Below the pieces are notes generated by a model, which worked only from the letters and a program-made list of their open reading frames with translations, was not told the DNA's origin and did not search any database. Shown here piece by piece: positions 1-64,000 of a DNA stretch of 64,000 bases (the stretch's first letter is position 1; each line of letters begins with the position of its first letter). The stretch lies in NCBI RefSeq assembly GCF_009769735.1, contig NZ_WSRO01000002.1, positions 9,225,001-9,289,000 on the forward strand, in the 5' to 3' direction. This DNA is from Streptomyces sp. BA2 (GTDB taxonomy: Bacteria > Actinomycetota > Actinomycetes > Streptomycetales > Streptomycetaceae). The position numbers and the translations under genes are program-made.

Positions 1-39
1 TCTCCATCTGGGGTGGTCTCCGGTGGTCGGGCGGGGGCG

Positions 40-729
40 TCAATGGCCGAGATCGTGCGCGGTGGCACGGTCGAGCGCCAGCCGGACCCACTCCTCGAAG
101 TCGCGGTCTCCCCTCGACGCGGCCTCCCGCCAGCGCTGGACACGGTCGCAGGGGGCGCTGATCCGGAGCTGGCTGGCCCGCGCGGGGCTGGCTGGCCGGT
201 TTCCTCTGCGGCCCTCCCGCAGCCGCAGTCGGAGCTGGTTCCGTGACCAGCCGTGTTGCTCCGCCTGGTCGAGCCAGGTGTCGGCCTCCGCCGGTGGCAG
301 GGAGGCGACCTCGGCGTGGTGGCCGAAGCTCAGCGTCTCGCGCCGACGCCAGAGCTCGAAGTGTCGTGCCACCCACGCGTAGTTGCGCAGTGTCTGGTAG
401 TCGAGGCCCGCGGCCTGGACTCCGGTCTGGTAGCGGTCTGCGTAGCGGTCCTGGCCGTAGACGAGCCAGTCGCCCAGGCACCAGGCGGAGGAGTCGGCGA
501 TCTGGAAGATGTGCTGCCCGGCCTTCTCCCATCGGTCGTACGTGAGGCTGGTGGGTATCTTGAGGCCGACCCGGGTGGTGAAGATTCGTTCCCGCTCGCC
601 GGGCCTGCGAGGGCGGGCCGCCTCGGTCGCTCGGCGGCCGACTGGTAATTGACGGTCACTCCGGTCGTGCTGTGCTATGTGGTGCACCGGCTTTCTCCTG
701 AAATCGGGGCATGATGCTTCTCGCACCAT
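40..729 (-). CDS. LmbU-family transcriptional regulator
   Basis: Resembles LmbU, the pathway activator of lincomycin biosynthesis, and its many Streptomyces homologues. The family-typical core reads VGLKIPTSLTYDRWEKAG, then DSSAWCLGDWLVYG, GLDYQTLRNYAWVARHFEL and HHAEVASLPPAEADTWLDQA, ending in GWSRNQLRLRLRE, probably part of the DNA-binding helices. The first 50 or so residues are Arg-rich and poorly conserved, so the true start may lie further inside. LmbU proteins usually sit in or near antibiotic clusters. A link to the RiPP-like cluster 10 kb away is only a possibility. Confidence 0.85.
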   Translation of the reverse strand: MVREASCPDFRRKPVHHIAQHDRSDRQLPVGRRATEAARPRRPGERERIFTTRVGLKIPTSLTYDRWEKAGQHIFQIADSSAWCLGDWLVYGQDRYADRYQTGVQAAGLDYQTLRNYAWVARHFELWRRRETLSFGHHAEVASLPPAEADTWLDQAEQHGWSRNQLRLRLREGRRGNRPASPARASQLRISAPCDRVQRWREAASRGDRDFEEWVRLALDRATAHDLGH

Positions 730-921
730 TCATCGCGCCCTCGAGCCATTAAGGGCGCAAGCTCAAAAAACGGTAGTCACCGTCCGAGATACCGTCAATG
801 AATATTTTCGGCCGGAGATGGCCGATTGGGGTGCAATCGGCTTCGATACTGACCGTTTCGGGAGTGCGGCAGGGGCTGACTCGTGCGGGCCCGCCCGGGC
901 CCGCACGACCCTGTCAGCCTG

Positions 922-1737
922 TCAGGGGGTTCCGGCCGAGGCGTGGAGCGTGCCGTCGGAGCCCGTCCGCGCCGCCGCCTCGACGCTGTTGAGGATCAGG
1001 TCCAGGCCCACCCGGAAGGCCTCCTTCGCCTCCTGCTCCATGTGTGACGCGGCGCCGCCCGCCTCCGCCTCGGTCATGGCGGCGAGAGTCGCGGCCGATT
1101 CCAGGGCCGCGAGGGCGGGGAAGCGTTCGGTGAAGTTGGGCGCGAACTCCGCGAGCAGTGCGGACCGCTGGGCCCACCACTCCTCGTCGGGCACCCCGGT
1201 CTCCGGCGCCGCCTGCCGGTGTTCCGTCGCGACGATGGCCATACCCCGCACGAACTGGGACAACACCGCGATGACCCGTCTTACGTGCAGGGGTTCAAGG
1301 CTGATTCCGCCCAGGATCCGCACCACCGTTTCCAGCCGCGTGTACTCGTTCGGCCCGAGTACGGGTCGGGCCTGCGAGACCTGGAGGACCCAGGGGTGGC
1401 GGAGATAGAACGCCCAGGCGTCGTCGGCCCAGTCGGTGATTGCCGGCCGCCACCCCGCGCTCGTGTCGTACTCCGTGGGCAGTTCGGCCAGCACCCGGTC
1501 GTGCATGAGGTCGACCAGTTCGCTCTTGCTCGGCACGTACGTGTAGAGCGCCATGGCGGTCCGCCCGAGCTGGGTCCCGACCGCCCGCATGGACAGGGCC
1601 GTCATGCCCTGTTCGTCCGCCACCGCGACACCCGCGGCCACGATCGTGTCCACGTCGAGTCCGGGTTTGGGACCGGGTTTGGATCCGGGTTTGAGAGCGT
1701 GCCCCCCGGATTCGGCCGATCGCCAGAGCAGGGACAT
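922..1737 (-). CDS. TetR family regulator (TetR C-terminal-domain type)
   Basis: N-terminal HTH reads DTIVAAGVAVADEQGMTAL followed by RAVGTQLGRTAMALYTYV; the C-terminal ligand domain carries the WAFYLRHPWVLQV segment typical of TetR regulators paired with DrrAB exporters. I chose the ATG at 1737 (MSLLWRSAES) because relatives begin with MxLLW; the frame stays open to 1809 but that part would cover the operator sites. It is divergent from the siderophore-interacting-protein/ABC operon, which it probably represses together with its own gene. About 271 residues, a normal length for this subgroup. Confidence 0.88.
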   Translation of the reverse strand: MSLLWRSAESGGHALKPGSKPGPKPGLDVDTIVAAGVAVADEQGMTALSMRAVGTQLGRTAMALYTYVPSKSELVDLMHDRVLAELPTEYDTSAGWRPAITDWADDAWAFYLRHPWVLQVSQARPVLGPNEYTRLETVVRILGGISLEPLHVRRVIAVLSQFVRGMAIVATEHRQAAPETGVPDEEWWAQRSALLAEFAPNFTERFPALAALESAATLAAMTEAEAGGAASHMEQEAKEAFRVGLDLILNSVEAAARTGSDGTLHASAGTP

Positions 1738-1785
1738 GGATCGGCGGGCATCGCCCTGTCCGGCGAAAACAACCACCTTGCAACT

Positions 1786-1800
1786 CCTTACTGCATAAAG
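1786..1800. promoter_or_regulatory. Candidate TetR operator, site 1
   Basis: Sequence CCTTACTGCATAAAG. Read on the minus strand it is CTTTATGCAGTAAGG, matching site 2 (1820-1834) at 13 of 15 positions. Each copy is itself an imperfect dyad of the form CTTTAY-N3-GTAAGG. It lies between the TetR start and the divergent SIP start. Confidence 0.6.
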
Positions 1801-1819
1801 TAACCTCACCGGCGCAACT

Positions 1820-1834
1820 CTTTACGCTGTAAGG
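1820..1834. promoter_or_regulatory. Candidate TetR operator, site 2
   Basis: Sequence CTTTACGCTGTAAGG, an imperfect dyad and the inverted partner of site 1. The two centres are 34 bp apart, about three helical turns, which would suit two dimers on one face of the DNA. Confidence 0.6.
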
Positions 1835-1891
1835 ATACCAGCTGGGCGGTCACCGGCCCCGGTATGCCCGTACGTTCGTGGAAGGTTTTCG

Positions 1892-2776
1892 ATGGCAGAG
1901 CTCCCCGTCACGTTCATCCAGGTCACCGACATCACACGCATCACACCGCGGATGGCCCGCGTGACGTTCGAGGCCTCCCACCTCGACGACTCAGTCGGCC
2001 TGACCCCGGACCAGCAGCTCAAGCTCTGCTTCCCCCGGCCCGGCCAGGAGCGGCCCGTCCTGCCGGAGCAGAGCGACGACGCGACGGGCTGGTACCAGGC
2101 ATTTCTGGCCATTGCGGAGGACGAGCGGCCCTGGATGCGCAGCTTCACCCTCCGCCGGCGCGTACCCGGGACGAACACCGTCGAGGTCGACTTCGTCCTG
2201 CACGGCGACAGCGGCCCGGCCAGCGCCTGGGCCGGCTCCGCCCGCCCCGGCGACCGGCTCGGCATGGTCGGCCCCTCCGCGCTCTACGCCGGACCGGTCT
2301 CCCTGACGGACTCGATCGCCTCCACCGACTGGCTGCTGCTCGCCGGCGACGAGACGGCACTGCCCGCCATCGGCACCCTGCTGGAGGCCCTGCCCGAGCG
2401 GACCCGCGCCCAGGTCTACATCGAGGTCGCCGGCCGCGCCGAGCAGCAGACCTTCCAGACGGCGGGCGACGTCACCCTGCACTGGCTGCACCGCGACGGA
2501 ACCCAGGCCGGCCGCAGCGAAGCCCTGATCGACGCCGTCCGCGGCGCCGAGTTCCCGCCCGGGCGCCCCTTCGCCTGGCTGGCCGGCGAGGCAGGCGTCG
2601 TCCGGACCCTGCGGCGCCACCTGGTCAACGACAGGGGGCTCGACAAGCGCGCGATCGACTTCAGCGGCTACTGGCGCGTCAAGCTCACCCAGGACGACGC
2701 CCCGACCGCCGACGACATGGCCGAGGCGCAGGAGCGCCTCGCCGAGTACCAGGCGGCGGCCGATGGCCAGTCCTGA
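1892..2776 (+). CDS. Siderophore-interacting protein (SIP family flavin reductase)
   Basis: Belongs to the SIP/ViuB family of FAD-containing ferric-siderophore reductases. The N-terminal FAD-binding barrel contains RSFTLRR (the RxYTxR-type flavin motif) at about residues 85-91; the C-terminal NAD(P)H-binding domain has LLLAGDETALPAI and the end motif GYWR. 294 residues, normal length. A GGAAGG ribosome site precedes the ATG. It is first in an operon with DrrA- and DrrB-like exporter genes, so it may process a chelated-iron or redox-active cargo. The divergent TetR probably controls it. Confidence 0.9.
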   Translation: MAELPVTFIQVTDITRITPRMARVTFEASHLDDSVGLTPDQQLKLCFPRPGQERPVLPEQSDDATGWYQAFLAIAEDERPWMRSFTLRRRVPGTNTVEVDFVLHGDSGPASAWAGSARPGDRLGMVGPSALYAGPVSLTDSIASTDWLLLAGDETALPAIGTLLEALPERTRAQVYIEVAGRAEQQTFQTAGDVTLHWLHRDGTQAGRSEALIDAVRGAEFPPGRPFAWLAGEAGVVRTLRRHLVNDRGLDKRAIDFSGYWRVKLTQDDAPTADDMAEAQERLAEYQAAADGQS

Positions 2777-2855
2777 CGAGCCGCGCGCCGGAGCCGGCAT
2801 CCCGGCCGGGCGCCGCGAGTCGGCCGGACGACTGCCGGGCCGAGAGAAGGATTTG

Positions 2856-3839
2856 ATGATCACAGTACGAGGTCTCGCCCGCCGGTTCACCGTGCGCGGC
2901 CAGAGTGTCGAAGCGGTCAAAGGCATCGACTTCGACGTGGCGCCCGGGGAGGTTGTCGGGTTCCTCGGCCCCAACGGGGCGGGCAAGACCACGACCTTAC
3001 GGATGCTCACGACCCTGCTGCGCCCCACCGGCGGAACCGGCACCGTGGCCGACTGCGACCTGCTGACGGACCCCCAGGGCGTCCGGCGCAGGATCGGCTG
3101 CGTCCACCAGGGCGGCGCCACCTGGCCCGAGTCCAGAGTCGCCGAGGAGATCGAACTCCAGGCCCGGCTCTACGGCCTGTCCCGGTCCGAGGCCAAACGG
3201 CGCGGGGCCCTGCTCGCCGAGCGGCTCGACCTCGCCGGCCTGGACCAGCGCCCCGTCAAGACGCTCTCCGGCGGTCAGCGCCGTCGGCTCGACATCGCTC
3301 TCGGACTGGTCCACGAACCGACGCTCGTCTTCCTCGACGAGCCCACCACCGGGCTCGATCCGCAGAGCCGGGCCAACCTCTGGGACCACGTCCGCCGCCT
3401 GCGCTCCGAGCAGGGCACGACCGTCTTCCTCACCACGCACTACCTCGACGAGGCGGACGCGCTGTGCGACCGGATCCTCGTCACCGATCACGGCACGATC
3501 GTCGCCGAGGGAACCCCCGACGCACTCAAGGCCCGGGTCGCCGGCGACGCGATCACCATCGAGGTGACCGACCAGATCGCGGAGGCGGCCGACGTCGCCG
3601 GGCGGCTGACCGGCGCGACCGAGGTGAGCGTTGACGGCGACACGGTGCGCTTCCGGGTGCCCCGCGGCGACGCCGCCCTGCCGGAACTGCTGCGCACCCT
3701 CGACGGCCGGGGGATCACCATGGTCTCGGTCAAGGTCAACCGGCCCACCCTCGACGACGTGTTCCTCAGCCTGACCGGACGCTCCCTGCGGGACGACGAC
3801 CCCGCGCCCCAGGCCAGGGAGGCCGTCCATGCTGCGTGA
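2856..3839 (+). CDS. ABC transporter ATP-binding protein, DrrA type
   Basis: Walker A is GPNGAGKTTT, the signature is LSGGQRRRLDIA, and Walker B with its glutamate is LVFLDEPTTGLDP, followed by the H-loop TTHYLDEAD. The C-terminal ~80 residues form the extension typical of daunorubicin-type exporters (DUF4162-like). The ATG at 2856 is preferred because AGAAGG precedes it; the frame stays open upstream but overlaps the SIP gene. It would energise export through the membrane partner encoded downstream, whose gene overlaps this one by 11 bp. Confidence 0.93.
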   Translation: MITVRGLARRFTVRGQSVEAVKGIDFDVAPGEVVGFLGPNGAGKTTTLRMLTTLLRPTGGTGTVADCDLLTDPQGVRRRIGCVHQGGATWPESRVAEEIELQARLYGLSRSEAKRRGALLAERLDLAGLDQRPVKTLSGGQRRRLDIALGLVHEPTLVFLDEPTTGLDPQSRANLWDHVRRLRSEQGTTVFLTTHYLDEADALCDRILVTDHGTIVAEGTPDALKARVAGDAITIEVTDQIAEAADVAGRLTGATEVSVDGDTVRFRVPRGDAALPELLRTLDGRGITMVSVKVNRPTLDDVFLSLTGRSLRDDDPAPQAREAVHAA

Positions 3840-4596
3840 CACCCAACTGATCTTCGTGCGGGACATGAAGCTCGCGCTGCGCAGCCCGACCTGGCTGCTC
3901 ATCGGGATCATGCAGCCGCTGCTGTACCTGTTCCTCTTCGGACCCCTCATGGTGTCCGTGGTCGACCACACCCCCGGTTTCCCGCCCGGCGGCGCCTGGG
4001 AGGTCCTCACCCCGGCCCTCATCGTCCAGACGGCATTGTTCAGCGGCTCCTTCGCCGGGGTGGGGCTGCTCACCGAGTACCGGGTCGGCGTCGTCGACCG
4101 CTTCCGCGGCACGCCCGCGAGCAGGGCCGCCTTGCTGTTCGGCAAGGTCCTGGCCCAGGCTGTGCAAGCCACCGCGCAGTCCGTACTGATCGTGCTGGTG
4201 ACGCTGCTCGTCTTCGACCTCGACGCCTCACTGACCGGGCTGCTGCTCAGCCTGGCGATCGCCGCGGTCCTGGCCATCACGCTGTCCTCGGGATCGTACG
4301 CACTGGCGATGGTCCTCAAGAGCGAGGCCGCGTTCCCCGCGCTGATGAACGCCGTGCTCCTGCCGCTTCTGCTGCTGTCCGGGGTGCTGCTGCCGGTCTC
4401 CGAGCAACTGGCCCCAGGCTGGCTGTACAACCTGGCCCGGATCAACCCCCTGACCCATGTGGTCGACGCCGAACGCGCGGCGTTCCGGGGGGACATGAGC
4501 GCCACGGGGCTGCTGACCGGCTGCCTCGTGCTGCTGGTCATGGCCGCCCTCGCCCTGCTGTGGGGCACGCGGACCTTCCGCAAGGAGAACGCCTGA
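3829..4596 (+). CDS. ABC-2 type transporter permease, DrrB type
   Basis: 255-residue inner-membrane protein with about six hydrophobic segments (for example [19 protein letters not shown] near residue 24 and [14 protein letters not shown] near residue 180). The motif [14 protein letters not shown] in the first cytoplasmic loop and [19 protein letters not shown] near the end are DrrB/NodJ hallmarks. It starts inside the end of the ATPase gene, implying translational coupling. It forms the export channel with the DrrA-like ATPase and is followed by a strong terminator. Confidence 0.92.
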
Positions 4597-4625
4597 CGGC
4601 ACCGCCCGCAGGCCCACCCGAGACT

Positions 4626-4659
4626 GGGCTCCCCCTTACATCCCCCGGTGGGGGAGCCC
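4626..4659 (+). terminator. Rho-independent-like terminator after the ABC operon
   Basis: Perfect 10-bp stem GGGCTCCCCC / GGGGGAGCCC with a 14-nt loop, 30 bp after the permease stop. There is no U-tract, as is common in Streptomyces. Confidence 0.75.
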
Positions 4660-4681
4660 ACCCGCACCACCAATAAGCACA

Positions 4682-5160
4682 CGTGAGGCCGACGCCCTCA
4701 AGGTGACCGGTGCCAGGGAGAACAACCTCAAGAACGTCGCGCGTCAGATCCCGAGACAGCACCTGACCGTCTTCACCGGTGTCTCCGGCTCGGGCAAGTC
4801 GTCCCTGGTGTTCGACACCCTCGCGGCCGAGGCCCAGCGGTAGCTCAACGAGACCTTCGGCGCCTTCGTCCGGACCTTCCTGCCCGACCACGGGCGGCCG
4901 GACATGGACGCCGTCGAGAACATCTCCGCGGCAGTCGTCATCGACCAGAAACGCCTGGGCGGCAACCCGCGCTCAACCGTGGGCACGGTCACCGACATCA
5001 ACCCGCTGCTGCGTCTGCTGTTCTCCCGGGCCGGCGATCGCGCGGGCCTGCCACCGAGCGCGTTCTCCTTGAACGACCCCCAGGGCATGTGCCCCACCTG
5101 CGATGGCCTCGGCGCGACCGTCCGCCTAGGCCTCGACGCGTTCCTCGACCCCATCAGGTG
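4682..5160 (+). pseudogene. UvrA-like drug-resistance protein (DrrC type), degraded
   Basis: The translation [15 protein letters not shown], then [20 protein letters not shown] (UvrA Walker A region), VVIDQKRLGGNPRSTVGT and CPTCDGLG matches the N-terminal part of excinuclease-A-like self-resistance proteins such as DrrC. A TAG at 4841 falls where relatives have Gln (AEAQR-Q-LNETF), and the frame ends at 5160 after about 160 codons whereas the family has about 750. No proper start is visible. It lies directly behind DrrA/DrrB-like genes, recalling the daunorubicin drrABC set, so this is a decayed third component. Confidence 0.85.
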
Positions 5161-5684
5161 ACGGGAGCGCTCACAGTGTCCCTGACGACGCGCGGTTGGC
5201 ATGGGAAACCGGCCGCAATACGGGAGGGCGTCGAGGGGACAGTGGTCATGCACTGGAACCGCGCCGAAGGGGGGACCAGTACGACCCGCCAACTGCCTGT
5301 CTTGGGAGGGTCGTTGAGTGTCCATGTAACCTTCCAGCGCTTACCCTCAAGGAGATCCGCCTTGGGTGAGACCAGTGTCTTGCGCCAGTAGTTGCTCGTA
5401 AGTACTTGTGTGACTACTGCTGCTGGTGCGTCTGTTCCCCGAGGTGAACATCGCCGTTAACGACGTCCACCTCTCGGACGAAGAAGAGGACGAGATGGTT
5501 GAGGGCCGCGTGCATTGACGACCTTGCCTAGCCCCCCGCGGAAGACCCCATCCCGACAGAGTGCCTCGGCGACCTGGCGTTCGCTGGCGTGGGTCAGGCT
5601 CTCCGCCGAGCTCGGTGAGCTTCTGAGGGGTGGTCGTGACTTCGTACCGGTCGGCGCGTACGGGAGCGCCTTGAGGGGCGGCCG
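5161..5684. other. Intergenic stretch with no recognisable gene
   Basis: About 520 bp between the broken drrC-like gene and the PAP2 gene. Neither strand gives a translation I recognise; probably decay debris. Confidence 0.5.
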
Positions 5685-6233
5685 CTAGAGCCAGTGGTGC
5701 AGGATCAGGCGCGGGGTGCGGTGAGTGAGCCAGGCGCTGGCCAGGCCGATCGCGGCGCCGACCGCCACGTCGCTGGGGTAGTGGGCGCCGCTTTGCACGC
5801 GTTCGATGGCCACCATGGTGGCCGGTACCGAACACAGGGCGCCGGCCAGGGGCCATGCGGGGGCGACGGCGGTGGTGAAGGCGACCGCGGCGGCAGTGTG
5901 CCCGGAGGGAAAGGAGGACGAGTCGGGACGGTCCTCGACCTCGTCGTGCGGGAACCACTCCCTGGGGGGCCGGGGGCGGTGGGCCAGCTGTTTGCACACC
6001 CCGTTGGAGACCAGCTGCGCCACCGCCACAGCGGCCAGGCCCGCGATGGCGGCCTTGCGCCCGCGCCAGCCGCCCAGCCAGACCATCGTGGCGGCCGCGC
6101 CGCACCACAGCTTGGTCCCCTCCGCCGTCTCCTCCACTGCTGACAGCGTCCGGTGAAGGCTGGGCCAGGCACGGGCAGCAAGCTGCTTGGCCAGACTCTG
6201 GTCTGTCTCACGAATCCCTGCCAGCAACCTCAT
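5685..6233 (-). CDS. PAP2 family phosphatase
   Basis: Carries the three-part PAP2 signature: KQLAHRPRPP (KX6RP type), SSFPSGHTAAAVAF (PSGH) and ERVQSGAHYPSDVAVG (SRX5HX3D type, with SR replaced by ER). Hydrophobic helices surround these motifs, so it is a membrane phosphatase acting on a lipid phosphate such as phosphatidic acid or an isoprenoid pyrophosphate. About 182 residues. The ATG at 6233 is taken; an in-frame TTG at 6251 would add six residues. The function of the pathway is not indicated by neighbours. Confidence 0.85.
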   Translation of the reverse strand: MRLLAGIRETDQSLAKQLAARAWPSLHRTLSAVEETAEGTKLWCGAAATMVWLGGWRGRKAAIAGLAAVAVAQLVSNGVCKQLAHRPRPPREWFPHDEVEDRPDSSSFPSGHTAAAVAFTTAVAPAWPLAGALCSVPATMVAIERVQSGAHYPSDVAVGAAIGLASAWLTHRTPRLILHHWL

Positions 6234-6254
6234 AGCCTGCAAGTATCCCAAAGA

Positions 6255-7919
6255 TCACCGGGAGCCGCCGCGCAGGGCGGGCCAGTTGGCCGGGATGCTG
6301 GCGGGGCCGAAGACGATCCTTTCCCGGTTGAGGTCGTAGCGCACGTGCTGGCTGCCCTTGAACAGGTAGACGTCGGTGCTGCTGTTGGGCCTGTTGACGG
6401 CGGCCTCGATGTCAGAGGTGAAGCTGGTGCCCTGCAGTCCGGGCCAGTTGGCTGAGATGCTGGCGGGCCCGTGCTCGCGCTTCTCCTTGCTGACGTTGTA
6501 GCGGATGTACTGGCTGCCGCGGAACAGGTAGATGTCGCTGTTGCTGCCGGGCACCTTGCAAGCGGCGCCGATACCGGAGGTGAAGCTGGTGCCCCTGAGT
6601 CCGGGCCAGTTGGCTGCGATGTCGGCGGGCCCGAAGTCGATCGTCTCGTTCCTGACGGTGTAGCGGACGTACTGGCTGTCCCGGAAGAGGTAGATGTCGG
6701 TGCTGCTGCCGGGCACGGGGCAGGCCGCGCCGAGGTTGGAGGTGAAGCTGGTGCCCCTGAGTCCGGGCCAGCCGCCGGAGATGGTGGGGTACTGCATCGG
6801 GCCGCTGCGGATGTAGAGCTGGAAGTGCCCTTCCTCAGATGGGCCGTTGAAGTTCCAGTAGTCCTCACGCCCGGGCCGGTTGTGCAGCCGCTCCAGGGCC
6901 GCGCGGTCGAAGGCCAGGGTGCGCTCGGCCACGAAGTCGTCCCTGAGCCAGTTGAGGATCTCGCCGATGAGCTCACCGATCAGACCAACCAGCTCAACGA
7001 ACTTCATCGTCGTCTGGAAAGGCGTGCCCAGGGGCAGTTTGCCCAGGAAGCTGGCGACATCCTGGACCGCGGTGGAGATGTCCTTGATCGTGTCGCCGAG
7101 ATCATCGGGCATGCTGTGGTCGCGTTCCCAGCAGTGGATCGTGCAGACCAGCGCCTTGTCGACCGAGCCGGAGAACAGCACGGTGCCCGTGTCGACGGTG
7201 TGTGTCTCACCCTTGTCCACGTTCTCGTAGATACGGGTGACGGACGACTGCTTCCCGCCCTGATCAGCGCCCGCTGCCAGGGCCCAGTAAATCTCGTCCG
7301 AGGCGCTGGCCTCGTTGGACTCACGCACGCAGTAGAACTTCGACAGCGCCAGCAGGGTCTGCACCGCCTTGGGCTCCCCGAGCGTCTTCTGCAGCTCCGA
7401 GGCGGTCACTACCGTCGCCCCGTACCCGTAGTCCGCCATCGCGTGCACAAACTCCTGCGAGTCCATGTCCCCGCCGTCCGCCCCGGCCGCGCCCGCGGCA
7501 TCGAGGTCGGTCAGGCTCACGTTCGGCTGCGACCTGATCTCCTCACCGACCACTTCCAGGTCGGCAAGCAGGTCCTGTGAGGTGTAGCCCTGCTCGACGG
7601 GACGCGCGACGAGACTGTCGGGGAACAGCGTCGACGCGTTGCGCACCGACTCCTCCTCCAGGAAGACTCGGCCGATCTCCCACGCTCCCTCCGTGGAGAA
7701 CAGCCGCTGGAGCAGCCTCACCAGCGGCGCCTCCAGGTCCGTCAGCTCCTGTCCGGCCTCCAGCCGGGCCGCACCGTGCAGCATCGCCCCGTACAGCAGC
7801 CGCGACCCCCGCGACGTCGCCGTGCGCGCTGCCAACTGCGCCGGCAGCTCCCCGCCCTGCAACTGCGCACGAAGCCGCTCCACACATTTGTCCCGGGACA
7901 CCGTGAACTCAGATGACAT
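6255..7919 (-). CDS. Hemopexin-repeat protein
   Basis: 554 residues from the ATG at 7919. The C-terminal ~190 residues hold three clear hemopexin-like repeats of about 55 residues, each with the form DIYLFRGSQYIRY...GPASI.ANWPGL.GTSFTS, preceded by a partial one (HFQLYIRSGPMQY). The N-terminal ~360 residues are predicted helical, contain a hydrophobic segment (VELVGLIGELIGEIL) and match no family I recognise. There is no signal peptide. Hemopexin propellers bind ligands or protein partners; in bacteria they occur in a few insect-associated and spore-associated proteins. The role here is unknown. Confidence 0.8.
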   Translation of the reverse strand: MSSEFTVSRDKCVERLRAQLQGGELPAQLAARTATSRGSRLLYGAMLHGAARLEAGQELTDLEAPLVRLLQRLFSTEGAWEIGRVFLEEESVRNASTLFPDSLVARPVEQGYTSQDLLADLEVVGEEIRSQPNVSLTDLDAAGAAGADGGDMDSQEFVHAMADYGYGATVVTASELQKTLGEPKAVQTLLALSKFYCVRESNEASASDEIYWALAAGADQGGKQSSVTRIYENVDKGETHTVDTGTVLFSGSVDKALVCTIHCWERDHSMPDDLGDTIKDISTAVQDVASFLGKLPLGTPFQTTMKFVELVGLIGELIGEILNWLRDDFVAERTLAFDRAALERLHNRPGREDYWNFNGPSEEGHFQLYIRSGPMQYPTISGGWPGLRGTSFTSNLGAACPVPGSSTDIYLFRDSQYVRYTVRNETIDFGPADIAANWPGLRGTSFTSGIGAACKVPGSNSDIYLFRGSQYIRYNVSKEKREHGPASISANWPGLQGTSFTSDIEAAVNRPNSSTDVYLFKGSQHVRYDLNRERIVFGPASIPANWPALRGGSR

Positions 7920-8264
7920 GACCAACCCCATCCAGAGAAGGACGCTGCTGTCGTATATGCGACAGCAGCGTCCTTCCCACCGGCATGACACATCGCAGTA
8001 GGCCCTATACAGACAGTGCCAATATGGCGAGATCGAGGGGCGCGCGGTCAACCGCAACGCACGCCCTGCGGCCCTGGGGCCGATGCCGGTCCGGGGCGAG
8101 CTCCCTGCGGTACTTGCGATCTTTGCTGCTGGTGACAGAAAGACTGCCGAATGGAAACTTGTGACAAGCCGCGTGCCTTGCCGGTGACAGCCAGGTTGCT
8201 TCAACTGGTCTCATGTATCAGCTCAAACGGCACTGCTGGTGACAACTATTGAGCTTCGGCCCAT

Positions 8265-8295
8265 GGGGCCTGGTTCCTCACGGGAGCCAGGCCCC
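8265..8295. terminator. Hairpin, terminator-like
   Basis: GGGGCCTGGTTCC pairs with GGGAGCCAGGCCCC across a short loop. It stands between two divergent genes, where no neighbour obviously ends, so it may terminate a lost gene or act as an insulator. The rest of 7920-8402 shows no gene. Confidence 0.55.
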
Positions 8296-8402
8296 AACCC
8301 TCTGTCCGATACGCCCTGGGTCCCTGGGTCAGGCACCCGAAGGGGTGGATTCCCCCCGCGAATCGGTCGGTATCTGGCGGGGGCACCGATAGCGTATGGA
8401 TC

Positions 8403-8840
8403 ATGAGCGAATCTTCCGAAGACTTCGTTCTCTACAGCGGCCCCAACTACACCGGTGACAGCTGCGTCCTGCCGTGCGACGGCGATACGTACACGCTGGT
8501 GGCGCTCGGCCTCGACAAGATCGCCTCGATCCAGCTGCCCAAGATCCGGCCTCCCTTCGACGGCACCTTCTTCGTGCGGCTCTTCAACGAGCAGCCGCCG
8601 CCGTCCATGCCTGAGATGGGCGCCGGGGGCATGAAGGACTTCACGGAGGACACCCCCGATACGGAAAAGTGGGCAGACTCGGGCTGGGCCGAAGCCCTTG
8701 AGTCCGACCTACGGTCGCTCCACCACCGGGCGCCTTGGAGTGCCGTTCGAGGAACCGTCACCGTGACCGGCGAGCTGGATCTGGTGAGTCAAGTCGCTTG
8801 TCTGATCGCGAATCTACGGCTGCCCGGCCCTGCGGCGTGA
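8403..8840 (+). CDS. Small hypothetical protein, beta/gamma-crystallin-like N-terminus
   Basis: 145 residues. The start EDFVLYSGPNYTGDSCVL, followed by a GDTYTL strand and LDKIASIQLP, resembles one Greek-key motif of beta/gamma-crystallin proteins (aromatic-x-G near an F/Y-x-G turn). The middle is acidic and Pro/Met-rich, and the rest is not recognised. No signal peptide. Coding is supported by GC-rich third positions and normal codon use, but function is not. Confidence 0.6.
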   Translation: MSESSEDFVLYSGPNYTGDSCVLPCDGDTYTLVALGLDKIASIQLPKIRPPFDGTFFVRLFNEQPPPSMPEMGAGGMKDFTEDTPDTEKWADSGWAEALESDLRSLHHRAPWSAVRGTVTVTGELDLVSQVACLIANLRLPGPAA

Positions 8841-8883
8841 GCCTTCCGGATCGGTGCAGCAGTTTCCGACGAGGGTCTCCTGG

Positions 8884-9384
8884 TCAGGACCGCAGTGTCT
8901 TCAGGGTGGCGCAACCTTGCGTGACGCATGCCCTGATCCAGACGGTGCGGCCTTCGGACAAGTCCTTATCGACGAACTTGAAGCTGTTTGCGCCCACCCG
9001 GAGGCGATCGAAGAAGTAGTGGGCCCGTCCGTCGCGGATGTACCAGGCCGTGAATGCCGCCGACTGGCCTTTGGTGTTGAGGTAGAAGTTCTCGCCCTTC
9101 GCGCGGAACTCGATACTCCCGAAGTTGGGGTTGCGAACGTTGTTGATCTTGACGGCGCCGCTGACGCCTCCGGAGTCGCCGTCCGTGGGACGCCGGTAGC
9201 AGAGCCCTTCCCAGTCGTCGTGGACAGGCACCAGGTTGCAGCCCACAGGCACCGCGGCGGCGGGTGTCGCGGTTGCGAGCGGGATAGCCGTGGCCATGGC
9301 GGCAGCGGCGAGCGCCGCGATGCCCAGGCCCTTGGCGCTGCGTCGGGTCTTCGCGTTCACGGTCGGGTTGCGATGTGTCCTCAT
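8884..9384 (-). CDS. Secreted hypothetical protein
   Basis: 166 residues with a long Sec signal: basic start (RTHRNPTVNAKTRRSAKG), hydrophobic core (LGIAALAAAAMATAIPLA) and likely cleavage after ATPAAA. The mature part has four Cys (C49, C62, C153, C158 approximately), consistent with two extracellular disulfides, and a beta-rich pattern (NFYLNTKGQ, AWYIRDGRAHYFF). A GGAGA ribosome site precedes the ATG. It is one of four small secreted Cys-bearing proteins in the window. Confidence 0.75.
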   Translation of the reverse strand: MRTHRNPTVNAKTRRSAKGLGIAALAAAAMATAIPLATATPAAAVPVGCNLVPVHDDWEGLCYRRPTDGDSGGVSGAVKINNVRNPNFGSIEFRAKGENFYLNTKGQSAAFTAWYIRDGRAHYFFDRLRVGANSFKFVDKDLSEGRTVWIRACVTQGCATLKTLRS

Positions 9385-9591
9385 GCTGGGTGTCTCCGTG
9401 TCCTCTGCGCCGCTTTCCCCGGGCCGGCACGTCTCCCGTTGCCGACCGGCTTCGGCCGACGTGTCTTCAGATGCCCTAGGTGGCCTGTGGAGTTGCAGGT
9501 GGGGCGTCCCATGCGAAGTGGGGGCGCGACTGAGCCATGTGGCCTGGCGGCGGGCGCCCTGCGCGCTCCGCCCCCGCGGCGTGCTGCCTGG

Positions 9592-10008
9592 TCAGGTCTT
9601 GCCCGCAGGGCTCCAACCCGAGCACACGGCGCCGGGCAGTTTCGAGGTGCACACCTTCACCTTGACGGACTTGCCCTCGTCGTAGCCCTGGTTTCCGTAT
9701 CGGTTGATCTCATGGCCCTGGCTGGTGAATCGGGCAGTTCCTTCACCCGCGACCTTGACGTAGGCGATGGTCCACCGGCCGTTGTCGAACTCGTCCCAGA
9801 CGGTGACCCTGTCGCCTTCCTCCACATAGCTGACCTTGACTTTACTGCCGCCCTTCTGGCAGTACGCCATGGTGTACACGCCGTTCGACTCTCCACCGCA
9901 GTTCCAGGAGGCTGCGTGAGCGGGACCGGCTCCTACCAGGGCTGTTGCTGCGGCCAATCCCAGCAGCGCGGTGGCTGCTCCGGTGCGTCGGGCAACTAGT
10001 TGAGACAT
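9592..10008 (-). CDS. Secreted hypothetical protein
   Basis: 138 residues. Signal peptide with hydrophobic core TGAATALLGLAAATALVGAG and AHA-A cleavage; mature part SWNCGGESNG...AYCQKGGSKVKVSYVEEGDRVTV is beta-rich with four Cys. The start at 10008 has AAGGA five bases upstream; the frame is open further upstream but codon quality drops. It sits in tandem with the secreted protein at 8884-9384 in the same direction. Confidence 0.75.
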   Translation of the reverse strand: MSQLVARRTGAATALLGLAAATALVGAGPAHAASWNCGGESNGVYTMAYCQKGGSKVKVSYVEEGDRVTVWDEFDNGRWTIAYVKVAGEGTARFTSQGHEINRYGNQGYDEGKSVKVKVCTSKLPGAVCSGWSPAGKT

Positions 10009-10119
10009 AGTGATCCTTACCGCAGTTGTGGGGCCGGTGAGCCTTCCCCGTTGATGCGTACACGCTGCCGCGTGCACGGGAAGGGGGACAGAGCTTTCGG
10101 GCAGGACCGAAACACATGT

Positions 10120-10375
10120 CAGGGGAGGCCGTGCGCCGCTCCCTCCAGGGTGTCCTTCAACGCGGCCAGCGTCCTGCGCAACGTCCGTTCGTTGTGGTCC
10201 GCCCGCGGTCCCGTGCGGCCGAGTCGCACGTACGCCCGACCGAGCAGCATCCCGAAGGGATCCACCCGCAGGTCGTGCTAGGTCTGCTCGGCTCGGGTGC
10301 CGCACTCGGTAGGGGTGAACGTGAACGTCCAACGGGCCACGGCAAGAACCGCTGTCCGGCACCCCGTACGACGTG
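10120..10375 (-). pseudogene. SRPBCC (polyketide cyclase-like) fragment
   Basis: The minus-strand translation WTFTFTPTECGTRAEQT, stop, HDLRVDPFGMLLGRAYVRLG, then RTLRRTLAALKDTLEGAAHG resembles the C-terminal half of SRPBCC/polyketide-cyclase proteins. There is an in-frame TAG, and the N-terminal half is missing. The rest of 10009-10513 shows no gene. Confidence 0.55.
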
Positions 10376-10513
10376 GGCAAGACGGTTAAACGCCCGGGAA
10401 CCCCCAAAGCCATCGGCCGCCTCCGGAAGATAAAGAACAAGCTAAGCGGCCAGGCGCAGCCATCTGCGGTGCCAGAACATGCCCGGGGGCGTCGCCGCCG
10501 GCCCGGCCCGGCG

Positions 10514-11359
10514 TCAGCGTGTCGGTTTCCGGGTGTGCTGCGCTGTGGCGACGGGATCATCCGCCGCGAACGCCAGCGCGCGCCAGTCGGGCACCAGGTT
10601 GGTCCTGATCAGGTCATCGATCTCCTCGACCTGAGACGCTGTCAGGTAGTCGCGGAATCCGCCGATGATCCCGCGGCGGGTCTTGAAGGACTCGGGGTCA
10701 CCCGGTCTGCCGGGCCGTAGGCGTTCCGAGTTGAGGGTGTCGCTGAGTTCCATCGCCCGCATGCTCGGGAAGCTGGCGAATTCGACCGCTTCCCGCAGCA
10801 CTTCGGGCTCGACTCCCGGGAGTCCGCAGAAGGCCATGATCCGGGCGAGTTCTGCGGAGGTGTCGGTTGCGAGACGCTCGTAGGAGGTGAGGAGGAACGA
10901 CCGTGGAACGTCCTGACAGGCGTGCCATATGTTCCAGAACGCGACACAGGTCCGCAGGCTGCCCTCGTGTTCACCGATGAACTGTCCGAGCGGGCCGGTA
11001 TAGGGATTGTCCGGCCGCAGACTCCGCTGGAAATAGTAGGAAACTGTCGTGTCACGCAGGTCGCGGGTCAAGAACACCACCCGGCGATCGCGGTAGTGCT
11101 CCTTGTCCGTGGACAGTTGCCCCGGTGTGCGCCAGCCGACTCGGTCGTCGTGCCAGAAGGTGATCTCCGGGATCCGCGTATCCGCGGCACTGAACTCCTC
11201 CAATCGCAGATCTCGGCACATCTCCATCGGGAGGCCCCAGCTGAGCGAGATGGCCTTGGCCATCAGTAGCCGCAGCCAAGTGCGTCCGCACTTCGGGAAG
11301 GAGAGGACATAGACATCCGCTGTGGCGGAGAGTCCAGGAAATAGCGATGAGCCCGTCAT
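10514..11359 (-). CDS. PAPS-dependent sulfotransferase
   Basis: 281 residues. The 5'-phosphosulfate loop is SFPKCGRTWLRLL at about residue 20; the 3'-phosphate motif is FLTRDLRDTTVSYYF near residue 97; the C-terminal RRGIIGGFRDYLT matches the RKGxxGDWKxxFT motif. It should transfer sulfate from PAPS to a hydroxyl or amine of a small molecule. It points away from the YcaO operon but shares the interval with the ferredoxin gene, so sulfation of the cluster product is a reasonable inference. No signal peptide. Confidence 0.88.
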   Translation of the reverse strand: MTGSSLFPGLSATADVYVLSFPKCGRTWLRLLMAKAISLSWGLPMEMCRDLRLEEFSAADTRIPEITFWHDDRVGWRTPGQLSTDKEHYRDRRVVFLTRDLRDTTVSYYFQRSLRPDNPYTGPLGQFIGEHEGSLRTCVAFWNIWHACQDVPRSFLLTSYERLATDTSAELARIMAFCGLPGVEPEVLREAVEFASFPSMRAMELSDTLNSERLRPGRPGDPESFKTRRGIIGGFRDYLTASQVEEIDDLIRTNLVPDWRALAFAADDPVATAQHTRKPTR

Positions 11360-11495
11360 GGAGAATGACTATGTACCCTGCGGGCAACCGCACAATAGCG
11401 TCGAGAGGCGGGGGGAGTGGCAGCACGGTGCGCACTGGCTCAACTCAGCCTCGCGCCGGTCGGCTCGTCGGCTGTATGCGGGTCGGCGAGCAGAA

Positions 11496-11738
11496 TCACT
11501 GACGTTCCTCCTCTTCGGGAAAGAGCGTCAGCCCCGTACTCCGCTCGACGACCGAGATAGCCTCCACAGGGCAGGTGAACGCCGCGTTCAGTACTCGGTC
11601 GTCGGGGGTGACGTGCGCGGCGGTCGGCCGCGACCGGCGGGTGCTGTCGAGCGTGAAATGGTGGGGCGCGGCACTTGCGCACACTCCCGAACCGATGCAG
11701 AGACGGCTTTCGACGTCGAGCTGCCAGTCCTCCGTCAT
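11496..11738 (-). CDS. Ferredoxin of P450 systems, [3Fe-4S] type
   Basis: 80 residues from the ATG at 11738. Cys motif CIGSGVC (residues 14 and 20) and CPVEAI (Cys 56) fit the three-Cys pattern of Streptomyces ferredoxins that serve cytochrome P450s. The start MTEDWQLDVES and an acidic end are typical. It is divergent from the RiPP-like operon, which contains a P450 4 kb away, and is the natural electron donor for it. Confidence 0.88.
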   Translation of the reverse strand: MTEDWQLDVESRLCIGSGVCASAAPHHFTLDSTRRSRPTAAHVTPDDRVLNAAFTCPVEAISVVERSTGLTLFPEEEERQ

Positions 11739-12266
11739 GTGATTCCTCCCCTTTTTCGTGCGCTCTCGCTCCGCGACTCCTCTCGGCCTGGTGAAGATTC
11801 CCTGACCACCTGACCAGACATATGCGGAATTCTCGGCGACCGTCCGTGCGACAGAGCAGGGGAATGGCGCCAATGGCGCGCAGGAGGGGTTCTTCTCCAA
11901 AGTACCCATCCCTTCGACCCAGCGGAAGACCGCCTCATCCGGCCATCTTTGACGCATCCCGGGCGTCGGCGATATGGCTGAGACCGGCCGATCGCTCAAC
12001 ATCTCGGCCGGCGGTCCCCGAACCTCCCGGTCCGCCCACGGCACGGCCTTCCGCCGAAAAACCGCCGTGAGCCGATTGCACCGGACAGGTGCCTCACACC
12101 GGCCCTGACTCCTTTGGCTAGCCGGATTTCGGACTGCACGCCGGCGTCCGGATACCCTTCGTATCCGCCACCCACCCTTGGCCGCGGCAATTGAGCCACG
12201 GACGATGACGCTGCCGGTGAAGCCCGACCGATCACGGTGGGGCCGGTGAGGTGAAGGGAGTCCTCC
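11739..12266. promoter_or_regulatory. Divergent intergenic region upstream of the putative RiPP operon
   Basis: About 530 bp with no recognisable gene on either strand. It must carry the promoters of the ferredoxin (minus) and of the precursor-like ORF (plus). I could not pick out a confident -35/-10 pair or a regulator site. Confidence 0.5.
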
Positions 12267-12347
12267 ATGAACGAGGAAATCGAGCAGGTCGCAGACGAAG
12301 ACCTTCCCGAGCTCGCGCTGATGATTGACATCCCCTCTCGCGACTAG
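12267..12347 (+). CDS. Putative RiPP precursor peptide (26 aa)
   Basis: Short ORF with an excellent ribosome site (GAAGGGAG, six bases before the ATG). It encodes an acidic stretch (MNEEIEQVADEDLPEL) followed by a C-terminus LMIDIPSRD. It contains no Cys, Thr, Lys, Gly or aromatic residue and only one Ser (Ser24). The last five residues, IPSRD, resemble the end of FxSxx-COOH peptides (with Ile for Phe), whose neighbours often include HExxH proteins. It stands immediately before the HExxH and YcaO genes, with two hairpins in between. The leader/core boundary is unknown and the role as precursor is inferred from position, size and start signal. Confidence 0.7.
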   Translation: MNEEIEQVADEDLPELALMIDIPSRD

Positions 12348-12353
12348 TCGCGA
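12338..12353. repeat. 16-nt perfect palindrome over the precursor stop codon
   Basis: TCGCGACTAGTCGCGA, self-complementary, with the TAG stop in its centre. It could be a cleavage or stability element in the mRNA, or an operator. Confidence 0.6.
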
Positions 12354-12372
12354 CGGCACATCCGCACTTCCC

Positions 12373-12397
12373 GCGGCGGGCCCTTCCGGCCCGCCGC
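12373..12397 (+). terminator. Hairpin between precursor and modification genes (attenuator-like)
   Basis: Perfect 10-bp GC stem GCGGCGGGCC / GGCCCGCCGC with a CTTCC loop, 26 nt after the precursor stop and 34 nt before the HExxH gene. In peptide-maturation operons such partial terminators keep precursor mRNA more abundant than enzyme mRNA. Confidence 0.7.
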
Positions 12398-12430
12398 ACG
12401 TCGCTGTCGAGGTCCGGAGAATGAGGGTGC

Positions 12431-13411
12431 ATGCGCGTCGAACCGGATGCCAAGGAGGCTGTCCACGAACGGGATCAGCTGCTGCGGCGCATGCGGAGCG
12501 TGCTCGAGCGAGCGGAGCTGGTGCCGCCGGGCGGCGACGGTCTGCGCCATCCAGCGGTGGCCGAGGTCGCCCACACCGCCCAACGGGCGCTGCGGTCCGG
12601 CCCGCTGGATCAGGAGCGGCGGCGGAGGCTGGCCGAACGACTGGAGCAAGTGTCACCGTCCGCCTTCGGGCCCGCTGACCCGCAGGGCCATCTGAGCCGT
12701 AGCGTGACCCGGGCGCTGCGGTCCATCCCGGCTCATCAGCGCGCCGACGGACAGCCGGTCACGGCCGAGGTCGCGGTGTGGCAGGAATGCGAGCGCGAGG
12801 CGCTGGCCCAGGCTGTCAGCCTGCTGACCCGGGTCTGGCCCGAAGCCGCCGCCGAAGTACGGGAGACGGTCGCCGAGATTGCGCTGCTGGACGGCGATGC
12901 GATCGACGGGTTCACGGACTTCACCATTCACGGCGCCATCCTGGTGCACCGGGCCCGCCTGACGGCCGGTGCCGCCGGGCTGCCGGGCCCGGTGCGGTTC
13001 GCCGAGGCGCTGGTGCACGAGGGTGCGCATACCCGGTGCAACGCGGCGGCTCTGACGGATCCTTTCCTGCTCCCCGACCTCCCCGACCTCCCCGGCCGGC
13101 CTGACCTCTCCGACCAGGCCGAGGGCGCCAGCGGTGCGGAGCGAGGTGAGGACCTGCTGGTCGCGACGCCGCTGCGGGCCGACCCCCGGCCGCTGACCGG
13201 CCTGTTCCAGCAGACGGTGGTGCTGGCCCGCAGTGTGCTGCTGTACCGGCGGCTCGCCGGTCCGGACCCGGCGGTCGGCTCCCGGCACGAGACACTCCTG
13301 GGCGCGGCGCACCAGGCCGTGGACACCCTGGGGGCCTACGCCGACAAGCTGACGGCCCACGGCAGAGGGGTGCTGGCGGAGTGTGCCGACGTCATCGGAG
13401 AATCCGCGTGA
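12431..13411 (+). CDS. HExxH-motif peptide-modification protein
   Basis: 326 residues. The motif HEGAH lies at residues 196-200 in the context FAEALVHEGAHTRCNAAAL, followed later by VVLARSVLLYRRL and a C-terminal helical part. This matches the actinobacterial HExxH family found beside RiPP precursors, some members of which are alpha-ketoglutarate-dependent peptide beta-hydroxylases. It is thus a metal-dependent enzyme likely to hydroxylate the precursor, rather than a classical protease. A short Pro/Asp/Leu repeat (LPDLPDLPGRPDLSD) sits in a loop. Its TGA overlaps the GTG start of the YcaO gene, so the two are translationally coupled. GGAG precedes the ATG. Confidence 0.82.
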   Translation: MRVEPDAKEAVHERDQLLRRMRSVLERAELVPPGGDGLRHPAVAEVAHTAQRALRSGPLDQERRRRLAERLEQVSPSAFGPADPQGHLSRSVTRALRSIPAHQRADGQPVTAEVAVWQECEREALAQAVSLLTRVWPEAAAEVRETVAEIALLDGDAIDGFTDFTIHGAILVHRARLTAGAAGLPGPVRFAEALVHEGAHTRCNAAALTDPFLLPDLPDLPGRPDLSDQAEGASGAERGEDLLVATPLRADPRPLTGLFQQTVVLARSVLLYRRLAGPDPAVGSRHETLLGAAHQAVDTLGAYADKLTAHGRGVLAECADVIGESA

Positions 13412-14535
13412 CGTCATGGGCGCCCCAGGTGTTCTCGCCCTATCCGCAACAGCCGGACATCGTGTTCGCGCGGGTAGCTGCCCGCTCGGCGGCGTTCGAG
13501 AGTACGAGCGCCGCCGGCGGAGCGCCGGTGCTCGTCGGCAGCGCCGCAGGGCACGACCGGGACCAAGTCGTCCTGAGCGCGCGCGGAGAGCTTTTGGAGC
13601 GGCTCGGGAATGTGATGGCGGGGCGGGAGGCCGAGGCCGCCGCCGAGCTGGTGGGCACCCGCGAGGAACTGCGCCGCAAGGGGGTACCCGCCATCGAGCC
13701 GCGGCCCGGCCCGGACACCAGAAGGCTGTGGGTGCGCGGCCGGACGACCGGCGGTGCGGAGGTGTTCGTCCCGGCGGGCTCGGCGTTTCTCCACCACCGG
13801 CCCCCCGCCGGGTGCGATGCCGCGCAGTCGTCGGGGTCCACCGGCATCGCCGCGCACCCCGACATGACGGCGGCGGCCCGCCACGCGGCCTGGGAAGTGC
13901 TCGAACGCGACCTGCTGCGGCGCAGTTGGTACGGGCTCGCCGACCGGCCGCGGAGCCTGCTCCCGTTCGTTCCCCCGCCGCCCCTAGCGGCCTTCCTCCG
14001 GGACGGCGGGCTGACGATGACGGCCTTCGGCCTCCCCGCTCCGGCTACGACGGCCTGTGTCGTCGTATGCCTGCACCGGCCCGACGGCACCGGTCAGGCG
14101 TTCGGTGCCCGCTGCGGGCCGGCGCACACCGTTAAGTCCCTGGCCGAGAAGGCGGCCTACGAGGCGCTCATGGTGCGGTGGAGCATGGGGACACCGGTCG
14201 CCCGTGCGGCCTGGGAGCAGTGGCACGGCACGAGCGAGCCGGCGACCGCCGTCCAGCACGCGCTGTGGACCTATCACCGCCAGGACAGCCTGCGGCTGTG
14301 GAACGTGTCGCGACACACGGGCACCCGGCCGGAGAACGGCGTGCGGACGGACCGGCTCGACGCGACGGATCCGCTCGACGTGCTCGCCGGGCACACCGGC
14401 CAGGACGTCGCCCTGGTGGAGAGCACCGCGGCAGCCGCCCGCGACGCCGGCGTGCGGGTGGTGCGCATACTCGCCCCCGGAGCCCTGCCCCTGCCGTCCG
14501 GTCCCTGCCCCGGACACCCCCACCCTTTCGGCTAG
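13408..14535 (+). CDS. YcaO-domain protein (ATP-dependent peptide cyclodehydratase-like)
   Basis: About 375 residues from a GTG overlapping the preceding stop (GTGA). The YcaO ATP-binding region is seen as SSGSTGIAAHP at about residue 140 followed by AARHAAWEVLERDLLRRSW, and later EKAAYEALMVRW. The C-terminus is Pro-rich and ends PGHPHPFG, similar to the C-terminal Pro motif of azoline-forming YcaOs. There is no fused E1/C-protein and no TfuA gene nearby, so it is a stand-alone YcaO. Family members activate backbone amides with ATP to make azolines, thioamides or amidines. With only one Ser and no Cys/Thr in the putative substrate, an amidine or a single oxazoline is more likely than multiple azoles. 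Confidence 0.85.
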   Translation: MTSWAPQVFSPYPQQPDIVFARVAARSAAFESTSAAGGAPVLVGSAAGHDRDQVVLSARGELLERLGNVMAGREAEAAAELVGTREELRRKGVPAIEPRPGPDTRRLWVRGRTTGGAEVFVPAGSAFLHHRPPAGCDAAQSSGSTGIAAHPDMTAAARHAAWEVLERDLLRRSWYGLADRPRSLLPFVPPPPLAAFLRDGGLTMTAFGLPAPATTACVVVCLHRPDGTGQAFGARCGPAHTVKSLAEKAAYEALMVRWSMGTPVARAAWEQWHGTSEPATAVQHALWTYHRQDSLRLWNVSRHTGTRPENGVRTDRLDATDPLDVLAGHTGQDVALVESTAAAARDAGVRVVRILAPGALPLPSGPCPGHPHPFG

Positions 14536-14542
14536 GAGCCCC

Positions 14543-15283
14543 ATGAACCCCGCCCCATCGCTGTTGTCCCGACCCGGCTATGCCTCCGACTACGCCGACG
14601 ACTACGACCGCTGGTTCGCCAAGCCGGGTATCACCGGAGCGACCGTCGAATCCCTCGCCGCTCTCGCAGGCCACGGGCCGGTCCTCGAACTCGGCATCGG
14701 CACCGGCCGGGTAGCCCTGCCCCTGCGGGCACGCGGCATCGGGGTGCACGGCGTCGACGGGTCCGAGGCGATGCTCCGCCGCCTGCGCGCCAAGCCGGGC
14801 GGAGCCGGGATCCCGGTGACGCTCGGCGACTTCGCGGAGGTCCCGGTGGACGGGAGCTTCAGCCTGGCCTTCCTGGCCGGCGGCACCTTCGCCGAACTGC
14901 CGGACCAGGCCGCCCAGGCCCGCTGTTTCACCAACGTGGCAGCGCGGCTCACGCCGGGCGGTCTGTTCGTGCTGGACGCCCACGTGCCCGAGGCCCTGGC
15001 GGCGGCGACCGGACCGGAGATCGTCTCCGAGGGGGAGGACCACCTGGTGCTGTGCTACCGACGACTCGACCCGTCGACCCAGCGCTACCGCTCGCACTAC
15101 GTCATCCACGAGGACGGACGCACCCGGCACCTGCGCGTCGAGTTCCGCTACGCGGGCCACGGCGAACTCGACCTGATGGCACGTCAGGCGGGGCTGCGGC
15201 TCAAGGAACGCTGGGGCAGCTGGACCGGCACCCCCTTCACCGGCGACAGCACCTACCACGTCTCTGTCTACGAACGCCCCTGA
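14543..15283 (+). CDS. SAM-dependent class I methyltransferase
   Basis: 246 residues. Motif I is VLELGIGTGRVALPLRARG at about residue 45, followed by the acidic ribose-binding end GVHGVDGSEAM, motif II/III regions FSLAFLAGGTFAEL and LTPGGLFVLDAHVPE. The N-terminus YASDYADDYDRWF is typical of small-molecule methyltransferases. AGGAG lies before the ATG, 8 bp after the YcaO stop. It could methylate the peptide or its sugar. Confidence 0.9.
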   Translation: MNPAPSLLSRPGYASDYADDYDRWFAKPGITGATVESLAALAGHGPVLELGIGTGRVALPLRARGIGVHGVDGSEAMLRRLRAKPGGAGIPVTLGDFAEVPVDGSFSLAFLAGGTFAELPDQAAQARCFTNVAARLTPGGLFVLDAHVPEALAAATGPEIVSEGEDHLVLCYRRLDPSTQRYRSHYVIHEDGRTRHLRVEFRYAGHGELDLMARQAGLRLKERWGSWTGTPFTGDSTYHVSVYERP

Positions 15284-15316
15284 CCAGCACACCCTCACAC
15301 AACGGCGGAAGGCCGA

Positions 15317-16504
15317 ATGAAGCAGCCAGAACAAATCCAGTCGTTCCCCTTCCCGCACCGGGACGGGCTCGACCCGATACCCGAGTTCGCCGAGCTGCGC
15401 CGCAACGCTCCGGTCATCCGGGTCCGGATGCCCAGCGGCGACACCGCGTGGCTGGTGACCCGGCACGCGGACGTCCGCCGCGTCCTGGCCGACCCCTGCT
15501 TCAGCCGGGCTCGGGCGACCAGGGGCGAGGGCCCCAGGGCCGCCCGCACCACCACACTGCCCGACTCGATCCTCGCCGCCGACCCGCCCGACCACTCCCG
15601 GCTGCGCCGACTCGTCGCGCCGGCCCTCAGTGGTCGCCGGGCAGAAGCGATGCGCGGCGACATCGCGCTCCGGGCCGACCAGTTGCTGGCGGGTATGGAG
15701 CGGCAGCCGTCCCCCGCCGATCTCGTCGCGTCCTTCACCCGGCCGCTGCCCCTGACGGTGATCTGCGACCTGCTGGGGACACCCCGGCTCGACGGTGACC
15801 AGCTCGACGCCTGGAACGACGCGATGCGCAGCGTCACCGCCATGCCGGACGCCGACGTCATGGCTGCGGTGGACGACATGACCCGCTATCTCACCGTCCT
15901 CGTCGCCGCCAAACGCGCCCACCCCGGCAACGACATGCTGAGCGTGCTGATCGCGGCACGGGATGAGGGCGACCGGCTGAGCCAGGGCGAACTCATCTCG
16001 TTCTGCATCGTCCTGCTCGCCGGCGGCTACGGCACCACCGCCGACCGGCTGGCCGGCCTGGTCCACCTGCTGCTGGACCAGCCGGAGCGCTACCAGCTGC
16101 TGTGCCGCGAACCGAAGCTGATCCCCGGTGCCGTCGAGGAACTGCTGCGGTACGCCCAGGCCACCGTCGGAGCCAACCTCCGGGTGGCCACCCAGGACGT
16201 GGTGCTGAGCGGGGTGGAGATCGAGGAGGGCGAGGCGGTGATCGCGCTCACCTCCTCGGCCAACCACGACGAGGACGTCCACACCGCGCCGGACCTGCTC
16301 GACCTCACACGGGCCGCTCCGGCACACCTGGCCTTCGGGCACGGCGCCCACTTCTGCGTCGGGGCGCAACTCGCCCGGGTCCAGCTCCAGGAGGCCCTCA
16401 CCGGCCTGACGGGCCGCTTTCCGGCCCTGCGCGCGGCGGGCCCGGCGGACTGGAAGCGCGGCCAGATCACCCGGTCCCCCCGAACACTGCCGGTGCGCTG
16501 GTGA
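15317..16504 (+). CDS. Cytochrome P450
   Basis: 395 residues. Heme motif FGHGAHFCVGAQLAR with Cys347 as the thiolate ligand; K-helix EELLRYAQ (ExxR); I-helix LLAGGYGTTADRL, where the usual acid before TT is replaced by Gly, which may alter proton delivery. N-terminal region DPIPEFAELRRNAPV is typical of Streptomyces tailoring P450s. Soluble. It is the fourth gene after the precursor, and electrons probably come from the divergent ferredoxin. Hydroxylation or cross-linking of the peptide is a plausible role. Confidence 0.93.
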   Translation: MKQPEQIQSFPFPHRDGLDPIPEFAELRRNAPVIRVRMPSGDTAWLVTRHADVRRVLADPCFSRARATRGEGPRAARTTTLPDSILAADPPDHSRLRRLVAPALSGRRAEAMRGDIALRADQLLAGMERQPSPADLVASFTRPLPLTVICDLLGTPRLDGDQLDAWNDAMRSVTAMPDADVMAAVDDMTRYLTVLVAAKRAHPGNDMLSVLIAARDEGDRLSQGELISFCIVLLAGGYGTTADRLAGLVHLLLDQPERYQLLCREPKLIPGAVEELLRYAQATVGANLRVATQDVVLSGVEIEEGEAVIALTSSANHDEDVHTAPDLLDLTRAAPAHLAFGHGAHFCVGAQLARVQLQEALTGLTGRFPALRAAGPADWKRGQITRSPRTLPVRW

Positions 16505-16670
16505 GACATGACCGGCCCCCTGCGTCCCACCACGAGGAGAACCCGGTGGCCCGTGCGGAGCCGGCCCGGCAACAACCCCCCAGCGCGCGGCGGCACCAAC
16601 CGGCCGCGCCCGTACCGGCCACCGCATCCACACCGGCCACCGCGCCACGGCGAGCAAGGAGTAGCACGGC

Positions 16671-17816
16671 ATGCGCATCGCCTACCTGCACGGAGGCAGC
16701 ATCCCCTCGTTCTTCGCCAACGGCGTCCATGTCATGCGCATGTGCGACGCGTTCACCGACGCCGGGCACGACGCCACCCTCTACTCCCTGCCCGGCTCCT
16801 ACACCGACGACGACCCGTACACGTACTACGGCGTCCGTCACCGCTTCCCGATCCGGCTGATCCCCGCCCCCGACTACACCCCGGCCGGCTACCGCAAACG
16901 CGGCGAGGACGTTCGTGAGCTGCTGACCGGTGACGTCGCCCCGGACCTCATCTACGCTCGCGATCCCTACACCCTGACCGCCACCGCCGACCTTGCGCCC
17001 TTCGTGTACGAGGTCCACCAGCTGCGCCGGGACCTGCCCGCCGGGACCGAACAGGCCCTGCTCAGTCACCCCCGGCTCGCACAGGTCGTCGTCGTCACCC
17101 ATGCGCTCGCCCACGACCTCCAGGAAGCCTACGAGCACCTGGGCGCGCTGCCGATCCGCGTCGCACCCGACTGCGCCGACCCGCCGGATCCCGACCCGGC
17201 GGTCGACATACCCGGGCTGCCGGGCCGCCCGGACGCACCGAAGATCGGCTACGTCGGGCACCTCTACGACGGGCGCGGCATCGACCTCATCCTCGACCTC
17301 GCAGGCCGGCTCCCCGGCTACGACTTCCACCTGGTCGGCGGCACCACCGAGGACAGGGCCCGCTGGGAGGACCCCTGCCCGCATCCCAACGTGTACTTCC
17401 ACGGGCACCGGCCGCCCTCCGCCCTCCGCGGCTACTTCCCGCTCTTCGACGTGGTCCTCGCGCCCCACCAGCCCAAGGTGTACACCTGGGGCCGCCTCGA
17501 CGAGATCGGACGCTGGACCTCCCCGATGAAACTGTTCGAGTACATGGCCCACGGCCGGGCCATCCTCGCCTCGGACCTCCCAGTCCTGCGCGAAGTCCTT
17601 CAGGACCGGGTCAACTGCCTGCTGCGTCCGTCCGACGCCCCGCAGGCCTGGGCCGACGCCCTCACCGAGCTCGTCACGGACCAGACATTGCGCAGGACGC
17701 TCGGCGACGAAGCCCGGCGGCAGTTCCTGGAGCACTACACCTGGCGCCGCCGGGCCGACCTGGTCCTCGCGGACCTCGGCCTGCCGGACACCCCGGGCAC
17801 CGGCGGGACGCGGTGA
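16671..17816 (+). CDS. GT4-like (GT-B) glycosyltransferase
   Basis: 381 residues. N-terminal Rossmann domain starts MRIAYLHGGSIPSFFANGVHV; the C-terminal nucleotide-sugar domain has IGYVGHLYDGRGIDLIL, FHLVGGT and SPMKLFEYMAHGRAILASDLPVLREVL, the E-x7-E-type motif of retaining GT4 enzymes. An AAGGAG precedes the ATG. The 166 bp between the P450 and this gene show no separate ORF I can defend. Its stop overlaps the start region of the epimerase gene. It would attach a sugar to the cluster product, using hydroxyls made by the hydroxylases. Confidence 0.9.
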   Translation: MRIAYLHGGSIPSFFANGVHVMRMCDAFTDAGHDATLYSLPGSYTDDDPYTYYGVRHRFPIRLIPAPDYTPAGYRKRGEDVRELLTGDVAPDLIYARDPYTLTATADLAPFVYEVHQLRRDLPAGTEQALLSHPRLAQVVVVTHALAHDLQEAYEHLGALPIRVAPDCADPPDPDPAVDIPGLPGRPDAPKIGYVGHLYDGRGIDLILDLAGRLPGYDFHLVGGTTEDRARWEDPCPHPNVYFHGHRPPSALRGYFPLFDVVLAPHQPKVYTWGRLDEIGRWTSPMKLFEYMAHGRAILASDLPVLREVLQDRVNCLLRPSDAPQAWADALTELVTDQTLRRTLGDEARRQFLEHYTWRRRADLVLADLGLPDTPGTGGTR

Positions 17817-17863
17817 CCACACCCTCCGGACCAGCGGTAAGACTCACCTCAGGGGAGAAGTTC

Positions 17864-18844
17864 ATGCAGCAATGGGCTACCCGGCAACCGGCACTGGCCA
17901 GGGCCGTCGTCACAGGTGCCGCCGGCTTCATCGGCTCGCACCTCGTCGAAGCCCTCCTCGCGGGCGGGGCCACCGTGGTCGGCGTGGACCGCCGCGCCCC
18001 CGGCCTCGACCCGGCCGCCGCGGCCAATCTGGGCCGGGCCCTCGGCGACCCGAACTTCACGCTCGTCACGGCCGACGTGCGGATCGTTCCGCTCACGGCC
18101 CTGTTCCGGCAGGCCGACGCGGTCTTCCACCTCGCCGCCCAGCCAGGGGTGCGCGATTCGTGGGGCGAGCGGTTCACCGAATACACGTCGTGCAACATCT
18201 TCGCCACCGAACGCGTGGTGTCCGCCTGCGAGGACGCCCGCGTACCCCGCCTCGTCTACTCCTCCTCCTCCAGCGTCTACGGGACCAGCAGCCACGCCAC
18301 CCGCGAGGCGACCGCACCGAACCCCGCCTCCCCCTACGCGGTCAGCAAGCTCGCCGGCGAACAGCTGTGCCTGGCTCACGCCAGCCGGGCCACGTCCGCG
18401 CTCACCGCGGTGGCGCTGCGCCTGTTCACCGTCTACGGGCCCCGCCAACGCCCCGACATGCTGATCGGCCGCGCCCTGACGGCGGCTCTGGGCGGCCCGG
18501 AGCTCACGCTCTACGGGGACGGCCGTCACACACGCGATTTCACCTACGTCGGCGACGTGGTCCGCGCCGCGATCGCCGCCGCCACCCGTCGGATCGGCAC
18601 GACTGTCCTGAATGTCGGGGCCGGCGTCAGCACCAGCGTGCTGGACGTGCTGTCCGCCGTCGAGGAGCTGACCGGTCACGCGGTGCCGGTCGCCAGGCTC
18701 CCCGCGCAGGCCGGTGACGTGGACGCCACCCTCGCCGACCGCTCCCGGGCAGCGGCCCTCCTGGACTGGGCACCCCGCACCACCCTCGTCCAAGGCATCG
18801 CCCACCAGCTGTCCCACCTCACCGCCGACTCCCTGCGGCCCTGA
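17864..18844 (+). CDS. NAD-dependent epimerase/dehydratase (extended SDR)
   Basis: 326 residues. NAD-binding VVTGAAGFIGSHLVEAL at about residue 15; the catalytic part has YSSSSSVYGTSSH and YAVSKLAGEQL (YxxxK). It resembles UDP-glucose/UDP-glucuronate 4-epimerases, so it probably supplies the nucleotide sugar for the adjacent glycosyltransferase. The ATG at 17864 is chosen because AGGGGAG lies 8 bases upstream and places the Rossmann motif correctly; an in-frame GTG at 17813 overlapping the previous stop is the alternative. Last gene of the operon. Confidence 0.9.
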   Translation: MQQWATRQPALARAVVTGAAGFIGSHLVEALLAGGATVVGVDRRAPGLDPAAAANLGRALGDPNFTLVTADVRIVPLTALFRQADAVFHLAAQPGVRDSWGERFTEYTSCNIFATERVVSACEDARVPRLVYSSSSSVYGTSSHATREATAPNPASPYAVSKLAGEQLCLAHASRATSALTAVALRLFTVYGPRQRPDMLIGRALTAALGGPELTLYGDGRHTRDFTYVGDVVRAAIAAATRRIGTTVLNVGAGVSTSVLDVLSAVEELTGHAVPVARLPAQAGDVDATLADRSRAAALLDWAPRTTLVQGIAHQLSHLTADSLRP

Positions 18845-18997
18845 AGGCAGCCGCCGCGAACCGAAACCGGATGCGGTAGGAGCGGTGCCGGCGGGTCGCT
18901 TCTTTATCCAGAGGAGCGGGAGCGGAGCACCGTGCTTGGCCGACGATGCGTGCGGGTCGTCCGGCGCCGACGGGGGAGGCGGCGCCGGACGACGATC

Positions 18998-19338
18998 AGG
19001 GAAAGGCCGTGGTGGTCGCCTCCGCCACAGGAGCGGTGTCTTGGAGGCGGTCCAGCCGTTCGTACAGTGCCCGCAGCGTACGGGCCCGGTCCCTTGACGC
19101 GGAGCACCGGCTGGTCGTGGTTGAGGAGGATCGTGATGGCCAGGGCGGCTCCGCCGTCGGCCAGGTCGATTCCCCAGGTCGCCTCGCCTCCCAGAGCCAA
19201 GACGTCAGCGAGGAGTTGGAGGAGGTCGGGTTCGTCGTTGGCGACGCGCCGGGACAGCAGCCGACTGCCGCTCTCGTCGATCGCGACGCAGTGGTGGTGA
19301 GTCTTGCCTGCATCGATGCCGGCCCAGATCGTGGCCAT
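18998..19338 (-). pseudogene. IS110-family transposase N-terminal fragment
   Basis: The translation IWAGIDAGKTHHHCVAIDES, SRRVANDEPDLLQLLADVLAL and TWGIDLADGGAALAITILLN is the RuvC-like DEDD domain of IS110 transposases. After about 85 residues the homology stops and the frame runs into unrelated sequence; the catalytic C-terminal half is gone. Confidence 0.8.
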
Positions 19339-19784
19339 GTGGTGCCTCCGTGCGGTGTGCTGCTGGTACCTCCCGACGGACGACCTCGCTGTCGATTCCC
19401 TACGGAGCGATCATTCGCAATTCCTAATTGGCAGCCGAGTCGTCGTGGGGCGCCGGGCGGCCAATCCGGGGTAGCCACAATCGGCAGAAGCGTGAGAGCC
19501 ACACCCGACGCCCCTGGGTAGATGAACCATGCGAAGGGCTCACCAGGTCCCGCAGAACAACGTAGGGAAGTGTGACGTGAAGTCGAACGCGTCCCGCCGG
19601 GCATCGTGGTTCAGCAAACTCACCTCTGCGGCCTTCGTATGAATCCGATTCCGTGGCGGAATGCAGGATCATGCGAAGGTCGTCCGCCTGTCCGGCGAAT
19701 CCCCAGGTGAGTGACCTCGTACGGCACCCCGTTCGAGATCAGAGGTTAAAAGGACAAGCTAAGTCCGTTGCCTTGTTGCTTCGT
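19339..19784. other. Intergenic stretch with no recognisable gene
   Basis: About 445 bp between the IS110 fragment and the TetR stop. No translation on either strand is recognised. Confidence 0.5.
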
Positions 19785-20354
19785 TCACTGGGGTGGGAGT
19801 AGGGCGTGGCGGAGGATGGCGAGGATTTCGTCGCGGGTGGGGGGCGTGGGTGCGGTCATCGCGTGCAGGCACAGCCCGGTCATGAGTGGGGGGATGGTCG
19901 CGGCGGCGAGGGGGCCGATCAGGGGGGTCATGGCCTCGGTGCTGACGTGTGCGGACAAGGTGGCCGCCTCGCGCAGTTCCGGGCGGCGCAGGGCGGCGAT
20001 GTGCAGTTCGTACTCGACGACCGCGTTGGTGCGGCCTTCGCCCAGGCAGGCCAGGACGCTGTCGGCCAGAGCCTCGGCGATCTGGTCGGGGCCGGCGGTG
20101 GCGTGCTCCTGGGCCCAGGAGCGTACGAAGCCGGCGAAGCGTTCGGCGGCGCGTTCCAGGGCGGCGCGGATCAGTGCCTCGCGGTCGGCGAAGTGGTAGG
20201 TGGTGGAGGAGAGCGAGACGTCGGCCCGCTCGGCGATCGCCCGGTGGGTCAGTCCCTCCAGGCCGCGTTCGGCGATCAGCTCTTCGGCCACCTCGGTGAT
20301 CCGTTCCCGGCGGTCGGGGTCATGTCGGCGTGTGCGGCGGGTCTTCTCGGTCAC
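19785..20354 (-). CDS. TetR family regulator
   Basis: 189 residues from a GTG. HTH: RERITEVAEELIAERGLEGL followed by AIAERADVSLSSTTYHFADREALI. C-terminal domain ends with TPPTRDEILAILRHALL. It is divergent from the VOC/reductase-like pair, with a clear palindrome in the shared promoter, so it most likely represses that operon and itself. Confidence 0.9.
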   Translation of the reverse strand: MTEKTRRTRRHDPDRRERITEVAEELIAERGLEGLTHRAIAERADVSLSSTTYHFADREALIRAALERAAERFAGFVRSWAQEHATAGPDQIAEALADSVLACLGEGRTNAVVEYELHIAALRRPELREAATLSAHVSTEAMTPLIGPLAAATIPPLMTGLCLHAMTAPTPPTRDEILAILRHALLPPQ

Positions 20355-20399
20355 GGTGGTCAGGCTCCTTCTCGTGTGGGATCACTCTCGCACCAGTCT

Positions 20400-20423
20400 A
20401 TTGGTACGTACGTCCGTACCAAT
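20400..20423. promoter_or_regulatory. TetR operator candidate
   Basis: Perfect 9-bp arms ATTGGTACG / CGTACCAAT separated by 6 bp, 45 bp upstream of the TetR start and 48 bp upstream of the VOC gene, with TATGGT (possible -10) directly after it on the plus strand. Confidence 0.75.
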
Positions 20424-20471
20424 GTTATGGTGGAGATGTAGTCAGCGGGGGGTCCGTGAAGGAGAAAGTTC

Positions 20472-20891
20472 ATGGCAAGCAGCGCACATCCCCTGAACCT
20501 GGTGGACGTCACCGTCCCCCGTGAGGCACACGACGACGCCCGCCGCTTCTATCTGGAGGCCTTTGGCTGGAGCGTCGAGGCGGACATCCCCGGCTACCCG
20601 ATCATGGGGACCGGCCCGGGCGGCGCCCAGGTCGGACTGATGTGGGAGGGCAACCCGCAGTCCGGCGACCTGTCGAAGTTCTGGCAGACCGGCAAGGCGG
20701 TGCCCTTCCTCGGGACCCAGGACATCGAAGCCACCCTCGCCGAGGTGGAGCGGCACGGCGGCACGGTCGCCGCACCGCCGCGGCAGACCGGCCCCGTCGA
20801 GGTCGCCGTCTTCCAGGACCCGTGGGGCAACCACTGGTTCCTGTGCGAGACCGGCAATGAGAACAGCCACGAGAGCGGAGTGTCGGCATGA
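20472..20891 (+). CDS. VOC family (glyoxalase-like) protein
   Basis: 139 residues with two beta-alpha-beta-beta-beta halves: LVDVTVPREAHDDARRFYLEAFGW and ATLAEVERHGGTVAAPP...VAVFQDPWGNHWFLCE. The FQDPWGN-type ending is typical of VOC proteins. Possible metal ligands are incomplete in the first half, so it may bind ligand or sequester a toxin rather than catalyse. AAGGAGA precedes the ATG. Its stop overlaps the next start (ATGA). Confidence 0.88.
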   Translation: MASSAHPLNLVDVTVPREAHDDARRFYLEAFGWSVEADIPGYPIMGTGPGGAQVGLMWEGNPQSGDLSKFWQTGKAVPFLGTQDIEATLAEVERHGGTVAAPPRQTGPVEVAVFQDPWGNHWFLCETGNENSHESGVSA

Positions 20892-21595
20892 AGATCGCAG
20901 TCCTCGGTACAGGCGGCGGAGGCCGCGCGAACGCCGCCAAGCTCACCGAACTCGGCCACACGGTGGTCGTGGGCACCCGCGACCCCAAGGCCACCCTCGC
21001 CCGCACCGAACCCGATTTCATGGGCACCCCGCCGTTCGGGCAGTGGCTCGCCGATCACCCCGGCATCGAGCTCACGACCTTCGGGGAGGCGGCGGCGGAA
21101 GCTGACTTCGTCATCAACGGCATCGACGGCGCCAACGCGGTAGCGGCGCTTACCGCGATCAGCGAACAGCTGGCCGGCAAGACCCTGATGGACTACGCCG
21201 TCCCCTTCCACTACAACCCGGAGCGGGAACACCCCTGGCCCACCCCCTGGGGCGTGATGCCCGCCCTGGACCCGGTGGACTCCGACAGCCTGGGCGAACG
21301 CCTCCAGCGCGCCCTGCCGCAGACGAAGGTCGTCAAGGCCTGTGTCACCCAGGAACAGGAGACAGCCGTCGCCCCCAAGACCGTCGGCAACGGGGAGCAC
21401 ACGATGTTCATCGCCGGCGAGGACGCGGACGCCAAGGCACAGGTCACCGAGCTCCTACGCGCCTACGGCTGGCAGGACATCCTCGACCTCGGGCCGATTG
21501 TCTCCTGCCGCGGCATGGAGATGTACGCCCACATGCACAGCGCCATCCAGTTCGCGCTCGGCGGCGCCCGCTTCGGCATCAAACTCGTGCGCTGA
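20888..21595 (+). CDS. NADP/F420-oxidoreductase-like Rossmann protein
   Basis: 235 residues. The N-terminal MKIAVLGTGGGGRANAAKL is the dinucleotide-binding fold of NADPH:F420 reductase-like proteins, with VVVGTRDPK ending in Arg after strand 2, suggesting NADP preference. Middle strand FVINGIDGANAVAAL and a C-terminal helical part. It overlaps the VOC gene by 4 bp and is controlled with it by the TetR. Substrate unknown. Confidence 0.85.
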   Translation: MKIAVLGTGGGGRANAAKLTELGHTVVVGTRDPKATLARTEPDFMGTPPFGQWLADHPGIELTTFGEAAAEADFVINGIDGANAVAALTAISEQLAGKTLMDYAVPFHYNPEREHPWPTPWGVMPALDPVDSDSLGERLQRALPQTKVVKACVTQEQETAVAPKTVGNGEHTMFIAGEDADAKAQVTELLRAYGWQDILDLGPIVSCRGMEMYAHMHSAIQFALGGARFGIKLVR

Positions 21596-21782
21596 CACAA
21601 CTGACACAACCGCCTATCACCGTCACCGGTACTTCCCGGACAACCGCCTCCCGGCCTGGCCGCTACCAGCAGCGGCCAGGTCGGTGCTGCCCACCTAGCC
21701 CTTCCGGCCCGCCGCAAGCGAGGCCCGCCGGTCGACCGGAGCAGCAGAACCCCATGACCCGGACCGACCACGTGAGCCAGCC

Positions 21783-22982
21783 ATGACGACCGCCCTGCCC
21801 CGCATCACCGCCGACCAGCGCCGCGCCCGCCTCGTCCACCAGCAGCTGCTCGAGGGCCCCACCCGCGTGGACACCGTGCACGAGGTGGCAGACGCCCTCA
21901 TCGGCCTGCACGCCACCGACCCGGCGACCGTCTTCCTCACCGCGGCCGCCCGCATCCACACCTCCACGGCCGACGCCGTCGACCACGCCCTCTACCAGAT
22001 GACGGCCGACGGGCCCGTCATGGAACGCATACGGTGCATGCGCCGGACCATGTTCGTGGTGCCCGCCCACCTCGCACCCGCCGTACGCTCCGCGACCGCG
22101 CAGGACCCCGGCCGCCTGCGGGCCGACGCACGGGACAAGTTGTCTCAGGCCCTCGGCTGGGACGAGCGGCGCTACGCCGCGGTGGAACAGGACACGCTCG
22201 CCGCGATGGCGGCACGCGGCGAGGCGAGCGCCGCCCAGCTGGCCGCGGACGTGCCCGCCCTGCGCGAGCAGCTGATCACCTTTCCCGGCAAGTCCTACGA
22301 GTCCCGACAGCGCGTCAGCTCGACCGTCCTGGGCGTCCTGGCGGCCGAGGGCCGCATCCGCCGCTCCCGACCGGCCGGATCGTGGACTTCGGCACAGTTC
22401 CGCTGGACGCCCGCTCAGCCGCTGCCCGCCGTGCCCGTGCCCGAGGCGAGAAGCACACTGGCCCGCCATTACCTGGCCGCCTTCGGACCGGCCACGGTCG
22501 ACGACATGAAGTGGTGGACCGGCTGGAGCCTGCGCGACACCCGCAAAGCCATCGCCGCCACCGGCGCCCTGGCCGTCGAGCTCGACGAAGGCACCGGCTA
22601 CCTCCTGCCCGAAGACCTCGAGAGCCTCGAACCCCTCACACCCCGCGAACAGGGCGCGGCGCTGCTGCCCAGCCTGGATCCCACCCCGATGGGCTGGCGC
22701 CACCGCCACTGGTACCTCGACCCCGCCCACACCGCGGCGCTGTTCGACCGCAACGGCAACATCGGCCCCACCATCTGGTGGAACGGCCGCATCATCGGAG
22801 CCTGGGCCCAGCACCCCGACGGACACATCAACCACCGCCTCCTCGCCGACCCGGGCACAGCGGCACGCACGGCTGTCAATGTCGAGATCAGCCGCCTGAC
22901 CACCTTCCTGGCGACCACCCGCATCACCCCCTGCTACCGCACTCCCCTCGAACGCCAACTCGCCCAGGAAAAGGCGTACTGA
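21783..22982 (+). CDS. Winged-helix DNA-binding protein, AlkX/YcaQ (HTH_42) family
   Basis: 399 residues. N-terminal RITADQRRARLVHQQLLEG, then LIGLHATDPATVFLTAAARI and RIRCMRRTMFVVPAHLAPAV, and C-terminal GWRHRHWYLDPAHTAALFDRNGNIGPTIWW are characteristic of this family, which includes DNA glycosylases acting on alkylation and cross-link damage near antibiotic clusters. The catalytic QxD/QxQ motif could not be located with confidence, so it may belong to the non-catalytic branch. It stands alone with its own promoter. Confidence 0.85.
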   Translation: MTTALPRITADQRRARLVHQQLLEGPTRVDTVHEVADALIGLHATDPATVFLTAAARIHTSTADAVDHALYQMTADGPVMERIRCMRRTMFVVPAHLAPAVRSATAQDPGRLRADARDKLSQALGWDERRYAAVEQDTLAAMAARGEASAAQLAADVPALREQLITFPGKSYESRQRVSSTVLGVLAAEGRIRRSRPAGSWTSAQFRWTPAQPLPAVPVPEARSTLARHYLAAFGPATVDDMKWWTGWSLRDTRKAIAATGALAVELDEGTGYLLPEDLESLEPLTPREQGAALLPSLDPTPMGWRHRHWYLDPAHTAALFDRNGNIGPTIWWNGRIIGAWAQHPDGHINHRLLADPGTAARTAVNVEISRLTTFLATTRITPCYRTPLERQLAQEKAY

Positions 22983-23041
22983 GAGCACAGGTCCTCCGGA
23001 ATATCGCCCATGCGGAATGACGCCTCCCGCCACTCGGCGGC

Positions 23042-23302
23042 TCCCAGTGGTCAGCCGGACACCGCAAGGACTACGCCAACGACCTGGACGCCGAACGCAG
23101 CCTGGTGGCGGTCACCGCGAAGACCAACCGGCCCAAGTCCGACCAGGATCCCGCCCAGTGGCTCCCGCCGCCGACCGACGCCCGCTGCACCTACGCCGCC
23201 GACTGGACGACCACGGAACTGCGCTGGTCCCTGGCAGCAGACAAGGCCGAAATCGCTGTCCGCCAGACCGGCCTCAGTAGCGGACACTGTCGGGAATCTT
23301 GA
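23042..23302 (+). pseudogene. HNH-endonuclease family (DUF1524-like) C-terminal fragment
   Basis: The translation WSAGHRKDYANDLDAERSLV, VAVTAKTNRPKSDQDPAQWL and DARCTYAADWTTTELRWSLA matches the C-terminal part of secreted Streptomyces HNH/DUF1524 proteins. The N-terminal two-thirds, including the catalytic His, are missing. Confidence 0.75.
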
Positions 23303-23637
23303 AGACTACGGGGTTGGCAGTGTGATCGCTGTAGTCCTCGCATCGCCTGCAGTACTGATGAACAGGTGTGGCGCGGGAAGGTGCGCCCGATCCCAGCTCG
23401 GGGTGGCGGCAGCGGAGTGACCATTCGCTGACGGCCGCTATACGCGTGAGCGGGTTCTCGGGCCGCCGGATGCGGACGGTCCTTCTTGAAGTCAGCTCGG
23501 TGGGGGCGTCGCCTGGTAGTGAACTCCAATTCAGTCGGCTGAGTGAGAAGGCCAGTGCCGCTGCGCTCCCCGATCTCGAGAAGCCAATCTGAGCGAATTC
23601 ACGAAGTCTCCGACTGAGGCGCGCCCCGTGATTGAGT
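23303..23637. other. Intergenic stretch with no recognisable gene
   Basis: About 335 bp; no convincing translation or hairpin seen. Confidence 0.45.
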
Positions 23638-24261
23638 ATGTGGGCCATGGACTTGACCGGCATCGCAGCGCTCTGCGCCCTCGGGGGTATACCTGCAACC
23701 CTGGTTGTCGCCCATTGGCAGAAGCGGAGCGCGTTAGAACAGGCGGAGGCGAACCACCGCACCGCACTGGCCCAGGCAGAGGCGAGCCATCGTGCGGCCT
23801 TAGAGGTCGCAGAGGCATCCCATCGCAGCTCTCTGGAACTGACTGAGACCACACACCGCCAGGCTGTGGAACTGGCGCGCCGCCAGGCCGAGTTCGAGTG
23901 GGCCGCTACTCGATGGGAAGCCCGGAAGACCGTCTATGAGCAGTACCAGAAGGCGCTGGACCAGCTTCGGCGCCTCGTTCTGTCGGAAACGTCAGACCTG
24001 GTGGAACGGAGTGAAGCGGGCCACGTGATCCATGACTTTCATCATGTATTGCGCATGGTGGCAGCGGACGAAGTCTTCAGCGCGTCAGTACGTGTACGGC
24101 CCTACTGCGGAGTGCTGGCGAATAGCACCTCGAGGACTCTGCAGGAACGCGCCGAGTTGTGGGAGAAGCACGTGACACCGCTTCGTGCGGACCTCGACAA
24201 CGCGATCAAGCGAGATCTCGCGGAGCAGCCCTATCCTCAGCTGCCGCCTCGGGAGGATTAG
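23638..24261 (+). CDS. Membrane-anchored coiled-coil hypothetical protein
   Basis: About 207 residues. One N-terminal transmembrane segment (LTGIAALCALGGIPATLVVA) is followed at about residues 29-75 by four 11-residue repeats of the pattern ALxxAEASHRx, a hendecad coiled coil. The C-terminal part (WEARKTVYEQYQKALDQLRRL onward) is helical and unrecognised. The ATG at 23647 is an equally possible start. Function unknown; a topologically similar small protein lies at 55993-56481. Confidence 0.7.
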   Translation: MWAMDLTGIAALCALGGIPATLVVAHWQKRSALEQAEANHRTALAQAEASHRAALEVAEASHRSSLELTETTHRQAVELARRQAEFEWAATRWEARKTVYEQYQKALDQLRRLVLSETSDLVERSEAGHVIHDFHHVLRMVAADEVFSASVRVRPYCGVLANSTSRTLQERAELWEKHVTPLRADLDNAIKRDLAEQPYPQLPPRED

Positions 24262-24390
24262 CCGGTATCGGCGAATCCAGGGCCTGATCAGCAGTTTCGG
24301 TGGGTCCGTGGGGATCGTCTACGTGCCGCCGAACTGAGCTTGCTCTGTAACCTTTGGCGGAGTCTTGGTGACACCGGTAGGTTCTCCGCG

Positions 24391-24851
24391 GTGACGTTGA
24401 TGGAGGCGCAGGGCCTCGCGTCGATGACCGACGAGGCGCAGTTACGTTGGATGGCGTTGGGGGAGACGACTCGGCTGCCGGCCGTGGTCCTGCTCCATGG
24501 CGGTCCGGGGCTGCCGGATTATCTGGGCGATGTCGCCCCCAGAATCGCGGACCTCGCACCCGTGTACCGGTACGACCAGCGTGGCACAGGCCAATCCCCG
24601 TGGCGGGGCCGCCATTCCTTCGCCCGGCATGTCGACGATCTCGCCGAGCTACTCGACGCATGGGAGGTGCCCAAGGCCGTGCTGATCGGGCACTCCTACG
24701 GCACTGACCTGGCGAGTCGGTTCGCCAGCATCTACCGGGCGGCGAGGCGTACCCCGAAGCCGTCGAGGCCGCGCACGCCGACTTCGCCGCCATGAACAAC
24801 GGAGCGGTCTCCGAGCCCCGCACTCACGCAGAGGCCCTGAAATCACGCTGA
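24391..24851 (+). pseudogene. Alpha/beta hydrolase (proline-iminopeptidase-like), internally deleted
   Basis: Starts well: AVVLLHGGPGLPDYLGDVAP, VYRYDQRGTGQSPW and the nucleophile elbow VLIGHSYGTDLASRF. Just after it the frame shifts, and the other frame reads GEAYPEAVEAAHADFAAMNN to a stop at 24851. The segment carrying the catalytic Asp and His is deleted, so the product is inactive. Confidence 0.75.
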
Positions 24852-25021
24852 GCTACTTGTCCCCTCGCCGTAGCTATACGAGAACGGGGCCTTGGAGGGT
24901 GACCCAAACGGTCGCTTGCACCACTGATATAGCGGACGCGGGCGACATCGTAGGATCATGAAGCCACCATGTTCGCTCGCGGGCCAGCACAGCCTGCCCA
25001 TGCGCCAGTTCAATCCTGGCC

Positions 25022-25192
25022 CGCATCCACAGCGAACTCCACCAGCGAGTTCGGCTGCGTGACGGGCTCACCCCCAGCACCGTCGCGGTGATCCTGGACT
25101 CCCAGTCGGTCAAGGGCGCCGAGACGGTGGGGGCCGCGCCCCGCGGCTTCGATGCCGGGAAGAGGATCAACGGCCGCAAGTGGCACCTGGCC
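25022..25192 (+). pseudogene. IS5/IS4-type transposase fragment
   Basis: Reads RIHSELHQRVRLRDGLTPST, VAVILDSQSVKGAETVGAA and GKRINGRKWHLAV, the first DDE aspartate region (LDSQSVK) of IS5-like transposases, cut at both ends. Confidence 0.78.
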
Positions 25193-25427
25193 GTCAGCAG
25201 CCAGGCCTACCCGACCAAACGCGCTCAGTGAGCTCGAACGGGACCGAAATAGAAGAGCTTTGGGTTCCCCGTTTAAGGTCTGAGCGGCGCAGCCCTGACC
25301 CTCAATGGGCGCAGTGCGGACCGCGGTGTCCAGCCCGTGACTCATTCGGGCTCTATGCAGGCGGGCGGCACGGTCACGAGACTGATCTCGGCGACCGGCC
25401 TGCAAAGGGAGCAACGGAGGCAGATCC

Positions 25428-26270
25428 ATGCCGTACCACGGCGGTTCGCGCGGCGAGGACGTCGCCCGCGACTACTACGAGACCAGCGACGTCGACGCGT
25501 TCTACGCCCATGTGTGGGGCGGCGAAGACATCCACAACGGCATCTACACGCACGCAGGCGAGGCGGTCGCGGATGCCTCCCGTCGCACGGTGGAGCGGGT
25601 GGCCGACAAGGTGGCCGACCTCCTCACACCCGAGGCCAAGGTGCTGGACATGGGGTCCGGATACGGCGGTCCGTCCCGCTACCTGGCCGCCACCTTCGGC
25701 TGCCCGATCACCGCCCTGAACATCAGCGAGACACAGAACCGACACCACCGCGCCGTCAATACCGAGCGTGGACTCGACGACCTCATCGACGTGGTCACGG
25801 AATCGTTCCAGGACATCCCCTGCGAGAACGGCCGCTTCGATGTCGTCTGGTCCCAGGAAGCCTTCTGCCACAGCCCAGACCGCACACGCACCCTGGCCGA
25901 GGCCGTACGTGTCCTCAAACCGGGAGGGGCCCTGGCCTTCACCGACCTGATGGCCGACGAGGGCATCTCCGCCCAGACGCTGCACCCCGTCGTGTCCCGG
26001 CTGAGGGTGGACGAACTGGCCACGCCCAACTTCTACCGCAGTTCGCTCGCCGGGCTCGGCATGTCGCATGTCGACTTCGACGATCTCAGCGACCAGATCG
26101 GCAACCACTATGAGCGCCTCATCGAGGAGACCCACCACCGCGAACAGGAATTGCGCAACGTCATCAGCCCCGACTACGTCGACACACTACTGAACAGTCT
26201 GTCCCTGTGGGTCGACGCGGCGCACCAAGGGCAACTGCGCTGGGGCATCTTCCACTGTCGCCGCCCCTGA
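25428..26270 (+). CDS. SAM-dependent methyltransferase, sarcosine/dimethylglycine type
   Basis: 280 residues. N-terminal DYYETSDVDAFYAHVWGGED followed by IHNGIY is the signature of the glycine-betaine-forming SDMT group; motif I is VLDMGSGYGGPSRYLA; later LKPGGALAFTDLM. In that group it converts sarcosine and dimethylglycine to betaine, an osmoprotectant; tailoring methyltransferases of the rebeccamycin type look similar. GGAGG precedes the ATG. No GSMT partner gene is adjacent, so the exact substrate is open. Confidence 0.85.
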   Translation: MPYHGGSRGEDVARDYYETSDVDAFYAHVWGGEDIHNGIYTHAGEAVADASRRTVERVADKVADLLTPEAKVLDMGSGYGGPSRYLAATFGCPITALNISETQNRHHRAVNTERGLDDLIDVVTESFQDIPCENGRFDVVWSQEAFCHSPDRTRTLAEAVRVLKPGGALAFTDLMADEGISAQTLHPVVSRLRVDELATPNFYRSSLAGLGMSHVDFDDLSDQIGNHYERLIEETHHREQELRNVISPDYVDTLLNSLSLWVDAAHQGQLRWGIFHCRRP

Positions 26271-26384
26271 GCCTGAGACATCTGTCGTCCGGCGTCGAGG
26301 ACTTGCGGCGACGAATAACCATCTACCGTTGCGACTTGCCACTTCCCTGCCCCCGCCGGGCTTGTGAGGGATGGCCTCACGGCC

Positions 26385-26578
26385 CTGCGACGAGCAGGGC
26401 CGGGGCCAGGTCGGCCAGCTCTTGGACATCGTTCTCGCCGACCTCCAGCCGCTGGGCGATCATCTCGTCCACCCGGTTTCTGGCGTGTGCGCCCGACCAA
26501 CTCGTACAGATAGCCGTTGTGCTGCCCCCGGGACTGGGCTACGAAGAACTCGTGGTCCGCGTAGGGGACTCCGAGCAC
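26385..26578 (-). pseudogene. Cytochrome P450 internal fragment
   Basis: Minus strand reads LGVPYADHEFFVAQSR, and after a frame change DEMIAQRLEVGENDVQELAD and LAPALLVAG, equal to the mid-part and I-helix start of a P450. Heme-binding and N-terminal regions are absent. Confidence 0.65.
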
Positions 26579-26635
26579 CGCACAGGTTGACCATCGACGC
26601 CGACACTCTCGCCAAGCAGCGCCAGAGCACCTGCC

Positions 26636-27012
26636 GTGTCAGCCCACGATGCCCGGAGTGCGGTCGCCGATCGAGTAGCGGTCGATGGGGTTGGCGACCA
26701 GGAGGCGTTCGGGAAGGCGGTACATGGTCGCGACCAGAAGAAGCGGGCCGGCGGCGGCCTGCCGGGCGCGAAGCGGACGGTGTAGTCACGCCTGGAAGCG
26801 TCCGGGGGCCAGTTGACCTGGTCGTCCTGTACCCAGCCCGCGTACCAGGCTTCAGCTGCCGGGAGTCCGTAGAGGCCCGTGTCGACGCCGACCGCGCGGG
26901 TGAGGTAGTCGTCTCCGTGTACGGCACGCGTGCCGAACCAGTGCGCGGAGTCGGCCGCGTTCTTCTTCGCCTCCTCCAGCTGTGCTCGCGCCTCCGTGAT
27001 GCCCTGCTCGCT
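26636..27012 (-). pseudogene. DUF1254/DUF1214 protein C-terminal fragment
   Basis: Minus strand gives SAHWFGTRAVHGDDYLTRAV, GLYGLPAAEAWYAG and YTVRFAPGRPPPARFFWS; then in another frame TMYRLPERLLVANPIDRYSI and GDRTPG. This is the DUF1214 end of such proteins, with a frameshift and no N-terminus. Confidence 0.75.
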
Positions 27013-27057
27013 GCTCGCTGGCCTGCAGCGACTCCTCTGTGAGGGCGGCCAGTTCGA

Positions 27058-27446
27058 ATTCGCCGGTGCCGCTGACGCCAAGGGCCGCCCCGAAATGGCG
27101 ATGGCCCTCACCATCGAACAACTCCTGGACTCCATCGCAGTTCGTCTCGACGGCCCCCCGCGCCTGGGACGAAGAACTGGCCATCGACCTGGTCCTGTCC
27201 GACGAACGGCGCCGCCACCGCTTGACCCTCCACAACGGGGCACTCACCCACCGCGCCACCGACCAGGCCAAGTCCCCGAACAACGCACCAGGCCTGTCCC
27301 TCGCCCTCACCAAACCGCAGCTCCTGGGAGTGCTGGCGGGCAAGGGCCTGGAGGGCGTGACAACCGAGGGCGACCAAGCCCTGCTCACCAAGCTCTTCTC
27401 CTACGTCACAGAACCCGACAAGTCCTTCGGAGTCGTGACTCCATGA
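27058..27446 (+). pseudogene. Alkyl sulfatase (SdsA-type) C-terminal SCP2-like domain fragment
   Basis: Reads PEMAMALTIEQLLDSIAVRL and, after a +/-1 shift in a C-run near 27155, ELAIDLVLSDERRRHRLTLH, LALTKPQLLGVLAGKGLEGV and SYVTEPDKSFGVVTP. This is the sterol-carrier-like C-terminal domain of alkyl sulfatases; the metallo-beta-lactamase catalytic part is missing. Confidence 0.72.
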
Positions 27447-28214
27447 CGCGGCCGGTGCGGTAGCGCGTAGTTCCTCACCCCCCCGCTGTGCTCGGCAGGA
27501 CAACGGCTGCTCGGCGGGTTCGGCGGGGACGAAGGTGTAGCCGACGCCTCCCTAGGTAGGCGTGCGCGGTGATCGTCAGGCCGGCCTCTGCAGGTGTGTG
27601 CGGGCGGCCACGCGGAAGGACTCCTCCTCACCGAGGGGAGACGTAACCGCGATGGGAGCCGAACTCTCCGATGATGCCGGGCGCGGGTGGTGCCGATGCC
27701 GTCGATGATTTCGGTGACGATGTCCTCGGTCAGCTGGCCGGCGAGAAGGGTCCACACCTTGTCGCCGAAGTAGGGCCCGAGTGCCAGCCGTAGCCCAGCC
27801 TGATGTTCAGCCCGGTGGCTTTGGCCACTCCACTAGGCGGTCGGGGCGGCGGCCAGGGTCACGATTGGTGACATCCACGACGGTGGCGCCGTCGGGCCGG
27901 GAAGTCCGAGTTCCGTTACCGAGCGGGAGTGCGAACAACTTCTGCGTCCAGTCCCCGGTGATGAGGGCGAGGTCGATGAACACATATCGCCGAAGCTTCG
28001 CTTGCCGCACGAAATGGCGGGCCAGAACGAGCCTGTTGGCGAATTGTTGGTGGGCTAGGCGACGGTAGCTGCGTAGTGGGTGAGGGCCTATCTCGAGGAG
28101 GCGGTCCGCCTGCCTTGGCGATGCCATTCGTCCGGACCGTAACCGTCCTCCATGGAAAAACGGCGCTCTCCACTGCTTCGGTATCCCGCAAGCCATTTCA
28201 GAGAATGGACACTC
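27447..28214. other. Degenerate stretch with coding-like scraps
   Basis: About 770 bp. Minus-strand scraps such as LALGPYFGDKVWTLLAGQLT (around 27700-27790) and RYVFIDLALITGDWTQKLFA (around 27935-27995) look like protein remnants, but I cannot assign families. No intact gene. Confidence 0.45.
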
Positions 28215-28559
28215 ATGCAGAACCAGGTCCTGAAACGGGTGGTCACCACGACTGCCGCCACCGTCCTGCTCCTCGGCGGGGCCGTCGCCATGTCGCCCAC
28301 TGCTTCGGCGGTCGGCCCCAACCCCAAGTGCACCGGCAATCCGGCAGACTTCACGGACACAACCCGGGAGGCCGCCAACCTCAGGACGGGCCCCGGCACC
28401 AGCTACGCGAAGAAGGGAGTTCTCTACAAGGGACACAAATTCCGCGTCTACTGCATCAAGGGCCTGGACAGTGGCTACAGCTGGTGGTGGGGCAAGGTCT
28501 TGACCGGGGAGCACAAAGGCGACAAGCGTTGGGTGTACAACGGGAGCTTCCTGACCTGA
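28215..28559 (+). CDS. Secreted SH3-like small protein
   Basis: 114 residues. Signal peptide with core TTTAATVLLLGGAVAMSP and cleavage after ASA; mature domain has TREAANLRTGPGTSYAKKGV and a C-terminal RWVYNGSFL, the typical bacterial SH3 (SH3b) layout, plus two Cys (CTGN and YCIKG). SH3b domains bind cell-wall peptides; alone they are often spore- or wall-associated. No operon partner. Related in form to the protein at 48793-49173. Confidence 0.8.
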   Translation: MQNQVLKRVVTTTAATVLLLGGAVAMSPTASAVGPNPKCTGNPADFTDTTREAANLRTGPGTSYAKKGVLYKGHKFRVYCIKGLDSGYSWWWGKVLTGEHKGDKRWVYNGSFLT

Positions 28560-28674
28560 GCCCTCGCGCCTCACCTCGTTCACCGGGCGAGGTGAGGACG
28601 CTGCGCAGCCCCACTACGAGCCGGACGTCGGAACGTTCAACTCCTCTCCCACGTCGGCTCGTTCAGCTCCGGCA

Positions 28675-28905
28675 TGCAAGTTGCTGGTCGCTGGTCGCGG
28701 CGACGAGTTGAACCTCCCAACTCTCGACGCTCAGACTGCCGACCCACTGCAGAGCTGTCTCCACGTCGCCGGTGGCGGGGACCGGCCGGATGATGAATGC
28801 CGCACCATCCTCCAGTACCGCCAGCAGCATGCTCCGGCGCTCCTCATACCTGCGCGGCCGCCAATCGGTGTCGCCGAGGGCGAGGAGGTCGAAGGCGGAA
28901 GTCCA
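28675..28905 (-). pseudogene. ATP-dependent DNA ligase fragment
   Basis: Minus strand reads FDLLALGDTDWRPRRYEERR, SMLLAVLEDGAAFIIRPVPA and GDVETALQWVGSLS, the nucleotidyltransferase-domain segment of LigD-like ATP-dependent DNA ligases after the catalytic Lys. Both ends are lost. Confidence 0.6.
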
Positions 28906-28949
28906 CCGGTTCCCGAATTCTGCACGTCGAAAACAAGGGAACCTGCGGA

Positions 28950-30063
28950 GCTTTGGGGGTTCCAGCCGAGGGTCTGCTTGATCATTCTGAAGGTGTGTTC
29001 CAGATCGAAGCGCCGGAGGAATGCGCCAGCGCGGGTCGACACCTTCGCCGGTCAGGCCGGTGGCTGACGACCACAGCCAGATGGGGAGTGGTTCGTTGCC
29101 GCCAGGTAGCCGGTCGACCCGAAGTCGGATCAACGTGCCCCCTATGACCGGGAGTTCGCCGGTGTGGTCGATCCATGCTGAAGCGGGTGGTCAGACTCGG
29201 GTGGATGCGGTGCCAGGCCATCACGTGGGCGGTGCCATAGCGGTCGGTGACCTGTGCGGTCGCGGTACCGGGCTCGCCCCAGGTTTCGGGCTTGGCGAAG
29301 CGGAACTCCTGGCCGAGCTTCGGTGGTCGTCCGCCCTGTGGCGGTGAGAACCACGGCACCGGGACGGGCTTGCGCATCACGCGGTCGGTGCGCATCCGGC
29401 CGAGCACCTCGACGGGGAGTCCGTCGAGGAGATACGCCATGCGAGGGGCGTGTAACCGGCGTCGACGACGATCAGGATGTCCCGGTCACCGGTATTCCAG
29501 CGCCCTATGTCGATGAGGTCCTCGACCACGCGGCGGACCTTGACGGCGGTGACCTCGGCGACATCGTCGGCCGGCCCCAGCCGCAGGGCGTCCAGGATCT
29601 GGCACCATGAGGTCCGGCTCGTCTCCAGCGCGGCGATGAACGAGTAGGGCCAGCCGGGCACGAACTGGTCCGACGAGCGTCCGCTGCGGCCGTAGACGTG
29701 GCAGAACAGGCGGTCCGTACTGGTCGGTGCGTCTGGTCGCAGCCAGTGGGTGACGTCCACCGCCAGGACCAGGCGCCCGTCGGCGGCCTCGGGCTGCGGC
29801 AGCCCAGCCAGCACCTGCCGTAGCCGGGGGACATGCACGTTACCGGTTATCAAGGCTTCGTACATCGCGCCGTGCCCGCGCCGGTGCTCGGCCGTCAGCG
29901 TGAGGTCCACCGGCGTTTTCACCGGCCCGTCCGCACACAGCAATGCGTCGGTCAGCTCGAACAACGTGTCTCCGCGCACGGTCAGGCAGTCGAAGAAGTC
30001 GTCCCGGAAGCATGACGCCACCACGAACGAATCCCGCCGGATACCAGGTTTCGGCAGACTCAT
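28950..30063 (-). pseudogene. Transposase (IS701-like), frameshifted
   Basis: Begins intact at 30063 (SFVVASCFRDDFFDCLTVRG, LVLAVDVTHWLRPDAPTSTD, ILIVVDAGY), continues in another frame from about 29450 (MAYLLDGLPVEVLGRMRTDR, RFAKPETWGEPGTATAQVTD), and ends in a third with RRFDLEHTFRMIKQTLGW. At least two frameshifts separate the DDE blocks, so it is inactive. Terminal repeats were not found. Confidence 0.82.
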
Positions 30064-30241
30064 TCCCTCACGGCCTTCGTGCTGGTCACGTGCCTCTGTA
30101 ACAGAGCACAGGATCAGACGAAGGCCGTGTTCACGGCCCCGGAATTCTCATACGAGCGATCGCGTTTGGGGCGTTGTTCGAGGACAGACCCCGTCTCGAT
30201 ACTTTCCGTTGGGCAGTGGACCGAACTGACATGATCCCAGG

Positions 30242-30826
30242 ATGACTTCGTCGATATCCGAGTCCTGGACCCGTATCGAGAGGTGGCTTGCCCGCCATGC
30301 ATCCCGCACGTTCGCTGCTCTTGAGCCACCGGCAGAACGCTCGGACATCGCAGCGGCCGAAAGGATCATCGGCCAGCCGTTTCCCGAGCCTCTGGTGGAG
30401 TCGCTGCTTCGTCACAATGGCACGGGCTATGATCGCCTGCTGCCCCCGTTCTGGAAACTGCTCAACGTCCAGATTGTCGCCAGGGACTGGCAACTGGGCA
30501 TGCGGATCTACCGCGATGAACTGGAGAGGGCTGAGGAAGGCGACCCCGACGGAGACTTCGGACCGTGGTGGCACTCCCATTGGATTCCCTTCGCAGCCGA
30601 CGGTGGTGGCGACACCCTCATCGTCGATCAGCGCCCATACCACCGCCGCGGAAGGATCGGTGTGGCTGACCACGAGCAGGGAACCCGCTTCGGCCGTCAC
30701 CCCATGTGGTCGTCGCTGCCAGCTCTCCTGGACGCCACGGCCACGGCCCTGGAGACAGGCAGAGCTGTGGATGGCTACCTGCCCGTCGCAGTCGACGAGA
30801 CCGAACTGGACTGGGAGATCCTCTGA
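30242..30826 (+). CDS. SMI1/KNR4 family protein
   Basis: 194 residues. The pattern AAERIIGQPFPEPLVESLLRHNG, then PFADDG-like segment HWIPFAADGGGDTLIVDQ, and GVADHEQGTRFGRHPMWSSL is the SMI1/KNR4 (SUKH) fold. Bacterial members often act as immunity proteins of polymorphic toxins, but no toxin gene is adjacent. It ends DETELDWEIL. Downstream lies a 21-bp tandem repeat. Confidence 0.88.
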   Translation: MTSSISESWTRIERWLARHASRTFAALEPPAERSDIAAAERIIGQPFPEPLVESLLRHNGTGYDRLLPPFWKLLNVQIVARDWQLGMRIYRDELERAEEGDPDGDFGPWWHSHWIPFAADGGGDTLIVDQRPYHRRGRIGVADHEQGTRFGRHPMWSSLPALLDATATALETGRAVDGYLPVAVDETELDWEIL

Positions 30827-30842
30827 GAATCAGAAACGAGCC

Positions 30843-30884
30843 TCAGACCATGAAGAACAAGCTTCAGACCATGAAGAACAAGCT
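30843..30884. repeat. 21-bp tandem direct repeat, two copies
   Basis: Unit TCAGACCATGAAGAACAAGC plus T, twice without gap, just after the SMI1/KNR4 stop. Confidence 0.9.
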
Positions 30885-31003
30885 GAGGCGGGGCACGCGC
30901 CTTCGGCCGCACAATCGAGCCTAGCGGCCACTGGCTCGGCACGGTCGCCCGTGCCGTAGTCCTCCCCGACTGTCCACACGGTCGGCCGACCGGTTCGCCG
31001 GCG

Positions 31004-31882
31004 TTATGCGGTCCGCCCGGGGGTGCTTTTCCTGGGCCGTGCCGCGGGTTTGGCGGGCGTGGATGAGCGCTCTTCGCTGATGCCGGTCAGCCCGGCCAGG
31101 CCAGGGCCGTACTGCTCGTTCAGCGGTTCGCTGAGGTCGGTGTAGATCTGTTGGACGTACATGTCGTGGCGGACGTACCCCTTGACGAGGGCGGCGAACA
31201 GTGGGTCGTTGACCCACACGCAGTCCCAGTCCTTGCCGCCGGGTGCCAGCGCCCACAGGGCTGCCGCGCCGTCCGCCACGACGGCCAGGTGCCGGGCCTG
31301 GTGGTGGCGGTAGACGACGCCTTCGGTGCTGGCGTGGCGGAGGGTGCGGCCGGGCAGTTCGAAGGGCGGGGTGCCGAAGCAGAGCACATCGAAGGTGACG
31401 CCGCGTTCGGCGGCGGCGAGCGCCTCATCGCCGAGTGCTTCCAGCTCCTCGGCGCGGCCCGAGAGATACACGTGCCGCTCGGCGTCCGCGAGGATCGTGC
31501 GGGCCCGCGCGACGATGGAGGCGCGGTCGTTCATGGACCGCAGGGGCCGGATCTGCTCGGTCCGGTCTTCGGCGACGAACCGGTTGAGTTCGTAACGGGC
31601 GTCCGAGACCCGCCTTCGGAAGTCGGTCTCGAGGTGGCCGAGCAGCTGGTCGGCCGCTACGGCGACGAACCGGGCCGGGGAGTCGCCGGTCTTGACCACG
31701 GCGCCGCGCGAGGTGAGCCGCCGCAGGGTCTCGTAGACCTTGGGCTGCGGGATACCGGTCACGTTGGACAGCGCGTAGCCCGTCAGGGGCTCCCGGCCGA
31801 GCAGCCCTACGTACGCCCGCGCGTCGTACTGGGAGAAGCCGAGCTCCACCAGCCGGGCCGCGGTCTCGTCAGCCGTACTCAT
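31004..31882 (-). CDS. TrmB family transcriptional regulator
   Basis: 292 residues. N-terminal winged HTH: LVELGFSQYDARAYVGLLGR, then SNVTGIPQPKVYETLRRLTS, the TrmB signature. A coiled linker follows, then a phospholipase-D-like sensor (ERHVYLSGRAEELEALGDEA). The C-terminal tail is Pro/Arg-rich. It lies directly behind the MFS gene (same strand) and close to the catabolic operon starting at 33508, which it probably regulates in response to an aromatic acid or its CoA ester. Confidence 0.9.
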   Translation of the reverse strand: MSTADETAARLVELGFSQYDARAYVGLLGREPLTGYALSNVTGIPQPKVYETLRRLTSRGAVVKTGDSPARFVAVAADQLLGHLETDFRRRVSDARYELNRFVAEDRTEQIRPLRSMNDRASIVARARTILADAERHVYLSGRAEELEALGDEALAAAERGVTFDVLCFGTPPFELPGRTLRHASTEGVVYRHHQARHLAVVADGAAALWALAPGGKDWDCVWVNDPLFAALVKGYVRHDMYVQQIYTDLSEPLNEQYGPGLAGLTGISEERSSTPAKPAARPRKSTPGRTA

Positions 31883-31918
31883 CGTTCCGCACTCCCGTCA
31901 GCCGGCCTTTGCATGGTC

Positions 31919-31936
31919 ACTACCGAAAGAGTGAGT
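31919..31936. promoter_or_regulatory. Candidate TrmB site upstream of its own gene
   Basis: ACTACCGAAAGAGTGAGT within GTCACTACCGA, sharing the left half with the better palindrome at 33392-33409. Confidence 0.4.
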
Positions 31937-31946
31937 GTATCGGCGA

Positions 31947-33350
31947 CTAGGAGGCCAGGGACTCCAGTTTCTCCCGGGCGGTCTCGGGCCCGAAGGCCCA
32001 GAAGACCGCGAGACCCACCACCAGGGTGGTGAGGAACATGAGGTACAGGGCGGCCATGCCGCCGTCGCCGTCGAGAATCCAGCCGATCACCGCGGGGGCC
32101 AGGACGGCGCCGACGTTGCGGAAGCTGCTGGCGGCCATGGTGCCCCACGCGCGCATCCGGGTCGGGTACAGCTCGCCGGTGTACATGAAGGCGATCGGCG
32201 CGACCGCGTTCACGCCCAGCAGGACGGGGACGGCCAGGGCGATGAGGCCGACCGGGGACTGGGTCTGCCCGGACCAGGTGACGAGCGCCCCAATCGCTGC
32301 TCCCAGGGCGGAGACCGCGTAGCCGAGCGTGATCCAGAAGCGGCGCCCCAGCCGGTCCACGGTCAGCGCGATAGTCACCACCAGCGCCACGTTGATGGCC
32401 TGGAGTCCCGCGCTGGCCAGGGACGCGGTCGCCGGGTGCATGCCGCCCTCGTTGACCAGCAGGCTCGGCAGCCAGGTGGTGAGTCCCCAGAGGGTGAAGT
32501 AGGTGGTGAACCAGACGGTCCAGATCATCATGGTGCGCCTGAGGTACTGCGCGGAGAAGATCTCCGCCAGTCGAGTGGCCCGGGTATCGGGCGCGATCGG
32601 CGCCTCGGCGGGCTCCAGTTGGTTTCCCTTGCGCAGAGTCTCTGCCTCCATGGCGGTCACCAGCCTCCCCGCCTCCGCGGTCCGGCCCCGGGAGATGAGG
32701 AAGCGCGGGGACTCCACAAGGCGTGGGCGTGCCCAGAGTGCGACGAGCAGCGGGATCGCTCCCAGGGCGAGCATGGTGCGCCACGTGGCTTCGTCGTGCA
32801 GCAGACCGAACAGTGCCGCCGCGACGAGGGACGCGGCCATGTTGCCCAGGGTGAAACTGGTCTCGTACAGCATCACCGAGCGGCCGCGGGCGCGTCCTCG
32901 TACGAGTTCGTTGAACAGCGCGGCGGCCACCGGTACTTCGGCCCCGAGGCCGATCCCTTGCACCAGGCGGAAGAGGCCCAGGCTCAGGCCGCTCCACGCG
33001 GCCGCGGCCAGCAGGGCGGCCACCCCGAACAGGGCCATGGAGGCGAGGAACACCGGGCGGCGGCCGTAGCGCTCGCTGGCCCAGCCGAGTCCGAGCGCGC
33101 CCGCGATCTGACCGACGTAGCCGGCGCTGATGAGCAGGCCGGCGTCGCCGAGGCCGATGTGCATCGTCGAGGTGACCGCGGTGAGGGTCACCGCCAGCGC
33201 GACGGTGTCGAAGGAGTCGAAGAACGTGCCCGTCCCCAGGATCTGAAAGGCCCTGCGGTGGGCGCTGGTGAACGGCAACCGCTCCCACCTGGCCAGGAGT
33301 TCACCCCCGCGCGTACTGGTGTCCTCGGATCGTGGCGGTGCCTCGGTCAT
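31947..33350 (-). CDS. MFS transporter (aromatic acid/sugar symporter type)
   Basis: About 467 residues and 12 predicted helices. Signature loops: GWASERYGRRPVFLASM after TM2 and DRLGRRFWITLGYA after TM8; RLVQGIGLGAEVPVAAALFN in TM4. The central loop carries LVESPRFLISRGR, as in metabolite:H+ symporters. Start at 33350, with GGGAGG four bases upstream. It probably imports the compound degraded by the divergent operon, analogous to CouT-like transporters. Confidence 0.9.
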   Translation of the reverse strand: MTEAPPRSEDTSTRGGELLARWERLPFTSAHRRAFQILGTGTFFDSFDTVALAVTLTAVTSTMHIGLGDAGLLISAGYVGQIAGALGLGWASERYGRRPVFLASMALFGVAALLAAAAWSGLSLGLFRLVQGIGLGAEVPVAAALFNELVRGRARGRSVMLYETSFTLGNMAASLVAAALFGLLHDEATWRTMLALGAIPLLVALWARPRLVESPRFLISRGRTAEAGRLVTAMEAETLRKGNQLEPAEAPIAPDTRATRLAEIFSAQYLRRTMMIWTVWFTTYFTLWGLTTWLPSLLVNEGGMHPATASLASAGLQAINVALVVTIALTVDRLGRRFWITLGYAVSALGAAIGALVTWSGQTQSPVGLIALAVPVLLGVNAVAPIAFMYTGELYPTRMRAWGTMAASSFRNVGAVLAPAVIGWILDGDGGMAALYLMFLTTLVVGLAVFWAFGPETAREKLESLAS

Positions 33351-33391
33351 TGCGCCTCCCATGAGCAATCGGCCCGGCGAAGGGTCTAGTC

Positions 33392-33409
33392 ACTACCGCA
33401 GTAGGTAGT
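33392..33409. promoter_or_regulatory. Palindromic operator candidate in the MFS/amidohydrolase divergent promoter
   Basis: Perfect 6-bp arms ACTACC / GGTAGT with a 6-bp spacer GCAGTA, about 40 bp upstream of the MFS start and 100 bp upstream of the amidohydrolase start. A related half-site occurs before the TrmB gene. Confidence 0.6.
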
Positions 33410-33507
33410 ACACACTGAGGCGAGCCAGGCCCCGCTGTACAGAGGTCTGCGCGGACGAAACGTGAGGGAGTGACTGACTCCCTGCACAGGCGGAAAGAGG
33501 GGCGCGG

Positions 33508-34350
33508 ATGAGAAGGATCGACCTGCATTGCTATCCGGGGACTGCCGAGTGGATCGCCTCCCAGCAGCCCTTCCCGGCAGCGCTCGCGGAGTACTGGAAC
33601 AAGCCCTGGGAACCACGCGCCGAGGAAGAGGTGGTGGCCGACCTGGACAAGCACGGCATCGAAGCGGTGCTGGTTGCCTTCGACATCGAAACCGTCACCG
33701 GCGCCCCGCCCTGCGGCAACGACTATGTGGCCGCTCTGCGCGACCGGCACCCGGACACCTTCATCGGCGCTTGGGGGGCCGTCGACCCGCTGCGCGGGGA
33801 ACAAGCCATCGCCGACGCCGAGACGGCGGTGCGCGAACACGGCGTGCTCGGCTTCCACTTCCACCCGATCATGGGGCGCTACGCGGTGGACGACCGGCAG
33901 CTCTACCCCCTGTTCGAGGCGATCACCGCCCTGGGCGTACCGGTGATGATCGACGTGGGAACCACGGGCATGGGCGCGGGCATGCCCGGCGGCATGGGTG
34001 CCCGCATCCGCCACGCGCACCCCCGGGCGGTGGACGAACTGGCCGCTGACTTCCCGGAGTTGACGATCATCGCCGCACATCCGGGCTGGCCCTGGATCGA
34101 GGAGATGACCGCCGTGGCCCTGCACAAGGGCAACGTCTACTGGGAGATGTCGGGCTGGGCGCCGAAGCACTTTCCGCAGCAGCTACGCACCGACATCCGC
34201 GCCCGGCTGCGGGACAAGGTCATGTTCGGCACCGACCACCCGAGCCTGCCGTTCGAACGGATCCTGCGCGAATGGGACGAGCTGGACTACACGGAGGCTG
34301 TTATGCACCAGGTCTTCCATGGCAACGCGGAGCGCCTTCTCGGCCTCTAG
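33508..34350 (+). CDS. Amidohydrolase superfamily protein (amidohydrolase_2)
   Basis: 280-residue TIM-barrel hydrolase/decarboxylase of the ACMSD/LigI type. Visible motifs: MRRIDLHCYPG at the N-terminus, GVLGFHFHPIMGRY, IIAAHPGWPWIEE and MFGTDHPSLPF near the end (the catalytic Asp). The usual DxHxH has only its first His here (DLHCY), so metal binding may differ. In hydroxycinnamate loci (cou genes of Rhodococcus) an amidohydrolase cleaves the beta-keto side-chain product. First gene of a five-gene operon. Confidence 0.85.
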   Translation: MRRIDLHCYPGTAEWIASQQPFPAALAEYWNKPWEPRAEEEVVADLDKHGIEAVLVAFDIETVTGAPPCGNDYVAALRDRHPDTFIGAWGAVDPLRGEQAIADAETAVREHGVLGFHFHPIMGRYAVDDRQLYPLFEAITALGVPVMIDVGTTGMGAGMPGGMGARIRHAHPRAVDELAADFPELTIIAAHPGWPWIEEMTAVALHKGNVYWEMSGWAPKHFPQQLRTDIRARLRDKVMFGTDHPSLPFERILREWDELDYTEAVMHQVFHGNAERLLGL

Positions 34351-34384
34351 GCCGCCAGTTCTTGTCCGAGCGAAGGGAATGATC

Positions 34385-35167
34385 ATGACTGACGACAAGC
34401 CGGTAGCGCTGGTGACAGGTTCCGCACGGGGAATCGGGCGGGCAGCCGTTCTGGCGCTCGCCGCGGCCGGATACGACGTGGTGGTGAACTACGCCTCTAG
34501 TGACGAGGCGGCCAAAGAGACCGCCACCCTTGCTGAGAAGGCCGGGGCCGCGGCCCTGGTCTGCCGCGCCGATGTGGCCGACGAGAGCGCGGTGCTCGCC
34601 ATGATGGAGGAGATCCGCAACCGGTTCGGCCGCCTGGATGTGCTGGTCAACAACGCGGGCACCACGGCCCGTACCCCGCCCGCTGACCTGGATGGGCTCG
34701 ACATGGCCGAGTGGGACCGGGTCTTCGCGGTCAATGTGCGCGGCCTCTTCCAAGTGACCCGCGCCTGCGTGCCGTTGCTCAAGGACGCTGCCGGGAAGCG
34801 TCCGGGCCGCACGGCCGTGGTGAACCTGGCCAGCATCGTGGGACTGCGTCCGGGACCGCAGCCGTTCCCGTACGCCGCTTCCAAGGCGGCGGTGGTGAAC
34901 CTGACCAAGACCCTCGCCGGGCGTCTGGGCCCGGAGGGCATACGGGTCAACGCCGTGGCCCCCGGCTGGATGGTGGGGGAGTGGATGGAGGACCAGCTGG
35001 GAGACAACTACGAACGGCTGATGGAACGGCGGGGCCGGCACACCCCGATGCGGCGGTGCGTCACACCGGAGGAAGTGGCCCAGAGCATCCTCGCGCTGAT
35101 CGACTCCAACCCCTTTGTGACCGGCGAGATCGTCGTCATCGACGGCGGCTTCAGCGCGACAACCTGA
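34385..35167 (+). CDS. SDR oxidoreductase (FabG-like 3-hydroxyacyl dehydrogenase)
   Basis: About 260 residues. NAD(P)-binding ALVTGSARGIGRAAVLAL; NNAG motif VLVNNAGTTAR; catalytic Ser in NLASIVGLRPG and YAASKAAVVNLTK (YxxxK); C-terminal GEIVVIDGGFS. The ATG at 34385 is preferred over the one at 34379 because GAAGGGA would be only one base from the latter. In this operon it would oxidise the 3-hydroxyacyl-CoA formed by the hydratase. Confidence 0.92.
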   Translation: MTDDKPVALVTGSARGIGRAAVLALAAAGYDVVVNYASSDEAAKETATLAEKAGAAALVCRADVADESAVLAMMEEIRNRFGRLDVLVNNAGTTARTPPADLDGLDMAEWDRVFAVNVRGLFQVTRACVPLLKDAAGKRPGRTAVVNLASIVGLRPGPQPFPYAASKAAVVNLTKTLAGRLGPEGIRVNAVAPGWMVGEWMEDQLGDNYERLMERRGRHTPMRRCVTPEEVAQSILALIDSNPFVTGEIVVIDGGFSATT

Positions 35168-35211
35168 GTGCAGAGACGACCTCAGTGCAGAGACGACCAG
35201 AGTGCAGGAGG
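35167..35211. repeat. 17-bp tandem repeat carrying the ligase ribosome site
   Basis: Two full copies (AGTGCAGAGACGACCTC, AGTGCAGAGACGACCAG) and a third partial copy, AGTGCAGGAGG, whose altered end forms the AGGAGG ribosome site of the next gene. Confidence 0.85.
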
Positions 35212-35216
35212 ACACC

Positions 35217-36920
35217 GTGACCCTGGATGGAATCGTTCCCTTCCCGCCCGAGTACGTCGAGCGCTACCGCGCGAAGGGCTACTGGGAGGACCGCACACTG
35301 CGCGACGTGTTCGCGCAAGCATGCACGGAGTACGCCGATCGCGTGGCCCTGCACCACGACGGCGCCGATATGACCTATGGCGAACTGGAGGAGCGCGCCG
35401 CGCGAGCGGCCCGGGGCTTGTGGGCGCTGGGCCTGCGTCCGCTGGACCGGGTGGTGCTGCAACTGCCGAACACTGCCGACTTCGCCGTGACCCATCTCGG
35501 ATTGCAGAAGATCGGCGTCATCCCCATCATGGCTCTCCCGGCGCACCGCTACCGGGAGTTGGAGCAGTTCGCGCGGCTGTCGGACGCCGTCGCCGCGATC
35601 ACTCCGGACCGGTCCAAGGACGCCGATCACCGTGAGATCGTCGCCCGGGTGCGCGCCACGGCGCCGTCCCTGCGTCTGCACATCGTCTCCGGTGACCCGG
35701 GGCAGGACGCCACGGCGCTGAGCGCCGTCCTGGCAGGCGGCGCGGGCGCGGAGGGCGATGTGGACCTGGCGGCCGTCGAGGTCGACCCCATGGAGGCGGC
35801 GCTCTTCCAGCTCTCCGGCGGTACCACCGGCGTCCCGAAGCTGATTCCGCGCCTGCACAACGACTACGTCTTCAACACCAAGAACGCCATGTCGGTGTGC
35901 GACATCCGGCCGGACGACTGCCTGCTGAACGTCCTGCCGATCTCGCACAACCTGCCGCTGGCCTGCCCCGGCCTGCACGGTTTCCTGCTCGCCGGGGCCC
36001 GCACGGTGCTGCACCCCACCACGCGCGGCGCCCAGGTGTTCCCGCTGATCGAGAAACACCGGGTGACCCACATCCATGTGGTGCCCGCGCTGCTGATCAA
36101 GTGGCTGAACGATCCGCTGATCCACGAGTACGACCTGTCGTCGGTCCGCGTGATCCAGAGCGGCGGGCAGCGGCTCCAGCCCGAAACCCGCGCGCTGGCC
36201 CAGCGGATGCTGCCGGGCTGCCGTATCCAGGAGAACTTCGGCATGGCCGAAGGACTGCTGACCTTCGTACGGCTCGACGACCCCGAAGAGGTGCGGATGG
36301 AGACCGTCGGCCGCCCCGTCTGCCCGGACGACGAAGTGCTGCTCCTGGACGAGAACGGCCAGGAGGTGCCCGACGGCGAAGTCGGGGAACTGGCCGCGCG
36401 CGGCCCCTACACCCTGCGCGGCTACTTCCGCGCCCCCGAGCACAACGCCCGCGCCTTCACCCCGGACGGCTTCTATCTGTCGGGGGACCTGATGCGCCGA
36501 CATCCCTCGGGCAACTACGTCGTCGCCGGCCGGCGCAAGGACCTCATCAACCGCGGCGGGGAGAAGATCAGCGCCGAAGAGATCGAGAACCTCCTCATCG
36601 GGCACCCGGCGATCGTCAACGTGGCCTGCATTCCGGTGAACGACCCCGTACTGGGCGAGCGCATGTGCGCCTGCGTGGTCCCCCGCGAAGGAGTGGCGCC
36701 ACCCACCCTGCACCAGCTGACCGAGTTCCTGTCCCGGCACGAGATCGCCAAGTTCAAACTCCCCGAGCGACTGGAGATCATGCCGAGCCTGCCCCTGTCG
36801 CACGTCGGGAAGGTCTCCAAGAAGGACCTGGTCGCCCGCTTCGCCGACGACGCGCCGTCCGCAGTCGATGCGCCGTCCGCCGACGACGCGCCGTCCGCCA
36901 CCCCCGGCGGTGACGCATGA
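35217..36920 (+). CDS. AMP-forming aryl-acid ligase (DHB/salicylate-AMP ligase-like)
   Basis: 567 residues. Start at the GTG 35217, five bases after AGGAGG; an in-frame GTG at 35202 is less likely. Begins TLDGIVPFPPEYVERYRAKG, as EntE/DhbE enzymes do. Adenylation core: LFQLSGGTTGVPKLIPR (P-loop), RLHNDYVFNTKNA, ENFGMAEG, YLSGDLM, GRRKDLINRGGEKISAEEIE and C-terminal LSHVGKVSKKDLV with the catalytic Lys. The His-Asn aryl-pocket motif suggests an aromatic acid substrate. The end has an odd repeated DAPSA tail. In a catabolic operon it probably makes the aryl- or arylpropenoyl-CoA. Confidence 0.9.
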   Translation: MTLDGIVPFPPEYVERYRAKGYWEDRTLRDVFAQACTEYADRVALHHDGADMTYGELEERAARAARGLWALGLRPLDRVVLQLPNTADFAVTHLGLQKIGVIPIMALPAHRYRELEQFARLSDAVAAITPDRSKDADHREIVARVRATAPSLRLHIVSGDPGQDATALSAVLAGGAGAEGDVDLAAVEVDPMEAALFQLSGGTTGVPKLIPRLHNDYVFNTKNAMSVCDIRPDDCLLNVLPISHNLPLACPGLHGFLLAGARTVLHPTTRGAQVFPLIEKHRVTHIHVVPALLIKWLNDPLIHEYDLSSVRVIQSGGQRLQPETRALAQRMLPGCRIQENFGMAEGLLTFVRLDDPEEVRMETVGRPVCPDDEVLLLDENGQEVPDGEVGELAARGPYTLRGYFRAPEHNARAFTPDGFYLSGDLMRRHPSGNYVVAGRRKDLINRGGEKISAEEIENLLIGHPAIVNVACIPVNDPVLGERMCACVVPREGVAPPTLHQLTEFLSRHEIAKFKLPERLEIMPSLPLSHVGKVSKKDLVARFADDAPSAVDAPSADDAPSATPGGDA

Positions 36921-37678
36921 GCGGCCTGCTGCGCATCGAGCGCGCAGGGGGCACCGCCACGCTCACGCTTGACGACCCGGACCGCCGCAACGTCCTGTCC
37001 GGCCCGCTCGTCGCCGAACTCCTCTCGGCATTCGACGAGTTGGAGGCAGACCCCGCCATCACCTCAATCGTCCTCACCGGGGCGGGCACGGCCTTTTGCG
37101 CCGGAGCCGACCTCACCGACCTCCTGGCGGCATCCGAGGGCGACACCGCGGGAGTCGAGACCGTCTACGAGTCCTTCCTGCGGGTAGCCCGGTCTCCTCT
37201 GCCGACCATCGCCGCCGTCAACGGCCCGGCGGTCGGCGCCGGCCTCAATCTCGCGCTGGCCTGCGACGTGCGGGTGGCCGCCGAATCGGCGTGGTTCGAC
37301 ACCCGCTTCCTCAAGCTCGGCCTGCACCCCGGCGGCGGTCACACCTGGATGCTGCACCGCCTGGTCGGAGCGCAGACGGCCGCCGCCATGGTGCTCTTCG
37401 GTGAACGCCTGGACGGCGCCGCCGCAACCACCGCCGGACTGGCCTACCGATGCGTCCCCGACCCGGACCTGCTTGCCGTGGCCCACGCCCTGGCCGCCAG
37501 AGCGGACGCTGTCGAACCGGAGCTTGTCCGCCGTACGAAGCGATCGCTGCGGCGCGCGGGCGACGGGCGGGAGCACGACCAGGTGGTGGAAGAGGAAACG
37601 CGGGAGCAACTCTGGTCGCTTTCCCTGCCCGGCACCGCGGAGCGCCTGCGCGAACTCCGGAAGAACCCCAGAGGCTGA
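36917..37678 (+). CDS. Enoyl-CoA hydratase/isomerase family
   Basis: 253 residues. Crotonase fold: GAGTAFCAGADLTDLL (first oxyanion-hole strand), AAVNGPAVGAGLNLALACDV with the second oxyanion Gly, and GLHPGGGHTWMLHRLVG; the position of the first catalytic Glu is occupied by His/Pro in this segment, so the reaction (hydration or side-chain cleavage) is uncertain. It overlaps the ligase gene by 4 bp (ATGA). Confidence 0.9.
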   Translation: MSGLLRIERAGGTATLTLDDPDRRNVLSGPLVAELLSAFDELEADPAITSIVLTGAGTAFCAGADLTDLLAASEGDTAGVETVYESFLRVARSPLPTIAAVNGPAVGAGLNLALACDVRVAAESAWFDTRFLKLGLHPGGGHTWMLHRLVGAQTAAAMVLFGERLDGAAATTAGLAYRCVPDPDLLAVAHALAARADAVEPELVRRTKRSLRRAGDGREHDQVVEEETREQLWSLSLPGTAERLRELRKNPRG

Positions 37679-37711
37679 CCGTCCCTCCCGCCCGAACAAA
37701 GGAGTTCACGT

Positions 37712-38866
37712 ATGCGGTCCGTCGTGATCGCCTCCCTGGTCCGCACCCCTATCGGCCGGGCCGTCAAAGGATCGCTGCGCGACATGCGGCCCGACGACCT
37801 GGCGGCCGGTGTCATCGGCCGCGCCGTCGCGGATTCCGGCCTGGCGCCCGACCGGTCGGACCTGCTGGACGACCATGTGCTCGGCACCGGCTACCCCGAA
37901 GGGCGCCAGGGCTCCAACCTGGCCAGACGGGCGAGCCTGCTCGCCGGCCTGAGTCCAGCACTGCCCGGTGCCACCGTGACCCGGTTCTGCGCCTCCAGCA
38001 TGCAGGCGGCCCGGATCGCCACACACGCGATCTGGTCCGGCGAGGCCCAGGCATACCTGGTCTCCGGAGTCGAGTCCGTCAGCCAGGTGGGACGCACCCT
38101 CAAGGAGGAGGACAAACACCCCGAGCTGTCCTCCAGCGACCGGGTCACCGATGTCTACGTGCCGATGGGTATCACCGCCGAGAACGTGGCCGAGCGGTGG
38201 GCCATCTCCCGCGAGGACATGGACGCCTTCGCCGCGGATAGCCACCGGCGGGCGGTGGCCGCCACCCGGGCCGGGTTCTTCGCCCGCGAAATCCTTCCCG
38301 TCCACACCCCGCAAGGACTCGTCACGGCCGACGACGGGCCACGCCCGGACACCGGCAGGGAACAACTGGCAGCACTGCCACCGGCCTTCCGGCCCGGCGG
38401 CACAGTGACCGCGGGGAACTCCTGTTCCCTCAACGACGGCGCCATAGCAGCCGTACTCGTCGACGAACAGCTCGCGGAACGCCAGGGGCTGCCCGTACGG
38501 GCGCGCATCCTCGGCACGGCGGTGAGCGGCGTCGATCCGGCGGTGATGGGGGTGGGCCCGATCGAGGCGGTCCGCCGTCTCCTCGACCGGGCCGGGCTGA
38601 GCATCGAGGAGGTGGACATCGTCGAACTGAACGAGGCGTTCGCCTCCCAGGTCCTGGCCGTCAGCCGGGACCTCGGCATCGACCTGGATGAGCAACTCAA
38701 TCCCTATGGAGGCGCCCTGGCCCTGGGACACCCCTTCGGCATGACCGGACTACGGCTCATCGGAACCCTGCTCAACGGGCTTGAGACGACCGGCGGGCGC
38801 CTGGGCATCGCCGCCCTGTGCGTGGGCGGCGGCCAGGGCATGGCCGTATTGCTCGAACGGGTCTGA
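37712..38866 (+). CDS. Thiolase (acetyl-CoA acyltransferase)
   Basis: 384 residues. Nucleophile Cys in TRFCASSMQAARIA near residue 94; NEAFA; GHPFGMTGLR (His) and the final CVGGGQGMAV (second Cys). It would cleave the 3-ketoacyl-CoA to acetyl-CoA and the shortened acyl-CoA. Last gene of the operon, convergent with a TetR gene. With the ligase, hydratase and SDR it completes a beta-oxidation cycle. Confidence 0.93.
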   Translation: MRSVVIASLVRTPIGRAVKGSLRDMRPDDLAAGVIGRAVADSGLAPDRSDLLDDHVLGTGYPEGRQGSNLARRASLLAGLSPALPGATVTRFCASSMQAARIATHAIWSGEAQAYLVSGVESVSQVGRTLKEEDKHPELSSSDRVTDVYVPMGITAENVAERWAISREDMDAFAADSHRRAVAATRAGFFAREILPVHTPQGLVTADDGPRPDTGREQLAALPPAFRPGGTVTAGNSCSLNDGAIAAVLVDEQLAERQGLPVRARILGTAVSGVDPAVMGVGPIEAVRRLLDRAGLSIEEVDIVELNEAFASQVLAVSRDLGIDLDEQLNPYGGALALGHPFGMTGLRLIGTLLNGLETTGGRLGIAALCVGGGQGMAVLLERV

Positions 38867-38920
38867 GAACAGCTCACGTCCGAAGGCGGCCCCCGCCCCA
38901 GCCGGAGACCTGCACGGGCG

Positions 38921-39544
38921 TTACAGCCCTTTGCCGTCGGCCGCGATGCTGCTCATCAAGCGGTTCAGGTGGGAGCGCATCACGGCGATCAAGTCGAAGG
39001 AGCGCCCGGAAGCCAGCCACTGGAGCCGTAGCCCGGCGTCGAGCGCGGCGCACTCGCGAGCGATGTTCTCGTGTTCGAGCCCGCCCTTGAGTTCACCCGA
39101 CTCGGCGCCGGCACGCAGACGGTCCGCGAGTTCGCGTACGCCCTTTTCCTGCCATTGGGAGAAGAAGTCGTGGGCGGGATGGTCGGGAGCGGTGGCCTCG
39201 GCGCCCACGACGACGGCGAGTTCCAGCATCCCCGGCATGTTCAGCGACTCGGCAGCGTCGTCCAGATGGCAGCGGAAGGCGTCCCGCACCGAGTCGGACA
39301 CGCGGACCCACTGCTCGTCGAGCTGCTCGTGCCAGTACTGCACCACGGCCAGCAGCAGTTGCTGCTTGTCGCGGAAGTGGTGAAGCAGCCCGGCATCGGT
39401 GATCCCGGCATCGCGGGCAATGCCGGCCAGCGAGGTCTTGCGGTAACCGTCCTTGCCGAAGCGCAGCAGTGCGGCCTCAAGGATCTGGTTGCGCCTGGCC
39501 ATCCCTGCTGCGTAGCCGCCGCGCGGCCCCCGTGGTGTCCCCAT
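38921..39544 (-). CDS. TetR family regulator
   Basis: 207 residues from the ATG at 39544. HTH: RRNQILEAALLRFGKDGYRK and IARDAGITDAGLLHHFRDKQ. C-terminal all-helical ligand domain. Convergent with the thiolase and divergent from a MarR gene. The target is unknown; the thiolase operon is possible. Confidence 0.88.
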   Translation of the reverse strand: MGTPRGPRGGYAAGMARRNQILEAALLRFGKDGYRKTSLAGIARDAGITDAGLLHHFRDKQQLLLAVVQYWHEQLDEQWVRVSDSVRDAFRCHLDDAAESLNMPGMLELAVVVGAEATAPDHPAHDFFSQWQEKGVRELADRLRAGAESGELKGGLEHENIARECAALDAGLRLQWLASGRSFDLIAVMRSHLNRLMSSIAADGKGL

Positions 39545-39636
39545 GGGCCCAACCGTACCGAGAGCCGTTGAGCGCGTACCGGTCAGCGGCTCCGCAGCCC
39601 TGGAAGGGGGCGATGCTCCGCAACGAAGACAGTAGG

Positions 39637-39648
39637 TATGTTGACATA
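39637..39648. promoter_or_regulatory. MarR operator candidate
   Basis: TATGTTGACATA, 5-bp arms TATGT / ACATA, lying 29 bp before the MarR start amid AT-rich promoter sequence (AGGTATG...ATAGGTATAG). Confidence 0.5.
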
Positions 39649-39676
39649 GGTATAGGGGCATCCTTATGATTCCTGC

Positions 39677-40150
39677 ATGCCCACCCCCAGCGCGTCCGAG
39701 CAGGACACCCGTCGCATCGCCTCCGGGCTCGCGGCTGTCTCGCCCGCGCTGCACCGGGCGCTCGACCGGCGTCTTGCCCAGGACTTTCCGCACCCCAAGC
39801 TGCCCGAAGGCCAGCTGGCACTGTTGCGTCTGGTCGGGGAGCGTGACGGCATCACCGTGCGCAAGGCCGCCGACACCCTCCTCATGAAGCCGAACAACAT
39901 GAGCGCGCTGGTTACCCAGCTGGCCGGCCTGGAGCTGCTGGAACGCAGGCAGGACGGGGACGACAAGCGGGTCGCGCACCTGCACCTCACGGCCGAGGCC
40001 CGAGACCGGATCGCCATGGTCGGGGACCTCATGGACGGGTACGTCCTCGAGGCGCTGCACACCCTCACCGAGGGGGAGCGCGGCGCCATCGGCTCCGCCC
40101 TCGGCGCGCTCCAGACGCTGACGCAGCACATTCACCCCGCCGCCGACTGA
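39677..40150 (+). CDS. MarR family regulator
   Basis: 157 residues. Winged HTH: LALLRLVGERDGITVRKAAD, MKPNNMSALVTQLAGLELLE, RRQDGDDKRVAHLHLTAEAR (wing). It precedes an EmrB-type efflux gene by 94 bp and probably represses both, releasing on binding a phenolic or drug ligand. Confidence 0.92.
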   Translation: MPTPSASEQDTRRIASGLAAVSPALHRALDRRLAQDFPHPKLPEGQLALLRLVGERDGITVRKAADTLLMKPNNMSALVTQLAGLELLERRQDGDDKRVAHLHLTAEARDRIAMVGDLMDGYVLEALHTLTEGERGAIGSALGALQTLTQHIHPAAD

Positions 40151-40244
40151 CGGCGTTCGCGCGATCAGTCGCGTCTCCGTAACCGCATGCCCCGCCTTTT
40201 CGCGGCCGCATGCCCTCATCTCTTCCAGGAAGCAAGGCACTTCC

Positions 40245-41834
40245 ATGCCCTCCACCGTCGTGGATCACTCACCCACGCCCGCACACACTCCACCGGCAGG
40301 CCCGCGCGGCCGCCGCGGCAACCCGTGGCTGACGCTCATCGCGGTCGCCTTCGGCCTGTTCATGGTCGGTCTGGACGGCTCCGTCGTCTCGATCGCCAAC
40401 CCCGAGATCGGCCGCGACCTGAACGCGTCCACCGCCGACCTGCAATGGGTCACCAACTCCTACCTGCTGGCCCTGGCCGCCGCGCTGATCCTCGGCGGCA
40501 AACTCGGCGACCGCTTCGGCCGGCGCACGTACTACATGATCGGCGTGACGGGCTTCACGGCGGCCTCCGTCGCCATCGGCCTCGCGGGCTCAATCGAGGG
40601 CGTCATCGCCTTCCGCGCTCTGCAGGGTCTGTTCGGCGCGCTGCTGATGCCGAACACGCTCGGCCTGCTGCGCGCGGTGTTCCCGCCGAAGAAGTTCGGG
40701 ATGGCGGTGGGTATCTGGGCGATGGTGTCATCGGTCTCCACGGCGCTCGGCCCCATCGTCGGCGGGTTGCTCGTGGAGCACGTCAGCTGGGAGTCCGTCT
40801 TCTACATCAACGCGCCGATCGGCGTCATCGCGCTCGTCTTCAGCGCACTGGTGCTGCCGCAGAGCAAGAACGCCACCGGCCGGCACCGCTTCGACGTGCC
40901 CGGCGTCATCCTGCTCGCCCTCGGCCTGCTCGTCGTGGTCTTCGGCGTGGTCAAGGGCGAGACGTGGGGCTGGAGCAGTGGCTCGACGCTGGGCACGCTC
41001 GCCGTCGGCATCATGATCCTGCTGGTGTTCGGCTGGTACGAGACGCGTGTGGAGCACCCCTTGCTGCCCATGCGGCTGTTCCGCAACCCCGCGCTGACCA
41101 TCGGCACGATCATCACCGCGGTCAACTTCTTCGTCCTGCTCGGCGTGATCTTCTTCGTGATGCTGTACCTGCAGAACGTGCGGGGCTTCACCCCCGTGGA
41201 GGCCGGGGTGCGCACCCTGCCTCTGAGTCTGGCCTCCGTCGTCGCCTCGCCGCTGGGTGCCAAGCTCACCGAGAAGTTCGGCGCCCGGCTGACCATGCCG
41301 CTCGGCATGGTGCTTCAGGCCGGCGCTTCCTTCGCGATGCTCGGATGGGGTGTGCACTCCTCCTACGCCGCGATGTGGCCGCCGTTCATCGCGCTGGGCC
41401 TGGGCGTCGGTATGGTGATGGCCGCCTCCTCCGACGCGATCGTGGGCAACGCGCCCGTCAAGGACGCCGGCGTGGCGGGCGGCCTGCAGGCCACGGCGCT
41501 CCAGGTCGGCGGGGCGCTCGGCACCTCCGTACTCGTCTCCCTGATCAGCAGCCGGGTCGGCTCCACCCTGACCGGCGAGATGGCCGGAGCCGGCGTGCCC
41601 GCGCCCATGGCCGAGCAGCTGCACGAAGCCAAGGACGCCGTGGCGATGGGCGTCTCGCCGGTCTCGGGAGATGCGCCCGCGCAGCTCAAAGCCGCGGTGA
41701 TCGAGGGCAGCGGCCAGGCATTCATCAACGGCGTCCACACCGCCGCCCTGGTCACCGGCGTGCTGTGCGTGGCCGGTGCCGTCCTCGCCACCGTCGGCGT
41801 ACGACGCAACCCCCAGGCCCCTGGCCCTCACTGA
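40245..41834 (+). CDS. MFS multidrug efflux transporter, DHA2 (EmrB/QacA) family
   Basis: 529 residues and about 14 hydrophobic helices. Motif LDGSVVSIANPEIGRDLNA in TM1, GKLGDRFGRRTYYMIGV (motif A), GALLMPNTLGLLRAVFPPKK and GPIVGGLLVEHVSWESVFYI (motif C, antiporter). It would expel a hydrophobic compound in exchange for protons. Paired with the upstream MarR gene. Confidence 0.93.
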   Translation: MPSTVVDHSPTPAHTPPAGPRGRRGNPWLTLIAVAFGLFMVGLDGSVVSIANPEIGRDLNASTADLQWVTNSYLLALAAALILGGKLGDRFGRRTYYMIGVTGFTAASVAIGLAGSIEGVIAFRALQGLFGALLMPNTLGLLRAVFPPKKFGMAVGIWAMVSSVSTALGPIVGGLLVEHVSWESVFYINAPIGVIALVFSALVLPQSKNATGRHRFDVPGVILLALGLLVVVFGVVKGETWGWSSGSTLGTLAVGIMILLVFGWYETRVEHPLLPMRLFRNPALTIGTIITAVNFFVLLGVIFFVMLYLQNVRGFTPVEAGVRTLPLSLASVVASPLGAKLTEKFGARLTMPLGMVLQAGASFAMLGWGVHSSYAAMWPPFIALGLGVGMVMAASSDAIVGNAPVKDAGVAGGLQATALQVGGALGTSVLVSLISSRVGSTLTGEMAGAGVPAPMAEQLHEAKDAVAMGVSPVSGDAPAQLKAAVIEGSGQAFINGVHTAALVTGVLCVAGAVLATVGVRRNPQAPGPH

Positions 41835-41849
41835 GGCGGGTCAGGCTCG

Positions 41850-42770
41850 GCCCACGGGGAGTTGAAACAGGTCCTCGCCGACGATGAGCCGGCCGGAGTA
41901 GCCGCGCTGCGCCGCCTTCCGCGCCGGTTGGCGTTGTTCCCGGGAACCAGGTGGTTGAGCACCAGGTTCCCGGCTCCGGCCGGCTCCGCTACGTCGCGGC
42001 CCACCTGCTCGATGGTGGTGTGGGCGGCGAGCAGATGTTCCCGCAGCGGATCACCAGGTCGATGAGGTTGTCACTGACGCCGGTGTCACCGGAGAAGACG
42101 ACCGAGCCGTTCGGGGTGTCGAACCGGTAGGCGAAGGCAGGTGCCGCGGGGTGGTGGTCGACCAGTGTGGCCGTCACCCGGACGTCGTCGTCCTCCCACC
42201 GGGAGGGGAGCCCTGAGGCTGGGCGGCTTGCCCTGCGGGTCGATGTCCCAGATGCCGGTCAGGTCGATGTCGTGTACGGAGAACAGGTCGCCCGGGCTGG
42301 TGAAGATGCTGTCGCGTGCCCGGTCGTTGAAGTCGTGGGCGAACGCCTGCCGCAGGTAGCCGGTCATGGCGGAGATCCCGGTGTCGGGTCCTTGGGGTTG
42401 AACACCGGCGGTGCGGGCTTGCCCGCGGGGAGACCGCGGCAGGGTGCCGCGGTCTCCCGGGCCGAACACCTCGATCGCGGGCAGGACGCGCCCCACGTGT
42501 TCATCGGTCCGATCGCGTAGAGAGCGGGCCAGTCGGTGACCGCCCCGTCGACCCAGGCCGGCCCGTCCGCCGTCCCCAGGAGCACCGGCCGGGTCCGGTG
42601 CTCGCCGGCTCCGGGGCGGCGCCGCGCGGATCGCGCGCGTCGGCCGGTTGAGCGACCGCAGCCCCCCAGCAACGTCAGGCGCAGCCGGTGTGCCGCGCCG
42701 GAAGCGTGCGGGACGCCCGGCGCAGGGGCGGCCACGGCGGCGGACGGGGGGAAATCGGTTCGGGCATACG
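41850..42770 (-). pseudogene. MBL-fold metallo-hydrolase, several frameshifts
   Basis: Pieces in different minus-strand frames: LLGTADGPAWVDG, YAIGPMNTW, PAIEVFGPGDRGTLP, GYLRQAFAHDFNDRARDSIF, VTATLVDHHPAAPAFAYRFD, GSVVFSGDTGVSDNLIDLV, then NLVLNHLVPGNNAN. The order matches a ribonuclease-Z-like periplasmic MBL protein, but the HxHxDH region is missing and at least three shifts or deletions are present. Confidence 0.75.
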
Positions 42771-43228
42771 AGGCTCCACAGGGCGGCAACAGGAGGAAGA
42801 CGGCCTCCCCCCCCGACCAGGCCACGCGCCCAGGACACGCAACGCCACGGACCTCGTCGCACCTGCGGGGAAACGGCCCGGAAGGAACGGGCCTCGGCGA
42901 CTGCCACGACTATGGGCGAGGCCGTCGGCGGTGCCTAGCCCCTGTCCCACCGCTCTCTTGGATGAACGTCATTCGGCTGTGGATGAGCCGGGCGAGAACG
43001 CGGACATCCGCGACCTGCTGAGCCGTCCCGTACGGAGTCGGGCCCGCGGACCCACTGTTGGTGAGGTCTCTCGGGCTAACTGCCCAGGCCGAAGCGCAGC
43101 AGCGCGGCCCGCTGGTGTCCCGATGTGCGTCGCCGTACCGAGTGCCGTCATCGGCACCCAGGGGAGCGTCGCTGACGCCTGGTCGGAGGGCGTCTCGACC
43201 CACTAGTCACGTGACGTGTGTCACTCAT
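42771..43228. other. Intergenic stretch with no recognisable gene
   Basis: About 460 bp between the MBL remnant and the operator of the next operon; contains the short palindrome GTCACGTGAC near 43206 and nothing else I can name. Confidence 0.45.
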
Positions 43229-43256
43229 CCAATACCTAGCGTGCACTAAGTATTGG
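43229..43256. promoter_or_regulatory. Operator candidate of the MFS/rhamnosidase operon
   Basis: Inverted repeat CCAATACCTAG / CTAAGTATTGG with a 6-bp spacer, 10 of 11 positions matching, about 115 bp before the MFS start. It fits a TetR- or MarR-type dimer site; no regulator gene is adjacent. Confidence 0.65.
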
Positions 43257-43372
43257 CTTCATCATCAACCGAAAGCGAGGGAACGTTTCGCGCCCATGGC
43301 CAGATGTGAGCCATGGCTGACGGTCTGCCGTTCCACGCCCCCTCCCTCCCTGTTCGCGAAAGGAGCGGCTTG

Positions 43373-44842
43373 ATGACACCGACGTCCGCCAGCCCCTCGC
43401 TCGACGCAGCACCGTCCGACGACACCGCGAGATGGACCCCGCGCCTGGCCGGTGTACTCATCGCGCTGATCTGGCCGACCCAGATGCTGGCCGCCGCCGG
43501 GATCCTGGGGGCGAACGCCACCTCCAGCGTGGCGCAGAGCTTCCACACCACCCACGTGGCCTGGTTCGGACTGACCTTCGTCCTCGTCACCACGCTGCTG
43601 ACGCCGTTCGTGATGAAGCTGGGGGACCGGTACGGCAAGAAGCGGCTCATGCTGGTGATCACCGGCCTCGGAACCGTCGGCGACATCATCGCCGCGACCG
43701 CGGGCAGCTTCGAGCTGATGCTCGTCGGCCGGGCGATCGCCGGCTGTTACGGACCGTTCGGCGCTCTGTCCTTCCCCGCCGTACGGCACATCTTCCCGGC
43801 CCGTCTGGTGAAGCCGGCCAGCGCCATCCTGGGCAGCAGCGTCGGCCTGGTAGGCATCGGTGCGCCCTTCCTGGCCGGCTGGCTGGTCGACGGCTGGGGC
43901 TACAAGGGCGTGATGTGGTTCATCACCGCGGCCACCGCTCTCTCCTTCGTGCTGATCGCCTTCCTGGTGCCGCAGATTCCGCCGCGCGACAGGCGTCCGG
44001 GCTTCGACTGGCTCGGCGGTCTGGTGCTCGGCGGAGGTCTGACCGCGGTCGTCTACGCGCTGGGCCAGGGACAGAGCTGGGGCTGGACCGACGCCAAGAC
44101 GCTCGGCTGGCTCGCCGCGGGTCTCGTGGCGCTTGCCGTCTTCGTCCTCGTGGAACGCTCGACCGCCCACCCCATCCTGGACTTCACGGTGCTCAGGCGC
44201 CGCCCGGTCGCCCTGGTGCTCACCGCGGGCGGACTCGCCCAGGCCATCGCCTACACCATGCCGAGCCTGGTGATCCTGCTCGCCCTGTACCCGCACATCC
44301 CCGGTGTCTCCGCCGGCCTCGGGTGGACCGCCCAGCACAACGCGGCCGTCGGCGTGACCTGGAATCTCGTGATGTTCGGGACCGGCATCGCCGCCAGCCG
44401 CCTGATGCGCAGGATCGACGCCCGCCATCTGTGGTGGGCCGGGCTGATCCTGATGGGAGTCGGCTACGGCCTGGCGGGCTTCTTCCACGCCGACGAGACC
44501 GAACTCATCCTCACCTCGTGCCTGGCCAACCTCGGCTCCGGCCTTGTCGTGGCGGGCGCTCCGGTACTGGTCGTCGGCGTGGTGTCAAAGGAAGAACAGG
44601 GCCTGGGCAGCGGCATTCTCAACATGCTCATCAGCCTCTTCGGCGCTGTCTTCACCGCCCTGGCGTTCGCCGTTCTGGCGACGCACAGCACCGTCGAGAA
44701 CGGCACCGCCTTCTACCAGGACGCGGGCTACGACTGGATCTTCTGGACCGGAGCGCTGCTCACCGCCGTGCCCCTGGTGCTCTCGCTGTTCGTCCCCCGC
44801 CTGCGGGATCCCGCCGAGACCGACGCGGCCCCCGCCGCCTGA
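43373..44842 (+). CDS. MFS transporter, 14-TM type
   Basis: About 489 residues. Start at 43373 with AAAGGAG upstream. Motif A variant KLGDRYGKKRLMLVITG; RAIAGCYGPFGALSFPAVRH; GAPFLAGWLVDGWGYKGVMW (motif C-like). It belongs to DHA2-like carriers, but the operon context (two glycosidases) suggests uptake or exchange of a glycoside rather than drug efflux. 51 bp separate it from the rhamnosidase gene. Confidence 0.88.
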   Translation: MTPTSASPSLDAAPSDDTARWTPRLAGVLIALIWPTQMLAAAGILGANATSSVAQSFHTTHVAWFGLTFVLVTTLLTPFVMKLGDRYGKKRLMLVITGLGTVGDIIAATAGSFELMLVGRAIAGCYGPFGALSFPAVRHIFPARLVKPASAILGSSVGLVGIGAPFLAGWLVDGWGYKGVMWFITAATALSFVLIAFLVPQIPPRDRRPGFDWLGGLVLGGGLTAVVYALGQGQSWGWTDAKTLGWLAAGLVALAVFVLVERSTAHPILDFTVLRRRPVALVLTAGGLAQAIAYTMPSLVILLALYPHIPGVSAGLGWTAQHNAAVGVTWNLVMFGTGIAASRLMRRIDARHLWWAGLILMGVGYGLAGFFHADETELILTSCLANLGSGLVVAGAPVLVVGVVSKEEQGLGSGILNMLISLFGAVFTALAFAVLATHSTVENGTAFYQDAGYDWIFWTGALLTAVPLVLSLFVPRLRDPAETDAAPAA

Positions 44843-44893
44843 ATTTCGGCTGCCCCGCGCCATCTGAACACCGCACCACCGAGAAGGGCAGAC

Positions 44894-47188
44894 ATGTCAC
44901 ACCCCTGGACCGCCCAGGTCATCACCCCGGCCTGGCCACAAGAGCCACCCGGTCCGGCGGGACGCCCGGCCACGCTGCTGCGTGGTGAGTTCACCGTGAG
45001 TGGCCCGGTGCGACAGGCGGAGCTGCGGGTCACCGCCCTGGGGGTGTACGAGATGCAGCTCAACGGCGCCGTGGTCGGCGACCACGTCCTGGCGCCGGGC
45101 TGGACCAGCTACCACCACCGCCACCGCTACCAGTCCTTCGACGTGACCACCTCGCTGCGGCCGGGAGCCAACACCTGGGGCGCGCACCTCGCGGACGGCT
45201 GGTACCGCGGCCTGCTCGGATTCAACGGCGGCAACCGCGACCTCTACGGACCGCACACCGGGCTGCTCGCCGAGCTGCGGATCGAGTACGCCGACGGCAG
45301 CGTCCGAACGGCCACGACCGGCCCAGGCTGGCGCGCGGCAGCCGGACCGGTCACGGCGACCGGACTGTACGAGGGGGAGGTCCACGACGCCCGCCGGGAG
45401 CTGCCCGGTTGGAGCACACCGGACTTCGACGCCACCCACTGGCATCCGGTACGTGTGCTGGACTTCGACACCTCGGTGCTCTTCCCCGCGGACAGTCCTC
45501 CCGTACGGCGCATCGAATGCCTCCCGCCGGTGGCCGTCACCACCTCGCCCACCGGCCGCACCCTCGTCGACTTCGGGCAGAACCTGGTCGGACGGCTGCG
45601 CATCCGCGTCCGCGGCGAGGCGGGACACACCGTGACGCTGCGGCATGCCGAGGTCCTGGAGGACGGGGAGCTGTGCGTACGCCCGCTGCGCGGCGCCCCG
45701 GCCATCGACCGCTACACCCTGCGCGGCGCCACCGACGGCGAGCAGTGGGAGCCCCGCTTCACCTTCCACGGCTTCCGCTACGCCGAACTCGACAACTGGC
45801 CCGGCGAGTTCACCCCCGATGACGTCACCGCCGTGGTCCTGCACAGCGACCTGCGCAGGACCGGCTGGTTCACGTCATCCGACCCCTCGCTGAACCGGCT
45901 GCACGAGAACGTGGTGTGGGGGATGCGGGGCAACTTCCTGGACGTGCCCACTGACTGCCCCCAGCGCGACGAACGCCTGGGCTGGAGCGGCGACATCCAA
46001 GTCTTCGCCCCCACCGCCACGTTCCTCTACGACACGAGGGACTTCCTGCGCTCCTGGCTCCGCGACCTCGCCGCCGACCAGAGCACGGACCCCGAGGGCA
46101 TTCCGCCGGTCATCAGCCCCGACATCCCGCTGAACATCCCCGTACCGATGCCTCCCGGCAACCCCGCGATGGCGGGCTGGTGCGACGCCGCAGTCATCGT
46201 CCCGTGGGTTCTGTACGAGCGGTACGGCGACAGCCGGGTACTGCGCGCCCAATACCCGTCCATGCGCGCCTGGGTGGACGCCGTCGACCGGATCGCCGGG
46301 CCAGGACACGTGTGGGGCGAGGGATTCCAGTTCGGCGACTGGCTCGACCCCAGCGCGTCCCCCGACGACCCCGGCCGGGCGACGACCTCCTCCCAGCTCG
46401 TCGCGACCGCCTACTTCGCGCACTCGGCACGGCTGCTGGCCCTCACCGCGGAGGTGCTGGGAGAGAAGGACGACGCCCGGCACTACCACGTGCTCGCCGA
46501 CGCCGTGCGGCACGCGTTCCGCGCCCGCTTCCACACCGGCGCGGGCCGCCTGACGGAAGAGACCCAGACCGCCTACGCCTTGGCCCTCGGCTTCGACCTG
46601 CTTCAGGACGACGCCGAGCGAGCCGAGGCCGGTGACCGGCTGGCCGCCCTGGTGGCAGCACGCGGTCACCGGATCGGGACGGGCTTCCTGGGAACCCCCC
46701 TGGTGTGCGACGCGCTCACCGCCTCCGGCCACACCGACACCGCGTACCGCCTGCTACTTGAGCGTTCGTGCCCGTCGTGGCTCCACCAGGTGGACATGGG
46801 TGCCACCACGGTCTGGGAGCGCTGGGACAGTCTGCTCCCGGACGGCAGCGTCAACCCCGGCGAGATGACCTCCTTCAACCACTACGCGCTCGGCGCGGTC
46901 GCCGACTGGATCCACCGCACCGTCGCGGGCCTGGCGCCCGCCGAGCCGGGCTACCGCCGCCTCCTGATCCGCCCACGCCCGGGTGGCGACCTCACCTGGG
47001 CCCGCGCCGAACACGACACGCCCTACGGCCGGGCCGAGGCCGGATGGCAGATCGCAGGACACACGCTGCGCGTCGACCTCCTCGTCCCACCGGACGTCAC
47101 CGCGCTGGTCGACCTGCCGGGCATGGCGGACGTGGAAGCCGGCCCCGGCCGGCACTCCTTCCTCATCCCCTTCCCCGCGACGCGGTGA
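44894..47188 (+). CDS. Alpha-L-rhamnosidase, GH78 family
   Basis: 764 residues. N-terminal beta domains (GVYEMQLNGAVVGDHVLAPG, WYRGLLGF), then the (alpha/alpha)6 catalytic domain with FLDVPTDCPQRDERLGWSGD, where the conserved Asp/Glu act in catalysis, WGEGFQFGDWLDP, and GATTVWERWDS. C-terminal beta domain with RPRPGGDLTWARAEHDTPYG. No signal peptide, so cytosolic; it removes rhamnose from imported glycosides. AGAAGG lies before the ATG. Confidence 0.95.
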   Translation: MSHPWTAQVITPAWPQEPPGPAGRPATLLRGEFTVSGPVRQAELRVTALGVYEMQLNGAVVGDHVLAPGWTSYHHRHRYQSFDVTTSLRPGANTWGAHLADGWYRGLLGFNGGNRDLYGPHTGLLAELRIEYADGSVRTATTGPGWRAAAGPVTATGLYEGEVHDARRELPGWSTPDFDATHWHPVRVLDFDTSVLFPADSPPVRRIECLPPVAVTTSPTGRTLVDFGQNLVGRLRIRVRGEAGHTVTLRHAEVLEDGELCVRPLRGAPAIDRYTLRGATDGEQWEPRFTFHGFRYAELDNWPGEFTPDDVTAVVLHSDLRRTGWFTSSDPSLNRLHENVVWGMRGNFLDVPTDCPQRDERLGWSGDIQVFAPTATFLYDTRDFLRSWLRDLAADQSTDPEGIPPVISPDIPLNIPVPMPPGNPAMAGWCDAAVIVPWVLYERYGDSRVLRAQYPSMRAWVDAVDRIAGPGHVWGEGFQFGDWLDPSASPDDPGRATTSSQLVATAYFAHSARLLALTAEVLGEKDDARHYHVLADAVRHAFRARFHTGAGRLTEETQTAYALALGFDLLQDDAERAEAGDRLAALVAARGHRIGTGFLGTPLVCDALTASGHTDTAYRLLLERSCPSWLHQVDMGATTVWERWDSLLPDGSVNPGEMTSFNHYALGAVADWIHRTVAGLAPAEPGYRRLLIRPRPGGDLTWARAEHDTPYGRAEAGWQIAGHTLRVDLLVPPDVTALVDLPGMADVEAGPGRHSFLIPFPATR

Positions 47189-47220
47189 CGGCGCCCCACG
47201 CCCGCCGCTCACCCTTCGCC

Positions 47221-47263
47221 CCACCACCGGCGAATGAACACCCACCACCGGGCGAATGAACAC
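47221..47263. repeat. 21/22-bp tandem repeat before the GH1 gene
   Basis: CCACCACCGGCGAATGAACA plus C is repeated with one inserted G, ending 26 bp before the next start; likely replication slippage. Confidence 0.85.
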
Positions 47264-47289
47264 AAGGCACATCAATGCAAGGAGCACCC

Positions 47290-48546
47290 ATGACACGCGA
47301 CGGCCTGCCCGACGACTTCCTCTGGGGAGTCGCCACCGCGGGGCACCAGAACGAGGGCGACAACACCGCCAGCGACACGTGGTTCCTGGAGCACACCACG
47401 CCCTCCCTGTTCCGCGAGCCCAGCGGACCGGCGTGCAGGGGCTACCAGCAGTGGGAGTCGGACCTCGACCTTGTCGCGGGACTCGGGCTCAACGCCTTCA
47501 GGTTCTCCGTCGAATGGGCACGCGTCGAGCCCGAGCGAGGTGTCGTGTCCGCCGAGGCTCTCGACCATTACGAGCAGATGGTCGACGGCTGCCTTGACCG
47601 CGGCCTCGCTCCCGTCGTGACGTTCAACCACTTCACCGGACCGCACTGGTTCGCGGCGGCCGGTTCCTGGACCGGTGCGGACGCCCCGGCACGGTTCGCC
47701 GAACAGTGCGACCGTGTCATGGCGCGCTTCGGTGACCGGATCGCTTTCGCCGTCACCCTCAACGAACCCAACCTGGAACAGCTGTTGCAGGCGGGCGGGA
47801 AGCTCCCGGCCGAGGCGGAGGTGCTCAAGACACAGATGCTCGCGGCTGCGGCACGGGCCGCCGGAACCGGCACCTACGCAAGCGCGAACGTCATCCCCGC
47901 CGACCTGCAAGAGGCGTTCCAGGAGGCATTCATCCATGCCCACCGCGCCGCCCGCACAGCGATCAAGGCCCGCCGCGGCGACCTGCCCGTCGGCGTGTCC
48001 ATCGCCATCGCCGACGAGGTGGCCGTCCCCGGCGGTGAAGAGCGCAGGGACGCCAAACGGGCCGCCGTGTACGACCCATGGCTGTGCGAGGCACGCCACG
48101 ACGACTTCATCGGCGTACAGAACTACGAGCGCATCGTGCACGGCCCCGGGGGAGAAGTGAAGATCGAAGGCGAACTCAACGGCATGGGCACCGCCATCGC
48201 GCCCGGCTCCCTCACCGGCGCGGCGCGCTACGCCCATGCGGTGTCGGGCGTTCCGGTGCTGGTGACGGAGCACGGCATCCAGACCCCGGACGACACCCAA
48301 CGCGCCGCCTTCATCCCCGCCGCCATCGACGAACTCGTGGCACAGGCCGGAGCCGGCACACCCGTCCTCGGCTACTGCCACTGGACGCTCATGGACAACT
48401 TCGAGTGGATCTTCGGATACGGCGCCCAGCTCGGGCTCCACGAAGTCGACCGGGCCACCTTCCAGCGCCGCCCGAAGCCGAGCGCGAAGACGTACGCCGA
48501 GGTGGTGCGCAGCTACCGAGACGTACTCTCAGACAGCCGCAACTGA
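47290..48546 (+). CDS. GH1 family beta-glucosidase
   Basis: 418 residues; start 47290 chosen for the AAGGAG five bases upstream. DDFLWGVATAGHQNEGDN at the N-terminus, FRFSVEWARVEP, acid/base Glu in FAVTLNEPNLEQ, nucleophile Glu in VLVTEHGIQTPDD (His for the usual Asn after Glu) and WTLMDNFEWIFGY. Slightly shorter than typical GH1 (about 450). No signal peptide. Together with the rhamnosidase it could fully deglycosylate rutinosides or neohesperidosides. Confidence 0.94.
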   Translation: MTRDGLPDDFLWGVATAGHQNEGDNTASDTWFLEHTTPSLFREPSGPACRGYQQWESDLDLVAGLGLNAFRFSVEWARVEPERGVVSAEALDHYEQMVDGCLDRGLAPVVTFNHFTGPHWFAAAGSWTGADAPARFAEQCDRVMARFGDRIAFAVTLNEPNLEQLLQAGGKLPAEAEVLKTQMLAAAARAAGTGTYASANVIPADLQEAFQEAFIHAHRAARTAIKARRGDLPVGVSIAIADEVAVPGGEERRDAKRAAVYDPWLCEARHDDFIGVQNYERIVHGPGGEVKIEGELNGMGTAIAPGSLTGAARYAHAVSGVPVLVTEHGIQTPDDTQRAAFIPAAIDELVAQAGAGTPVLGYCHWTLMDNFEWIFGYGAQLGLHEVDRATFQRRPKPSAKTYAEVVRSYRDVLSDSRN

Positions 48547-48763
48547 GCTGCTCCGGAAGGCCGATGCCGAACACGGCGCCCGGGAGTCGTCTTCGGACTC
48601 GGCCTGTTCGAAGGCCGGGACCCTACGGCAGCCCTGGTGGGCGCCTGCTGGTGCCGTGGGTGCGTGCGCTGAGGCCGCCGGTGGGGTACGCCGTGCTCGG
48701 TACGCGCGGCGTACGTCACCGGCGGCCGGTCCGCGCCAGGCGCCCGGCCGGGTCGTCACCGGT

Positions 48764-48789
48764 CCGGCCGCGCACCGGTGCGCGGCCGG
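48764..48789 (-). terminator. 26-nt perfect palindrome, terminator of the secreted SH3-like gene
   Basis: Arms CCGGCCGCGCACC / GGTGCGCGGCCGG, ending 3 bp from the stop of the minus-strand gene at 48793. It probably also stops plus-strand transcription from the GH1 operon. Confidence 0.7.
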
Positions 48790-48792
48790 GCG

Positions 48793-49173
48793 TCAGCGCC
48801 GGGGGTCCCCTCCCGGCAGGTCCGCGACGACGTCGATGCAGTTCAGGGCCACGTAGCCCTTCTTGCCCTTGTAGGAGACCTTGACCCACTTGCGGTCATT
48901 GATGGTGCCCTTGGAGCCGCAGTGGTTGTGCGTGCCGCCCTTGTAGACCCTCATGTTGTCGGAGCCTGCATCGTTGGCCGCCTTCCCCAGCGCCTTCTTC
49001 GGGAAGAGACCCACGGCCGTGCTGCTGAGCTTGGTGTGGGTCCGGAGCTTCACCGACTCCTCGGCCTCGACCGGGGTGGTCCCGGCGGCGGAGGCCCCAG
49101 GGGCCTGCACCAGGGCGAAGGACGCGGCGGCGACGCCGACTCCGACAAACGTGGCGAACTTGCTCTTGCGCAC
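48793..49173 (-). CDS. Secreted SH3-like small protein
   Basis: 126 residues from a GTG at 49173 with GGAG six bases upstream. Signal peptide KFATFVGVGVAAASFALVQA, cleavage after ASA. Mature part SVKLRTHTKLSSTAVGLFPK and WVKVSYKGKKGYVALNCIDV is an SH3b-like domain with two Cys. Probably wall- or matrix-associated. Confidence 0.78.
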   Translation of the reverse strand: MRKSKFATFVGVGVAAASFALVQAPGASAAGTTPVEAEESVKLRTHTKLSSTAVGLFPKKALGKAANDAGSDNMRVYKGGTHNHCGSKGTINDRKWVKVSYKGKKGYVALNCIDVVADLPGGDPRR

Positions 49174-49388
49174 TCGTGCTCCATGAGGTGTGTGTGACGT
49201 GCATGCCGGCCGGTGCCGGTCTCTGTCAGCGGTGCTCCGCGCGGGGGACGTGCGCCGCGCGGACGTGCGCCGCGGGGGCCCGCGCTGCGCGCGAGGCAAA
49301 CCGCTCAGGATCCTGCACACGGTTCGCCGCACTTCGGTGGAACTCCCCGGAGGCGGACCCGCGTTCAGCTTGCTGGAGGATCAGGACG

Positions 49389-49438
49389 TGATCAAGGATG
49401 CTTTTCTGATGCCTGTGATCGCTGTGAACTATCGATAG
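49389..49438 (+). promoter_or_regulatory. Inverted second copy of the LysR promoter region (copy A)
   Basis: 50 bp matching the reverse complement of 50629-50678 at 43 positions. It points right and is followed by no intact gene. It includes TGATCAAGGATG, GATCGCTGTGA and CTATCGATAG. Confidence 0.8.
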
Positions 49439-49730
49439 GGAACGGCCTGGTGCAGGACGAACCACCATCGAACGCGGCACATCCGCCCAAAGACCGTCAG
49501 GGCGCCGAGGCCGCTCGTTTCCAGGAGAGGAATGGTCCTCGCCGACGGCCGGTGACTCCGCTGAGCACCGACACGCACCTGCCAGCCGGCGATCAAGGTG
49601 CCCGCTCAGCAGGAACCGGCCGAGGCCGCCGAGCGCCACAACCGCCATGCGGACGTGCAGCACACGTAAAGAGCATGCACCTGATGCCGCGAAAGGCACT
49701 ACGACAAACGCGACCACACCTTTCGCGCCA

Positions 49731-50615
49731 TCAGACACGGCCCAGGTCTCGTATCACCTGTGCGAGTGCGCGGACGGGTTCCGTCTCGGAGTCGGATCGC
49801 CAGACCAGGCCCCATCTGAGCAGGTGGGAGTCGGTGATCGGGAGGTAGGCGATGTCGGGGCGGGCGCCGTAGCGTGCCGCGTGGGCGCTGGTGAGGTCGA
49901 TGGCGTCGGAGGTGGCGACGATCGTGGGCACCTCCTCACATTTGGCGACGGTGTGGGCGCGTTCGATGGTGCGTCCAGAGGGGGTCGTGAACGGGCTGTA
50001 GGCGTTCTCCCAGTACGCGGGCTGAGACTCGCTGGGCCCAAACAGCCCACGATCGCCGAACACCTCCATGGACACGTGCTTGTCGTCGGCGAGGGGGTGG
50101 TTCGCGGCCATCATCGCGACCATGGGTTCGGTGCAGATGACAGGACCGACGCTGAGGTCGGGCTCCTCGATCGGCAGCCACGCGACGAGTACGTCGATGT
50201 CACCCTGGCGCAGCGAATCGAAGGGACGGATGAACGGGTTGCGCCGCACCTTCAGTTGCCACTGGGGGTGACGAGAGCGGAACGACTCCCAGAAGGGCAG
50301 AAGGTCGTGAGCGTTCTCGCCGATCATTCCCACCCGCAGCACGGCGGTGCCGCCGCGGGCGGCGAGTGCGGCTCGGTCCAGGCTGCGCCGCAGCGCGTCG
50401 GGAATCGGCAGGAGGTCTTCGCGGAGCTGCCGGCCAAGAGCGGTGAGCCGCACTGTGCGGCTGCTGCGGTCGAAGAGCCTGCCCCCGATGCTGCGCTCCT
50501 GCTTGGCGATGGACTGACTGACCGACGCCTGGGCGATTCTCAGACGTTCAGCTGTGCGCCCGAAGTGCAGTTCGTCGGCCAAGGTCAGGAATATCTCGAT
50601 ATCGCGCAACTGCAT
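49731..50615 (-). CDS. LysR family regulator
   Basis: About 294 residues from MQLRDIEIF (50615); an ATG at 50627 would add four residues. HTH: LADELHFGRTAERLRIAQAS and VSQSIAKQERSIGGRLFDRS. Effector domain LRVGMIGENAHDLLPFWESF and later DIDVLVAWLPIEEPDLS. It is preceded by an AT-richer promoter segment that also occurs inverted at 49389. The target gene is not obvious; only fragments lie upstream. Confidence 0.92.
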   Translation of the reverse strand: MQLRDIEIFLTLADELHFGRTAERLRIAQASVSQSIAKQERSIGGRLFDRSSRTVRLTALGRQLREDLLPIPDALRRSLDRAALAARGGTAVLRVGMIGENAHDLLPFWESFRSRHPQWQLKVRRNPFIRPFDSLRQGDIDVLVAWLPIEEPDLSVGPVICTEPMVAMMAANHPLADDKHVSMEVFGDRGLFGPSESQPAYWENAYSPFTTPSGRTIERAHTVAKCEEVPTIVATSDAIDLTSAHAARYGARPDIAYLPITDSHLLRWGLVWRSDSETEPVRALAQVIRDLGRV

Positions 50616-50628
50616 GGTGCAGGTCACT

Positions 50629-50678
50629 CCATTGATAGCTCACAGCGATCGCAAGCATAAGAAAACCATCCTTGATCA
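50629..50678 (-). promoter_or_regulatory. LysR promoter/operator region (copy B)
   Basis: The 50 bp directly upstream of the LysR start. On the minus strand it reads TGATCAAGGATGG, CGATCGCTGTGA and CTATCAATGG. The strong conservation with copy A suggests a regulator-bound element. Confidence 0.75.
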
Positions 50679-50868
50679 ACTACCGGGCCCCTCAAGCAAG
50701 CTGTCATCACAATCCGTCTCCTGAGGTATGTGTGTGTGGGGGGAGAGAGAGCCGCCCGCAGGGGACATCAGCGGCACGACGTTTCCGCGCGTCGAAGGAA
50801 CGGGCACACGCGCCGCACCGACAATCCGCCTGCGCTACGGCGTGCCGGTGACCGCGGAGGACGCCCCG

Positions 50869-51130
50869 GTGCGCGTGCTGTTCGGGCAGCCGACGTGGAC
50901 GTACGACGACGCGGAGGTCCGCCGGATGCTCGCCCGACGGCCTGCTGCCGGACGGCGTCGCGGCGCACATCCTCACCGAACGAGGCTTCGCCGACCTGCT
51001 GGGCGTCACCGTGACCGCCGTGTAGCAGCGTGACGATCCATCCCAGCCGGGCCCGTACGAGCACACCAAGCTCGCCGAGGGCGCCTACGCGACCCTGCTC
51101 ACGGTGCGCGTCGACCCGGACTCCGATTTC
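50869..51130 (+). pseudogene. Decayed enzyme fragment, possibly glycoside-hydrolase-related
   Basis: Reads VRVLFGQPTWTYDDAEVRRM and, after a frame change, LLPDGVAAHILTERGFADLL to a stop, then YEHTKLAEGAYATLLTVRVD. It resembles C-terminal parts of some glycoside hydrolases, but I am unsure of the family. Confidence 0.4.
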
Positions 51131-51453
51131 CACCCCGACGCAAGTGCGCCGGCCTGGCGATGGCGCGCTGCCGCCCTGGGGGACAGGTGCCTGTTCCACC
51201 TGCACCACGATCGGCTGGCCCAGTCCTTCCCGGTGGTGGCCGTCGAGGAATTCGACACGACTCCCGACCTCTTCAGCAGCCGCAACCACGACGTGGCACT
51301 GCTGGCCCGCCGCACGCGTTCACCGAGGGCTGGTGCCAACCTGGCGACCGGTTGCTCCTGATGACCGACGCCCTGGCCGCATGGCTTTCGTCGGTCGCGG
51401 ACCAGGACGAAGCCGTAAGCCAGTTGCTGGTCGTTCGCCTCCGCTACAGGCTG

Positions 51454-51600
51454 ACGGGCCCGTGCTCGTCGACGGTTTCGGCGAAGGTGCGGATGAGTTC
51501 GGCTTCGGCGGCGGTTCGCCAGACGAGGGCTCATCTGGAGAGCGGGGCGTCGTGGATGGGCACGAAGGCGATGTCGGTTCGCTGCAGATAACGCGCGGCT
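51454..51600 (-). pseudogene. LysR effector-domain C-terminal fragment
   Basis: Minus strand reads ARYLQRTDIAFVPIHDAPLS and RCALVWRTAAEAELIRTFAE, parallel to the end of the intact LysR (DIAYLPITDSHLLRWGLVWR). The HTH is missing. Confidence 0.65.
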
Positions 51601-51609
51601 TGCGCTTTC

Positions 51610-51957
51610 GTGCACGTCCGCTCGGACAACCCGGACGCGACGCCACTGCTGACCAACGCCACGATCTACTGGCTTATCAACAACGCCGCCTCAGGGGCCC
51701 GGTTCTACTACGAGAACCATCGCGCCGAACCGGATCCGGAGCCCACCACCGTGCCGATCGGGCTCGTCGGCTTCGCCTACGACATGAAGTCGATCCGCAC
51801 ACTGGCCGAACGCGATCACACCCACATCACGTCCTGGTCGCAGTTCGACCGCGGCAGCCACTGGGCCGCCCACGACGCTCCCGACCTGCTCGCCGCGGAC
51901 ATCCTCCAGTTCTTCGCCGAGCTCACGGAGGGACCTCATGCTCCTCGGCCCCGGTGA
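51610..51957 (+). pseudogene. Epoxide hydrolase C-terminal fragment
   Basis: LTNATIYWLINNAASGARFY, VPIGLVGFAYDMKSIRTLAE and FDRGSHWAAHDAPDLLAADI, containing the catalytic His region of alpha/beta-fold epoxide hydrolases. The nucleophile half is absent. Confidence 0.72.
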
Positions 51958-52600
51958 AGGGGCGAGCGTGCTCGGTGAGGGCGCCGCGGCCGGGCTCGCT
52001 CTTGCGGACCTCGTCGACGCTGCCGAACCGGGCGTGAGAGTAGTCGAGTTCGAGCAGTTCGGCGGCTCGCCGGACGGATGCTTTGGCAGGGCCTTCGGTC
52101 TCGAGGGCGGTGGGGATGCCGGGTCAGGTGGCGAAGCCGAACAGCGCCCTTCTCGCCCGTGCCGCTGAAACCGCGGGGACGGGAGCGCTGACCAGCGCGG
52201 TTGCTGTCGCGAGGGCCACGGCCAGGGGCAGTCCTGAGCGTGGCGACTGCGGATTGAAGTGCCCGGCGTCCCCGACGCATTCGGCCGCTCCCGACCAGCC
52301 GGATCCTGACGCGGTCGTCGATTCCTTGCCGAGCGCGGTGTCCTCTGCACCTCGCGTCGGGGCTGGTATCGGGACGCGCACGAGCAGGTTCTCGGCAAGG
52401 AACAGGGGTGCGAGCGGATCTGGGCCGTGGAGCTCGCAGCGATGCTGAACACGGCGGAAGCCTGGCCCCCGGCCGGGCCGAGCCCGTGTCCGTCAGGCGG
52501 CGTTTCCCGCCGCGGACAAGGTGGCGTCAGGGACCGGAGCGGCATCCGGGGCCTCGGTGACTGGGGCCTTCGCCGTAGGCGGTGCTGTCTGGGCGGGTGG
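51958..52600. other. Degenerate stretch with no intact gene
   Basis: About 640 bp. A minus-strand scrap RRAAELLELDYSHARFGSVD (around 52000-52080) looks coding but is unassigned. Confidence 0.4.
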
Positions 52601-52610
52601 CGCGGCGTCG

Positions 52611-53204
52611 TCACTCCAGAGTGGTGCGGCGGGCGTAGGCGCGGGCGGCGCGGACGCGGTCGCCGCAGCGGGTGGAGCACCACTGACGGCGGCCGCGCTT
52701 GAGCAGGAAGCGGTTGCAGGGTGGGGAGGCGCAGGCGGTCAGGCGGGTGGCGTCGGGGGACGTGAGCAGGTCGGCGGCGTCGGCGGCGATGACCGCGAGG
52801 GCGTGCTCGACGATCGCCGTGGTGGGGTGGGGTGTGGCGCGGTAGGGGCCGGACTTCTCGTCCCACAGCAGCAGTGACGCGGTGGGGACGCGGGTCATCG
52901 CGTTGTTGATGGCCGTGACGGCGGCGGGCAGGGCGGGCTGCCCGGCGATGCGGGAGGCCAGCAGCGATCTGACTTGCTCGCGCAACGAGCGCAGCTGCGT
53001 CGCGCATACCTCCGCCAAGCCGGCACCTTCCGGGGCGAGGTCGCGCTGCGTCAGCCACTGCTCGGCCTGCGCCGGGGTGCCCAGGAGGTCGGCCGTGTGC
53101 CCGCCGGTCAGTGCGACGGCGCTGTTGGCCAGGCTCAGGGAGGGGTGCTCCGCCTCGCCCGGCGCCGATGGCAGGGCGGCTTCTTCCATCACGAACTCTT
53201 CCAT
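52611..53204 (-). CDS. CGNR zinc-finger regulator (ABATE domain)
   Basis: About 197 residues; the start is uncertain (in-frame ATGs at 53204, 53213 and 53227). N-terminal ABATE-like domain (SLSLANSAVALTGGHTADLL) and a C-terminal zinc finger CASPPCNRFLLKRGR followed by QWCSTRCGDRVRAARAYARR, which is the CGNR motif with Asp for Asn (CGDR). Probable stress- or sigma-factor-linked regulator. Divergent from the MBL-fold gene, which it may control. Confidence 0.85.
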   Translation of the reverse strand: MEEFVMEEAALPSAPGEAEHPSLSLANSAVALTGGHTADLLGTPAQAEQWLTQRDLAPEGAGLAEVCATQLRSLREQVRSLLASRIAGQPALPAAVTAINNAMTRVPTASLLLWDEKSGPYRATPHPTTAIVEHALAVIAADAADLLTSPDATRLTACASPPCNRFLLKRGRRQWCSTRCGDRVRAARAYARRTTLE

Positions 53205-53296
53205 GCTTCTCATGGTACGGGTTGCATCCATCCGTGAGACGTGCGTACAGTCCACCTCATGGTTAACAGGCAATCTATCCGTGAGGAACCCTTCTC

Positions 53297-54091
53297 GTGT
53301 CTTCCGTAACCCTCCAGACCGCCCCGTTTCCCGTCCGTGTCTTCGGCGGCCCGACCGCTCTCTTCGACTACGGCGGCCTGCGCTTTCTTACCGACCCGAC
53401 CTTCGACGGCCCCGGCGACCACCAGGCACCGGCCGTCGTGCTGACCAAGACGGCAGCGGCTGACGGCAGCCCGGACGATCTCGGCCGCCTCGACGTGGTC
53501 CTGCTCTCGCACGACGAGCACGCCGACAACCTCGACACCTCAGGCCGGGCCCTGCTCGCCGACGTCCCGCTGACCCTCACCACCCCCGGCGGCGGGGAGC
53601 GTCTCGGAGAGGCCGCCACCGGCCTCGCCGACTGGCAGTCGGTCGAGCTCCAGCGCCGGGACGGCGGACCCGGCACGGTCACCGTGACCGGCGTGCCCGC
53701 CATCCATGGGCCCGGCCCGCGCGAGGAGGTCGAGCCGATCTGCGGCGAGGTCGTCGGGTTCGTCCTGACCGGCGAGGGCCTGCCCACGGTCTACGTCAGC
53801 GGCGACAACGCCTCTCTCGACGCGGTCAGGGACATCGCCGAGCGATTCGCCCCGGTGGACACGGCCCTTCTCTTTGCCGGAGCGCCCCGCTTCAGTGAAG
53901 TCTTCGACAACGAGGTGATCGTCTTGGACAGCGCCCAGGCCGCCCAGGCCGCGAAGATCCTCGATGCCGGCCGCGTGGTCCCCGTCCACTACGACAGCTG
54001 GGCCCACTTCACCGAGGGCCGCGACGAGCTCGTCGCCGCCTTTGCCGCCGCCGGTCTCACCGACCGCGTCGACTTCGGCGTCCGCGGCTGA
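53297..54091 (+). CDS. MBL-fold metal-dependent hydrolase (UlaG-like)
   Basis: 264 residues from a GTG. Metal motif appears as LLSHDEHADNLDTSG, an HxxHxDx variant; later VTVTGVPAIHGPG, YVSGDNASLDAV and VVPVHYDSWAHFTEG supply further His/Asp ligands. This is the SHxxHxDN type common in Streptomyces. GAGGAA lies 12 bases upstream. It probably forms an operon with the flavin monooxygenase downstream (153 bp gap). Confidence 0.88.
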   Translation: MSSVTLQTAPFPVRVFGGPTALFDYGGLRFLTDPTFDGPGDHQAPAVVLTKTAAADGSPDDLGRLDVVLLSHDEHADNLDTSGRALLADVPLTLTTPGGGERLGEAATGLADWQSVELQRRDGGPGTVTVTGVPAIHGPGPREEVEPICGEVVGFVLTGEGLPTVYVSGDNASLDAVRDIAERFAPVDTALLFAGAPRFSEVFDNEVIVLDSAQAAQAAKILDAGRVVPVHYDSWAHFTEGRDELVAAFAAAGLTDRVDFGVRG

Positions 54092-54244
54092 TCCCACGTA
54101 CTTCGGACACGTACGCCGGAGACGGCCGGGCGCCGGACGACAGAGACCCGACGCGACTGTCGGCCGGCGCCCCCCCATCTCCCCGGCACGGCGCACGGCG
54201 CACGGCGCATGCCGCACACCTCACAACCGAAGGACCGCACGACC

Positions 54245-55330
54245 ATGACCGACCCCATCCGCGGCACCCGCCATGGCTCCGCCCCCGCTGCCCTGTCCGT
54301 ACTGGACTCCGCCATGACCGGTACCAGCCAGTCCGCAGCGGAGGCGCTGGCCGGCAGCATCGAACTCGCCCGGCTCGCCGACCGGCGCGGCTTCACCCGC
54401 TACTGGATGAACGAGCACCACGCCATGCCCGGCGTCTCCACCTCCAGCCCGCCCGTCCTGCTGGCCCGGCTCACCGCGGAGACCAGCAGGCTGCGGCTCG
54501 GCGCGGGCGGGATCATGCTGCCCAACCATCCGCCGTTGGTGGTCGCCGAACAGTTCGGCATGTTGGACGCCCTCGCCCCCGGCCGCATCGACCTGGGCCT
54601 GGGCCGCGCCCCGGGCACCGATCACGCCACGGCCGCGGCCCTGCGCCGCGGTGCGAGCGACGGCGAGGACTTCCCCCAACAGGTCGTCGAACTCCTGCAC
54701 TTCGTCGGCGACGACTTCCCGGCCGACCACCCCTACGCCGACCGCGTGTACGCCGTTCCGGGTCCTGCCCAGGATCGGCTCAATGGCATCACTCCGCCTA
54801 CGGGCCGCCTGCCGGTGTGGCTGCTCGGATCGTCCGGCTACTCGGCGCAGCTCGCCGCCCGGCTCGGCCTGCCATTCGCCTTCGCCGCGCACTTCAACCC
54901 GCGCGATGTCGTGGCCGCCCTGCGCCTGTACCGCGAGCGGTTCACTCCGTCCGAGGCGCTGGCCGAGCCGTACGCGCTGGTCAGCTTCACCGTCGCGGTA
55001 TCTGACGACGAGCGGGAGGCTCGCCGCCAGGCCGGCACCCTCGCGCACGCCATGCTCCGCATGTTCCAGCGCAAGTCCTACCTGCTGCCGTCCCCCGAGG
55101 AAGTGGACGCCTACACCTACGACGCCCAGGAACGCCAGGCCGTCGGCAGCTGGCTGAACCACGTCCCGCACGGCACCCCCGAGCAGGTCACCGCCCATCT
55201 GAACCAGGTCCAGCGGGACTCCGGCGCCGACGAGCTCATGATCGGCGGCGTCGGTCACTCCGTCCAGGCCCGGCTGGGTTCCATCGAGCTGATCGCCGAC
55301 GCCTACGGCATGCCAGACAGCCCGCGCTGA
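54245..55330 (+). CDS. LLM-class flavin-dependent oxidoreductase
   Basis: 361 residues with a luciferase-like TIM barrel. ALSVLDSAMTGTSQSAAEAL, FTRYWMNEHHAMPGVSTSSP, RLRLGAGGIMLPNHPPLVVA and GRIDLGLGRAPGTD are the diagnostic segments; the C-terminal LGSIELIADAYGM is typical of the MsnO8-like group. It uses FMNH2 or F420H2. Substrate unknown. Confidence 0.92.
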   Translation: MTDPIRGTRHGSAPAALSVLDSAMTGTSQSAAEALAGSIELARLADRRGFTRYWMNEHHAMPGVSTSSPPVLLARLTAETSRLRLGAGGIMLPNHPPLVVAEQFGMLDALAPGRIDLGLGRAPGTDHATAAALRRGASDGEDFPQQVVELLHFVGDDFPADHPYADRVYAVPGPAQDRLNGITPPTGRLPVWLLGSSGYSAQLAARLGLPFAFAAHFNPRDVVAALRLYRERFTPSEALAEPYALVSFTVAVSDDEREARRQAGTLAHAMLRMFQRKSYLLPSPEEVDAYTYDAQERQAVGSWLNHVPHGTPEQVTAHLNQVQRDSGADELMIGGVGHSVQARLGSIELIADAYGMPDSPR

Positions 55331-55593
55331 CGCGGGACCGCCGGGCCTCCGTACCTCAGCGCCCACCACCCTTCACCGCCAAGTCCCCCTGAATACCCAG
55401 GAGGTGCGGAGGGGTCCCCGAGGAGCTCCCGAGGGGGCCCGTGGCCACGCCACCGTCCTCGCCCCTCCGGAAGTTCGTCCCGTACCGCCCTCATGGCCGA
55501 GCACACCGCTGCGGGCCCGCGAGCCCGCGGGCACCGGGACCACGTACTCGCCCTGCACGCCCTGCCCGCGGCGCCGCTGCCCTCCGTGGACAC

Positions 55594-55905
55594 TCACGAC
55601 GTGCGCGGGTTGATCCACTGGCCGAGGAAGCCGTAGTCGATCTGGCCCTCCTCGCCCGGCTCGACCTCATCGCGCAGGACGGTGACCTGCGACCGGCTCA
55701 CCTCGTCGGGCAGCGTGGCGTGGACCCAGCGGCGGAACGAGGAGATCGATACCTTCAGTTTGTGCTCGTCCCGCAGCCGCTGGTGCATCGTGGAGACCGT
55801 CACGGTCCCCAGCAAGTCTTTGATGTAGTCGCGGTGTTCGTCGATGTCGGACCAGGTGACCTGCCGCAGTCTCCTGTCGACGCTGCCGGCGCGCTCTTCG
55901 AGCGG
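55594..55905 (-). pseudogene. IS21-family transposase (IstA) fragment
   Basis: Minus strand reads TWSDIDEHRDYIKDLLG, MHQRLRDEHKLKVSISSFRR and VEPGEEGQIDYGFLGQW, the HTH-to-first-Asp region of IstA; both ends are missing. Confidence 0.8.
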
Positions 55906-55992
55906 CCTGCCTACCAGTGGACGTAGATTAAATGGGTACTAGTAACTAGATAGCGCTCAAACTACCCGACATGCGGAAACCCTCTATCCGTC

Positions 55993-56481
55993 TCACCGAG
56001 GTGCGACCGAATCCCCGGTTGCCCGCCGCTGGCCGGGCCACATGTCGTCATACGCGGCGTCCATGAACTGCGTCTGCGGCCCGCGCAGCGCAGAGGAGTC
56101 GGCTATCTCGCCCCGGACTGCCTGCACCAGGCCGAACGCATAACGGTAGGCAGAACCTCGCAGGGGCTCAGTTCTGGCCGCCAGGTCGATCTCCGCCTGT
56201 GCAAGCCACAGGTCATCCACGAGTCGGTCGAGCACCGCATCGTCTGCCGTGTCATCACTGACCGAGCGCGTGAGAGCTGCCTTCTCCACCTGCGACGCAA
56301 TGCCGAGGAACTTCAGGACCGCGTTCTTCAACTCCGCGCGATGCGCGGCTGATTCCTGCACTTCGAGCTGCCGGGTACTCGCTCGCGACACGAGGTACTG
56401 GCCAAAGATCGACCCACCAGCGCCGAGTGCGACACCGGCCAGAGACAACAATGCCGGCCCCAAGGTTCCCCAAGATCCCAT
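55993..56481 (-). CDS. Small membrane-anchored hypothetical protein
   Basis: 162 residues. One N-terminal membrane segment (LGPALLSLAGVALGAGGSIF) followed by a helical region starting VSRASTRQLEVQESAAHRAE and a soluble helical C-terminus. Similar in layout to the coiled-coil protein at 23638-24261 but without the 11-residue repeats. No known family. Confidence 0.7.
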   Translation of the reverse strand: MGSWGTLGPALLSLAGVALGAGGSIFGQYLVSRASTRQLEVQESAAHRAELKNAVLKFLGIASQVEKAALTRSVSDDTADDAVLDRLVDDLWLAQAEIDLAARTEPLRGSAYRYAFGLVQAVRGEIADSSALRGPQTQFMDAAYDDMWPGQRRATGDSVAPR

Positions 56482-56527
56482 AGCGGGAGTCTCTCAACTC
56501 CCGCGACCGCCGTCCCCATGGGGACTC

Positions 56528-56758
56528 GTGACCGTGAGGGTGAGGAATTCCGTGACGCTCAACCCGTCACAACTGGGGGATTCCGTGTCCGTCGACAGCG
56601 GCGAGAGCCTGGCAGAGCGGAGGCTTCCTCTGGTTCTCGACTTCGTGCCGGGGGCCAGGGAGGTGCTGTCCCAGCCGTTCACGCCGCGGTTCACGGTGTC
56701 CGGCCGCCCGATGGAGCACGTGCCGGACTTCGCGGTGTCTCCATGCTCACATCAACGA
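56528..56758 (+). pseudogene. TnsA-like transposase endonuclease fragment
   Basis: Reads LGDSVSVDSGESLAERRLPL, VLDFVPGAREVLSQPFTPRF and RPMEHVPDFAV, the N-terminal part of TnsA-like endonuclease subunits of Tn7-type heteromeric transposases. The catalytic Asp-rich part follows only partly (VPDF). Confidence 0.6.
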
Positions 56759-56822
56759 GCGATCAAGCCGACAGTCACATGACCGAACCGCTTTTGTTAG
56801 AGCCAGTTAGCGCGGGTCCATG

Positions 56823-57425
56823 TCAGCATTTCAGGCCGATGATGGCCCACCCGCGCCCTGCCGCCTCGGTGACGACCTCTCCCCATTCGGTGACCAGGGC
56901 AGCAAACGACGAGAAGGTGCTGACCCGCCCCGTGGCCCCGGCGAGGTGCTGTTCGAACGGTTGGCGGAGGGACGGCAGGCCGGGCTCGGCCAGGGTCCAG
57001 AAGTGATGGAGGGCTGTCACGTCCTCGGGGAGGAGCCAGAGCATGGTCTCCGGGCACCAGTGGTTCTCCCGTCCGGGGACGGAAGGGGTGAAGGGAGGGT
57101 CCGCGGACTCCCAGTTGTATTCGCCCCAGAACAGGGGAGCGCTGAACTCGTCGAGTGCCGTGCGCAGTCCGGGACGGACGAACCCTCGCATCTTTTCCCA
57201 GCGTTCGCCGGCCCAGAAGTGCGGCTTGTACGAGGTGAGGGTGTTGCGGAACTCGTAGCGCGCGTACCAGGGGCCGTTCTGGGCCTCGGGCCAGGTCCAT
57301 CCCTCGGGCAGGTCGGGCCCCCGGGCGTCGTCGCTGCCGAACGCCGCGCTCTCCACCAGGCCGGCTCGCTGTTCGGCCGGCGCGGCTTCTATGTACGCGC
57401 AGTCGACGATGAGGAGTTCCAGCAC
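56823..57425 (-). CDS. Conserved hypothetical protein
   Basis: 200 residues rich in Trp and Pro (GPWYARYEFRNTLTSYKPHF, LFWGEYNWESADPPFTPS). Codon usage is normal and the start MLELLIVDCAY is credible. No signal peptide or membrane segment. I do not recognise the family; immunity-like proteins have a similar composition, but that is only an impression. Confidence 0.65.
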   Translation of the reverse strand: MLELLIVDCAYIEAAPAEQRAGLVESAAFGSDDARGPDLPEGWTWPEAQNGPWYARYEFRNTLTSYKPHFWAGERWEKMRGFVRPGLRTALDEFSAPLFWGEYNWESADPPFTPSVPGRENHWCPETMLWLLPEDVTALHHFWTLAEPGLPSLRQPFEQHLAGATGRVSTFSSFAALVTEWGEVVTEAAGRGWAIIGLKC

Positions 57426-57752
57426 ATGCCCATGCTGTGAGCCTAGATCAGAGCTGCCGCAACCCGGCCTGAGCTGCGGACATGAAGTTGGCGCTGCGCC
57501 CCGGGCCCTGGATGCAGCGCCGTGTCACCCGGCCGTGTCAGAGAACGCGCTTGAGGTGCGGTGGTTTGAGTGGGGGTGACGTTGCCCTTGGCTTTCGCTT
57601 CGGCCTTGCGGGCCTTCTCGTCCAGGTGCAGCTGGAAGCGACGCTCGTAGTCGTCTTCGAAGTCGCCGACGTCCAGGCGCATGTCCCTCGGCAGGGCTTT
57701 GAGCGGAGTAACAGATCCTGCGCCCCGACGGGGAAGGGGCGAGGCTTCCGTT

Positions 57753-58970
57753 ATGCCGAGACCGTACGCTGTCGCACCGCGCACTACCGCCTTCGTTCGC
57801 GTCATCGCCCGGCGGACCGCTCCCGTGGTCGCCTCCGTGCTCCTGGCGCCCCTGCTCACCGCGGCCGCACACCCCGCCGAGCCGACGCCTTTCACGCACC
57901 CCGGAGTGCACGTCGGCCGCACTCAGCTCGACGCGGTCCGCGAGCGCGTGCGCTCCGGGCAACAGCCGTGGCGAGCGGCGTACGACGCCATGCGCCGCAG
58001 CCGGTACGCAGTCCTGGACCGCCGCCCGCGACCGTACAAGATCGTTGCCTGCAAGCCCTACGCCAAGCCGCCGGCCTGCATGGCGGAGCGCGAAGATGCC
58101 ATCGCCGCGTACACGCACGCCCTGCTCTGGTACGTCACCGAGGAGCAGGCGCATGCGGACAAGGCGAGGCAGATCATGGACTCCTGGTCGGCCGTCATCA
58201 AGGACCACACAGAGGGCAACTCGGGGCTGCAGGCCGCCTGGGCGGGGTCGACCTGGGCCCGGGCGGCGGAGATCGTGCGGCACACCGGTGCCGGGTGGCC
58301 GCAGCAGGACGTGGACCGCTTCTCACGGATGCTGCGCCACGTGTACCTGCCCGAACTCTCCGGCAAAGTCGCCGACTACAACGGCAATTGGGACCTGGCG
58401 ATGACCGACGCGGCTGTCGGGATCGCCGTCTTCCTCGACGACCGCAAGGCCTTCGATCAGGCGCTGAGCCGCTTCCGGGCCCGGGTTCCCGCCTACTTCT
58501 ATCTCCGCTCAGACGGAAAGCTCCCGGTCCCGCCGCCGGGTGGCACGGTGAAGACGCAGCAGCAGATCAGGACGTACTGGTTCGGACAGAAACGGTTCGT
58601 GAACGGCCTGGGGCAGGAGTCCTGCCGCAACTTCGAGCACGTCGGGTACGCTCTCGCCGCGACGTCCCATATCGCGGAGACGGCCTGGCATCAGGGGGTG
58701 GACCTGTACGGTCCGGTCCGTGAACGCCTGGCCGCGGCACTGGAGTTGCACTCCCGGTACCAGCTCGGCGAGAAGATGCCGAAGTGGCTGTGCGGCGGAA
58801 AGCCGGAGCTGACGATGGGCCCTGACCTGGAGGTGGGTGTCAACCATTTGGGAAACCGCCTGGGCGAGCCCCTGCCGCAGACACGCAAGCTGGCAGCACG
58901 GATGCGACCGGCCGGGACGGACGACTTGTTCGTGGCCTGGGAGACCCTGACACACGCCGAGAACCCTTAG
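57753..58970 (+). CDS. Secreted alginate-lyase-family protein
   Basis: About 405 residues; start at 57753. Signal peptide with core TAPVVASVLLAPLLTAAA. The (alpha/alpha) toroid family (alginate_lyase, PF05426-like) is recognised by HPGVHVGRTQLDAVRERV, NGNWDLAMTDAAVGIAVFLD and QESCRNFEHVGYALAAT; the NxNW and RxxEH-like residues form the active site. It would act outside the cell on an acidic polysaccharide. 57426-57752 upstream holds only an unassigned minus-strand scrap. Confidence 0.85.
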   Translation: MPRPYAVAPRTTAFVRVIARRTAPVVASVLLAPLLTAAAHPAEPTPFTHPGVHVGRTQLDAVRERVRSGQQPWRAAYDAMRRSRYAVLDRRPRPYKIVACKPYAKPPACMAEREDAIAAYTHALLWYVTEEQAHADKARQIMDSWSAVIKDHTEGNSGLQAAWAGSTWARAAEIVRHTGAGWPQQDVDRFSRMLRHVYLPELSGKVADYNGNWDLAMTDAAVGIAVFLDDRKAFDQALSRFRARVPAYFYLRSDGKLPVPPPGGTVKTQQQIRTYWFGQKRFVNGLGQESCRNFEHVGYALAATSHIAETAWHQGVDLYGPVRERLAAALELHSRYQLGEKMPKWLCGGKPELTMGPDLEVGVNHLGNRLGEPLPQTRKLAARMRPAGTDDLFVAWETLTHAENP

Positions 58971-59039
58971 TGTGGTGCGCCGGGAATGAGAGGCGTAAGT
59001 GGCTAGTGCGTTTTCATATCGCTGGGGGCACCTGCTGTT

Positions 59040-59149
59040 GACGTCGTGCTGTCCGCTGAGGAAGTAGCTGAGCTGACCCTTTGGGTGGGCGGGACGGTGT
59101 CGCCTCGTCTGGCCGAGCAGGCCCAGATCGTGCTGGCCTGTGCGGAGTG
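59040..59149 (+). pseudogene. IS630-family transposase N-terminal fragment
   Basis: Reads VVLSAEEVAELTLWVGGTVS and AEQAQIVLACAE then stop, the start of the HTH region of IS630 transposases. Confidence 0.5.
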
Positions 59150-59371
59150 AACCGCTCCGGGTCTGATGGAGGATCCGGTGTGTCCCGCGTTGAGTGGAGC
59201 CGAGGACGCATGGAGGTGGGAGGCTCTCTACATGGCGCCTGAGATCGCCACAACGCTGGGGACCAGCCCGCTCGCGCTGACACCGCAAACACCGGTGCGT
59301 GGCACCGGCGTACTGGCCTTCACCTCGTACGCATCCACGTAGGAAAGCCCCTGATGTGAGGCGACGACATC

Positions 59372-59548
59372 GTGGCAGCGGCTCTGTCCGCCGCCCTGAC
59401 CGTGGCCGCTCCCACGGCGGCATTCGCCACCAGCCGCACCGGGGCCACCGCGTCCCAGCCCAAGCCCGACGACGACTGCGCCCGCCTCCTCATGTGCGAG
59501 ACCGCCGACGACTGGTTCCACTTCGAGGACGAGAGCGCGTCCAACTGA
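59372..59548 (+). CDS. Small secreted peptide (possibly frameshifted at its start)
   Basis: 58 residues if started at the GTG 59372: hydrophobic VAAALSAALTVAAPTAAFA, then an acidic tail with two Cys (DDDCARLLMC). The basic n-region of a normal signal peptide (VRRRH) is encoded at 59356 in another frame, one base out, so an indel is likely. A strong terminator follows directly. Confidence 0.5.
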   Translation: MAAALSAALTVAAPTAAFATSRTGATASQPKPDDDCARLLMCETADDWFHFEDESASN

Positions 59549-59553
59549 TGTCC

Positions 59554-59590
59554 CAGAGCCCCGGCCGACGAGACGGTGGCCGGGGCTCTG
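59554..59590. terminator. Strong hairpin terminator
   Basis: Perfect 13-bp arms CAGAGCCCCGGCC / GGCCGGGGCTCTG with an 11-nt loop, 6 bp after the small secreted ORF. Confidence 0.8.
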
Positions 59591-59644
59591 CCATGCGCCA
59601 GCAGCGCAGCATCCGGTGCAGGGCAGCCCACACCGCGCGCGGCC

Positions 59645-60011
59645 CCCGTGACATCAGCAGCCACGAACTACCACTGGCAAGTCAGTCAAGATCACCAGGG
59701 GATCGCAGTATGACGGCCAGTTTCCGTACTCGTCCGACTTGCCTTGGACGTAGAGGTCCTCGTCGAGGCCATTCCAGATGAGGATGTCCCGGGAATTCTT
59801 CCCCCCAGCCGCGGGGATACCGGTAGGCCAGTCCCGACATCTCCCAGATCTTCAGGTCTCGCCCCGCCTTCGGCAGGGGCAGCTCGATACCGGACTCGGC
59901 CCGGGGTTCGGTGGGCTTGAGAATCTTGTCGGGTTCGAAGCGGGGACGCGGTGACTCCCCGGGCGGAAGGCCGTCGCGGTTGGGCACGGGCACGCCAGGT
60001 TGCTCACTCAT
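59645..60011 (-). pseudogene. Small Streptomyces protein of unknown function, frameshifted
   Basis: Starts MSEQPGVPVPNRDGLPPGES at 60011 and reads IELPLPKAGRDLKIWEMSGL and YRYPRGWGEEFPGHPHLEW. After that the open frame is Arg-rich, while the next frame gives LDEDLYVQGKSDEYGNWPSY and CDPLVILTD, clearly the natural continuation. One base has been gained or lost near 59780. It may still make a 109-residue product. Confidence 0.65.
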
Positions 60012-60420
60012 GCGTTCTCCCTCGGTTCGCAGCCCTGCCAGGGGCGCTCTCACCAGCAGGCAACGGGTACGCGCCCACCGGGATCATGGGGCCTTCCGGC
60101 ACGGGGCAGGCCGGCCCTCCCCCCGAGCCTGCGCCGACCCAGGGGCCCCGCAGATGCGTTACGGCAAACGGGGGACGCCGAGGGCCCAGCAAACACCCTT
60201 TAGACACTCACTCCGCCGTCCGACCATCAGCTTGGGAAGTTTCGGGCATTCGGGGTCGTCTCAGTCGCTGACCTGGGCGAACGGCGTTGTGGCGACTTCG
60301 TCGGTCCGGTGCTTCTTTCCCGTGATTCCCCGCTGTTCCCCGTCCAATCTGGTGCGGTTGTGGTGCGGCCGTAACGTAGAAGAAGACCGCAGCAACGACC
60401 GTAAGGCCGCGGTCACGGGA
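60012..60420. other. Intergenic stretch containing repeat copy 1
   Basis: No gene seen. 60229-60332 holds AGCTTGGGAAG, a CGTCTC..GCTGACCTG block and TTCCCGTGATTCCCCG, similar to 60882-60994. Confidence 0.5.
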
Positions 60421-60828
60421 TCAAGAAAGTCGCCCGGCCTCGTGAAGCGCGTCGAAGGCCATCTCGTCCACGGCCGAGACTCGGTCCCGATCGGCGTAAC
60501 GGAACCAGGCGTGCTCGGCGATCTCCCTCGACGGGGTCAACCCACCGCGGTGATCGGCGGTGTAACAGATCATCCGGAAGGGGCCGTGATCCGGATGGCC
60601 CTCGCCGATCTCGAAAGTGCCGAAGTGCACCATGGAACCGGGGGCGATCGCCGCCTGCAGTTCCTCATCGATCTCCCGCACCAGGGTTTCGCCGTCGGAC
60701 TCACCCGGCTCACGATGGCCGCCCGGGAGGTAGAAGCGATCTCTGCCGTGACTACGCGTCACCAATACCTGGTCGTTCCGAACCAGGATCCACGCCACCT
60801 TCTCCGGCACACCATTGCCATTCGCCAT
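60421..60828 (-). CDS. NUDIX hydrolase
   Basis: 135 residues. The Nudix box is GGHREPGESDG followed by REIDEELQ, with all catalytic Glu residues present. Flanking strands VAWILVRNDQVLVTRS and FYLPGG. It hydrolyses nucleoside-diphosphate-linked compounds; the substrate is not predictable. It stands alone between two diverged copies of a non-coding repeat. Confidence 0.9.
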   Translation of the reverse strand: MANGNGVPEKVAWILVRNDQVLVTRSHGRDRFYLPGGHREPGESDGETLVREIDEELQAAIAPGSMVHFGTFEIGEGHPDHGPFRMICYTADHRGGLTPSREIAEHAWFRYADRDRVSAVDEMAFDALHEAGRLS

Positions 60829-61462
60829 GGCTCGGGACCGTATCGGAGGGCATCGTCTGCGTCAGCACCGTCCGCACACTGAGCTTGGGAAGCTCGGGTG
60901 CTTTGGCCCCGTCTCGTGTGCTGACCTGCGATCGAGGGTGTCTGCACCCGAGCTGACTGCCGAGTTGGTCCCCGGTGTTCCCCGTGGTTCCCCGCACGAC
61001 CTGGCACGTTCTGGCACGGCTGTTGTGGGTGCGGGGGCTTCGGCGGTGTGAACATGTTGGTGTGTCTTCCGAGTCACAGGCCGTTGTTTCCCATGTCCCC
61101 GTTCTGCCGCTGCCGCGCCTGCAGTTGACCGAGGCCCGGCGCATGCGCGCGGTCGAGATGTTCGAGCAGAGACGTTCTTCATCCGAGGTCGCGTGGCTAC
61201 GGGCTTGGAGCGGCTCGGGGCCTGCTGCTCCGCGAGGCTTTCCACGATCCGCGCGTCGTGCGCCCGCAGCGCCTCCAACAGCTTGGCCAGCCCGCCGAAC
61301 GCCCCGGACGTGAGCATGTTGTCCGCCGTCTCCCCGGGCCGGAGCAGCACCGGCACCACCAGGCTTGCCGCCTTGCCCTCGCCCGGCTGTATCCGCAGCG
61401 CCCGGCCAGGTGGCGGAGCCGGCGGGTGCCGGGCTGTCGGTGGCTGCTTCTACTGTTGCCTC
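60829..61462. other. Intergenic stretch containing repeat copy 2
   Basis: About 630 bp without a recognisable gene. 60882-60994 repeats the motif blocks of 60229-60332 in the same orientation and order. Confidence 0.5.
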
Positions 61463-62038
61463 ATGGGGAACTATTTTCAGACCGTCGTCGATCTCGACGC
61501 CACGCATGCGGACGCCCGGCCCTTGGCAGACAGCGGACTCGACTGGCTGGTCAGGGAGGGGATAGTTCGGGCCGAGCTCACCGACTGTGTTCTCGGGGCG
61601 CCGTCGGGGCATCCGCCCGGTCCAGCCTGGGCCAAGGCGGTCGGTCAGGAGGACTGGGAGCCCAGCGACGGACTCAGGGTCGAGATCGGCCGCACCGTAT
61701 TCAACTGCGGCCAGGGCGAACCCAGGTTCGCGGTGTGCCCCCATTGTGCCGGTCGGGCGGATTTCTACACCGACCGGCTGGAGGAGATTGAGGGTGTGTG
61801 GGAACCCTTCAGTGAGGCCATCAGCGCCTGGAGCGACACAGGCAGCGCGGCAGTCGCCTGCCCGTATTGTCGGCGCCCTGGTGACGTGACTGCGTGGACC
61901 TGGTCGGATGACTACTTCGCCTTCGGGTATCTCGGTTTTGAGTTCTGGGACTGGCCCGACTTCAGCCCCGGCTTCCTCGAAGGCCTCTCACGCGCGCTCG
62001 GGGGGCATCGCACGGTCCTCATGGAAGGCAAACTCTGA
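61463..62038 (+). CDS. Zinc-ribbon hypothetical protein
   Basis: 191 residues. Two CxxC pairs, CPHC and CPYC, about 45 residues apart, form a zinc ribbon. N-terminal DLDATHADARPLADSGLDWL and Trp/Phe-rich C-terminus (FGYLGFEFWDWPDFSPGFLE). A recurrent Streptomyces protein of unknown function. No operon partner. Confidence 0.75.
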   Translation: MGNYFQTVVDLDATHADARPLADSGLDWLVREGIVRAELTDCVLGAPSGHPPGPAWAKAVGQEDWEPSDGLRVEIGRTVFNCGQGEPRFAVCPHCAGRADFYTDRLEEIEGVWEPFSEAISAWSDTGSAAVACPYCRRPGDVTAWTWSDDYFAFGYLGFEFWDWPDFSPGFLEGLSRALGGHRTVLMEGKL

Positions 62039-62214
62039 GCGCGATGGGTTCGGGAGTCACCGTCACCAGCGGTTCGCGGACGCCGTCCTCCCCGTCCTGG
62101 GTAGCTGCAGGCCTTGGCCGTCGACGAAGCTCTACAGCCACAGAGGCAACCGCCGGGCGCGAGCACGCGCACGCCGACTACCGGCGTGCGGACCAGCGGG
62201 GCTCGTGTTTTGCC

Positions 62215-63258
62215 GCTAACGAGCTCGTGCATGGTTGGCGTGCGGGCATGACGACGGGGTGCGTTGGTGTTTCTCACCCCGCTGCGACAGGCGGCGGTGA
62301 CTGTCGTGGAATGGATGCGAGTCCGGCGATGGCGGGGACGAGTTCGTAGAGGAGCTCACGCCGGCCGAGGTGGCGGGTCAGTGCGCGCCAGTTCTTGATG
62401 TGGGCGATGCCGTGCTCGACCCGGATGCGTCGGGATGAGTGGGCCTTGCGCTGTTGAGCGAACCGCTCCTCCCACCAGAGCGGGGCGTTCTTCTTGAACT
62501 TGCGGTGCGGTGGAGTGATCACTTGGCCGCCGGTCTGGGCACCCAGCCCCTGGTAGCCGGCATCTGCCAGGATGCGCAGGTCACGATGGTGGCCGAGTAG
62601 TTCCACGAGTCCTGCATCGCGGGCCTGGGTGATATCGGGGCAGCTGCCCGGCTTCAACGCGCCGCCGAACAGCAGCCGCCCCTGAGTGTCGGTGACCACC
62701 AGGACCTTCACCGCGTTCTGCTTGCTTTTGCCGGAGACGTAGCGGTCACGGCCGTTGGTGCCCTGCGAAGGACGGCGGACACGGATCTCGGTCGCGTCGA
62801 TGATGGCGCTCTGCCCGCTGGACCCGAGATGGTCGACGACGTCAGCGAGCGTACGCAGCCGGACGTCCTGCCCGACTGCGCAGCCGCGCTGGGCCAGCAG
62901 GGGCCGGATCTCACTGATCGCGCGGGTGATGGTGGAGCGGTCCACCCCGAACCAGCAGGCCAGCACATCGTGGGTGACCCCATGGCGCAGATGGACGAGC
63001 GTGGCGAGTAGCCGGTCGACGAAGACCAACTTGTAGGGGGCTCCTGCTCCCACGGCGCGTTGCCGCGGCCGTCCCGAAAGCCGACGATGACGTTGAGCAG
63101 CCCACAACGGGCCGATCTCGACGACGAGTTCAGCGACCACGTCCCTGGTCAGCCCGGTAATCCGCGATCGGTTGACGATCACCGATCGGGCAACGCTCCC
63201 CATGACCTCACTGTGCCGCCGTGAGGCCCGCACGCCAACCATGCACGAGCTCGTCAGC
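62215..63258 (-). mobile_element. Intact IS5-type insertion sequence
   Basis: About 1.04 kb bounded by 33-bp inverted repeats (62215-62247 and 63226-63258) that differ at one position and share GAGCTCGTGCATGGTTGGCG. One transposase ORF fills the element. A target duplication is not clear. Confidence 0.88.
62274..63203 (-). CDS. IS5-family transposase
   Basis: 309 residues. N-terminal HTH (YKLVFVDRLLATLVHLRHGV, FGVDRSTITRAISEIRPLL) and DDE domain: first Asp in SAIIDATEIRVRRPSQ, second in RILADAGYQGLG, and the Glu in RRIRVEHGIAHIKNWR. All three are present and the frame is open, so it may be active. Confidence 0.92.
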   Translation of the reverse strand: MGSVARSVIVNRSRITGLTRDVVAELVVEIGPLWAAQRHRRLSGRPRQRAVGAGAPYKLVFVDRLLATLVHLRHGVTHDVLACWFGVDRSTITRAISEIRPLLAQRGCAVGQDVRLRTLADVVDHLGSSGQSAIIDATEIRVRRPSQGTNGRDRYVSGKSKQNAVKVLVVTDTQGRLLFGGALKPGSCPDITQARDAGLVELLGHHRDLRILADAGYQGLGAQTGGQVITPPHRKFKKNAPLWWEERFAQQRKAHSSRRIRVEHGIAHIKNWRALTRHLGRRELLYELVPAIAGLASIPRQSPPPVAAG

Positions 63259-63811
63259 CTTCGATCAGGGTTCCCGGTGGGATCTCTGCGTCTTTGGCTT
63301 TGTCGCCGGGCTGCAGTTGGCGGTCGTAGCGGCCCTGGCGCCAGACGAGTTTTTTGAACTGTTCGGTGGTGAGTACGCCCTGCCAGGGGGTGCCATCGGG
63401 GCAGAAGACGCCCTCGCAGTTGTAGCAGTAGTGCGCTGGCATCCAGTATTCGTTGGCCAGTGTCTCGCCGGACGTCTCGGCGTCCTTGTCCCGGCCGTCG
63501 GCGCGCACCACCGCGATGGTGGCGGCGAGGATGAGCAGCCCGAGGACCACACCACCGACCGTGTACAGCTGGTTGTTCTCCACGTCGCCCTGATAGACGA
63601 GACCGCCGCCGATCACGAGGCTCAGGACGAGCCCCTCGGCGAAGTGGATGCATCCATCGCCGCTCTTCTCCGGGCCCTTTGCCAGGCGGGAGCCGAGGTT
63701 CTTGGTCAGGGCGCCCTTGCCGGACTGCGCCTGTTCGACCGTGCGTACCTCGGCTCCGCCGCAGCGCGGGCATATCGGTGTCGGTGGCCCGGGCGTTGTG
63801 TCCGTTGTCAT
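63254..63811 (-). CDS. Membrane protein with N-terminal zinc ribbon, 3' end cut by the IS
   Basis: 185 residues. N-terminal CPRCGG and a later CYNCEGVFC pair bind zinc; two hydrophobic segments (LVLSLVIGGGLVY, VGGVVLGLLILAATIAVV) cross the membrane. The stop TGA lies within the inverted repeat of the adjacent IS5 element (GCTGAC), so the original C-terminus may be lost. Function unknown. Confidence 0.75.
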   Translation of the reverse strand: MTTDTTPGPPTPICPRCGGAEVRTVEQAQSGKGALTKNLGSRLAKGPEKSGDGCIHFAEGLVLSLVIGGGLVYQGDVENNQLYTVGGVVLGLLILAATIAVVRADGRDKDAETSGETLANEYWMPAHYCYNCEGVFCPDGTPWQGVLTTEQFKKLVWRQGRYDRQLQPGDKAKDAEIPPGTLIEG

Positions 63812-64000
63812 GCGCAGAACGCTATCGGGTGTCGGTGTCGGCGCTGATGGTGGAGTGCGGTGCGAGGAGTGGCTTGCGTGGCAGACAGAGGGCAGGGTCG
63901 GCGGTGGGGCCTGTGACGCAGGGGCGGTGGTCAGGCTGCTGACGGAGTCTGCCGAGGCCGTCCCCGGTGCCGGCTACGTGGCGCTGTCTAGTGTCAGGCC

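Follow-up and report, generated by a model that had tools for sequence, protein, structure and literature searches.

The locus studied here combines two enzyme families, HExxH and YcaO, each of which has many different partners in the accessible literature. For enzymes of the aKG-HExxH type, beta-hydroxylation has been reported at His, Asp, Phe, Gln and Pro residues (PMC13060819, accessible text), and those known as RiPP hydroxylases, namely ChlB, PflC/PosC, PesO and BpmH/BipH, act on RiPP precursors according to the accessible reports. The partners described there for aKG-HExxH enzymes are radical SAM, MNIO, MNIO-nitroreductase and Asn-synthetase-like enzymes. Among stand-alone YcaO systems, the streptamidine-type set around the YcaO consists of FecBCDE, AmiB, AmiC and AmiE, and the same source, in its available text, calls a proline-rich C-terminus characteristic of azoline-forming YcaOs (PMC8442711). 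The combination of an HExxH protein with a YcaO, and the RiPP family described below, were not found in the literature searched, which was mostly that available without subscription and in part as excerpts.

In Streptomyces sp. BA2, this combination occurs between positions 10514 and 18844 of the window, that is, the whole 64,000-nucleotide stretch of DNA that was analysed. The original prediction had named a precursor, an HExxH protein, a YcaO, a methyltransferase, a P450, a glycosyltransferase, an epimerase, a ferredoxin and a sulfotransferase; all were found where they had been claimed, in open frames, and none of the named genes contains an internal stop. The seven plus-strand genes are closely spaced or coupled, with gaps, in order from precursor to epimerase, of 83, -4, 7, 33, 166 and -4 nt, the two 4-nt overlaps falling at the HExxH/YcaO and glycosyltransferase/epimerase junctions; the ferredoxin and the sulfotransferase lie on the opposite strand. 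A simple scan, which says little for Streptomyces, gave no promoter- or terminator-like sites. Neither a leader peptidase nor an exporter could be identified with Pfam between 10514 and 18844. Elsewhere in the window, 2763-4596 holds an ABC exporter pair and 24340-24795 an alpha/beta hydrolase that weakly matches S33 aminopeptidases; neither has a known link to the cluster.

The precursor gene (12267-12347, plus strand) codes for a 26-aa peptide, MNEEIEQVADEDLPELALMIDIPSRD, and GAAGGGAG is located upstream of it. The gene was recognised from its counterparts in relatives and from a motif pattern: a matching short ORF is present in 45 of the 46 loci having the YcaO, in the form of 35 distinct peptides, and its C-terminus reads P-[ED]-[LFY]-[AG]-L-M-[VI]-D-[IVLF]-[PG], followed by a tail that varies from 1 to 5 residues beyond Asp-x-Pro (S, SRD, D, DQD, FEE, G and others). 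Across the family the precursors measure 24-32 aa, with start codons chosen by script. Comparison and pattern search place the conserved motif of BA2, PELALMIDIP, at 12306-12334 (plus strand), in the presumed core region. Its Asp is common to all 38 distinct precursor genes; the final motif pattern demanded this residue, and the ORFs had originally been found with looser patterns or from a short-ORF listing. No Ser, Thr or Cys is invariant among the 38 genes; in some of them, at most one or two Ser follow the Pro. When 384 whole genomes were searched with the motif DNA pattern, 16 sites were obtained, one in each of 16 genomes, and every one of them adjoins an HExxH-YcaO pair; the reversed control pattern gave no match in the same genomes. 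Within the window the pattern occurs once, as compared to none in 100 shuffles. The original prediction named its precursor without coordinates; the comparison backs 12267-12347 and not a longer ORF at 11822-12070, which no family matched.

The original prediction had named one observation that would count against it, namely HExxH-YcaO pairs without a conserved short ORF, and these were looked for. Among the 46 YcaO loci the sole exception is L037, where the pair is present but the precursor motif is not intact; its fetched stretch also lacks the methyltransferase and the P450, and the locus looks decayed. Four further fetched loci without a YcaO (L048-L051) have no precursor ORF either. A RiPP locus is defined by a gene-encoded precursor beside modifying enzymes that is conserved in relatives, and this is what was found in the 45 loci and at the 16 genomic sites. 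The cluster very probably belongs to a RiPP family whose core pair is HExxH and YcaO, in agreement with the predicted new RiPP cluster with a stand-alone YcaO and an HExxH protein. The acidic N-terminal half of the 26-aa peptide is probably the leader, and the C-terminal half, here LALMIDIPSRD, would be the core, a border that we infer.

The two enzymes are also linked to each other. The HExxH gene adjoins the YcaO gene in 16 of 20 loci fetched around HExxH matches, and the two are adjacent in at least 17 of 392 genomes (own included, weak matches G020 and G266 left out), a set that includes all 16 pattern-positive genomes. The 29 loci found via YcaO alone contain HExxH in 27 cases and MT1 in 28. 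In two loci HExxH and YcaO are fused in a single ORF (L076, 758 aa; L077 of Streptomyces abikoensis, 748 aa); both fusions exceed the TIGR04267 cut-off and score 77.2 and 76.3 bits with TIGR03604, below its cut-off, and that of L077 is accompanied by a 30-aa precursor. In L080, from Kitasatospora mediocidica, the 17 kb contain a precursor gene, YcaO, MT1, PhyH and sugar genes but no HExxH; an HExxH protein of this organism (P0067) lies on a contig of different length, so that HExxH could be dispensable or could work in trans. The locus is not a chance grouping, and the family is widespread and actinobacterial. Judged from sequence comparison, its core consists of precursor, HExxH, YcaO and methyltransferase, and a P450 or PhyH oxygenase, a glycosyltransferase and a sulfotransferase are nested additions to this core.

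The HExxH protein (12431-13411, plus strand, 326 aa) contains HEGAH at residues 196-200 and RADPRPLTGL at residues 249-258. It is a member of TIGR04267 by the curated cut-off (51.7 bits vs. 40) and, both by profile and by the fold of its structural model, it matches the HExxH oxygenase domain of ChlB (PDB 8s5f). The HExxH motif is intact in all 37 non-redundant loci carrying the gene. This motif and a ChlB-type fold are what characterises the aKG-HExxH family, and with both present, in sequence and model respectively, the protein is a homologue of the aKG-HExxH-type peptide beta-hydroxylases, with a predicted hydroxylase activity.

The YcaO (13408-14535, plus strand, 375 aa) is divergent and stands alone. 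It scores 70.9 bits with PF02624 (cut-off 25.7), in a scan that used a longer ORF starting at 13381, and 82.8 bits with TIGR03604 (SagD), under the cut-off of 219.25. The ExxER motifs are present. The C-terminus is PHPFG in 16 of 16 aligned proteins, one with an extra Q behind, and in sequence it resembles the NPxPxF tails seen in 27 of 30 high-scoring YcaO proteins inspected. The fold of the predicted model matches MjYcaO, LynD and MkYcaO, and the archaeal YcaOs 6peu and 6ci7, which we take to be thioamidating, and the cyclodehydratase LynD fit it about equally well. Since the protein lies so far under the SagD cut-off, azoline formation is not implied by the family. The window proteins covered by the Pfam scans gave no match to radical SAM or to E1/ThiF, as predicted (an E1 partner too divergent for Pfam is possible), and none to TfuA. 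Assignment to the radical SAM cyclophanes (FxSxx) with HExxH and to the TfuA-associated thioamidated RiPPs was rejected on these grounds.

The third core enzyme, the SAM methyltransferase MT1 (14543-15283, plus strand, 246 aa; Methyltransf_25), was scanned both as this ORF and as a longer one from 14057, and is found in 37 of 39 non-redundant loci. With daptide_MTase (NF041820) it gave 69.1 bits, below the cut-off of 175, and a daptide was therefore rejected. The cytochrome P450 (15317-16504, plus strand, 395 aa; PF00067, 82.1 bits) has an intact heme-Cys motif and an I-helix GGYGTT. The small ferredoxin (11496-11738, minus strand, 80 aa; Fer4_13, 37.2 bits, and Fer4_15, on part 11496-11720) is likely the electron donor of the P450; it occurs in 7 of 39 non-redundant loci, and in L033, L034 and L036 its homologue lies directly behind the P450. 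The GT4-type glycosyltransferase (16671-17816, plus strand, 381 aa; PF13692/PF13524) and the GalE-like NAD-dependent sugar epimerase/dehydratase (17813-18844, plus strand, 343 aa; PF01370, 182.2 bits; TIGR01179, 145.6 bits, under the cut-off of 262.3) have homologues in 25 and 23 of these 39 loci, respectively. The PAPS-type sulfotransferase (10514-11359, minus strand, 281 aa; PF00685, 68.7 bits vs. a cut-off of 22) contains LSFPKCGRTW, presumably the PAPS site, and has homologues with 60-64% identity in L039, L043, L045, L058, L064, L075 and L080. The sulfotransferase, glycosyltransferase, epimerase and ferredoxin all have relatives at further loci of this family, which speaks for including them in the cluster, where the original prediction had put them.

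From this gene content we infer the reactions and their order. HExxH and YcaO would jointly modify the core, which MT1 would methylate and the P450, together with the ferredoxin, would oxidise. The glycosyltransferase would attach a sugar that the epimerase has shaped, and sulfation of the product would fall to the sulfotransferase, presumed to be a late tailoring enzyme. To our knowledge, a sulfated, glycosylated RiPP would be unusual. For the pair itself we tentatively propose, as the course that we favour although it is less likely than not, that HExxH beta-hydroxylates the conserved Asp, a residue normally out of reach for YcaO enzymes, and that YcaO joins the hydroxyl to the amide of the preceding Val/Ile by cyclodehydration, giving an oxazoline-type ring. 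By this 'make your own Thr' logic, YcaO, whether coupled or fused, would use the new Asp hydroxyl at once; the oxazoline would carry a carboxylate, and the P450 or PhyH oxygenase could convert it to an oxazole. What counts for this chemistry is the Asp common to all precursor genes, the lack of an invariant Ser, Thr or Cys and the cyclodehydratase-like PHPFG tail, along with the Asp beta-hydroxylation reported for aKG-HExxH enzymes: a YcaO of this kind acting on such a core would be explained by prior Asp hydroxylation.

The same core is also consistent with a YcaO that forms a macroamidine or a six-membered amidine by joining an amine to a backbone amide of the core, the HExxH hydroxyl being only the site of glycosylation or sulfation. 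The bottromycin YcaO makes a macroamidine without a partner protein, and streptamidine, whose core HLSATH has no Cys, contains a six-membered amidine (PMC8442711, accessible text). However, a free N-terminal amine requires prior removal of the leader, and none of the genes between 10514 and 18844 was recognised as coding for a peptidase; the Ser after the streptamidine ring may be needed according to the same source, and no such conserved Ser is found here; moreover, the HExxH-YcaO fusions suggest a coupling tighter than decoration. We regard amidine formation as a serious possibility, if still on the doubtful side. That HExxH cuts the backbone oxidatively near the C-terminus, leaving an amide, with YcaO acting independently, is rather unlikely: PflC/PosC of the same family do remove a C-terminal tetrapeptide at ARMD in this way, and the variable length of the tail after Asp-x-Pro is what a discarded piece might have, but ARMD is fully conserved in the Pseudomonas precursors (PMC12636437, accessible text) and the tail here is not. 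Sulfuration of a backbone amide to a thioamide, to which the match with the archaeal YcaOs would point, appears quite improbable given the lack of TfuA among the window proteins scanned and a PHPFG tail that resembles those of cyclodehydratase-type YcaOs. Finally, the shortness of the ORF, which has no known product, could fit a regulatory leader or a chance ORF beside enzymes that modify a small molecule, but conservation at residue level across 35 distinct peptides and strict linkage to two families whose published members, in the accessible reports, act on peptides make this most improbable.

Whichever chemistry applies, HExxH and YcaO form here a single genetic unit with dedicated precursors of 24-32 aa, and in two loci they are physically one protein. 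If hydroxylation of the Asp does feed cyclisation, YcaO chemistry would extend beyond the Ser, Thr and Cys residues that a precursor gene encodes; the pair would be a two-enzyme azol(in)e machine for positions without these residues, and the recognition of precursors by mining tools would change, as would the options for engineering. L077, with its naturally fused enzymes and a precursor of 30 aa, offers a compact system for in vitro tests.

Compared with known RiPP classes, the locus shares with LAPs/TOMMs the YcaO fold, the ExxER motifs and a PxP-F-like C-terminus; unlike them it stays under the TIGR03604 cut-off, has no E1-like/ocin-ThiF partner recognised among the window proteins scanned and has a core not rich in Cys, Ser or Thr, and this class was rejected. 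With bottromycin it has in common a stand-alone YcaO, a methyltransferase and a core Asp, but bottromycin has two YcaOs and radical-SAM proteins (PMC4603692 and PMC8442711, accessible text), whereas here there are one YcaO, an HExxH protein and genes for glycosyl and sulfo transfer. Streptamidine-type systems likewise have a stand-alone YcaO and precursors without a Cys/Ser/Thr-rich region, and are widespread in Streptomyces; their short hydrophobic motif is ALV, as compared to ALM here, their precursors have 31-89 residues instead of 24-32, and the ami set, as described in the available text, includes no HExxH, P450 or sulfotransferase (PMC8442711). The window proteins covered by the Pfam scans gave no match to a FecBCDE-type transporter, and many streptamidine-type members lack parts of the set (same source). 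The ChlB HExxH domain, PflC/PosC, PesO and BpmH/BipH share with the protein described here the family, the fold and the aligned HExxH and RxDxRPxxGL motifs; unlike the partners published for them in the accessible reports, the partner here is a YcaO, fused in two loci. The enzyme superfamilies are thus known, and it is their combination, together with the precursor family, that is new as far as the literature searched extends.

All the genes named in the original prediction were found, with open reading frames, at 10514-18844 of the window (C2:9225001-9289000 of a 10.04-Mb genome in two contigs, with named Streptomyces among the relatives). The close gene spacing claimed for them also held: the HExxH gene (12431-13411, + strand), whose product is a homologue of aKG-HExxH-type peptide beta-hydroxylases, overlaps the YcaO gene (13408-14535, + strand) by 4 nt, and the glycosyltransferase and epimerase genes likewise overlap by 4 nt. 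Gaps of 7, 33, 83 and 166 nt separate YcaO from methyltransferase, methyltransferase from P450, precursor from HExxH, and P450 from glycosyltransferase, respectively. At 1892-4596, the gene for a siderophore-interacting protein precedes a DrrA/ABC-2 type exporter pair, with nothing tying them to the cluster.

The precursor, for which no coordinates had been given, is encoded at 12267-12347 (+ strand) as the peptide MNEEIEQVADEDLPELALMIDIPSRD. A conserved short ORF beside HExxH-YcaO homologues, on which the original prediction had staked its case, was found in 45 of 46 YcaO-bearing loci (the window, L032-L047 and L052-L080), carrying the matching C-terminal motif P-[ED]-[LFY]-[AG]-L-M-[VI]-D-[IVLF]-[PG]. 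Across the 45 loci these ORFs, initially spotted via looser patterns or short-ORF listings, fall into 38 different DNA sequences, which encode 35 different peptides 24-32 residues long. The precursor ORF lies immediately 5' of YcaO in L063 and L080, and in L074 and L075 it precedes an HExxH gene that is itself behind a second methyltransferase gene. The sole exception is L037, where HExxH and YcaO are still open (9019-11563) and the precursor motif is broken, the expected site reading MAAELPERALMTLYPTPTGS, with LPExALM retained and the remainder lost. Since methyltransferase and P450 are both absent from its fetched stretch, this cluster has probably decayed. The specificity of the motif was tested with a degenerate 29-base pattern over 384 genomes, using the same pattern read backwards as control. 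The pattern gave 16 matches, one per genome in 16 genomes, and the backwards pattern none in the 384. All 16 sites coincide with precursor ORFs found by locus comparison, and these genomes are 16 of the 17 where an HExxH-YcaO pair was seen, the seventeenth being that of L037. The pattern matched once in the window and in 0 of 100 shuffles.

A search of 392 genomes of the genus (E ≤ 0.001) gave HExxH matches in 23, own genome counted. When longer stretches were taken around 20 of the 22 other matches (G020 and G266, both weak, were left out), YcaO adjoined HExxH in 16 (L032-L047) and was not found in four (L048-L051). At L048 7895-10480 the HExxH homologue adjoins a P450 (38% identity), possibly a sister pathway. 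The own genome has two more HExxH-domain places (C2:556727-557212 and C2:6018681-6019202; 175.8 and 167.1 bits), both far nearer the family model than the HExxH of the cluster. The YcaO alignment, run against contigs of named genomes, retrieved 29 loci, mostly from Streptomyces and also from Kitasatospora, Embleya, Nocardiopsis and others, seven being repeats or near-repeats of loci already in the set. HExxH was present in 27 of these 29 loci, retrieved by YcaO alone. One of the other two, L063, stops at a contig end; in L080 (Kitasatospora mediocidica), precursor and YcaO are present (7692-11000), HExxH was not found within its 17 kb, and an HExxH protein of this species was found on a contig of another length. 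In L076 (Streptomyces sp. UNOB3_S3, 3165-5441, 758 aa) and L077 (S. abikoensis, 6933-9179, 748 aa) HExxH and YcaO are fused in a single ORF matching both domain models. Because of these fusions, the overlapping genes and the common precursor, we infer that HExxH and YcaO form a functional unit.

The YcaO scored 70.9 bits with Pfam (cut-off 25.7; the other YcaO of the same genome, 349.7), carries ExxER and ExxERD motifs, and its predicted model (pLDDT 85) matches MjYcaO, LynD and MkYcaO. Its C-terminus is PHPFG in 16/16 aligned sequences (one with an additional Q) and PHPLG in both fusions; among 30 high-scoring comparison YcaOs, the tail is NPxPxF in 27 and NPxAxF in the other three. PHPFG is read as a putative cyclodehydratase-type tail, despite a score below the NCBIfam SagD cut-off.

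After merging YcaOs of >97% identity, 39 loci remained. YcaO is by construction in all 39, while HExxH and the first methyltransferase are each in 37. P450 occurs in 19 loci and a PhyH-type oxygenase in 11; 25 have the glycosyltransferase, 23 the epimerase, 10 a second methyltransferase and 15 one or more sulfotransferases. These absences refer to the fetched stretches only, and L062 and L063 run out at contig ends. P450 and PhyH are mutually exclusive (0/39 with both); glycosyltransferase occurs in 11/11 PhyH and 15/15 sulfotransferase loci, and P450 or PhyH in 23/25 glycosyltransferase loci, with L062 and L063 as the exceptions. Only the core is seen in six loci (L066, L073, L076-L079). Going by this nesting of gene sets, uncorrected for locus kinship, core modification would come first, then oxidation, then glycosylation and lastly sulfation. 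The YcaO tree places the window in a starred group of ten, nine with P450 plus L037. Nine of the 39 loci encode a protein (L038 5770-7164 and homologues) whose C-terminal domain is N,N-dimethylformamidase beta-like, and six of the nine also encode UDP-glucose dehydrogenase.

P450s usually have an acid before Thr in the I-helix. In the 16 aligned here (window, 15317-16504, and 15 relatives) it is absent from all; the motif is GGYGTT, or GGYSTT in L032, with Gly (15/16) or Ser (1/16) at the acid position. Since the usual acid is missing, these P450s may activate oxygen in an unusual manner.

According to excerpts of the published work, aKG-HExxH enzymes beta-hydroxylate His, Asp, Phe, Gln or Pro (PMC13060819), backbone cleavage is their other reported activity (PMC12636437), and YcaO products are oxazolines and thiazolines, amidines, or thioamides. 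The precursors have no common Ser, Thr or Cys and share an Asp preceded by Val/Ile. The simplest joining of these features is that HExxH would hydroxylate the conserved Asp, and the hydroxylated residue would next be cyclodehydrated onto the Val/Ile carbonyl, a tentative reading that we favour while rating it rather improbable. About as likely is that YcaO forms an amidine, hydroxylation being a separate decoration. A strict dependence on HExxH is disfavoured, because L080 has none nearby. Backbone cleavage by HExxH and thioamide formation by YcaO are each less likely than Asp cyclodehydration or an amidine.

Protein comparison at NCBI scored 7996 candidates, of which 260 matched at E ≤ 0.001; 120 of these were listed. 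Among the matches listed, the HExxH protein is named "aKG-HExxH-type peptide beta-hydroxylase" in many genomes. In the portions of the open-licence full-text literature searched, the HExxH-YcaO pair was not found; aKG-HExxH partners there are radical SAM, MNIO or Asn-synthetase-like proteins, and YcaOs either stand alone or are accompanied by E1-like or TfuA proteins. The RiPPER survey (PMC8442711), which deals with stand-alone YcaOs of actinobacteria, may include the HExxH-YcaO loci in its supplementary networks. The cluster very probably represents a new RiPP family assembled from known superfamilies.
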